This document shows positions 1 through 36,643 of a DNA stretch of 36,643 nt, in pieces. The stretch lies in NCBI GenBank assembly GCA_022600935.1, contig JAHZJL010000151.1, positions 1-36,643 on the forward strand, written 5' to 3'. This DNA is from Gammaproteobacteria bacterium (GTDB lineage Bacteria > Pseudomonadota > Gammaproteobacteria > Methylococcales > DRLZ01). A model generated the notes under the pieces. That model ran no database searches. It had not been told where the DNA came from and saw only the letters and a list, made by a program, of their open reading frames with translations. Each line of letters opens with the position of its first letter. The first letter of the stretch is position 1. Both the position numbers and the translations under genes were made by a program.

Positions 1-1
1 C

Positions 2-2977
2 CTGGAACAGGAATTTCATCAATGCCTGGAACAGGCCCGATCAATCTGGAATGAACAGAGTGAGGTTGTAAAAACCTTGTTGCTTGAGGACACGGCTTTA
101 AACCAGAGAAGCTATAAAAAGGACAAGTTGCCACAGCAATTAACTCAACTCGAGGATGTTATACAGGCATCCGAATTGATATTAATATCGGATGACGAAC
201 GCAAAAATCTGAAAAAGTTTACCCAGAATACTTTAAACCAAAAAACTAAAAATAACTGCCAAGCACCTGTGCATCCCCTGTTTGAATGCATGGATAGGTT
301 GGACGAATTGCTAGAACAGATCATAGCGGATTACATTCAAGCCGGGAATCATATCCGTTTTGAATTGTTTAATCATGTGCAGTCAGAGCTTGTGACTGTC
401 AAACATGATCAAGGTGTTTTGAGTTTTAATGATTTATTGCTGTGTTTGCACACTGTTTTGGTAAGGCAGCCGGATGCAGGATTTGCCAGACAACTCTTAA
501 AACGATTTCCGGTTGCCCTGGTCGATGAATTTCAGGATACCGATCCTATTCAATATGAGATTTTCGATGCGATTTATAAACCAGGCAATCAGGACGATCA
601 GGCATTGTATTTTGTCGGTGATCCAAAACAGGCGATTTACAGTTTCCGTGGCGCAGATATTTATACCTATTTAAAAGCCAGAACCACTGTGCAACACCCG
701 TGGTGGACACTGGATTCAAACTGGCGCTCTTCCAAATCACTGATTGCAGCCATCAATCATATCTATTCAAGTAATCCAAGACCATTCTGGCTGGAATCTA
801 TCGAGTACCAGGATGTCGTTGCTGCCCAGGGTGAAACACTGGATTCGCATCTGCCGGATGATTACCCGGCGCTGCGCTGCTGGTCGTTACATAAAGACGA
901 TGCTGGGGCGTTATGCAGGCCTCTGGACAAAAACAAGGCCAGGCCTGTTATTCTTGATGCGCTATGTAACGAAATTGCTGAGTTATTAAATCAGGGGCAG
1001 TGCGGTCAATTCTGTATAGACTCTGTTCCAGTGTCGGGTGCTGATATTGCGGTTCTGGTCAGAACCAACGAGCAGGCAGTGGAAGTACGTGATTGTCTGG
1101 CGATGCGTGGAATTTCCAGTGCGTTTATCAGTCAAGCCAGTGTGTTTAATACTATGGAGGCAACTGAGCTGGGGTTGATCTTGCATGCTGTCTCTCAGCC
1201 CACTCGTCATCAATTGATTCGAGCTGCGCTGGCAACCGAGATTATCGGTTTGAGCGCCAGTCAGATCGCCAGCTTCGATAGTGATTCTGAACGATCGCAA
1301 AAAAGTTGGGAAGACTGGTTGATAACTTTCCACAACTGGCAACAGGATTGGCTTGAACATGGGTTTATGCATGTGTTTCGAGCAGCTACAGAAATCGGAC
1401 AGTGTTACAGTCGCTGGTTGGCGTTGTCTGACGGCGAACGGCGACTGACTGATCTGGTTCATCTGGCTGAACTGATCAATCGAGAAAGTCAAATCAACCC
1501 GTTTGGCATACAAGGACTGGTTCGTTGGTTTGATCAGCAGTGTCATGATCAACAGACCGGCAATGAAGACGTGCAATTGCGTCTGGAAAGCGATGAAAAT
1601 CTGGTCAGGATTGTAACGATTCATGCCAGTAAGGGACTTGAATATAATCTGGTGTTTTGCCCGTTTTTGTGGGATTCCAAAAGCCATTCACAATCCGCCA
1701 ATACGCCGTTTGTTTTTCATGACCCTGAACAAGGCCATCGTGCTTGTCTGGAAATGGGATCAAAACAGCGGGAACAAGGCTTGAAGTATCTTGCCAATGA
1801 GAATTTTGCAGAGGATTTACGGCTATTGTACGTGGCTTTAACCCGGGCAAAATATCATTGCACGATTGTGACCGGACATATCAAAGGCATTGAATCATCG
1901 GCGTTTGGCTGGCTGTTGTATGGCAAGGATGATATGAAAGACCTTGAGCAGGTCAAAGACTATATTGCCAATCTGGACGCTGCAGAGAAAGCCAGTGTTG
2001 TGGAAAGTAACGTTAAAAATACCAATGGAGTGATGGTTTGTTGTGACATTCCACGATCAAATGACGTTGTTCAGGTGATAGAATCAGATCAAATTGACTC
2101 AACAAAGTCCGCACGACAATTTGAAGCTGTAATCGATGCTCAGAAACAGGTTAAAAGCTTTACATCTCTAGTATACGGAGTCGAGCATTCTCACATCGAT
2201 GATGATTTGAGGAATGTCGATAATGAGCTTGCAGTGCAGGGTTTCCCTCTCGGTATACAGGCAGGAATTTGTCTGCATCAGATGTTTGAACATCTGGATT
2301 TTACCCAGCCGGTATTGGAACAAATGACTCAGCTTGAAACCATCCTCACTGCCAGTCAGTTTGCTGAACAGACAGAGCGACTGTTGCCGGTTGTCAGTGA
2401 ATGGTTGCAATCAGTACTGGATACACCGCTGCAAGCAGATGGAGGTTGCTGTCTGGCTCAAATCAGCCATGCAGACAGAGTGGATGAGCTCGGGTTCTAC
2501 TTTCCATTGCTACAGGCAACGCAGTACGATATCAAGCAATTAATTAAGCATTTTTATACCGATTCACTGATACAGACTGCTGCCAGTCATTTGCCAACTC
2601 AGCGTTTATCGGGCTGGATGCGTGGATTTATCGATCTGGTCTTTCGTTATAACGGTCAATATTATATTGTCGATTACAAGTCTAACTGGCTGGGTCATAA
2701 CCAGGATGCTTACCAGCCTGAACAGTTAACCAAAGTCATCGCGGATCGCCATTATTATTTGCAATATCTGATATACAGTGTTGCATTACACCAGTATCTT
2801 CAGGTTCGATTGCCAGGTTATCACTACCAGCAGCATTTTGGTGGAGTGTATTACCTGTTTATTCGTGGCATGTCTGAGGACCAGCCGGGCCAGTCAGGTA
2901 TTTATTTTGACCGCCCCCAGCAATCGCTGATTGAGCAGTTGAGTGAGAGTATGATGTCTGACAAGGCAGTTGCGTGA
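2..2977 (+). CDS. recB: RecB, exonuclease V beta subunit (5'-truncated by window edge)
   Basis: RecB is the 3'-5' helicase and nuclease subunit of the RecBCD double-strand-break repair enzyme. The reading frame is open to the left edge, so the N-terminus with the Walker A motif lies outside the window; 991 codons are visible. Visible UvrD/Rep-type helicase motifs, in order, are DEFQDTDPIQ (motif II, near 524-553), VGDPKQAIYSFRGAD (motif III), LDSNWRSS (motif IV), VTIHASKGLEYNLVF (motif V, near 1615-1660) and LRLLYVALTRAKY (motif VI, near 1819-1857). The C-terminal nuclease domain shows GFIDLVF followed by IVDYKSNW (near 2626-2691), matching the Asp/Asp-Tyr-Lys metal-binding core of RecB nucleases. 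The stop overlaps the recD start, indicating translational coupling. recC is probably upstream, as in other gammaproteobacteria, but cannot be seen here. Confidence 0.96.
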   Translation: MEQEFHQCLEQARSIWNEQSEVVKTLLLEDTALNQRSYKKDKLPQQLTQLEDVIQASELILISDDERKNLKKFTQNTLNQKTKNNCQAPVHPLFECMDRLDELLEQIIADYIQAGNHIRFELFNHVQSELVTVKHDQGVLSFNDLLLCLHTVLVRQPDAGFARQLLKRFPVALVDEFQDTDPIQYEIFDAIYKPGNQDDQALYFVGDPKQAIYSFRGADIYTYLKARTTVQHPWWTLDSNWRSSKSLIAAINHIYSSNPRPFWLESIEYQDVVAAQGETLDSHLPDDYPALRCWSLHKDDAGALCRPLDKNKARPVILDALCNEIAELLNQGQCGQFCIDSVPVSGADIAVLVRTNEQAVEVRDCLAMRGISSAFISQASVFNTMEATELGLILHAVSQPTRHQLIRAALATEIIGLSASQIASFDSDSERSQKSWEDWLITFHNWQQDWLEHGFMHVFRAATEIGQCYSRWLALSDGERRLTDLVHLAELINRESQINPFGIQGLVRWFDQQCHDQQTGNEDVQLRLESDENLVRIVTIHASKGLEYNLVFCPFLWDSKSHSQSANTPFVFHDPEQGHRACLEMGSKQREQGLKYLANENFAEDLRLLYVALTRAKYHCTIVTGHIKGIESSAFGWLLYGKDDMKDLEQVKDYIANLDAAEKASVVESNVKNTNGVMVCCDIPRSNDVVQVIESDQIDSTKSARQFEAVIDAQKQVKSFTSLVYGVEHSHIDDDLRNVDNELAVQGFPLGIQAGICLHQMFEHLDFTQPVLEQMTQLETILTASQFAEQTERLLPVVSEWLQSVLDTPLQADGGCCLAQISHADRVDELGFYFPLLQATQYDIKQLIKHFYTDSLIQTAASHLPTQRLSGWMRGFIDLVFRYNGQYYIVDYKSNWLGHNQDAYQPEQLTKVIADRHYYLQYLIYSVALHQYLQVRLPGYHYQQHFGGVYYLFIRGMSEDQPGQSGIYFDRPQQSLIEQLSESMMSDKAVA

Positions 2978-4623
2978 TGCATCGAGAATGGAACTGGGAG
3001 TCGATCGATTGTCATCTTGCTGGACTGTTATGTCAACGACTGGATTCAAGTTCAGATTCGTTTGAGAGTCGATTACTTGATGTCAGTGTCAGGATGCTGA
3101 GTCATCAACTGCGTCAAGGCCATGTCTGTATTGAATTGTCGGAATTCAGCGGTGAAACAGTCGATGACATTAATTTACCCGATCCACAGAGTTGGGTTAC
3201 TGAATTACTCAAAACACAAGTGGTCGGAGTAGCAGGAGATACCAGGCCATTAGTGCTGGAGAATGCCGAACGATTGTTTTTTCAGCGCTACTGGAATTAT
3301 CAACATCAGTTAATGACGTTGTTACAGCAACGAATTGATGATGTTCCCCGGAACAATCAGGAATTAGCATTGCTAACACCTGAATTCAAGCTGGTGTTTT
3401 CGGAACAGCAGGCCAGTGTTGTGATCGAGGCTGCGCACAGTCAGTTCAGTATGATCACCGGTGGACCGGGTACTGGTAAGACCACAGTGATTGTAGGGTT
3501 AATCGATTATCTGCTGCAACTGGATGGGGACACTCGAATTGCTCTGACAGCGCCAACTGGCAAGGCTGCAGCGCGTATGATAGAGGCGCTTCAGAATTAC
3601 GATGAACGACTGGCAGAACGGGTCAGTGCGGCGACAATTCATCGGTTACTGGGTGTCAGGCCAGGGCGTGTTGAATGCCGCCATCACCAGAATAATCCCC
3701 TGGCTTTTGATGCAGTCATCGTTGACGAAGCCTCGATGATTGATCTGGCGTTAATGACTAAATTAATGGCTGCAATTGCATCCACGACTTGCCTTGTTCT
3801 GGTGGGCGATGCAGACCAGTTAGCCTCTGTTGAATCCGGTGCGGTATTTGGCAGGCTGTGTAAGTCTGCTCAGCAAACCGGTTTAAGTCAATCATTGCAT
3901 CGACTGGACAAGAGTTATCGTTTTGCAACGATTCCGGGTATTTCTCTACTTGCTGATGCCGTTAATCGTGGTGATGCCGAACAAGCCATTCAATTACTGG
4001 AATCGGCTCAATACCCGGAAATCGGGTTAAAGGAGTTGACTCGTCGTGGTTTTGATCGATGCATGAATCAAAATATGACTCCATTGTTTGAGTCCGTTAA
4101 CAATGCCAATCCAGCACAGGCGTTGCAGCGTTTAAGTCGTTTCCAGTTGTTATGTGCGCACAGAAAAGGGCGTTGGGGTGTCGATACCTTAAACCGAAAC
4201 ATTGAAGACTGGTTGGCTGGCAGACATTATATTCCTGCAGTGAAAACAGGCAATCGCTTTTATCACGGCCAGCCTGTCATTGTTTCAGCTAACAATTACC
4301 AGTTAGCGTTGTATAACGGGGAAATCGGGTTGGTACAGAGCATGGACGGAGACATGAAGGTATATTTCAGTGGTTCCGGAATAACTCCAAGAGCTGTTTC
4401 GCCAGCTCGTCTTACTGATTATGAATCTGCATGGGCATTGACCGTGCATCAATCCCAGGGTTCTGAATTTGAACATGTTGTATTGATATTATCTGAAGCA
4501 ATGTCGCCGGTGCTATGCAGGGAGCTGATTTATACAGCAATTACCCGTGCCAGACGGCGTATTGATATCATGGCTGACAACTCTGTATTAAGGCAGGCGA
4601 TCAAGCATCAATCTCGACGCTAA
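2977..4623 (+). CDS. recD: RecD, exonuclease V alpha subunit
   Basis: RecD is the 5'-3' superfamily 1 helicase of RecBCD. The protein is about 548 residues. It has a Walker A at MITGGPGTGKTTV (about residues 160-172), motif II VDEASMIDL (about 250), LVGDADQLASVESGAVF (motif III), and the C-terminal WALTVHQSQGSEF and LIYTAITRARR motifs, all typical of RecD. I chose the ATG at 2977, which shares one base with the recB stop. A GTG at 2974 gives one extra residue and is equally possible; an AAGG lies about 7 bases before it. The gene converges with the polysaccharide cluster, leaving only 14 bases between the two stops, and I see no terminator hairpin there. Length and motifs are complete. Confidence 0.96.
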   Translation: MHREWNWESIDCHLAGLLCQRLDSSSDSFESRLLDVSVRMLSHQLRQGHVCIELSEFSGETVDDINLPDPQSWVTELLKTQVVGVAGDTRPLVLENAERLFFQRYWNYQHQLMTLLQQRIDDVPRNNQELALLTPEFKLVFSEQQASVVIEAAHSQFSMITGGPGTGKTTVIVGLIDYLLQLDGDTRIALTAPTGKAAARMIEALQNYDERLAERVSAATIHRLLGVRPGRVECRHHQNNPLAFDAVIVDEASMIDLALMTKLMAAIASTTCLVLVGDADQLASVESGAVFGRLCKSAQQTGLSQSLHRLDKSYRFATIPGISLLADAVNRGDAEQAIQLLESAQYPEIGLKELTRRGFDRCMNQNMTPLFESVNNANPAQALQRLSRFQLLCAHRKGRWGVDTLNRNIEDWLAGRHYIPAVKTGNRFYHGQPVIVSANNYQLALYNGEIGLVQSMDGDMKVYFSGSGITPRAVSPARLTDYESAWALTVHQSQGSEFEHVVLILSEAMSPVLCRELIYTAITRARRRIDIMADNSVLRQAIKHQSRR

Positions 4624-4637
4624 TGAGGCGATGAACA

Positions 4638-5399
4638 TTATCTGCTGTAACTGATTGCCTTGATTGCTACTGATTTGAATTTATCTTTAAACAACAACCA
4701 GGCAAACACTGAATTGGTGATCAGATAGCGTTTCCACATGCGTTCGGGTTCCTGGAGAACCCTGAACAGCCACTCCAGGCCACAGTTCTGCATCCATTTC
4801 GGCGAGCGCCTGGTTTTGCCAGCCAGAATATCAAAGGTTCCGCCAACTCCCATGACAAAATCAACACCGAGCTGATCTTTCCATGTGTTGATAAAGTTTT
4901 CCTTTTTTGGCGAGGTGATGGCAACGAACAACATTTTGGCACCTGAAGCATGAATTTTTTCCACTACGCTTGCTTCATCATTCCAGAAATAACCGTGGTG
5001 GTAGCCTGCCAGTTTCAGTTTTGGGTGTGCATCTTTGGCAGCGCCGACTGCCTGATCCAGAATATCCTGTGTTGCTCCCAGAAAATAGACTGGATAGTCT
5101 TTATGAGCGGCAAGTTCCAGTAACTCATGAAACAAGTCGATGCCTGCCACGCGCTCAGAGATCGAATGACCTAATAGTCTGGCACCCCAGACAATACCCA
5201 TACCATCAATATTGATGATATCGCAGGCTTCTACAGAAGAGCGTAAATGATCATCTTTCCTCATGTTGACCAGTTTTGCGACGTTGATCACGACATGTTG
5301 GGTAAATTGCTGTTTATTAAGCCGTTGGTCGATCTGGTTCAGTGTTTCCTGCATGGTTGCCACATGCATGGGAATGTCTAGCAGTTCAATGCGTTTCAT
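4638..5399 (-). CDS. WecG/TagA/CpsF-family glycosyltransferase (GT26, GumM-like)
   Basis: The 253-residue protein matches the WecG/TagA/CpsF (GT26) family. These enzymes add a sugar such as ManNAc, ManNAcA or, in GumM, glucuronic acid to an undecaprenyl-diphosphate-linked acceptor at the inner face of the inner membrane. Family hallmarks seen are NIDGMGIVWGARLLG followed by ERVAGIDLF in the N-terminal half, and GVGGTFDILAGKTRRSP with GLEWLFRVLQEPERMWKRY near the C-terminus. Its ATG overlaps the stop of the upstream gene in an ATGA arrangement (5396-5399), so it is translationally coupled and is the last gene of the cluster. The donor sugar cannot be read from the sequence. No WecA- or WbaP/GumD-type initiating transferase is in the window. 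Confidence 0.9.
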   Translation of the reverse strand: MKRIELLDIPMHVATMQETLNQIDQRLNKQQFTQHVVINVAKLVNMRKDDHLRSSVEACDIINIDGMGIVWGARLLGHSISERVAGIDLFHELLELAAHKDYPVYFLGATQDILDQAVGAAKDAHPKLKLAGYHHGYFWNDEASVVEKIHASGAKMLFVAITSPKKENFINTWKDQLGVDFVMGVGGTFDILAGKTRRSPKWMQNCGLEWLFRVLQEPERMWKRYLITNSVFAWLLFKDKFKSVAIKAISYSR

Positions 5400-6577
5400 A
5401 TGCGTTTTGAATAATTATGGTTATGGAAGAATGCGATTGCATAATATGCCCAGGCCTGTGTCCAGCGTATATAACAGATATTATTGTTATACCAGCGGTT
5501 TATCTGGCAGCGAAAATAACCAGTTTTTTCGATATACATATTTTTTATTGCCCAATCCAGTACCATGGAGGCAAGCTCCAGGTCTGCCTGGGTTTGTCCG
5601 ACTTTCAGCAAAGTCAACACAGCTTGTGAGACAAGATGCATGTCAATCGGATAGGTGGCATTGTGATAATACTTGGGTTGACCGTCTGGTCGAAAAAAAT
5701 GTTGTCGGTAGAACTGTATGCCTATGTCAATGGAGCTATCAAAATCGCACACTCCAAGCGCGTCGCGCGATATCGACAGAGCTTCAAGATTGTAACCTGT
5801 GTGAAAACCATCGATAAATTGATGATGAGTGCGGCCGCCGTAAACCCATGCACCATCTTCGCGTTGTTCACTGACTGATTGCATGCATACCTGGTATGCG
5901 CGATCTGACAGCGTTTGATCCTGAAGTCGCTGTCCAGCTTCTGCGACAACAGCGGCTCCCCACAGGCTTGCATTGTGAACAAATGCTTTCTCACCGGGAA
6001 TGTAGGCAAAATAACATCTGTTGTCTTGTTCGGTGTAGAGCTGATCGATGATAAATTGCCCGGCATTGTTGGCGGCATCAGCAAATCTTGTGGTATCAGG
6101 GTAAATTGATAAGGCCCATAGTGCTCGTGCAACATAACAGGTGGTAATGATATTGGGTTTACCGAGTGGAACATAAAATGCCCGAGCTTGCCAGGGAAAA
6201 TGATAACCCCAGCAAAAGTATTGCCACTGTTCACTGTCACAACGGTTGGCCAATAACCAGTCACCTAATTCAACAGCAGTTTCCAGCGCTGATGAGTCAT
6301 TGTTTCGGCAATAGTCTTCAAGCAGGCCGAGGATAATCAGGGCTATGCCTTTAGCGTTGCGTTGCCTTGGGACCCCGGTCAGTTGTCTGAAATTGACCGG
6401 GGAACGCTTGTACGCTTGAATCCAGGCCAGACGAACCAAGGCAAGCCTGTTTAAGCCTAGACATTCAATCAACGGTGAGTTCAGCCCGTCGAAAATATCA
6501 TAACCGGCAAAATCCACAGCTTGCAGGTTATTCAATAGACGTTGGTTGATTAGCTCTGACGATTGCATGGATGTCAC
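5396..6577 (-). CDS. six-hairpin glycosidase-like (alpha/alpha toroid) protein of polysaccharide cluster
   Basis: This 393-residue soluble protein has no signal peptide. Repeated helical hairpins carry aromatic-rich turns, for example WQYFCWGYHFPWQARAFYVP, HNASLWGAAVVAEAG, DGAWVYGGRTHHQFIDGFH and IRWTQAWAYYAIAFF. The pattern resembles the six-hairpin (alpha/alpha)6 toroid fold of glycoside hydrolases and glycan epimerases. Relatives in exopolysaccharide clusters are often mislabelled 'delta-aminolevulinic acid dehydratase', and nothing here resembles HemB. The start is GTG at 6577 in a GTGA overlap with the upstream gene; an ATG three codons later is an alternative. It also overlaps the WecG-like gene by four bases. 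A role in trimming or modifying the lipid-linked glycan is inferred from context only; I cannot assign catalytic residues. Confidence 0.75.
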   Translation of the reverse strand: MTSMQSSELINQRLLNNLQAVDFAGYDIFDGLNSPLIECLGLNRLALVRLAWIQAYKRSPVNFRQLTGVPRQRNAKGIALIILGLLEDYCRNNDSSALETAVELGDWLLANRCDSEQWQYFCWGYHFPWQARAFYVPLGKPNIITTCYVARALWALSIYPDTTRFADAANNAGQFIIDQLYTEQDNRCYFAYIPGEKAFVHNASLWGAAVVAEAGQRLQDQTLSDRAYQVCMQSVSEQREDGAWVYGGRTHHQFIDGFHTGYNLEALSISRDALGVCDFDSSIDIGIQFYRQHFFRPDGQPKYYHNATYPIDMHLVSQAVLTLLKVGQTQADLELASMVLDWAIKNMYIEKTGYFRCQINRWYNNNICYIRWTQAWAYYAIAFFHNHNYSKRI

Positions 6578-7686
6578 TGACTGTTGACGGGCTGATGCTG
6601 TTGATTGTCGATATCAATACGAGCTTGATAAATTGCCGATATCCTCTCAGCAACTTTAGAACCCATGTAGGTCTTCATGGCAAAGTCATGATTGAAACGG
6701 GACATTGTTTCCATCATTTCCCGGTCACTGATAATGGTTTCAATTTTTTGTGCAATTTCCATAGGTTCCATGGTTTGGCAGAACAGGCCCATTACGCCGT
6801 CCTGAAATTGATCGACTAGTCCTCCGACAGGGCGGGTAATGACAGGCATACCAAACATCATGGCTTCCAGAACCGATGTTGGTAATCCTTCTCCGTAATT
6901 GGTCGGAAAACAATACACATGGTGACTTTCAAAAACCTGTTTTTTTTCATCGCCTTGAACGAATCCCAGAAATTTTACATGATTTTCAGTTAATTGTTTG
7001 CTGGTGACATGGTTTTTAACATTTTCCAGAATCGAACCACTCCCGGCTATTGATAAAGTAACCGGTAATCCTTTGCTGATTAATATCGCAACTGCATCGA
7101 TGGTTTCATAAATACCTTTGTCCTGTTCCAGTCTTGATAAAAAAAGAATTTTGATTTCAGGGCTGGACTGTAAGTCCAGCACTTTATTGTCGATGTTAAA
7201 TGTTTTCGACAATGTCTCGTCAATTGCAGTCGTTTCCAGGTATATGGGTTGCATGATTCCCCATCCGCGCAGTACAGTTTCAAATTCAGAAGCCAGCACG
7301 ATAAAGCTGTCGGCGTGTGCGTAACTGACATTAAAAAAGCTTTTCAGGAAAAGACGTACATAATGTTCAAAATTCTTGTTCCAGCCATGAAAAAAAACGA
7401 TTACCGGTATTTTTTTCAATCTGGCCTGCAGGATGAATAATCCATCTCTGATAAAACTTTTAAACCCCAGAGACGGGTTGATATGTATCAGTTTTGTCGA
7501 ATGATTAATGGATTTGAATAATTTAAACTGGTCTGTGAATAGATTGATAAACCCCAAACCTGACCGGTTCGATCCGATTTCTATGATGTTAATCGGAAAT
7601 TGCAGGTTTAAATGAGGTAAAACAGCGTTATAAAAACTGGCAACTCCTCCGGGTTTATCAAGCTTTGGTACAGTCAGATTAATCAC
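6574..7686 (-). CDS. GT4-type glycosyltransferase
   Basis: This is a retaining GT-B glycosyltransferase of about 370 residues. The N-terminus has the GT4 loop KLDKPGGVASFYNAVLPHL. The C-terminal Glyco_transf_1 domain has ILFLSRLEQDKGIYE, SIAGSGSILENV, VKFLGFV and the E-x7-E motif in NYGEGLPTSVLEAMMFGMPVI. I chose the GTG at 7686, four bases after the stop of the upstream gene, because it begins VINLTVPKLDKPGG, the usual start of the Rossmann fold. An upstream in-frame TTG at 7734 would give 386 residues overlapping the neighbour by 44 bases. Neither start has a clear Shine-Dalgarno sequence. The 3' end overlaps the next gene by GTGA. It probably adds one sugar of the cluster's repeat unit; donor and acceptor are unknown. 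Confidence 0.88.
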   Translation of the reverse strand: MINLTVPKLDKPGGVASFYNAVLPHLNLQFPINIIEIGSNRSGLGFINLFTDQFKLFKSINHSTKLIHINPSLGFKSFIRDGLFILQARLKKIPVIVFFHGWNKNFEHYVRLFLKSFFNVSYAHADSFIVLASEFETVLRGWGIMQPIYLETTAIDETLSKTFNIDNKVLDLQSSPEIKILFLSRLEQDKGIYETIDAVAILISKGLPVTLSIAGSGSILENVKNHVTSKQLTENHVKFLGFVQGDEKKQVFESHHVYCFPTNYGEGLPTSVLEAMMFGMPVITRPVGGLVDQFQDGVMGLFCQTMEPMEIAQKIETIISDREMMETMSRFNHDFAMKTYMGSKVAERISAIYQARIDIDNQQHQPVNSQ

Positions 7687-7690
7687 GGTG

Positions 7691-8779
7691 TCAGGCAGTG
7701 ATCGCTTCAAGATAATCACCAAACTGATCAACAATGGTTTTCCAGGAATAGCGGGATGATATTTGCCTGATGCGTCTGGAATGATAAAGATGCCTGGTAT
7801 TCATGATGCCCCTGAGACCTCGAAAAAAATCATCTGCGGAATCATTGATCAGTACTCCATTGGTGTTGTCGATGACCAGTTTGTTTTCCGAAGTTGCTGT
7901 GGCAATTACCGGCATCCCGGACAATAAATAGTCAAATGTTTTTGTCACAGGCTGGGCATCAAAATAATCAGTCATCGGGACAAATGAAACCCCGATATTG
8001 TGCGTATCAAAATATGTTTTGAGCTCAGTGAAGGGAATTCTGCCTTTGAGCTGGATGATATCAGTCAGTGCATGTTGCTCAATAATTGATTTCAGTGATT
8101 CAATTTCATTACCAGGGCCATCACCTATGATTGTGTAACGCATCGGTATTGAAGTGTGAAACTGTTGATAAAACCGGCAGAAACCCAGCACTGATTTGTG
8201 AATGTCGCGGCCAGACAGTGTCCCGACATAGAGTAAGTCCAGTGAGTTGAAAGATTTGTCGAGACTGGAAATTGTTTCTGAACCTAAAGGCAGGATGGTC
8301 GCTTTTTTTGACAGGTTGAGTTTTCGAGCCAAAGACTCGGAAATAATAGTAATATGCCGAAAAAAAAAGGATTCAAGAATTAGCATGGAATTATACAGGA
8401 AACGATTGATACTGTTTTGGCTGATAGATCCTGTTCGAATATCGAAAATAAAAACCTGTTTTGAGTGAAAAAACTTTAACAACGAGCAACCTCTGAAGTA
8501 TTTAATAAAACATAAACTGGTATGATTATTGTTTAGGTAATCACTGACTGCTTTAATAAACCGGTAATTTCTGGAAATGATATTACCATCACGTGGCACA
8601 TAAATCACCTTAATATTTGATAGTTTCTGTCTTGGCAGCCCATAATCCCAGCAGATAACTGTAATCTCATAGGATTGATTCAGATAAAGACAATAATGAT
8701 ATGTGCCGATATGGCTTCCGAACTGCCTTTGGTCGGCAATCAATAGTTTTTTTTGTGGGTTATAATGAGTATTCTTCAT
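7691..8779 (-). CDS. glycosyltransferase, GT4-like
   Basis: The 362-residue protein is a GT-B-fold glycosyltransferase of GT4/Glycos_transf_1 type. The C-terminal domain shows DLLYVGTLSGRDIHKSVLGF, RYTIIGDGPGNEIESL, IQLKGRIPFTEL and the donor-site loop TKTFDYLLSGMPVIATATSE. That last segment aligns with the family consensus 'KtfEYLaaGkPVIat', here with Asp in place of the usual Glu. The N-terminal domain (LIADQRQFGSHIGTYHYCLYL) is divergent and lacks the classic GG loop. The ATG at 8779 overlaps the stop of the Wzy-like gene (ATGA, 8776-8779), which fixes the start well. Specificity is unknown. It is part of the same coupled transcript as its neighbours. Confidence 0.83.
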   Translation of the reverse strand: MKNTHYNPQKKLLIADQRQFGSHIGTYHYCLYLNQSYEITVICWDYGLPRQKLSNIKVIYVPRDGNIISRNYRFIKAVSDYLNNNHTSLCFIKYFRGCSLLKFFHSKQVFIFDIRTGSISQNSINRFLYNSMLILESFFFRHITIISESLARKLNLSKKATILPLGSETISSLDKSFNSLDLLYVGTLSGRDIHKSVLGFCRFYQQFHTSIPMRYTIIGDGPGNEIESLKSIIEQHALTDIIQLKGRIPFTELKTYFDTHNIGVSFVPMTDYFDAQPVTKTFDYLLSGMPVIATATSENKLVIDNTNGVLINDSADDFFRGLRGIMNTRHLYHSRRIRQISSRYSWKTIVDQFGDYLEAITA

Positions 8780-10152
8780 TCTTCAGAGTTATTGACCAGT
8801 TCGGCGTGAGCAGTGGCAATAAAATATGCAATGATAAAACTGAAAAAATAACTTTCCAGAGTAATTGAGTACGATGACAAAATCACTAAGGTAAATACCA
8901 ATATGGTGTAGGTTCGTTTAATTGAACCGGCTACATTTGGTATATAATCGAGTCGCCTGCCAAGTGTGAAAAAGAAAATAAAAAATGCCAGTAATCCGGA
9001 ATATCCGAATTCGAACAGGGTTTTGGAAAACTGGTTTCTGTCAAGACCTGCAAGCGGTCCGATTTTTTGAAAATACCTGCCGTTTTGACCGATAAATGAC
9101 GCTTCAGAAACTGAACCGGCGCCATAACCTACAATACGGTGAATGGTATCTTCATTGAGGAATTCCCAGGCAGTTGTGATCGCCCTGAACCGGCCCATCC
9201 TCGGGTCTGCTCCGGCTTTTAACTGTACACTGTCCAGAATCGGATAGTGCATATAGTATTCATAGGCAAAATCAGGGTTGAACTGTTTTTCGATATCGTA
9301 TTCTCCAGCCTGCCAGAAAAAGATATAAAACAGGGAAATAAATACAATCCCGATAAACCCTGACGCAGAGATTTGTTTGATTGCAGAAATAAAACTACGG
9401 CGCTTGAATAGCGAATAAAACAGGACAAACAAAACAATGATGGCGACAAATACCGAAGCGGATCGGGATTTGGACAGTAACAAGGGTGCAATCAGAACAA
9501 TGCATGTCAAAAATGTATTGAATTTAGGCAGGGTATTTTTTTTATAGACGAATCTGTCTGTCATCACAATTCCGATTGCAATTACCTGACACACAACCAG
9601 TTCACCGTAACCAGCAAATGTTCCACTGACAGAGTCCAGTGTGTATTTCGATCCACCACCGGCAGCAAAATATTTCAATACACAAACCGGTAATTGAATT
9701 AAAGCCAGAATAACGATGTGTCGATTAAACCTGTCGATGGTCAGGTCTTCTGAATAATACAGATATAGTGCCAGCGTCAAAACGAAACCGACAAAGTAAT
9801 AGCGTAAACTGTAAAAACCAATCAGCAGGCTTTCTTCGTTATATAAGTTTGATATCAGTGTCAGAAAGCAGAAAAACAGTGCTAATAAAAAGACGGGAAC
9901 AAGTGTGCCGTATTGCCTCCTGATGGTCGGATTTTTAACAAGAAAATGCAGACATATCCGTATTCCAAGTAGTCCAACCAGAACCAGCGTCGCACGCTTG
10001 ATAATGGCCGGGGCGGAATAGTATCTGACAAACCAGTCAAACTGCAGCAGAGTCAGGAATATCGACAGTGCTGTAAATATCCTTGGCTTAATCAACAACA
10101 ATAAGATGATAACCAGTCCGATCAGTCCGGCTAATGCATAAACAATAGTCAT
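8776..10152 (-). CDS. O-antigen ligase / Wzy-type polymerase family membrane protein
   Basis: This is a 458-residue polytopic inner-membrane protein with roughly ten or more hydrophobic helices. It starts IVYALAGLIGLVIILLLLIK and ends in a C-terminal group of helices around FFIFFFTLG and ILVFTLVILSSYSITLESY. Between the last helix groups lies a large soluble loop (EYDIEKQFNPDFAYEYYMHYP through the DRNQFSK region), the typical architecture of Wzy_C/O-antigen ligase proteins. Such proteins act at the periplasmic face to polymerise or ligate lipid-linked glycans. Polymerase and ligase cannot be told apart from sequence; a location inside a glycosyltransferase cluster favours polymerase. ATGA overlaps on both sides (10149-10152 and 8776-8779) show tight translational coupling. 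Confidence 0.85.
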   Translation of the reverse strand: MTIVYALAGLIGLVIILLLLIKPRIFTALSIFLTLLQFDWFVRYYSAPAIIKRATLVLVGLLGIRICLHFLVKNPTIRRQYGTLVPVFLLALFFCFLTLISNLYNEESLLIGFYSLRYYFVGFVLTLALYLYYSEDLTIDRFNRHIVILALIQLPVCVLKYFAAGGGSKYTLDSVSGTFAGYGELVVCQVIAIGIVMTDRFVYKKNTLPKFNTFLTCIVLIAPLLLSKSRSASVFVAIIVLFVLFYSLFKRRSFISAIKQISASGFIGIVFISLFYIFFWQAGEYDIEKQFNPDFAYEYYMHYPILDSVQLKAGADPRMGRFRAITTAWEFLNEDTIHRIVGYGAGSVSEASFIGQNGRYFQKIGPLAGLDRNQFSKTLFEFGYSGLLAFFIFFFTLGRRLDYIPNVAGSIKRTYTILVFTLVILSSYSITLESYFFSFIIAYFIATAHAELVNNSEE

Positions 10153-11237
10153 GACTGATCAAAACAGTTGAGAATGGTTTTGAAATTGTTCAGAGAGTGG
10201 TGAGTTGTTGCGTAAGTCTCTGCGTTTGATGCCATTGCATGACGGAGTTGAGCATTCTGTATCAGTGACCTGGTGTCAGATAACAGTTGCTCAAAAGTTT
10301 TCGAGTGATATCCCATGTTGTATCTGGTGATGACTGAATCAGGGTTGGCATTCAAGCTGATGACCGGGGTTTTTCGCATCCAGGCTTGAATAAATGTATT
10401 GCTGAAGCCTTCGTAAAGACTTGTATTCACCAGGATATGGGATTGCTCGAGAATACGATTAACCTCATCATTGGCTAATTCTCCAGGGGCTTTAATAAAA
10501 TGATTGTTGACAGCAGTGTTGATTTGTTCGGCATAGTTGTCGATTCTGCCGATCATGATGCAAGAGATTTCACTGTCTTTATTCAATTCAGCGCCAAGTT
10601 GTATAAAGATTTCCGGTTGCTTGACCGGCTTCATATTGCCGATCCAGACAATTTGAATTGCGGTGGTTGTTTTTTTGACGCCCTCCGGAATGGGATGACC
10701 ATTGGCAACAATATGAGTGACACGGCGCTGAAACAGTGAATGATAGCGATCAGCTTGTTGCTGTGTCTGGGCAATGACAGATTGAGCGTGTTTTTGGCCG
10801 TAGCGTGTCAATCGATATTCAATGATTTTGAACAGGTTGAGGCTGGAGCGATTGTTTAATTCATGTGAGCTGGCCAGATGGAAAATCATCTGTGAATTGC
10901 TGGTTCTGGAATACAACGCTGCGATGGCAGTCAGACTGGAGCCGGCACGCTGGTATATAGCATCGGGCTTGATAGTCTTTAACAATGTCCAGATATGGAA
11001 TCCGTAAAAAAACTTGATATTGCCTAATTTGGCAAATAATTCAATTTTAGGGATCGGATAAAGATGAATATCCAGACTGTTTTGATAAGAGTTGCCATTG
11101 GAAATAAAAATATACGAAACATCCCAACCTGATTGTTTAGCGCATTGGGCAAGATAATACGCTTGTAATTCTGCGCCGCCGCTGCATTGTTCAAAATAAT
11201 TTGCCAGAATAATGGCCAGTTTCTGTTTATTCGCCAT
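10149..11237 (-). CDS. GT4-type glycosyltransferase
   Basis: I place the start at the ATG at 11237, which begins MANKQKLAIILANYFEQCSG, followed by the GT4 donor-loop segment GGAELQAYYLAQCA. This gives 362 residues and an 11-base overlap with the upstream gene. The open frame extends 56 codons further upstream, but that stretch is not family-like and lies over the neighbour. The C-terminal domain has IVWIGNMKPVKQPEIFIQLG, SCIMIGRID and NTSLYEGFSNTFIQAWMRKTPVISL. The second acidic residue of the E-x7-E motif is Gln here (E-x7-Q), which may alter donor handling. It ends in an ATGA overlap with the Wzy-like gene. Substrate unknown. Confidence 0.86.
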   Translation of the reverse strand: MANKQKLAIILANYFEQCSGGAELQAYYLAQCAKQSGWDVSYIFISNGNSYQNSLDIHLYPIPKIELFAKLGNIKFFYGFHIWTLLKTIKPDAIYQRAGSSLTAIAALYSRTSNSQMIFHLASSHELNNRSSLNLFKIIEYRLTRYGQKHAQSVIAQTQQQADRYHSLFQRRVTHIVANGHPIPEGVKKTTTAIQIVWIGNMKPVKQPEIFIQLGAELNKDSEISCIMIGRIDNYAEQINTAVNNHFIKAPGELANDEVNRILEQSHILVNTSLYEGFSNTFIQAWMRKTPVISLNANPDSVITRYNMGYHSKTFEQLLSDTRSLIQNAQLRHAMASNAETYATTHHSLNNFKTILNCFDQS

Positions 11238-12408
11238 TATTGACTGCGTTGTCGATCTGATTGATGATATTTTGCGGAATGTGATAGGACTCGAACAGTA
11301 GCCTGGATTGTTGAGCAAACCGCTGGCGCAAGTTGGTGTCCATTGCAAGGGTTTTAATACGTTCAGATAGTGCTTCAATATCACCTGCTTTAACAACAAA
11401 GCCATTCACATTGTTTTTGACCAGGTTTTTTGCAGCACCAACACGGTCTGTGGTAATGATAGGAATCGACAATGAACTCACTTCATTGAGAATCAGCCCC
11501 CAGCCTTCATACAAATCCCCTTCAGTCGAATGTGGGTGAACGAAAATATCCGCCAAAGCGATATAATCCTGCTTGATGTCCGGGCTGATGGAGCCGGTTA
11601 TAATGACACGATAACCCAGTGCATTACAGAGTTGAAGACATTCCTGTTCGTAAGCCTGATCATCTTCGAAACCCTGAAAATATTCATCCGCTCCACCGCA
11701 TACCAGTAGTACAGCTTGAGGAATATCAGATTCAATACGCTGAAAAGCGGTTAATAAATCTTTCAGACCCTTGCGTCTTGTGATTCGCCCGAAATACAGA
11801 ATGACCACTTTGTTGCGTAAAGACAAATCATCAATCAGGTTGGGGTTGTTGATTTTTATTTTGGCCAGGTCATCTGAGAGAAATGGCAGAATACGGATAT
11901 TATGCGGGTTTACCCCATTGGCGATTGCAAATTCACGTTGATTGTCACCATGCACAAACAAGGTATTGCAGCGTCTCATCATGAGGTAACCGAATGCTTC
12001 ATAGATTCTGTAAATAACAGATTTTTTACTGAGTTTTTGCCACTGCTCGATGACAAGTAAGAGTTTTTTAGCGAGCAATAGACTGGTTAAAAATGCAACT
12101 TTTGAATGCAGTGGTGCCTGGGTTGAAGTCAGTACAGCATCTGAGTGAAATGAATTGCTGATAATGCAATAGCACAGCTTTGCAAATGTGCTGAAAGTAT
12201 AACCGTTGAGCCTGATATTTCTGGCGCCGATCACTGTTGAATTGACCTGTTTCAGAAATTCATGATCGGGTTGGTCGTCATCGCGATGATGGCGAATCCA
12301 GATGACTTTGAGATCAAAGTTACCCTGAGTCGCCAGGCGCAAAAAAAATTCACGGTTGTATTTGCGATACCCCGGCCAGATGATTAATAATTTTTGGCTT
12401 GTCTGCAT
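11227..12408 (-). CDS. GT4-type glycosyltransferase
   Basis: This 393-residue GT-B enzyme begins with a short beta strand and a substrate loop (KLLIIWPGYRKYNREFFLRL). The C-terminal half carries VVILYFGRITRRKGLKDLL, AVLLVCGGADEYF, RVIITGSISPDIKQDYIALA and the complete E-x7-E motif in DLYEGWGLILNEVSSLSIPII, the set expected for GT4. The ATG at 12408 is the first good start; no clear Shine-Dalgarno sequence precedes it. A 36-base gap separates it from the sulfotransferase stop, the only non-overlapping junction among the glycosyltransferase genes. It probably adds one sugar to the repeat unit; donor unknown. Confidence 0.88.
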   Translation of the reverse strand: MQTSQKLLIIWPGYRKYNREFFLRLATQGNFDLKVIWIRHHRDDDQPDHEFLKQVNSTVIGARNIRLNGYTFSTFAKLCYCIISNSFHSDAVLTSTQAPLHSKVAFLTSLLLAKKLLLVIEQWQKLSKKSVIYRIYEAFGYLMMRRCNTLFVHGDNQREFAIANGVNPHNIRILPFLSDDLAKIKINNPNLIDDLSLRNKVVILYFGRITRRKGLKDLLTAFQRIESDIPQAVLLVCGGADEYFQGFEDDQAYEQECLQLCNALGYRVIITGSISPDIKQDYIALADIFVHPHSTEGDLYEGWGLILNEVSSLSIPIITTDRVGAAKNLVKNNVNGFVVKAGDIEALSERIKTLAMDTNLRQRFAQQSRLLFESYHIPQNIINQIDNAVNNGE

Positions 12409-12444
12409 TCAGTGTGTTTATACATATACAAATTGGTCTCTGAA

Positions 12445-13416
12445 TCAGAATAAACGAACATAACGACCGAAAATTTTTCCGGCCAGAAATTTAATTCTGG
12501 ATATCAGTGCAAGAATCATCAGTGTGTGACGAGGGTAGGGTGCGTGAAAATCTGGCTGGGTGATTTCAAGATTGTGCCCGGAAACAGCGGCAAGAATTGC
12601 CTGGATATCCGGATTACCCTGGATTTCATTAACAGTTTGTGAATCCACCAAGTTCTGCTCCTGTTTGTAATAAATGGAGCGGTGAGCATTGTCTGCTGTC
12701 TGTTTGCCTTGCCCGTCGATCACTGAAGAATGCTGGTTGTCTTCAATTGTCAGATCTGAACTGTCTTTATGTAAATGCACTTTTGCCGAATCATTGCCAA
12801 ACAAAGTATGGTGTGTCTTGGTCCAGTAATTTTCCATATCAGGCGAATGATTGACCCCGATGCAATGATTGATAGACGATAATGTTGCAGAAGGATATGT
12901 CACAAGATCGACATAGGAAACAGGCATGAAATCAGTTATCAAAGACAAATAAAGCGTGTGATAGTTCACCCAGGCTTTGATGCATCCGGTTCTGTTTCGT
13001 TTCAACATTGATGCGCAAAAATCGACAGGTGTTTTCCAGATCAGAAGATGATGAACTTCAATTCCCTGATTGCGCAAACGCTGACTTTGTTTGTTAATCC
13101 AGAACGGGTCTTTACTGGAGTCAACGATATAGTCCAGTTGTTCAAACCTGTCGAAGATCGTCTGGTATAACCTGTCTTCCCCTTGCTGCCTGACGTGTAC
13201 CCATAACGAGCAATTCGGGTCCCCGCATCCACACCTGGGATTGAAGTGGTGAGGGCGAAAAGGCCGGAACAAAGCATGCACTTCACCAACTGAAAAGCCT
13301 GAATCAGAATTGGACAGCATCATATCCAGCATGGTCGAGCCGCTATAGGAACTGCCTCCAATAAACAGTATTTTTTTATTTTTCAAAGGGGTCAGACTCG
13401 CTTGATTATTTTTCAA
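12445..13416 (-). CDS. sulfotransferase family protein (PAPS-dependent)
   Basis: The protein of about 323 residues has the two PAPS-binding signatures of sulfotransferases. The 5'-phosphosulfate loop is ILFIGGSSYSGSTMLDMML near the N-terminus, with a downstream GEVHALFRPF and a Cys-rich CGCGDPNCSLW. The 3'-phosphate-binding motif is YIVDSSKDPFWI. Inferred role: sulfating a sugar (or a small molecule) of the neighbouring polysaccharide. The 5' end is odd. No ATG precedes the P-loop; the only candidates are TTG at 13416 or 13386. Both lie inside a tandem 30-bp repeat of the adjacent transposon-like element, and no Shine-Dalgarno is visible. The original start may have been displaced by the insertion, so expression is uncertain. 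The domain itself looks intact. Confidence 0.78.
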   Translation of the reverse strand: MKNNQASLTPLKNKKILFIGGSSYSGSTMLDMMLSNSDSGFSVGEVHALFRPFRPHHFNPRCGCGDPNCSLWVHVRQQGEDRLYQTIFDRFEQLDYIVDSSKDPFWINKQSQRLRNQGIEVHHLLIWKTPVDFCASMLKRNRTGCIKAWVNYHTLYLSLITDFMPVSYVDLVTYPSATLSSINHCIGVNHSPDMENYWTKTHHTLFGNDSAKVHLHKDSSDLTIEDNQHSSVIDGQGKQTADNAHRSIYYKQEQNLVDSQTVNEIQGNPDIQAILAAVSGHNLEITQPDFHAPYPRHTLMILALISRIKFLAGKIFGRYVRLF

Positions 13417-13437
13417 AGGGGTCAGACTCGCTTGATT
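13378..13437. repeat. two perfect tandem copies of a 30-bp repeat
   Basis: Copies at 13378-13407 and 13408-13437 are identical. The core is CAAAGGGGTCAGACTCG. The repeat contains the stop codon of the transposase gene and both possible TTG start codons of the sulfotransferase gene. The 30-bp period is a multiple of three, so the repeat stays in frame. It is closely related to the inverted repeats at 14203-14229 and 14512-14538. Confidence 0.95.
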
Positions 13438-14141
13438 GCTTTTTCTTTAAAATCTTCTGATCGCCGGTCTCCGCCTCTAGCCTTTGGTTCCACTTGCCGT
13501 GCCGACAATGTCTCAATTTTCTCTTTAAACCGATCATTACCAAGCACCCAGGCTTTGTTGGTGGCCTCTCGAATGTCTTCTATATCAGTATGTGACATTT
13601 TACTGTTGAATAACGCTTTGTAGCTATACTGGCGTTCAGCGTCATTACTGCCCAATCTCTTATAAATTGGATGCGGAGTAATTAACACGTTATCTTTACC
13701 CATTGCATTGCAGCGATAACTCGACCAAGGGTATTCACTGGCATGTGAAACCATATTAGCCCGTACTGGGTTTAACTCAATATACCGGCTACAGATCAGC
13801 AGATACTGTTCACTATCAAGTAGCGTAGCTTTATACCGCCCTTCCCATAACGTTCCTGTCCGGTCATATTGGAAATTGAAATATTGAACATAATACCTGC
13901 CTAAGGATTGCATGACCCTGCTGATACTGTTTTCCGAATGTGGAGTCATTAACAAGTGCACATGGTTGGTCATTAAAACATAGGCATGGATCTGACACTG
14001 AAATTTCTGGCAAGCATTGTTCAGTTTTTCCAGATAAAATAGATAATCGTCATCAGCCACAAAAATGACATCGCGATTATTCCCTCGCTGAATCACGTGT
14101 TGGGGTAGGCCGGGAATTGAAAAGCGCGGAAGTCGAGCCAT
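13422..14141 (-). CDS. REP-associated tyrosine transposase (Y1_Tnp/IS200-like)
   Basis: The 239-residue protein belongs to the Y1 HUH transposase superfamily, RAYT branch. It begins MARLPRFSIPGLPQHVIQRG with the following NNRDVIF, the RAYT signature. The HUH motif is in YVLMTNHVHLLMTP (His-Val-His) and the catalytic Tyr is within SRVMQSLGRYYVQYFN. The segments GTLWEGRYKATLLD and YIELNPVRANMV are highly conserved in the family. The basic C-terminal tail ends IKRV, where the last codons and the stop lie in the tandem 30-bp repeat. No frameshift is seen, so the gene may be active. RAYTs nick and mobilise REP-type hairpins as single strands and are often kept as single-copy domesticated genes. 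A 20-bp perfect palindrome lies 37-56 bases upstream of the start. Confidence 0.92.
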   Translation of the reverse strand: MARLPRFSIPGLPQHVIQRGNNRDVIFVADDDYLFYLEKLNNACQKFQCQIHAYVLMTNHVHLLMTPHSENSISRVMQSLGRYYVQYFNFQYDRTGTLWEGRYKATLLDSEQYLLICSRYIELNPVRANMVSHASEYPWSSYRCNAMGKDNVLITPHPIYKRLGSNDAERQYSYKALFNSKMSHTDIEDIREATNKAWVLGNDRFKEKIETLSARQVEPKARGGDRRSEDFKEKAIKRV

Positions 14142-14177
14142 GTTGAAGCGATTATTTCTCTATGTGAAATTTTGATT

Positions 14178-14197
14178 AGATGAAGTATACTTCATCT
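14178..14197. repeat. 20-bp perfect palindrome upstream of transposase
   Basis: AGATGAAGTATACTTCATCT is identical to its reverse complement. It sits in the transposase 5' region, enclosed by an 11-bp inverted repeat (ATGTGAAATTT at 14162-14172 and AAATTTCACAT at 14237-14247). It could be an operator or a cruciform/REP-type substrate; the function is unknown. Confidence 0.9.
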
Positions 14198-14202
14198 TTG
14201 AC

Positions 14203-14229
14203 TTTCAATCGAGTCTGACCCTTTTGGTT
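14203..14229. repeat. 27-bp inverted repeat, left copy (GGGTCAGACTC family)
   Basis: This copy is the exact reverse complement of 14512-14538. It contains CGAGTCTGACCCTTTTGG. It marks the transposase-proximal border of the element opposite the tandem copies at 13378-13437. Confidence 0.95.
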
Positions 14230-14493
14230 TGCTTTTAAATTTCACATCAGTAGTTCTTAGTCTGGTTTGTTCAAACTGGCTTTATCTTACCTTCAAATAA
14301 CAAAAAAAGGTACTGGGTCTTGGTTGTGGCTGAAAACCAAAAACCAATGGAAAACAAATGGGGTCGGACTCCAATACCGCTACCCGAAGCGTGATAAATT
14401 GTTGAAAAACAATAAAATGAGTTAAATATTTAAAGTTAAGCTCCAACTCATAAATGGATATAATTGAGTCTCCAAGAAGTAACCAAAAGCAGT

Positions 14494-14538
14494 AACCAAA
14501 AGGGTCAGATGAACCAAAAGGGTCAGACTCGATTGAAA
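14494..14538. repeat. 27-bp inverted repeat, right copy, with partial tandem duplication
   Basis: The full copy is at 14512-14538. It is preceded by a partial direct copy at 14494-14509 (AACCAAAAGGGTCAGA, 18-base spacing) and by a fragment AACCAAAAG at 14481-14489. A degenerate copy, GGGGTCGGACTCC, lies near 14360-14372. The block at 14142-14589 between the transposase and mxaL contains only these repeats. The 125-codon frame on the reverse strand here is not a credible gene. Confidence 0.9.
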
Positions 14539-14589
14539 TGCCATCAAGTTTGAACCTATTAGCTCCTTTTGCTGTGTTCAGTGGTTGTG

Positions 14590-15480
14590 TCAAATGGTTT
14601 TTGCTTTCAAAGCATAAGGCAACAGCGTCAGTAGCAATGCCAGAATACCCAGTATCCATCGTATATCGGTAGGATGGATTTCCTGTTTGATATAAGGGTC
14701 ACTATTGAGTAAATCGGCGAGTTGTTGCTGGTTTTCCAGTACCAGTATATTCAGTTTGGATAGTTGTGCGTATTCACTGAGATTGGTGATATCCAGTTGC
14801 GACAGGTATTCTTCGTCATTATCAGATCGTCGGTTCAAAGGGTTTCCGGTTTTCACGTCTTTGCTTTTCCAGTAACCGATTATCGCATCATCGTTGTCAT
14901 AAAGAGGAATGCGTACGGGTTGTTTACCGCCAATTCCGACTATCAGGCCGTTGACTTTACCTGATCGTTTTGCCAGTGGTGGAGCATAGTGTTCACTGAC
15001 GGTTTGTTCACCATCAGTCAGGAAAACGATGGTCGGGTCGTTTTCCAGTTGAGCGACTTGTCCCAGCGCCGAATACAGGCCACGCTGGATGTTACTGTCT
15101 CCCGCCCAGGCCATACGCCAGCTGAGTCGGGAAATGACCTGGTCAAGCAGACTGTAGTGTTGGCATAGTTCGATCGGGTTGAACAGTAACAAAGCATCTT
15201 TGGAAGCAAACATGCCGACTCCGACATGAGAGCCACAGGGTAATTGTTTTAATGTTGTTTTGATTGTCGCTTTGGCGGCTTCCAGGCGGCTGATGGATTG
15301 GCCGTTATTGGAAAAATCCCGCGCATTCATGCTTTGTGTGATATCGACAATGAACACGACATTGACCACCTGTTTAGGCAATAATGCAGTGGGTGAAATA
15401 AATGTCGCTGCTGTGATTGATAATGCCAACAGTGGCAATACCAGCTTTCGATAGAGTTGTAATGATTGTATTGCCTGCAT
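14590..15480 (-). CDS. mxaL: MxaL-like VWA-domain membrane protein
   Basis: The 296-residue protein has an N-terminal membrane segment (LVLPLLALSITAATFI), a von Willebrand factor A domain and a C-terminal membrane anchor (WILGILALLLTLLPYALKAK). The metal-ion site reads VVFIVDITQSMNARD (D46, T48, S50), a DxTxS variant of the usual DxSxS, with the later FLTDGEQ. The assignment rests on position: it is the last gene of an mxaR-S-A-C-K-L order. In methylotrophs MxaA, MxaC, MxaK and MxaL are needed for calcium insertion or assembly of the periplasmic methanol dehydrogenase MxaFI. The start is ATG at 15480, five bases after the mxaK stop, with a GGAGG upstream. The alternative label is BatB, but BatB usually carries TPRs in the same chain. 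Confidence 0.75.
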   Translation of the reverse strand: MQAIQSLQLYRKLVLPLLALSITAATFISPTALLPKQVVNVVFIVDITQSMNARDFSNNGQSISRLEAAKATIKTTLKQLPCGSHVGVGMFASKDALLLFNPIELCQHYSLLDQVISRLSWRMAWAGDSNIQRGLYSALGQVAQLENDPTIVFLTDGEQTVSEHYAPPLAKRSGKVNGLIVGIGGKQPVRIPLYDNDDAIIGYWKSKDVKTGNPLNRRSDNDEEYLSQLDITNLSEYAQLSKLNILVLENQQQLADLLNSDPYIKQEIHPTDIRWILGILALLLTLLPYALKAKTI

Positions 15481-15485
15481 TACGG

Positions 15486-16070
15486 TCAGGGACCTCCGGC
15501 AGGTTGTCCAGGTAAGACGGCGTGGACACTGCTTCTGCTTTCTGTCATACCCTGTTTTTCGCGTTCTTTGGGTGGCGGTGTAATACGCAAGGCATAATCC
15601 AGATTATAGCGAGCATTCCAGTGTCCGGGGTTGTGTCTGAGTACGGTCTTGAATGCCTGTTTGGCCTGATTCAATGGCACGATGACTTCACTGTAAGCCC
15701 AGACCCCCATCTCATTCCAGGATGCCGCTGCTAGCTTGAGATTGATCACGCCAATATTGTAAAGAGCTGTTTCCTGAACCTGTTGCCAGTGATTTGAAGA
15801 GAGTTCAGTATCAGACTGGAGTATCGACCGATACATAGCCAGTGCTTGCTGGGTTTTACCTTGCTGATGCAGATGCCAGGCCCGAATCAGTAATTGATCA
15901 GGTTCCAGTTCGGACTGTCCTTCGAACAGATCAGGATTGTTCAAAGCCTGATTGTAGTCGAGCTGATCGCTGAGCCGGACACATTCAAGCACTGTCAGGC
16001 AACTGCACACAACAGCCAGGGCCAGGGCAAAGGTGATTGACCAGCGACGCATATTAGCGGTTGCCTGCAT
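15486..16070 (-). CDS. mxaK: MxaK-like membrane-anchored TPR protein
   Basis: The 194-residue protein has one N-terminal membrane segment (ITFALALAVVCSCLTVL) followed by a periplasmic TPR-like region. Visible repeats are LLIRAWHLHQQGKTQQALAMY and, later, AKQAFKTVLRHNPGHWNARYNLDYALR. The C-terminus is a polar tail. Size, topology and position between two VWA genes match MxaK of methylotrophs, a protein implicated in methanol dehydrogenase maturation whose biochemical role is poorly known. It overlaps mxaC by 17 bases. ATG at 16070 is used; an ATG six codons later (MRRWS) is also possible. The sequence is too divergent for motif-based certainty. Confidence 0.7.
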   Translation of the reverse strand: MQATANMRRWSITFALALAVVCSCLTVLECVRLSDQLDYNQALNNPDLFEGQSELEPDQLLIRAWHLHQQGKTQQALAMYRSILQSDTELSSNHWQQVQETALYNIGVINLKLAAASWNEMGVWAYSEVIVPLNQAKQAFKTVLRHNPGHWNARYNLDYALRITPPPKEREKQGMTESRSSVHAVLPGQPAGGP

Positions 16071-17073
16071 GTTTTAATTGGGTGTTGAATGATGACAGAG
16101 CGCGAGCTTCCATGAAACGTATCGGGATCAGCAAGGTCATCAGTAACATCGCCAGCGTATAAATCCAGCCTGACAATGAATGGCGCGGTGTTTTTTCCTG
16201 ATAGACCAGTGGTTTGTTTTCCAGACGGTCAATTTCAGCAATACTGTCTTTTAACATCTGCGGATTCTCTGCTTCATACGCTTGGTAGGGAACATCCAGG
16301 GACTGGAAAAATTGATGCAGAAACAATTCCGGAGTCCTTGATTGACTTGCTTTGTTCAACGAGTCACTGAGATGTACACCATGATGATTACGCAGATAAA
16401 TCCAGTACAGGCGGGCTTGGCGGTCAATAAACTGCTGTTTAAGGATTTGTTGCGTATCAGTATCCATTTTCGCCGCACCGTCAGACACCAGCATGATAAT
16501 TCGTGACCCGGTGAGTGGTTGATTGGCAAAATAGTCCAGTGCCATCGACAACGCCGGTGCAATATTGGTGGTCCCCTTGCTGCCGGTTTGAGTGCCTGAA
16601 ATTGCGGCTTTGATTGCCTCCCGGCTTTGAGTTAACGGCAATACATAAGCCGGTGATGAGCTGAACGAAACCATGCCTAGAAAGTCATTTTCCCTTGATT
16701 CGATAAATTCCAGCAATAACTGACGGGCAATTGTACTTTTCGACTCGTGAGAGCCTCCACCCATATAGCTGCTTGCAAAGTCCGAGCGCATGCTGGCGCT
16801 ACGGTCAAAAACCAGAACAATTTGCGCACCGGTGCCGACTTTGGTCACAATCTGCTGACCGCTGTACGGCTGGGCGATGCCGATAATCAGAGTCAGAATG
16901 ATAAGGCTGGAGATGATTTTGACCAGCCAGGACAAGCGTTGTGAAAGCGGGTCAGCCGGTAGTAAGTCAATCCAGGAATACAATATTCTGTCAGCACGTT
17001 GCCTCAGCAAAGGAATGACCACAAGCGGCAACAGCAGAAATGCAATGGGTGCTGAAAAATGAATGGAATTCAT
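16054..17073 (-). CDS. mxaC: MxaC-like VWA-domain membrane protein (BatA type)
   Basis: The 339-residue protein starts with a BatA-type N-terminal hydrophobic module (FSAPIAFLLLPLVVIPLLR, then a second membrane segment at LVKIISSLIILTLIIGIA). A VWA domain follows with an intact MIDAS site IVLVFDRSASMRSD (D90, S92, S94) and IIMLVSDGAAKMD. A C-terminal membrane segment (LSGWIYTLAMLLMTLLIPI) closes the chain. The VWA part is predicted to face the periplasm. It overlaps mxaA by ATGA (17070-17073) and mxaK by 17 bases, so the block is one transcript. In methylotrophs MxaC works with MxaA, MxaK and MxaL in methanol dehydrogenase metal insertion. That function is transferred from gene order, not from residues. 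Confidence 0.78.
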   Translation of the reverse strand: MNSIHFSAPIAFLLLPLVVIPLLRQRADRILYSWIDLLPADPLSQRLSWLVKIISSLIILTLIIGIAQPYSGQQIVTKVGTGAQIVLVFDRSASMRSDFASSYMGGGSHESKSTIARQLLLEFIESRENDFLGMVSFSSSPAYVLPLTQSREAIKAAISGTQTGSKGTTNIAPALSMALDYFANQPLTGSRIIMLVSDGAAKMDTDTQQILKQQFIDRQARLYWIYLRNHHGVHLSDSLNKASQSRTPELFLHQFFQSLDVPYQAYEAENPQMLKDSIAEIDRLENKPLVYQEKTPRHSLSGWIYTLAMLLMTLLIPIRFMEARALSSFNTQLKHAGNR

Positions 17074-18032
17074 CGCTGTTTTTCAAGGCGTTCAAAGCGC
17101 TTACAGAGTTGATTCAGGCCGGGCAGGGGGTTCTGTTGAGAACCGTTTTGCATAAATGACCCGGATTCGTAAAACACAGTGCGTGACTGCTGGAAAAACT
17201 GTCTGGTATCTGTTTGTAACGGCTTAAACCGGGGATAGGTGTTGAAAAAATAATCCAGTTGTGATTCTAGAATGGTCTGCCTTGCAGTGTCGTTAAACGC
17301 CTGGTGGACAATACGGTAAGTCTGCTCCAGTTCCGATGTTGTTTGCGGGTGTGCTGGTAGTTGTTTCAACGCTTTCAGAGCATTCTGGAAGGGTCTGTTT
17401 TGGCGTGTCCATAATTGTAAATGCCCTTGCCGCCATAAAAAATACATGACGCTCAATGCAGCGCCTATGGCGTATATCAAAAGTTTCCTGAGTGTCGGCT
17501 GTGTGGACAGTGACTCGAGAGGCTGAGGAGGTTGTGCAACAATTTCCGAGTCCCTCGTGGATGTTGGGATGACTGTCGAGTAGGCAAATTTCCAGGCCGG
17601 GACACTGGCGGTATCATCATTTGAACCGGATTGAAGATTAATCCGGAACGATGGAATTTCCAGCCATTCACTGGTTTTCACTGACTTGGCAACCTGGTAG
17701 GCAATGAGTAATTGCTTTTCAGTACTCGACAAGTCCTGAACATTCACACGAACAATGTCCAGCCAGTCTGACAACGGGCCTGGTCCGGGAATTTGAGTGG
17801 TGTCCAGGTCGGCACCAAACGGATGCTGGATATGGATACGGTGGGCAATGATATCACCGGCATGGTATCCGAATGGTCTGGGTGTAAGTAAGGTCAGTTT
17901 GAGTTGTTGATTTGCGGAAGAACTGACCAGTGTTTGTTCGCTGGCATGTGCCATTGTCAAAGCCAGAGTCAAGATCAGACCGATCAGGGTCTTTCTCAAA
18001 CACGGGTGACATGGTATGAGCTTGTGGTTCAT
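17070..18032 (-). CDS. mxaA: MxaA-like membrane protein
   Basis: The start is placed at ATG 18032 (MNHKLIPCHPCLRKTLIG), which overlaps the mxaS stop as ATGA. It gives a clear signal peptide (LIGLILTLALTMAHA) and 320 residues. The open frame continues 29 codons upstream into mxaS but that extension looks spurious. After the signal comes a beta-rich periplasmic domain (about residues 30-165), one membrane segment (LLIYAIGAALSVMYFLW, about 180-197) and a cytoplasmic helical tail of about 120 residues resembling the DUF4381-type region. This layout fits MxaA, implicated in calcium insertion into methanol dehydrogenase. A DUF4381 relative of a generic MoxR-VWA system is the alternative. Confidence 0.7.
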   Translation of the reverse strand: MNHKLIPCHPCLRKTLIGLILTLALTMAHASEQTLVSSSANQQLKLTLLTPRPFGYHAGDIIAHRIHIQHPFGADLDTTQIPGPGPLSDWLDIVRVNVQDLSSTEKQLLIAYQVAKSVKTSEWLEIPSFRINLQSGSNDDTASVPAWKFAYSTVIPTSTRDSEIVAQPPQPLESLSTQPTLRKLLIYAIGAALSVMYFLWRQGHLQLWTRQNRPFQNALKALKQLPAHPQTTSELEQTYRIVHQAFNDTARQTILESQLDYFFNTYPRFKPLQTDTRQFFQQSRTVFYESGSFMQNGSQQNPLPGLNQLCKRFERLEKQR

Positions 18033-18880
18033 GAATAAAAATAATCTGTCATGGCATCGGCATCGAAACCTTGCTCGATGAAAAATGGCTGACGTCCGAA
18101 TTGATTGCAGATGTGGCAAATGGTTTTTTTATGTTCGCTAAATACCCTGGACAGTTTTTGACGCAAGGCTTGTCGCATCAGTAAAGAGCGTACTTGTCCT
18201 GTTTCGGCATCCTGCAGGGTAAAATAGCTTCCATTGCTGACCGGTAGTTGTTCAAAATCGTCCCATATGACGACGGGTACGACATCATGGTTCACCAGAT
18301 TTTCCAGAATTGCGGTTAATTGTTGTGGTTTGAAATGAAAATCCGAGACCAGAAACACCAGAGACGGTCGTGAGCCCAGATACGCATTGATATCCAGTAA
18401 TGCTTCAGCGGTGCCTTGTAATGATGCTTGTGCCAATTCTTGCAGCTGATCATAAGGTGGGGTTTTGTACCACTTCAACGGAATGTGATAGTCCCAGTGG
18501 ATTGTATCGCTACAGGCATGCAGAGCAAACAGGTCTCCGCTGCGGGCTGCGGACCACGCGGCTGATTGGATAAACTCAATCATGGTTCTTGATTTGCTGT
18601 GTTTGGACTTGAATGCCATTGACGCTGACAGATCAGCGATGACCTGAACCGGTATCCTGCCGCGTTGTTTAAAACTGCGAACCAGGAAGTCTCCAAAGGG
18701 GTTTTGGGCGCTGGCATGTATATCCAGATGGCGTGGATTGGGGTTGTCGATCAGGGTTTGATGACGCTGGAATTCATAGCCTTCGCCAGAAAAGCTTCCC
18801 GCATGCGCACCAGGGTAGGGGCTGGAAGCATGCCAGGCGATGCGATAATGGAATTCCCGGATTGAGGTATTGTCAATCAT
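18029..18880 (-). CDS. mxaS: MxaS-like DUF58 protein
   Basis: The 283-residue soluble protein has the DUF58 layout. An N-terminal segment (PGAHAGSFSGEGYEFQRHQ) aligns with the 'G.H.S...G.G.EF...R.Y' region of the family. A VWA-like domain follows, with VQVIADLSASMAF (DxSxS: D83, S85, S87). The usual DUF58 partner is a MoxR ATPase, encoded immediately upstream with 11 bases between them. It overlaps mxaA by four bases. MxaS is part of the methanol-oxidation cluster of methylotrophs, where its role is unproven. I see no membrane segment, so a cytoplasmic location is inferred. Confidence 0.8.
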   Translation of the reverse strand: MIDNTSIREFHYRIAWHASSPYPGAHAGSFSGEGYEFQRHQTLIDNPNPRHLDIHASAQNPFGDFLVRSFKQRGRIPVQVIADLSASMAFKSKHSKSRTMIEFIQSAAWSAARSGDLFALHACSDTIHWDYHIPLKWYKTPPYDQLQELAQASLQGTAEALLDINAYLGSRPSLVFLVSDFHFKPQQLTAILENLVNHDVVPVVIWDDFEQLPVSNGSYFTLQDAETGQVRSLLMRQALRQKLSRVFSEHKKTICHICNQFGRQPFFIEQGFDADAMTDYFYS

Positions 18881-18891
18881 CTGTCAGGTGT

Positions 18892-19923
18892 TTAAGGTGC
18901 AGCGATTGTTTTGAGGATGGTGCTGGTGAGTTGATCGATGATATCAGCGCGTCTGAGCTCATAAGCCGGGGTGAAAAAGATGCGATGTCCGGCAACCGGT
19001 TGAAACACGGTTTGTATGTCTTCCGGAAGCACTGCGTTGCGATCATCCAGCCAGCTGGCTACACGAGCAGCTTGAATCAGCAGGCTCATGGCACGGGGAC
19101 TCAAGCCCGCCAGAATCAATCGTGACATATCCACGCCTTCAATGGAAACACCGTAGTCTGCCGGCTTGCGGGTTGCCTCCCAGAGCTGCAAGACGTAATC
19201 CTGTATGGTATCGCTGACATGGACAGTCTGTTGAATACTGGCGGCAACGCTGTTCAGGGAATGAAAAGGCAGTATGCCATGCTGAACCTGTGCGACCAGA
19301 TCATCGACTTGATGGAATCTTGAGTCGAATACCAGTTCTTTTCTGGCATTTTTGTCAACCGGAATTTCAATTTTCAACTCCATTAAAAACCGGTCACGAG
19401 CGGCTGACGGTATTTCGAAGGTTTCCTCTTTTTCGACCCGGTTTCGATCAGCAAAGACTTGTAAATGAGGAAAATGATAATCACGATTAAATGCACTGAC
19501 TCTTCGCTCTGCCATGACTCTCAATAACAGTGAGTGAACCTGGGGACGTGCACGATTGACTTCATTGAAAAAGAATGTCGCAAGCTGTTCATTATGTTTG
19601 AGTAAAGGACCGGGGTCGACTTTGGGCTTTCCCTGTTCATCAATAAATGAATGATATAACAAGTCATTCGGCATTAAATCGATGGTTCCCTCGATGCGTT
19701 CATATTCACCACCAAGGGCCGTGGTAACTGCACGTAACAGCGTTGTTTTGCCAACCCCGACATCGCCTTCCAGCATGACGTGTCCGCGTGAAAATATACA
19801 GATGGTAAACAAGCGGATAGCGTCATCCAGTCCGATGACAGCTTTGCTGATTTCCTGTTGAAACAAATGGGCATTATGACGCCAGTGAGAAAGGTCGATG
19901 GTTGCTGGGAAAACAGATGACAT
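18892..19923 (-). CDS. mxaR: MxaR/MoxR-family AAA+ ATPase
   Basis: The 343-residue AAA+ protein has a Walker A, GDVGVGKTTLL (residues 54-64), and the MoxR-type lid region with an NRARPQVHSLLLRVMAER insertion. Two catalytic segments are unusual. The Walker B reads FFFNEVNRARP (N120, E121) where MoxR proteins usually have L.aDEiNRap. The sensor region reads VFADRNRVEKEETFEIPSAARDRF where most have ATQNPiEqeGTypLPEAQlDRF. MoxR ATPases act as chaperones with VWA proteins in metal or cofactor insertion. It is the first gene of the - strand block, divergent from the FKBP gene. A possible -10 box TATAAC lies about 20 bases before the ATG (19943-19948 on the complement), without a good -35. Confidence 0.85.
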   Translation of the reverse strand: MSSVFPATIDLSHWRHNAHLFQQEISKAVIGLDDAIRLFTICIFSRGHVMLEGDVGVGKTTLLRAVTTALGGEYERIEGTIDLMPNDLLYHSFIDEQGKPKVDPGPLLKHNEQLATFFFNEVNRARPQVHSLLLRVMAERRVSAFNRDYHFPHLQVFADRNRVEKEETFEIPSAARDRFLMELKIEIPVDKNARKELVFDSRFHQVDDLVAQVQHGILPFHSLNSVAASIQQTVHVSDTIQDYVLQLWEATRKPADYGVSIEGVDMSRLILAGLSPRAMSLLIQAARVASWLDDRNAVLPEDIQTVFQPVAGHRIFFTPAYELRRADIIDQLTSTILKTIAAP

Positions 19924-20064
19924 GATTGAGGGTTTGGTTATCGTTATATGAGATAATGCGACAGTTGAACTACTTTACCGGAAACCTGTCTAGTGATTCA
20001 ATAGTTTACTTGCGTAACAGGTATTGCATTACCTTTCTTTATCAATGAATCAAGGAATTCAACC

Positions 20065-20745
20065 ATGAAACAATCGAGTATTTTTTTTCTGGTCGTATCA
20101 ACGGCTATCAGCCAGATTGTGCTGGCTGCGGATTTGAAGCTTGAAACAGACCAGGACAAACTCAGCTACAGCCTCGGTATGATGATCGGCGAACGGGTTG
20201 CCAAACCATACAAAGACATTAATTACGCAATTCTTCTGGAAGGTATCAAGGATCAACATCAAGGCAAGGAAACAGCATTGCCACTAAAAGATGCCAATAT
20301 GATCCTGAGTGATTATCACACAAAAAAAATCAATGCTGAATCATCCAAGGCTAAAGCTGCGGGACAACAATACATGGCTGAAAATGCCAATCGAGACGGT
20401 GTGACAGTTACTGATTCAGGCTTGCAATATGAAGTGTTGAAAACAGGTGATGGCGCTAAACCAAAGGCTACTGATACAGTAACTGTCCACTATGTCGGTA
20501 CATTACTTGACGGTACTGAATTCGACAGTTCGGTGAAACGCGGGCAACCGGCAACCTTCCCGCTCAACCGGGTTATCCCGGGCTGGACTGAAGGTGTTCA
20601 ATTGATGAATACAGGAAGTAAATACCGATTTGTGATACCGTCTGAACTGGGTTATGGAAACCAGGGCGCTGGCGCTAAAATTGGTCCTGGAGAAACCTTG
20701 GTTTTTGAAGTGGAATTATTGAGTATTGACGACACAAAAAAATGA
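20065..20745 (+). CDS. periplasmic FKBP-type peptidyl-prolyl cis-trans isomerase (FkpA/Mip-like)
   Basis: The 226-residue protein has a signal peptide (MKQSSIFFLVVSTAISQIVL, cleavage near residues 21-22). A helical N-terminal dimerisation domain follows (KLSYSLGMMIGERVAKPY, as in FkpA, Mip and FklB), with a long linker helix. The C-terminal FKBP domain (about residues 115-220) contains VTVHYVGTLLDGTEFDSS, FPLNRVIPGWTEGVQLM and YRFVIPSELGYG, the usual active-site segments. It catalyses prolyl isomerisation and acts as a folding chaperone, here predicted periplasmic because there is no lipobox. AAGGA lies upstream of the ATG. It is transcribed alone and ends at a strong terminator. A link to maturation of periplasmic proteins served by the divergent mxa block is speculation. 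Confidence 0.92.
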   Translation: MKQSSIFFLVVSTAISQIVLAADLKLETDQDKLSYSLGMMIGERVAKPYKDINYAILLEGIKDQHQGKETALPLKDANMILSDYHTKKINAESSKAKAAGQQYMAENANRDGVTVTDSGLQYEVLKTGDGAKPKATDTVTVHYVGTLLDGTEFDSSVKRGQPATFPLNRVIPGWTEGVQLMNTGSKYRFVIPSELGYGNQGAGAKIGPGETLVFEVELLSIDDTKK

Positions 20746-20794
20746 TTTTTTCCACTGATTGATAGTCAATTTTCCACAACGGGATAATGACAGG

Positions 20795-20827
20795 AGGCGT
20801 TCGGTTTAACAACTGAACGCCTTTTTT
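20795..20827 (+). terminator. rho-independent terminator of the FKBP gene
   Basis: A 12-bp stem (AGGCGTTCGGTT paired with AACTGAACGCCT, one G-U pair) has a 4-base loop TAAC and is followed by TTTTT. It sits 50 bases after the stop. The other strand lacks a T-run, so it works for the + strand only. Confidence 0.92.
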
Positions 20828-20852
20828 GTTCCCAGGCTGTTTGTTAACAAGT

Positions 20853-22268
20853 TCAATGAGGATACCCGTGAATGGATGTGCAGGCGGTATCCAGTGCCTG
20901 GGTTGCGCGTGTGGAATCGATAAACATTACAGCATCGAAGAGTTGATTCAAATTGACCAGAAAATAATTGGATTGAGCCTCCTGATCAGGATTGTACACA
21001 ACACCAACCAGACGGAGATAACCAGGTAAGTTTGAAGAGTTTGAATCTTGTCCTGGATTGTGATGTGTTTTCATGATCAATTGATTCATGTTTGCCTGGT
21101 GAAACTGCCAGGCAAAACTGGGTGGCACTGCATTGGGCAGCTTCATGCACAGCGGCGATTCGTTCCAGGCCCGGCTGGAAAGTACTGTCCCCCTGTATGT
21201 CAGTGAGCCAAGCAGGAATACGGCTTTTTCAGAATATTTTTCCCTGAGTAACTGACCAAGGCTCAGCTGAAGTTGACCGTCATCCAGAAATGCTTTCGCA
21301 TCACCAACATGAGTATTATGAGTCCAGATAATGAACTTCGGATTGGACGTTTGTTGTCGATTGATGATCTGTTCAATGATGTTAAACATGAATTTCTCGC
21401 GACCATTCCAGGCCAGTGTTGACTGCTCAGCGTGGGTGAGGCGGATGTATTGTTCTGCTGCCTGCATGGTTAATGCATTCATTTTGGTATTGAACAATGT
21501 CTTGTTTAGAACCCTGGTGTGATCCGGAAACGATTTCTCAAGTAGCAGTTTCACCACTTGATCAACCTGATTCCGGCAGGATAAATCCGGATGCCTGTTG
21601 ACTGTTTTCCCATACCCGTAAAACGAGTGTTGATGCTGATTAAAGCACTGAATCATGTTGTTCAGAGGCTCAGAATCTGCATACCCATGATGCTGTAAAT
21701 ACCGGACCACCTTGTCTATTGACGGAAAAAGACTGAACAAATCCATGCCTGCAAACTGAACTCTGTGACGTGGTTTTCTTGTTGAATTGAATTGCCTCAA
21801 CCATTCAATAAACTCAACGATTTGGCGGTTTCTCCAAACCCAGGGCAGTATATGTTTAAAATCTTCCAAAACCTGGTTTTGATCGGCCATCAATTGATGG
21901 TTGATATAACGGTTGACCCGGTAACCGCCTGGCCAGTTTCCCTCAATAACCACAATATTAAAGTGTTGGTGCTGAATCAGGTATTGAGTGATTTGAGCCC
22001 TGAGTGTGTAGAATTCACGAGTGCCGTGAGTGCTGTCGCCAATCAGGACAAACTGTTTGTTTCCAATCCAGTTGGATAAGGCATTGTAGTCCGGTTGTCC
22101 GTTTTTAAACGGTATGGCGTGTTGTTGAATAAGTTTGATAAAAGGCGCGATTTGTTGATTGATTCGAGCGTTTATGGAATCCGTATCCAGTCTGGTAAAA
22201 CCGGGATTACTGTAGAGAGTCAAGATAATGGACATGACACGCATGACAGATTCGGGTTTCATGTTCAT
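20853..22268 (-). CDS. erythromycin esterase-like family protein
   Basis: This 471-residue protein matches the erythromycin esterase (EreA/EreB)-like family. Key segments in order are FVLIGDSTHGTREFYTLRAQ, then VVIEGNWPGGYRVNRYI, FAGMDLFSLFPSIDKVV, and FIIWTHNTHVGDAKAFLDD. They correspond to the family's GE.tHGt.EF, E.dwp.ayrvNryv, GlDlYSL..S and vvWaHNsHvgDa blocks. The Glu of the first block is Asp here. Most chromosomal members have unknown hydrolase substrates, and nothing shows macrolide resistance. I see no reliable signal peptide. ATG at 22268 is used; ATG at 22262 is an alternative. It is followed by aat on the same strand upstream, with a gap of 47 bases. Confidence 0.85.
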   Translation of the reverse strand: MNMKPESVMRVMSIILTLYSNPGFTRLDTDSINARINQQIAPFIKLIQQHAIPFKNGQPDYNALSNWIGNKQFVLIGDSTHGTREFYTLRAQITQYLIQHQHFNIVVIEGNWPGGYRVNRYINHQLMADQNQVLEDFKHILPWVWRNRQIVEFIEWLRQFNSTRKPRHRVQFAGMDLFSLFPSIDKVVRYLQHHGYADSEPLNNMIQCFNQHQHSFYGYGKTVNRHPDLSCRNQVDQVVKLLLEKSFPDHTRVLNKTLFNTKMNALTMQAAEQYIRLTHAEQSTLAWNGREKFMFNIIEQIINRQQTSNPKFIIWTHNTHVGDAKAFLDDGQLQLSLGQLLREKYSEKAVFLLGSLTYRGTVLSSRAWNESPLCMKLPNAVPPSFAWQFHQANMNQLIMKTHHNPGQDSNSSNLPGYLRLVGVVYNPDQEAQSNYFLVNLNQLFDAVMFIDSTRATQALDTACTSIHGYPH

Positions 22269-22315
22269 CTTTGCTTCAATTGATGATTCGAGGTATTACG
22301 TCATGTTTGATACGG

Positions 22316-23014
22316 TTAGTTGTCCATGGTATGCCAGGCAAGATCTGAAGAGCTGTGATCACAGTATATTTTCAGTAGTGAACTGAATTCCCGGCGTGGG
22401 ATGCAAATAGCTCCCAGGCTGGCCAGGTGATCATTATAGACCTGGCAATCGACCAATTGATAATTCCATTCAAGTGCATTGCGGAGAAATGTTGCCAATG
22501 CTGCTTTGGATGCATTACTGATTCGACTGAACATGGATTCCCCAAAAAAAACCTGACCGATAGCCAGTCCGTATAAACCGCCAACCAATTGTTGATTGTG
22601 CCATGTTTCAACAGAGTGGGCGATACCCAGCCGATGTAATTCAATATATGCATCAATCATAGCATTGTTAATCCAGGTACCATCCGAGTCTTTTCGGGGG
22701 GCTGCACAGGCATGGATGACGTGTTCGAATGCCTTATCCCAGGTAATAGTGAAATCTCCTCGCCGCAGAATTTTAGCCAGACTTCTTTTGGGCTTGAACA
22801 GTTCAGGGATAAAAATCATTCTCGGGTCGGGCGACCACCATAAAATCGGCGACGGGTCACTGTACCAGGGGAAAATACCTTTCCGATAAGCCTGAAGCAG
22901 GCGTACAGGAGATAAATCACCACCTACTGCCAGTAATCCATTCGGCTCTTGTAGAGCATTGTCCACGGCAGGGAATGGCTGATCCGGATGGTTTGCATTG
23001 AGCTGAACTAACAT
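22316..23014 (-). CDS. aat: leucyl/phenylalanyl-tRNA--protein transferase
   Basis: Aat transfers Leu or Phe from aminoacyl-tRNA to proteins with N-terminal Arg or Lys, feeding the N-degron pathway (ClpS/ClpAP) in the cytoplasm. The protein of 232 residues shows FPAVDNALQEPNGLLAVGGD, then YRKGIFPWYSDPSPILWWSPDPR, VETWHNQQLVGGLYGLAIG, VFFGESMFSR.SNASK and the C-terminal LVDCQVYNDHLASLGA, the full family signature. I chose ATG 23014 (MLVQLNANHP), which matches usual Aat N-termini. The frame can extend seven codons to a TTG at 23035 with no better ribosome site. The DUF482 gene and trxB lie upstream on the same strand; aat near trxB is common in gammaproteobacteria. Confidence 0.95.
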   Translation of the reverse strand: MLVQLNANHPDQPFPAVDNALQEPNGLLAVGGDLSPVRLLQAYRKGIFPWYSDPSPILWWSPDPRMIFIPELFKPKRSLAKILRRGDFTITWDKAFEHVIHACAAPRKDSDGTWINNAMIDAYIELHRLGIAHSVETWHNQQLVGGLYGLAIGQVFFGESMFSRISNASKAALATFLRNALEWNYQLVDCQVYNDHLASLGAICIPRREFSSLLKIYCDHSSSDLAWHTMDN

Positions 23015-23124
23015 TGCTGGAGCAGATCCATTCAATCAATCAGGTGAGTCTTAACAATATCTGAGTCAGAAGGTATGAGAATCATGATTGTTATTATGAT
23101 GCTTAAACCTGTTTGTCGGGCAAG

Positions 23125-25402
<2,278 letters not shown>

Positions 25403-25494
25403 TTATTTTTTCCGATAATGTGTTAGTGTCGTTTATCATTAATTAACAATAACTATGGTCTTCAGGACCAAACCGATTTTAGAGACACAGTTGA

Positions 25495-26520
25495 GTGAAT
25501 AATAAACAATATAATGTCGCCGTTGTGGGAGCTTCAGGCGTTGTTGGTGAAACGATGTTGTCGATACTGGAAGAACGGAATTTTCCGGTCGGAACAATCT
25601 ACCCTTTGGCAAGCAGTCGATCTGCCGGTAAGACAATACGATTCAATGGTCGATCCGTATTGATCGAGGACTTGGCAGGATTCGATTTTTCACAAGCTCA
25701 GATCGGTCTGTTTTCAGCCGGTGCATCAGTATCCGAACAGTATGCACCGATTGCTGCTCAAGCAGGCTGTGTTGTCGTCGATAACACCTCGCAATTTCGT
25801 TATGACGATGATATTCCTTTAATTGTTCCTGAAGTGAATCCCGATGCCATGGCACACTACACAGCCAGAGGTATAATCGCCAATCCCAATTGTTCAACCA
25901 TTCAGATGGTAGTCGCCTTGAAACCGATTTATGATGCAGTCGGCATTCAGCGCATCAATGTATGTACTTACCAGGCGGTTTCCGGAAGTGGCAAGGAAGG
26001 TGTGGAAGAGCTGGTAGGACAAACGTCCAGGTTATTAAATGGTAAACCAGTAGAGACCTCGGTTTATCCCCTGCAAATTGCATTCAATGTGCTACCACAG
26101 ATCGATGTATTTCAGGATAACGGATATACCAAGGAAGAGATGAAAATGGTTTGGGAGACCCGCAAAATATTGTCAGATGAATCAATCATGGTGAACCCAA
26201 CTACTGTTCGGGTTCCAGTTTTTTATGGGCATTCTGAATCAGTTCATATTGAAACCAGGGATAAGATTACTACTGATGAGGCACGCGATTTATTGGCAAA
26301 TTCTAATGGAATAAAAGTAATAGATGACAGGAAGGAAGGTGGATATCCCACTGCTGTGACTCATTCCGCCAGTCATGATGAGGTTTTCGTGGGCAGGATT
26401 CGTGAGGATATTTCCCATCCAAACGGACTGAATTTATGGGTTGTTGCCGATAATGTCAGAAAAGGAGCCGCTTTGAACAGCATACAAATTGCAGAAATGC
26501 TAGTAAAAAATCATATCTAG
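25495..26520 (+). CDS. asd: aspartate-semialdehyde dehydrogenase
   Basis: Asd converts aspartyl phosphate to aspartate semialdehyde with NADPH in the common pathway to lysine (and diaminopimelate), threonine and methionine. The 341-residue protein starts at GTG 25495; VAVVGASGVVGETMLSIL is the NADP-binding loop. The catalytic Cys is C133 in IIANPNCSTIQMVVAL. GSGKEGVEEL and the C-terminal VPVFYGHSESVHIE carry the remaining active-site segments. The NVAVVGASG and Q.V.G.GKEG pattern is of the type found next to fimV in Pseudomonas relatives. It lies 64 bases upstream of fimV on the same strand. A weak ribosome-binding site (AGAGA) precedes the GTG. Confidence 0.96.
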   Translation: MNNKQYNVAVVGASGVVGETMLSILEERNFPVGTIYPLASSRSAGKTIRFNGRSVLIEDLAGFDFSQAQIGLFSAGASVSEQYAPIAAQAGCVVVDNTSQFRYDDDIPLIVPEVNPDAMAHYTARGIIANPNCSTIQMVVALKPIYDAVGIQRINVCTYQAVSGSGKEGVEELVGQTSRLLNGKPVETSVYPLQIAFNVLPQIDVFQDNGYTKEEMKMVWETRKILSDESIMVNPTTVRVPVFYGHSESVHIETRDKITTDEARDLLANSNGIKVIDDRKEGGYPTAVTHSASHDEVFVGRIREDISHPNGLNLWVVADNVRKGAALNSIQIAEMLVKNHI

Positions 26521-26584
26521 GCTAATCTTAGAGCTGTATCCATATTAACCGAGGCATCATCAACGATGATGGGGCGACAGATCA

Positions 26585-29500
26585 GTGAAGAATATGACTA
26601 AAGTAAACAAGTTTTCCAGAAATGTAGCAATAGCAAGTTTATTGGCGCCGGTCGGTGTGAATGCTCTGGGTGTCGGCGAGATTCAGTTGCATTCGGCACT
26701 GAATCAGAATTTTTTGGCAGAGATTCCAATTCATGTGTCTCCTGGTGAGGTGACTGAAAATATCAATGTCAAACTGGCATCTCCTGCAGCGTTTGAAAAA
26801 GCCGGAGTTGAAAGAAATTACCTGTTGTCTGCATTAAAATTCAAGCCTGAGTTGAATGCTGATGGGACAATGAGTGTCAAAGTGCGCTCTAACGATGCGA
26901 TACGCGAACCGTTTTTGAATTTCCTGATTGAAGTCAACTGGTCCGAGGGCAAAATGCTCAAGGAATATACAGTTTTGCTCGATCCCCCGAATACAGTCGC
27001 TCAAGCTGTTGTACCGTCACCTGTAACGACACAAAGCAGATCTTCTGTCAGTCGTTCCAGACAAAACAGCAGAGTACAACCTCCCAGCCAGGCAGTGGTT
27101 GCAGGTCCTTCGAGCAGCTCTAATGCCGGTGCATCCAGGAATGGTTTTCAAGTCGTTACAGATTACGATGATTCGGTGGTTGTTCCCAAAGGGTCCGCGC
27201 TCTGGAAAATCGCAGACAAGATGCGTGACCAGGTTGGTGTGTCCCGTGAAAAAATGATGATGGCCTTGTTCAAGGCTAACCCTGAAGCATTCTACAACAA
27301 AAATATCAATGCGCTGAAAGCCGGAGCCAGACTCAAGTTTCCTTCTCCTGAAGAACTGGATTCACTGAATCAGCAGCAGAGTTTAAAAGCTGTCAAACAA
27401 CATCAGAGTAAATGGAATAAAACGATTCTGGCCGATTCTGCCAAGCAGTCAGGTTCAAACGCCAAAACAGCAAAACAGGGTAAGCTGAGAATAGAGCCGT
27501 CAAACAGCTCAAAAAGCAATGGTCAGGATCAGGCATTACTCGAACGCCTTGAAACGTTACTGACGCAAATTGATGTCATGTCTGAAGAAAACGTGAGTTT
27601 GAAATCTCAGGTTTCTGAATTGCAGGAGCGTATCAAAGAACTGAGTACTGAAACTGGAGAGTCAGCCAAACCCAGTGTTGCTTCTGAAGATCAAGCGGCT
27701 GAGCAAAGCGATACCTCCAGACAGGGGGTGGCAGTGGATAGCAATGCCAGGATCACACAAGCCGCTGTGACGGATCAAACCACAGATGCGGCAACTTCGC
27801 AAACGACGACAGATACCGTTGATTCAGCTGCAACACCAGCTCAACCATCTGAAACACCGGATGTGGCAACTAATGAGCAGAAAGCGGGTACAGAACAAGC
27901 GACCCAAAAACAACAATTAGCTGACAAACAAACTCAATCAACTCCTTCTGTTGAGCAAAAACCGGTTGTGAAGAAACCAGTCCAAACGACCGATTCAAGC
28001 TCATCTGCAGAATCAGGGTTTGTGTCAGACATCCTCTCGTCACCTTGGGCGATCGGGTCGATAATTGGTGCTTTGGCATTGAGTGCTCTAGGATTGCTGG
28101 CTTTCAAACGTCGCAAACAGGCGTTGATGGAAGAAATGGAAGCTTATGATTCCGATAAGGAATTGGATGTACAGCAATCTGACGGTCAGCAGATCGCAAC
28201 TGATGATGATGGCTCAGCTGATCAAAAAGCCCAGAAACAGGACAGTGAACTGGGTGACAGTGTTTTCTTCAGTGAATACAGACCAACCGAGGCCAATGTC
28301 GATTCACAGGCCATGGAAGTTGATCATGATGATCTCGATCCAATTTCCGAAGCTGATGTCTATGTGGCATACGGCCGATATCAACAGGCTGAAGAGCTGA
28401 TTCAACAGGCTTTGCAGGATTACCCTGAACGTGATGAATTTAAACTCAAACTACTTGAGATTTATCACGCAAAGGATGACAGCGCCGGTTTTGCCGCTTA
28501 TGTCACAGAGCTTAAAACAGAAGGTGCGGTAACCAGTACAGAATTCTGGAACAAAGCCCAGGAAATTGGTCAGGGATTTGCACCGGATAATTTGTTCGGT
28601 GAAACATTTGCCAATGAAGAGGATCTGCAAGTTGATCAATTTTCTTCAGAACTGTTTGGGGTCGACTCAGACAGTCAGGCTCTCGAATTAAATGATCATT
28701 TAACTGAAATTGTCGAAAGCAATTCTTCAGTCCAGCTATCTGAACTCGACGAATTCCAGACTGAAGAGATGCAAACGGAAGAGTTGCAGTCGGATGAATT
28801 TCAGACGGATGAATTTCAATCCATTGACCTTAATGATGCCGGTGAAACAGTAGAACAGCTTGAAACCGCTTTCTCACTGGACGGTTCCGGTTCGGAGTCT
28901 GTAGGGGCACAAGATGATGCTGAAACTGAACAGGCCAGCGACGGTTTTACTGTCAATCTGAACAATCTTGAGAATGTCGATACCTTAATGGTTGATTCAG
29001 AGAATCATATCAACTCAGTTCTAGTCAATGATGCAGAACATAGCGACAGCATGATTTCTTCAGATGAAACTGAAGCGCAGAATGATGAAAGCGTGATTGA
29101 TTTTGAATCAGCCTTGTCGAAAAGTTTGGATGTCGATAGTGGCATCAGGTCGTCTGATGACTCTGGCATGGATCAATCCGAGAGCTTTGAATTTGACTCA
29201 GAAGCCGTTGATACAAGCTCATGGGATCTGGATATCGAGTCAGTCAATAACCTGGATTTACAGACTGACTCAGAAATGGCAATTGATACCAGTGAATTCA
29301 CAGCTTTAGGCTCTGAGGCAATTGATACCAATGAATTTTCAGTGTTGGATTCGGACCCGCTTGAAACCGCTGAAATGACTGAGTTGATGGAACCAGTATC
29401 TTCTTTGGCAGACAGCGTTGATGAAACAGTCGGACTGGAAGATATCACGAATATGGAAACCCGGGATTCAATTGGTCTGGTTTCCAGTGAAAGTGATGAC

Positions 29501-30010
29501 ACCGATGCAATTGATTTACAAATGAATGATGGTGATTCGCCGGATCAAGCAGACATATCATTTCAATTCGATGAAGTTGCAACCGATATTGATTCAGAGC
29601 AATTGCAGGAAATTGCTGACACAGTGATGGATGCTGAGGCTGGTGATTCAGAATCAGACAATGAATCAACCATGTTCCAATTCGACGATATTAGTTCAGA
29701 ATTGGTTGAGTCAGCACAAATCTCGGAAATTCTCGATGAAGTCAGTCAACGTAACACCGATTTTGCCGAGGAGAGTGTGATCAGTGAGATGTTCGAGCCA
29801 GCAAGTGTTTTTCAGGAATCAGAGCTTTTCGAATCTGAATTGTCTGATCTTGATGAAGTGGCTGACAAACTGGATTTAGCAAAAGCCTATATTGACATGG
29901 AAGACGGGGAATCTGCCAGAGGCATTCTTCAGGAAGTCATTGAGACGGGTAACGAAGATCAGAAAGAACTTGCCAAATCAATGGTTCAGGCATTGGAAAA
30001 AAGTGCATGA
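26585..30010 (+). CDS. fimV: FimV-family polar pilus/assembly hub protein
   Basis: FimV is an inner-membrane peptidoglycan-binding hub for type IV pili, polar localisation and cAMP signalling in pseudomonads. The 1141-residue protein has a signal peptide (through about residue 27, APVGVNA) and the FimV N-terminal domain beginning LGVGEIQLHSALNQNFLAEI. A LysM-like module follows at about residues 195-260 (VVPKGSALWKIADKM), then a coiled coil (LLERLETLLTQIDVM onward, about 317-356), a Ser/Thr/Gln-rich linker, one membrane helix (about 488-508) and a long acidic cytoplasmic part. A mid helical repeat (VYVAYGRYQQAEELIQQAL) and the C-terminal FimV TPR (LDLAKAYIDMEDGESARGIL) are present. The start is GTG 26585; ATG 26594 is an alternative. 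A small CATCATC/GATGATG hairpin (26555-26571) overlaps the ribosome-site region. Confidence 0.93.
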   Translation: MKNMTKVNKFSRNVAIASLLAPVGVNALGVGEIQLHSALNQNFLAEIPIHVSPGEVTENINVKLASPAAFEKAGVERNYLLSALKFKPELNADGTMSVKVRSNDAIREPFLNFLIEVNWSEGKMLKEYTVLLDPPNTVAQAVVPSPVTTQSRSSVSRSRQNSRVQPPSQAVVAGPSSSSNAGASRNGFQVVTDYDDSVVVPKGSALWKIADKMRDQVGVSREKMMMALFKANPEAFYNKNINALKAGARLKFPSPEELDSLNQQQSLKAVKQHQSKWNKTILADSAKQSGSNAKTAKQGKLRIEPSNSSKSNGQDQALLERLETLLTQIDVMSEENVSLKSQVSELQERIKELSTETGESAKPSVASEDQAAEQSDTSRQGVAVDSNARITQAAVTDQTTDAATSQTTTDTVDSAATPAQPSETPDVATNEQKAGTEQATQKQQLADKQTQSTPSVEQKPVVKKPVQTTDSSSSAESGFVSDILSSPWAIGSIIGALALSALGLLAFKRRKQALMEEMEAYDSDKELDVQQSDGQQIATDDDGSADQKAQKQDSELGDSVFFSEYRPTEANVDSQAMEVDHDDLDPISEADVYVAYGRYQQAEELIQQALQDYPERDEFKLKLLEIYHAKDDSAGFAAYVTELKTEGAVTSTEFWNKAQEIGQGFAPDNLFGETFANEEDLQVDQFSSELFGVDSDSQALELNDHLTEIVESNSSVQLSELDEFQTEEMQTEELQSDEFQTDEFQSIDLNDAGETVEQLETAFSLDGSGSESVGAQDDAETEQASDGFTVNLNNLENVDTLMVDSENHINSVLVNDAEHSDSMISSDETEAQNDESVIDFESALSKSLDVDSGIRSSDDSGMDQSESFEFDSEAVDTSSWDLDIESVNNLDLQTDSEMAIDTSEFTALGSEAIDTNEFSVLDSDPLETAEMTELMEPVSSLADSVDETVGLEDITNMETRDSIGLVSSESDDTDAIDLQMNDGDSPDQADISFQFDEVATDIDSEQLQEIADTVMDAEAGDSESDNESTMFQFDDISSELVESAQISEILDEVSQRNTDFAEESVISEMFEPASVFQESELFESELSDLDEVADKLDLAKAYIDMEDGESARGILQEVIETGNEDQKELAKSMVQALEKSA
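28751..28825 (+). repeat. 15-bp repeat x5 in fimV (EFQTE-type pentapeptides)
   Basis: Five consecutive in-frame 15-base units encode EFQTE, EMQTE, ELQSD, EFQTD and EFQSI (residues 723-747). The units are diverged at synonymous and conservative sites. They lie in the acidic cytoplasmic region and could change copy number without breaking the frame. Confidence 0.9.
29279..29356 (+). repeat. 39-bp tandem duplication in fimV
   Basis: Two adjacent 39-base units encode AIDTSEFTALGSE and AIDTNEFSVLDSD (residues 899-924), so this is an in-frame duplication in the acidic domain. The third and wobble positions have diverged, so it is not recent. Confidence 0.88.
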
Positions 30011-30081
30011 ACCGCGAACAAAAATTCTGACCTGTTAAGGCTGGATTTTTATCTCTAGTCTCAAATCAAATGATGTATCTA

Positions 30082-30115
30082 AAAAGCGTTGCTCTAAAGG
30101 GCAGCGCTTTTTTTT
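30082..30115 (+). terminator. rho-independent terminator of asd-fimV
   Basis: A 13-bp stem (AAAAGCGTTGCTC paired with GGGCAGCGCTTTT, two G-U pairs) has loop TAAA and runs into T8, about 70 bases after the fimV stop. The A-rich 5' arm may give partial activity in the other direction, but no - strand gene is nearby. Confidence 0.92.
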
Positions 30116-30498
30116 ATCTTCCCAATGCTGATGGCCAATCAGTATGGTCTAGAGCCATCCATTGAATCTATCACTGCTAATCAATAGGTTGATTACACCA
30201 TTTCAGCTGTTCACTGCGAATTGCATGTTTTATGCGGATCAGTCCTGGAATTGATCCTCATGCGCAGGTGATTTTCTCACGATTGCCTGGTTGAAAATGC
30301 TATCCAGCCGACTTTAAATTGTTTCAACATCCAGGAATATGCTAGAGTCGGTGTTTCATCTTTAAAATTTCAACTTTTTTCTGTTTTAACAGCTTGAGTG
30401 ATAGATTTTACAGTTAATTATCCTTTACTATTAACAGCTGAATTTGCTTGATAAAGTATAGAAATAAAAACATCAGTCATCTTTAGAGGAGGCAATCA
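30116..30498. other. long gene-free stretch upstream of the cytochrome c peroxidase gene
   Basis: I see no credible coding frame and no RNA gene here. The right half (about 30350-30480) is strongly AT-rich and presumably holds the peroxidase promoter. No FNR-type TTGAT-N4-ATCAA box is visible. The space where truA often follows fimV is empty. Confidence 0.5.
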
Positions 30499-31542
30499 AT
30501 GAACAGCAAGAAAAACAGTTATCGACCAACAAAACTGCTGGGTGCAGTGATCCTTTTTTTGGGCATCGGACAGTCTCTGTTTGCCGCAAACTGGGAAACG
30601 TTGCCAACCAAGGCTCCGGCACCTGCAGATAATCCTACAACTGCACAGAAGGTCAAGCTGGGACAGATACTATTCCTGGATCCAAGACTGTCTTCAACTG
30701 GCACAGTGTCATGTAATTCATGTCACAACGTTATGGCTGGCGGTGAAGACAATCGTCCTGTAGCAGCAGGTGTGCATGGCCAGGTTGGAGGGCGGAGTGC
30801 CCCGACAGTCTGGAATGCGGCATTCAGTGCAGTTCAGTTCTGGGATGGGCGTGCTCCCAGTCTCGAGGAACAGGCTAAAGGGCCGGTGACTAACCCGATT
30901 GAAATGGGTATGAAAAACTGGAATGATGTGGTTAAACGATTGAAAGCGATTCCGGGATATCCTGAATTGTTCAGTGCAGCGTTTAGTGGTGACAATCCTG
31001 TAACCAGGGACAATGCAGCGAAGGCGATTGCAGCATATGAGCGTACCTTGATTACTCCAAACAGTCCGTATGATCAATATGTCAAAGGAGACAAGTCAGC
31101 TTTGAGCGAGCAACAAGTCAATGGCATGAAAACCTTTGCAGATGTTGGTTGTGCAAACTGCCATAGTGGACCGGCATTTAACGGAAATGGCGCATTTATG
31201 AAATTCCCAATGCATAAAAACGGAATGTTCGAAGCCAAATACAAGCTCAGCGACGATCCGGGTCGATTCGAAGTGACCAAACAGGAATCTGATCGGTCAC
31301 TGTTTAAAGTCCCGACTTTGAGGAATATTGCTTTAACCGCACCATATTTCCATAACGGTTCAGTGAAGAGTTTATCCAGTGCAGTACAGGTGATGGCAAA
31401 AACGCAACTTGGTATTTCGCTTAAACAGCAACAAGTTAAGGATATTGTTGCATTTTTGGAGGGATTGACAGGTCAATTTCCTGAGCAAAAACTGCCGCGT
31501 TTACCAGGTACTCCAGGCGAAACATTTGCTTATGTCAAATAA
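30499..31542 (+). CDS. di-haem cytochrome c peroxidase
   Basis: The enzyme reduces hydrogen peroxide to water in the periplasm using electrons from cytochrome c or azurin-type donors. The 347-residue protein has a signal peptide (LLGAVILFLGIGQSLFA, cleavage near residues 29-30). It has two haem-binding motifs, CNSCH (C72, C75, H76) and CANCH (C218, C221, H222), and the conserved LFLDPRLSSTGTVSC, WDGRAPSLEEQA and FKVPTLRNIALTAPYFHNGS segments of the CcpA/MauG family. The length and two CxxCH favour bacterial cytochrome c peroxidase (CCP). A strong AGGAGG lies 7 bases before the ATG. The gene stands alone, with a hairpin downstream. MauG-type activity cannot be excluded from sequence. Confidence 0.93.
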   Translation: MNSKKNSYRPTKLLGAVILFLGIGQSLFAANWETLPTKAPAPADNPTTAQKVKLGQILFLDPRLSSTGTVSCNSCHNVMAGGEDNRPVAAGVHGQVGGRSAPTVWNAAFSAVQFWDGRAPSLEEQAKGPVTNPIEMGMKNWNDVVKRLKAIPGYPELFSAAFSGDNPVTRDNAAKAIAAYERTLITPNSPYDQYVKGDKSALSEQQVNGMKTFADVGCANCHSGPAFNGNGAFMKFPMHKNGMFEAKYKLSDDPGRFEVTKQESDRSLFKVPTLRNIALTAPYFHNGSVKSLSSAVQVMAKTQLGISLKQQQVKDIVAFLEGLTGQFPEQKLPRLPGTPGETFAYVK

Positions 31543-31599
31543 CAATTAGGGTCTGAGCGGCTTACGGTAAACTTAAGTCACAGACTGAATTGTATTGTG

Positions 31600-31632
31600 A
31601 TCCAGAAAATCCAGTTTCAGGGTTTTCTGGAT
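31600..31632 (+). terminator. hairpin after the peroxidase gene, probable terminator
   Basis: A perfect 10-bp stem (ATCCAGAAAA paired with TTTTCTGGAT) with a 13-base loop is followed by TTGTTTG, a weak T-tract. It lies 57 bases after the stop codon. The weak tail makes the termination role uncertain. Confidence 0.6.
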
Positions 31633-31681
31633 TTGTTTGAGGATTAAACAATTTCAAATACGGGTAAGTTGTGAGTGACTT

Positions 31682-32572
31682 GTGAGCGAAAAACTAGTCG
31701 TTGCAATATCTTCACGAGCTCTGTTTGATCTCGACGCCTCTCATCAAGTCTTTAAACAGCAAGGGAAAGCAGCCTTCTGCGAGTACCAGATTGAACATGA
31801 AAATGATGTACTTGAGCCAGGGGTCGCATTTACTCTGGTTCAAAAATTACTGGCAATCAACTCCAAAGTCGACACTCCACCGGCTGTAGAAGTCATTTTA
31901 TTATCCAGAAACAGTGCCGATACAGGTCTGAGAGTATTCAATTCAATTCAGCACCACCAGCTGGATATCACACGTGCAGTATTTACCAGCGGTGGCTCAC
32001 CTTATCATTATGTGCCTGCGTTTAACACGCATTTGTTTCTTTCAGCAGAAGCTGAAGATGTGAAAAATGCTTTAACTGCCGGTTATGCAGCAGCGACTAT
32101 TCTCAACAGTCATCAGAGCTTCAGTCATTCAGAGCAGTTACGTATTGCATTTGATGGTGATGCAGTATTGTTTTCAGATGAGTCTGAACGTATTTATAAA
32201 TCACAAGGGCTGTCTGCATTTACCGAAAACGAGCGTGAACAGGCGACAACTCCTTTGAGTGGTGGACCGTTTAAACCGTTTTTAACTGCTTTACAAGCGA
32301 TTCAGGGTCAGTTTGAGCCTGATCAATCACCAATTCGAACTGCCCTGGTTACAGCACGGGCTGCTCCAGCACATGAGCGTGTTGTTCATACATTCAGAAC
32401 CTGGGGGATACGTATTGATGAATCCATGTTTCTAGGTGGGATGGATAAAACAGCTTTTTTGCAGGCATTCGGCGCGGATATCTTTTTTGACGATCAGAAA
32501 CACTGGTGTGAGTCTGCCAGCGCGCATGTTGCGACCGGCCATGTACCACACGGTATAGCCAACCAGGAATGA
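31682..32572 (+). CDS. 5'-nucleotidase (cN-I/PF06189-like)
   Basis: The 296-residue soluble protein matches the 5-nucleotidase family related to cytosolic 5'-nucleotidase I. Family segments are VVAISSRALFDLDASHQVFK, EVILLSRNSADTGLRVFNSI, AVFTSGGSPYHYVPAFNTHLFLSA and RIAFDGDAVLFSDESE (HAD-type DxD), with LVTARAAPAHERVVHTFRTW and a C-terminal FFDDQKHW. It is predicted to hydrolyse nucleoside 5'-monophosphates in the cytoplasm, in nucleotide salvage or pool control. The start is GTG 31682 with a poor ribosome site. It converges with epmB, and I see no terminator in the 56-base gap. Confidence 0.88.
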   Translation: MSEKLVVAISSRALFDLDASHQVFKQQGKAAFCEYQIEHENDVLEPGVAFTLVQKLLAINSKVDTPPAVEVILLSRNSADTGLRVFNSIQHHQLDITRAVFTSGGSPYHYVPAFNTHLFLSAEAEDVKNALTAGYAAATILNSHQSFSHSEQLRIAFDGDAVLFSDESERIYKSQGLSAFTENEREQATTPLSGGPFKPFLTALQAIQGQFEPDQSPIRTALVTARAAPAHERVVHTFRTWGIRIDESMFLGGMDKTAFLQAFGADIFFDDQKHWCESASAHVATGHVPHGIANQE

Positions 32573-32628
32573 TCATCACAAAATTCGATTGAATCCGGTT
32601 TCACTGATATCCCTAATTCAGATGAATT

Positions 32629-33657
32629 TTATTGCAGGGTTTTAGAGGGTTGCCCTGGAATTTCCCGGACCAGTTTAGGCACAAGATATCCGGGTAACAG
32701 AGACTGTAATTCCTGATAGATGGCTTGAGCCATTGAGTCCGAAACTTCAAAATGAGCTGTTCCCCGTGTTTTGTCCAGCTTGTGTAAATAATACGGACTG
32801 ATTCCAGCGCTGAACAAAGCTTCACTCAACTCCACCAGTGTCTTTGCATCACTGTTGATATTGCGTAATAAAACACTCTGGTTTAACAAATGTACGTTGG
32901 CTTCCGCTAGCTTGGCGATTGCGTTCAGGCTTTGTTGTTCGCTGATTTCATTGGGGTGGTTGATGTGAGTGACCAGCACAGTTTTCAATCGCGTGTTTGA
33001 GAGAACAGCCTTCAACTGATCATCAATACGGGATGGTAACGTGGTTGGAACCCGGGTATGGATGCGCAAGCGTTTGATATGAGGAATCGCCTGTAGATTT
33101 TGAATCAGTTGTTCAAGCCGCCTGTTGCCTAGAATCAGCGGGTCTCCACCGCTGAGAATAATTTCAGTGATATTCGGTTGTTTGGCAAGTGAATCAATAA
33201 CCAGTTGTTCATGAGCCGATCCAAGCTGCTGTTGCTGATATGGGAATTCACGTCTAAAGCAGTAACGGCAGTGTATTGGACAGGTTCCAGTCAATATTAA
33301 CAAGGCCCGCCCCTGGTATTTTTGCAGAAGCCCCGGGGTTTTGATGGCCTTGTTATCACCAACTGGATCGTTTACAAAACCCGCATGATCATTGTCTTCG
33401 TTTGAGGTTGGCAGGATTTGTAACAACAATGGGTCTTGTGGATTTCCTTTCTGAATTCTTTCAGCGTAATAACGGGTGACCAGAAAACTGAATTGATTGG
33501 TGACTGTCGTTAAATCCTGATTGATGGGATTTAACTCGTGGTCGAGGTTGAGAAATTGCAACAATTCATGCGGATGCCTGAATGCATTGGCAAGTTGGGA
33601 TTGCCAGTGGGAGATGGATGAGCCTTGAAATTCCTGATTTAATGGATTAATTGACAA
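32629..33657 (-). CDS. epmB: EF-P--(R)-beta-lysine pathway lysine 2,3-aminomutase
   Basis: EpmB is a radical-SAM, PLP-dependent enzyme that converts (S)-alpha-lysine to (R)-beta-lysine for EF-P modification. The radical-SAM cluster motif is CPIHCRYCFR (Cx3Cx2C). Also present are EIILSGGDPLILGNRRLEQL, HTRVPTTLPSRI, PYYLHKLDKTRGTAHF and the PLP-lysine region PGYLVPKLVREIPGQPSK. The frame opens at a TTG at 33729 inside efp, which is unlikely. I chose TTG 33657, with AGGT 7 bases upstream. It gives 342 residues, the size of E. coli EpmB as I recall it, and an N-terminus that aligns (SHWQSQLANAFRHPHELLQFL). It is divergent from efp. Confidence 0.92.
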   Translation of the reverse strand: MSINPLNQEFQGSSISHWQSQLANAFRHPHELLQFLNLDHELNPINQDLTTVTNQFSFLVTRYYAERIQKGNPQDPLLLQILPTSNEDNDHAGFVNDPVGDNKAIKTPGLLQKYQGRALLILTGTCPIHCRYCFRREFPYQQQQLGSAHEQLVIDSLAKQPNITEIILSGGDPLILGNRRLEQLIQNLQAIPHIKRLRIHTRVPTTLPSRIDDQLKAVLSNTRLKTVLVTHINHPNEISEQQSLNAIAKLAEANVHLLNQSVLLRNINSDAKTLVELSEALFSAGISPYYLHKLDKTRGTAHFEVSDSMAQAIYQELQSLLPGYLVPKLVREIPGQPSKTLQ

Positions 33658-33661
33658 ACTA

Positions 33662-33689
33662 TTGACCTGAATATTGATAGTGTTACAGT
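33662..33689 (+). promoter_or_regulatory. candidate sigma-70 promoter for efp
   Basis: TTGACC (33662-33667), a 16-base spacer and TACAGT (33684-33689) lie 33 bases before the efp ATG. The -35 is five of six to consensus and the -10 four of six. Position and direction fit efp; found by eye only. Confidence 0.4.
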
Positions 33690-33722
33690 ATCGGGTTTTG
33701 TGACCATTTAGCGAGATTAAAT

Positions 33723-34292
33723 ATGGCAACGTATAGTACCAATGAATTCAAGGGCGGGTTGAAAATTATGTTGGATAATGACCCGTACAACATTATTGAA
33801 AATGAGTTTGTTAAACCCGGGAAAGGACAGGCATTTAACCGGGTTAAGGTACGGAATCTCAAAAATGGTCGGGTTATCGAACGCACATTCAAATCCGGGG
33901 AAAGTGTGGAAGCTGCCGATGTGATGGAAACAGAGATGCAGTATTTGTTCAGTGATGGTTCCTCGTATACGTTTATGCATCCTGAAACATTCGAACAATA
34001 TATAGCAGACGAGGCAGCGACTGAATCAGCAGCCAAATGGTTAAAAGAGCAGGATGTGTGCGTGGTGACATTATGGAACGATGTACCCTTGTCAGTGGCG
34101 CCTCCCAATTTTGTTGAATTGAAAATTGTCGAGACCGACCCTGGATTGCGTGGTGACACTTCTGGCGGCGGTGGTAAGCCTGCAACACTGGAAACCGGGG
34201 CTGTTGTTCGTGTTCCACTGTTTGTGCAGGAAGATGAAGTGATCAAAGTCGATACCCGTACCGAAGAATACGTATCACGTGTCAAAACCTGA
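33723..34292 (+). CDS. efp: elongation factor P
   Basis: EF-P relieves ribosome stalling at polyproline stretches. The 189-residue protein has the KOW-like N-terminal domain ([19 protein letters not shown]) with the modified loop [10 protein letters not shown], in which K34 is the residue beta-lysylated by EpmA, and C-terminal OB domains ([42 protein letters not shown]). Lys34 in a PGKG context is what EpmA/EpmB systems need; it is not the Arg32 (EarP) type. The ATG at 33723 follows a weak GAGA ribosome site. It overlaps epmA by 14 bases and is divergent from epmB, so substrate and both modifying enzymes sit together. Confidence 0.98.
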
Positions 34293-35271
34293 TCAGTCAC
34301 TGAACTGGCAGCCAGCATGTTCACTGGAATTTATTATGGCAAGAGCCAGGCTGCTGAGAACTGTGCGCCAGTTTTTTCAGAGACGAAAGGTGTTGGAGGT
34401 CGAAACTCCGTCACTTTATCCTTACACCAATCCTGAGCCAGTCATAGACAGTTTTGAATGTATTACCGATAACATAAATCCCAGGACTTACTATTTACAG
34501 ACTTCACCCGAATTTGCCATGAAGCGATTGTTGGCAAACGGCAGCGGTGCAATTTTTCAAATCTGCAAAGCCTACCGGAAAAGTGAATCCGGGCGCTGGC
34601 ATAATCCGGAATTTACCATGTTGGAGTGGTATCAACCCGGTTATACATTGCAGCAATTGATGGAAGAAATCGAATCGCTGTTAATCAAGGTTATACCAGC
34701 GGACCGGATTCAGAAAAACACTGAATATCTGACGTATCAATCAGTGTTTACGGATAAGGTAGGTATCGACCCGATGCAAGCGAGTATTTCTGAATTTAAG
34801 GATATCGCAGTACAACTTGGTTTTCCGGAAGCGGTATCAATTTGCCAACACCAGCGGAATGCCTGGCTGGATTTTCTGTTTTCCCATCAAGTCCAGGCGA
34901 ATTTACCCCGCAATTGTATTGTGTTTGTGTATCACTACCCTGCATGTCAGGCTGCGTTAGCCAGATTACACCCAGAGCACCCGCAACTCGCGGAACGGGT
35001 TGAAGTTTTTATCGATGGAGTGGAATTAGGCAATGGATACCGGGAACTGACCGATGTTGTGCAACAGCGCCAACGCTTTGAGTCTCAGCAACAGGAAAGA
35101 CGACAACTGGATATGCCAGTGCCTGAATTGGATGAGATGTTCCTTGGTGCATTGCAAGCAGGCTTGCCGGACTGCTCTGGCATGGCAATCGGCCTGGACC
35201 GCGTGCTGATGAGCATGTATAACCGGGAGCATATTGATCATGTGCTGGCATTTCCGTTATCTCGTCAATAG
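34279..35271 (+). CDS. epmA: EF-P--(R)-beta-lysine ligase
   Basis: EpmA (PoxA/GenX) is a class II lysyl-tRNA-synthetase paralogue without the anticodon domain. It activates (R)-beta-lysine with ATP and attaches it to EF-P Lys34. The 330-residue protein shows motif 1 ([15 protein letters not shown]), motif 2 ([26 protein letters not shown]) and motif 3 ([14 protein letters not shown]), plus [15 protein letters not shown] for lysine recognition. It begins at GTG 34279, 14 bases inside the efp 3' end, giving direct translational coupling. The length and complete motifs indicate a functional enzyme. EpmC (the hydroxylase) is not in the window. Confidence 0.96.
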
Positions 35272-35356
35272 CAGCGGCTACAACACATCCACATGATGAG
35301 TTCAGGTAGCATGTTGATTGATATGTTGTAAATGCAACAGAAAATTGGCTAAGTCA

Positions 35357-35956
35357 TTATTCTGTTGGTGCTTCAGCCTGATCCAGTGGTTTGCTTAGTT
35401 TGCGTTTTCTGTCTACAAAAAACACGGCAATTATCATAGCAATAGCAATCAGGTAAAGAATCCACATGGCATTGTCGCTATATGCCAGGATTACAGCAGC
35501 AAGGCCCAGATAGTTACCGATTAACCCAAAACGCCAACCAATGCGTATGCCATCGAGATAGGTCGCTAGAGATAACACCAGGAGAAACACCAGAGCAGCG
35601 CTTTCATGCGACAGAGAACCGGCATGAACCAGAAGTAACACTCCAAACAAGGCCAGAATTGCCCCAAACCAGTGCAATGATTGCTCGACCAGAATATGTT
35701 TGAAATCGATCATTTTATGTTTGGACTGAACAAGACTGATCAGCATGGCAGAGATTGCAAAAACGAATATCATGATCATCCAGTACAGATAACCATCAAT
35801 ATCAGCGGTCCCGAACTGATCGAAAGAAGCAATGTCACTGATATATATTCCAAGCATGGTCAGCAGGATCAAGATGACCAGGAATACGTCTTCCAGGAGG
35901 TGATGACTTCTTGTGTTAGATGACTCAGTTGAATTAATTGTGTCTTGATCATTCAT
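35357..35956 (-). CDS. small multi-pass membrane protein of unknown function
   Basis: I do not recognise the family. The protein of about 199 residues has a polar N-terminus and about six hydrophobic helices: LEDVFLVILILLTMLGIYI, YLYWMIMIFVFAISAMLISLV, HWFGAILALFGVLLLVH, AALVFLLVLSLATYL, LIGNYLGLAAVILAY and WILYLIAIAMIIAVFFV. A basic then acidic tail follows (DRKRKLSKPLDQAEAPTE). I chose ATG 35956 (MNDQDTINSTESS); ATG at 35992 gives 12 more residues and is possible. It converges with epmA, with an 85-base gap and no clear terminator. The first two helices are separated by an acidic loop. No transporter motif or catalytic residue is evident. Confidence 0.75.
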   Translation of the reverse strand: MNDQDTINSTESSNTRSHHLLEDVFLVILILLTMLGIYISDIASFDQFGTADIDGYLYWMIMIFVFAISAMLISLVQSKHKMIDFKHILVEQSLHWFGAILALFGVLLLVHAGSLSHESAALVFLLVLSLATYLDGIRIGWRFGLIGNYLGLAAVILAYSDNAMWILYLIAIAMIIAVFFVDRKRKLSKPLDQAEAPTE

Positions 35957-35992
35957 AACATACACCAGGAATTTGAATGACTGATCCGGCAT

Positions 35993-36281
35993 CGGCCGGC
36001 TAACCGGTTATCACTGAAACACAAATCTGAATTGTCAGTTACAAGACATCATAGTCCAGAAGGTGCTTCATGCTGACACGGTTTCAGACATTTTAGAGTT
36101 GTTAAATTTTCGGGTCTGGCAGTTACGCCATGGATACCAGTCTGAGCATGAAAAACATGCTACTGTTAAGATCAAGATTAACCATTTGTGAGTGGACTTG
36201 CAAGAGTCAGACGCGATATAAACAGTTAAATCAAAATCAATACTATGGCGTCACAAATGTGTATAGCAGGCAGACTTTTGA
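35993..36281. other. intergenic region before the tRNA, no gene seen
   Basis: This 289-base stretch between the membrane protein gene and the tRNA 3' end shows no credible coding frame. An open frame on the + strand at 36130-36387 runs antisense through the tRNA and is rejected. No strong terminator for the tRNA is visible. Confidence 0.4.
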
Positions 36282-36358
36282 TGGCGTCCCCAAGGGGACT
36301 CGAACCCCTGTTACCGGCGTGAGAGGCCGATGTCCTGGACCAACTAGACGATGGGGAC
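36282..36358 (-). tRNA. tRNA-Glu (anticodon CTC)
   Basis: Read on the complement, the sequence begins GTCCCCATCGTCTAG and ends TTGGGGACG followed by encoded CCA. The acceptor stem pairs fully. The T arm is AGGGG-TTCGAGT-CCCCT. The anticodon loop CTCTCAC between CGGC and GCCG gives anticodon CTC (codon GAG). Overall it closely resembles E. coli tRNA-Glu(UUC), apart from the wobble base and one extra D-loop base. The discriminator is G. Confidence 0.93.
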
Positions 36359-36593
36359 GTAAACAGCTAGCTATTATCTTATCATAATTCAGTTGAATGC
36401 CCGGTGTCTGCTGATTCTGGTATCGAAGTATATTTCTGGTTTTCTGGGTATTTTCAAAAAGACTGAAATCAGATACAGAATCATCAGTGCGTTGAGATAA
36501 TCAACCCCGGAATGCTATGATTGACTGTAGTTGTCTGTTTGAATAAGCAAATAAAAGATATTCAGATTCAAATGAAATCAAGGAGAATTAACG

Positions 36594-36643
36594 ATTGCGA
36601 TTTTGGGAATAATAAAAAAAATGATTGGTAAGACTGATGGTGC
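36594..36643 (+). CDS. possible 5' end of a gene with non-ATG start (truncated by window edge)
   Basis: AGGAG at 36581-36585 is followed, 8 bases later, by a frame that reads ATT-start then AILGIIKKMIGKTDG to the edge with no stop. The amphipathic, basic N-terminus looks like a real protein start. In-frame alternatives are TTG 36603 and ATG 36621, but only the ATT is well spaced from the AGGAG. About 16 codons are visible, too few to name a family. Confidence 0.35.
   Translation, partial: MAILGIIKKMIGKTDG

Follow-up and report, generated by a model that had tools for sequence, protein, structure and literature searches.

A standalone mxaRSACKL module of Methylococcales with XoxF as its most likely client

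The window analyzed here, i.e. the whole stretch of 36,643 nucleotides of contig JAHZJL010000151.1, comes from a relative of methane oxidizers and contains six intact, translationally coupled ORFs in the order R-S-A-C-K-L on the minus strand (positions 14590–19923; Table 1). We consider it reasonably probable that they form a genuine mxaRSACKL module of a standalone clade, vertically inherited in a chromosomal place of its own, and that its client is most likely XoxF. Among the clients offered by the first-pass annotation of this DNA (a distant MxaFI, a lanthanide XoxF, another PQQ or metal enzyme), XoxF fits best as judged from sequence data.

Table 1. Genes of the module and its neighbors, with Mxa profile scores of the window proteins and of the Bat proteins encoded in the same genome.
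Feature	Coordinates	Strand	Domain match	Mxa profile, bits	Own Bat protein, bits
mxaR-like MoxR AAA+ ATPase, 343 aa	18892..19923	-	AAA_3 1.5e-24	535	192 (MoxR)
mxaS-like DUF58/VWA protein, 283 aa	18029..18880	-	DUF58 2.7e-15	293	39 (DUF58)
mxaA-like protein, 320 aa from ATG 18032	17070..18032	-		186	noise
mxaC-like BatA-type VWA protein, 339 aa	16054..17073	-	VWA_2 8.5e-18	355	39 (BatA)
mxaK-like membrane-anchored TPR protein, 194 aa	15486..16070	-	sub-threshold TPR	67	11 (BatB)
mxaL-like VWA protein, 296 aa	14590..15480	-	VWA_2 1.6e-11	222	22 (BatA)
FKBP-type PPIase, upstream of the module	20065-20745	+
Y1_Tnp/RAYT-like gene, downstream of the module	13422-14141

The coordinates and domain matches agree with the six coupled genes described in the first-pass annotation: mxaR and mxaS are separated by 11 bp, mxaS/mxaA and mxaA/mxaC overlap by 4 bp each, mxaC/mxaK overlap by 17 bp, and mxaK and mxaL are 5 bp apart. 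The start of mxaA is probably the ATG at 18032, which overlaps the mxaS stop, rather than the mechanically listed TTG at 18119. All six families also occur, identically ordered, in the mxaFJGIRSACKLD cluster of Methylobacterium extorquens and Methylococcus capsulatus, where they are known as the machinery that loads metal into the calcium-type methanol dehydrogenase; in contrast to that cluster, the module has no adjoining mxaFJGI or mxaD and belongs to a separate sister clade. No mxaF, mxaJ, mxaG, mxaI or mxaD was found within the window, which thus holds no complete mxaFJGIRSACKLD cluster, and the FKBP gene and the RAYT element reported upstream and downstream in place of the missing genes are indeed there. 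Nor does mxaFJGI appear to lie just outside the window, because the orthologs of the module in related genomes are likewise standalone.

Profiles built from mxaFJGI-linked clusters of related genomes only matched all six window proteins (67–535 bits, E 8e-22 to 4e-164). A generic Bat (aerotolerance) operon shares with the module its domain types, namely MoxR, DUF58, BatA-like VWA and TPR, but the genome has its own canonical Bat operon elsewhere (C176), encoding MoxR, DUF58, DUF4381, BatA, a BatB-TPR fusion and BatD. Used as an internal control, these Bat proteins were outscored by far by the window proteins on the Mxa profiles, including those for MxaA, MxaK and MxaL, for which an HMM check had been proposed (Table 1). 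Bat operons (MoxR-DUF58-DUF4381-BatA-BatB-BatD) differ from the module in having DUF4381, a fused BatB and BatD; in the module we found no DUF4381, no BatD and no BatB with fused VWA and TPR parts, and MxaA had no profile similarity to either BatD or DUF4381. Together with the tree described below, which keeps the proteins apart from Bat, the sequence comparisons confirm the six genes as genuine MxaR-S-A-C-K-L, as the first-pass annotation had preferred. The profiles, the gene content and the separate Bat operon rule out a generic Bat operon, to which we assign a negligible probability.

The Methylococcales modules, 31 linked to mxaFJGI and 27 standalone (the window's included), fall into two sister clades with support 100. 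The tree that had been suggested as a check places the window module within the standalone clade, not with the mxaFI-linked modules. Three AU tests, chosen after the result of an earlier AU test had been seen, rejected every placement of the window pair together with one mxaFI-linked family (p-AU 3e-37 to 6e-55); the earlier test gave p 0.44 for a split compatible with the tree. In family f5 and Methylotuvimicrobium buryatense, the standalone modules have conserved housekeeping neighbors (maf, rng, yhdP, nitrilase and rlmH-like genes, identified by visual inspection of their sequences), and other standalone modules neighbor groEL/ES. A hidden functional partner next to the standalone modules was considered and rejected, the neighbors being housekeeping genes and uninformative. 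The best reading is that the window module is an ordinary member of the standalone set, which represents the usual second module in this order, and that it was inherited vertically.

All methanol dehydrogenases, and indeed all PQQ alcohol dehydrogenases, detected in the genome are of the XoxF type; therefore the module most likely serves XoxF. A search of the rest of the genome for mxaI, xoxF and pqq genes, proposed in the first-pass annotation, recovered two xoxF genes, one followed by xoxJ (C66) and a second, partial one (C155, plus a fragment at C77), and a partial pqqC; the lanthanide motif WDYDG is present in XoxF where readable. The search yielded no MxaI. Since the source MAG is 85% complete and consists of 305 contigs, MxaFI could be encoded in the unassembled ~15% of the genome and be served in trans by the module, the more so as MxaACKL are the accepted proteins for Ca insertion into MxaFI (PMC6028718). 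We nevertheless consider this quite improbable: PF02315 searches, positive for MxaI in 31 of 61 genomes of the order, found none in this MAG, and MxaI was likewise not found in the sister genome (91% complete) or in six other module-bearing relatives with completeness of 87–99%, while the mxaFJGI loci fetched in Methylococcales carry their own linked RSACKL.

The association with XoxF extends beyond this genome. XoxF with at least 69% identity occurs in all 27 genomes with standalone modules, and in eight of these MxaI is undetectable. In a sample of 399 Pseudomonadota genomes, MxaL was found in 13, all of them among the 42 with XoxF/MxaF (Fisher 3e-14, with kinship ignored here as in the counts above); two genomes (G306 and G309) have MxaL and XoxF, with no MxaI found. 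Co-occurrence is accompanied in some lineages by adjacency: five modules without mxaFI neighbors adjoin xoxFJ (L142 of genome G010, L190, L213, L214 and L222), of which only that of G010 belongs to the window's own clade. Conversely, seven XoxF-bearing Methylococcales genomes of our sample, some of them fragmented, have no MxaA homolog (G004, G007, G009, G015, G033, G045 and G056), and MxaL is absent from 29 of the 42 XoxF/MxaF genomes of the phylum sample. Therefore the module is not a general requirement of XoxF and is not found wherever XoxF is present.

In 19 genomes the standalone clade is co-resident with a full mxaFJGIRSACKL copy. This coexistence, the depth and separateness of the clade, and the lack of a conserved functional neighbor in most genomes could be explained by a client outside the methanol dehydrogenases, such as a different periplasmic metalloenzyme that occurs in methylotrophs, for which the module would have been co-opted long ago from the methanol dehydrogenase machinery. 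We regard such a client as unlikely, as the module was never seen without XoxF/MxaF in our samples, adjoins xoxF in more than one lineage, and resides here in a genome whose only detected PQQ alcohol dehydrogenases are XoxF. Because of the same coexistence, the standalone clade is not merely a residue of mxaFI loss. A relict that outlived MxaFI and has no present function would agree with the failure to find MxaFI in the genome and with the patchy presence of the module among XoxF-only relatives, but none of the six frames is disrupted, the family motifs are preserved, and a congener of the window organism keeps a module too; we consider a relict very improbable.

We know of no settled account of how XoxF acquires lanthanide and PQQ. 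An order-wide second mxaRSACKL clade, present in XoxF-only genomes and sometimes located next to xoxF, makes XoxF loading testable, and the cultured strains Methylococcus capsulatus and M. buryatense are suited to this question. It is possible, although we would sooner doubt it, that the standalone clade is a dedicated, XoxF-specific AAA+/VWA machine for lanthanide loading, whose functional separation from the mxaFI-linked, calcium-loading machine would predate the divergence of the Methylococcales families. If true, this would contradict the view that XoxF can do without mxa accessory proteins: according to a 2024 review, XoxF requires neither mxaACKLD nor mxaRSEH (PMC11845868). The mxa cluster of M. 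extorquens drops 8–256-fold with La (PMC6414531); the main texts of the M. buryatense and M. alcaliphilum papers make no mention of how the second cluster is expressed in the presence or absence of La, and we found no experiment in the literature linking any mxaRSACKL protein to XoxF.

Orphan mxa clusters have already been described, and since 2004 they have never been assigned a client in the literature. M. capsulatus Bath has a third cluster, mxaACKL (MCA1527–1530; Ward et al. 2004, PMC517821), which resembles the window module as a methanol dehydrogenase synthesis cluster away from mxaFJGI; however, only ACKL are listed there as compared to RSACKL in the window, and M. capsulatus has mxaFJGI too, whereas the window genome shows no MxaI. 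The standalone module of M. capsulatus Texas (G016, locus L071) belongs to the window's clade, and we infer that it is the ortholog of MCA1527–1530. Extra mxaRSACKL clusters are also known from Methylophilaceae, including Methylotenera mobilis JLW8 and M. versatilis 301, both without mxaFJGI, and mxaD is confined to the mxaFJGI-linked cluster in this family (Beck et al. 2014, PMC4109929). These are, like the window module, standalone RSACKL clusters in XoxF-only methylotrophs, but the sampled Methylophilaceae second modules branch outside the Methylococcales standalone clade.

A mechanistic parallel is NorQ/NorD, MoxR/VWA chaperones for metal insertion (PMC13036017, PMC9976466). Both systems combine a MoxR AAA+ protein with a VWA protein in metal-site maturation, and the MIDAS is needed in NorD; NorQ/NorD work as a pair on a membrane oxidoreductase, while the module has six proteins, several of them membrane-anchored. 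By this analogy, the module may drive metal insertion by force. Cytosolic MxaR, as an AAA+ hexamer, would act together with MxaS on a membrane assembly; MxaA would relay the signal across the membrane through its periplasmic beta domain, single helix and cytosolic helical domain; and MxaC and MxaL, as periplasmic VWA proteins, would together with the TPR protein MxaK hold and remodel the apo-dehydrogenase so that it admits the metal and PQQ. The topology assumed here is the probable one given hydropathy, the positive-inside rule and a structure model.

MxaR, which matches AAA_lid_2 besides AAA_3, has the Walker A motif GDVGVGKT and a sensor Asn. Its Walker B motif, FFFNE, carries Asn instead of the usual Asp across the whole MxaR set, which sets the module apart from NorQ/NorD. 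Curated Pfam/NCBIfam models specific for MxaA, MxaK or MxaL were not found, and MxaA has no Pfam match; it is predicted to have a signal peptide, a periplasmic beta-sandwich, one TM helix and a C-terminal helical domain (AlphaFold pLDDT 92). Comparison of its fold with the PDB returned weak Ig-like matches only (best E 0.009) and no functional lead, while residues G14, P37, H198, A200 and S238 are invariant in the MxaA alignment. By hydropathy, MxaS lacks a membrane span (MIDAS DLSAS) and MxaC has three predicted TM segments (MIDAS DRSAS). MxaL has predicted TM segments at both termini, a MIDAS of the DxTxS form (DITQS) and a family-invariant Cys pair at alignment positions 66 and 90.

The first-pass annotation had placed six genes of an mxaRSACKL module, which serves maturation of methanol dehydrogenase, at 14590-19923 on the minus strand, and all six were confirmed there. 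They are separated by -17 to +11 bp, and all have open reading frames and retain the family motifs. No fitting equivalog for their products was found in NCBIfam. Mxa profiles were built solely from mxaFJGI-linked modules of related genomes, with the window proteins excluded. A separate Bat operon, the generic MoxR/DUF58/VWA system, is present on contig C176 of the same genome (MoxR, DUF58, DUF4381, BatA, BatB-TPR, BatD) and is a useful internal control for the scores. All six window proteins scored far above the proteins of this operon, and profile comparison showed no similarity of MxaA to BatD or DUF4381. A Bat identity was therefore dropped, and the initial preference for Mxa over Bat is borne out.

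Features of the window, with profile scores and hydropathy-predicted membrane segments of the module proteins
Feature	Position	Strand	Pfam match	Linked-Mxa profile (bits)	Best own-Bat protein (bits)	Membrane segments
mxaR-like gene R	18892-19923	-	MoxR AAA	535	192	0
mxaS-like gene S	18029-18880	-	DUF58	293	39	0
mxaA-like gene A	17070-18032 from ATG (mechanical TTG start, 18119)	-	no match	186	noise	
mxaC-like gene C	16054-17073	-	BatA-type VWA	355	39	3
mxaK-like gene K	15486-16070	-	weak TPR	67	11	1
mxaL-like gene L	14590-15480	-	VWA	222	22	2
Exopolysaccharide-type cluster	4638-12408					
GGGTCAGACTCG repeats	13380-14540					
MauG-family gene	30499-31542		CCP_MauG (4e-62)			

The host genome (G000) is a MAG of 3.89 Mb in 305 contigs, 85% complete. 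The genome search proposed earlier (mxaI, xoxF, pqq, PQQ dehydrogenases) yielded XoxF, the lanthanide enzyme, and a partial pqqC at the end of contig C44; MxaI (PF02315) was not found in this incomplete assembly or in its sister G001, the sole congener in our sample, the same search being positive in 31 of 61 genomes of the order. Matches to PF13360 and PF01011 were confined to XoxF, apart from one that we read as BamB-like. One XoxF (contig C66; 609 aa, WDYDG motif) is followed by an XoxJ-like gene; a second is represented by a partial gene on C155 and an end fragment on C77, whose overlapping sequences are closely similar, not identical, and may be two copies or a single strain-variable gene.

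MxaA homologs were found in 39 of 61 Methylococcales genomes, with two copies in 19, and a 38-row MxaA profile recovered the identical set. They occur in all MxaI-positive genomes of this sample and in eight where MxaI was not found (G000, G001, G002, G017, G029, G032, G037, G051). Trees of 58 concatenated modules split 31 mxaFJGI-linked modules from 27 standalone ones with support 100. Forcing the window and sister modules together with the mxaFI-linked modules of one family was rejected by the AU test for each of three families (p-AU 3e-37, 6e-55 and 1e-45). Holding the pair with all mxaFI-linked modules jointly was not rejected (p 0.44), a result irrelevant to the clade question because this split merely has the pair branch first in the standalone set. 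The window's neighbor genes aat, FemAB-like, asd and fimV recur singly in the vicinity of the G057 and G024 modules, suggesting vertical inheritance in place. At least 90% of MxaR sequences in both clades have Asn for Asp in Walker B (FFFNE; window gene R), an unusual trait among MoxR ATPases.

The module is a new member of an already described kind, the standalone mxa clusters. In M. capsulatus Bath, mxaACKL (MCA1527-1530) was described as the third such cluster of that strain (Ward et al. 2004, PMC517821). Additional mxaRSACKL clusters are reported from Methylophilaceae, where two strains without mxaFJGI have two apiece and mxaD is restricted to the mxaFJGI-linked copy (Beck et al. 2014, PMC4109929). 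A 2026 study reports XoxF5 and mxa accessory genes in Sphaerotilus, MxaFI being absent (PMC13300288). The two-clade split and the xoxF adjacencies described below bring the question of the client into sharper focus.

Of the clients considered initially (a distant MxaFI, XoxF or another enzyme), XoxF is favored by co-occurrence and adjacency and is, in our best reading, the probable client. All 27 standalone-module genomes encode a XoxF at least 69% identical to that of G000. MxaL was found in 13 of 399 Pseudomonadota genomes, all among the 42 with a XoxF/MxaF match (Fisher p 3e-14, uncorrected for kinship); MxaI is also present in 10 of the other 12 MxaL genomes, the exceptions being G306 and G309. 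Modules without mxaFI neighbors adjoin xoxFJ in G010 (L142; same strand, ~0.5 kb), Methyloversatilis (L213; same strand, ~0.6 kb) and three related gammaproteobacterial MAGs (L190, L214, L222; divergent, ~0.7 kb). A wide tree unites the last four loci with G306 and G309 in a single group, apart from the clade of the window (support 0.975), so that adjacency within this clade comes from G010 only. On the other hand, no module was found in seven XoxF-positive relatives or in 29 of the 42 sampled XoxF/MxaF genomes, so XoxF can manage without it, and a 2024 review describes XoxF as generally independent of mxa accessory genes (PMC11845868).

Hydropathy of R, S, C, K and L and the predicted MxaA structure (pLDDT 92, pTM 0.49), which combines a beta sandwich with a single long helix and a helical domain, suggest a transmembrane machine, oriented by our positive-inside reading of hydropathy. 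The MxaR ATPase and its VWA partner MxaS would lie on the cytosolic side, MxaA would bridge the membrane, and the VWA and TPR proteins would be periplasmic. Metal insertion can be driven by a MoxR ATPase together with a VWA protein, as in NorQ/NorD (PMC13036017, PMC9976466), and Ca insertion into MxaFI has been attributed to MxaACKL (PMC6028718); we infer that the same role may extend to XoxF.

Module organization varies. G010 harbors a ~25-kb methanol-oxidation island (L067/L142) in which mxaFJGIRSACKL is followed by standalone RSACKL, interrupted by an insertion of ~3.4 kb between S and A, and finally by xoxFJ. The standalone module of Methylotuvimicrobium/Methylomicrobium-type genomes seems to be divided, with R-S-A-C at L065 and the K-L pair elsewhere (loci L065, L154, L155, L159, L170, L195). 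Standalone A-C-K-L without nearby R, or without R and S (L074, L079, L086, L089, L039, L051), may draw on shared R/S encoded elsewhere in the genome.

The window also encodes a di-haem cytochrome c peroxidase/MauG-family protein. Its exopolysaccharide-type cluster contains glycosyltransferases of the WecG family and of group 1, along with a weak Wzy-like match. Around a Y1_Tnp/RAYT-like gene, GGGTCAGACTCG occurs four times without mismatch, three times in forward orientation and once inverted (chance expectation from shuffles 0.13, with at most one mismatch allowed); these copies are REP-like elements, and the gene likely encodes their transposase.
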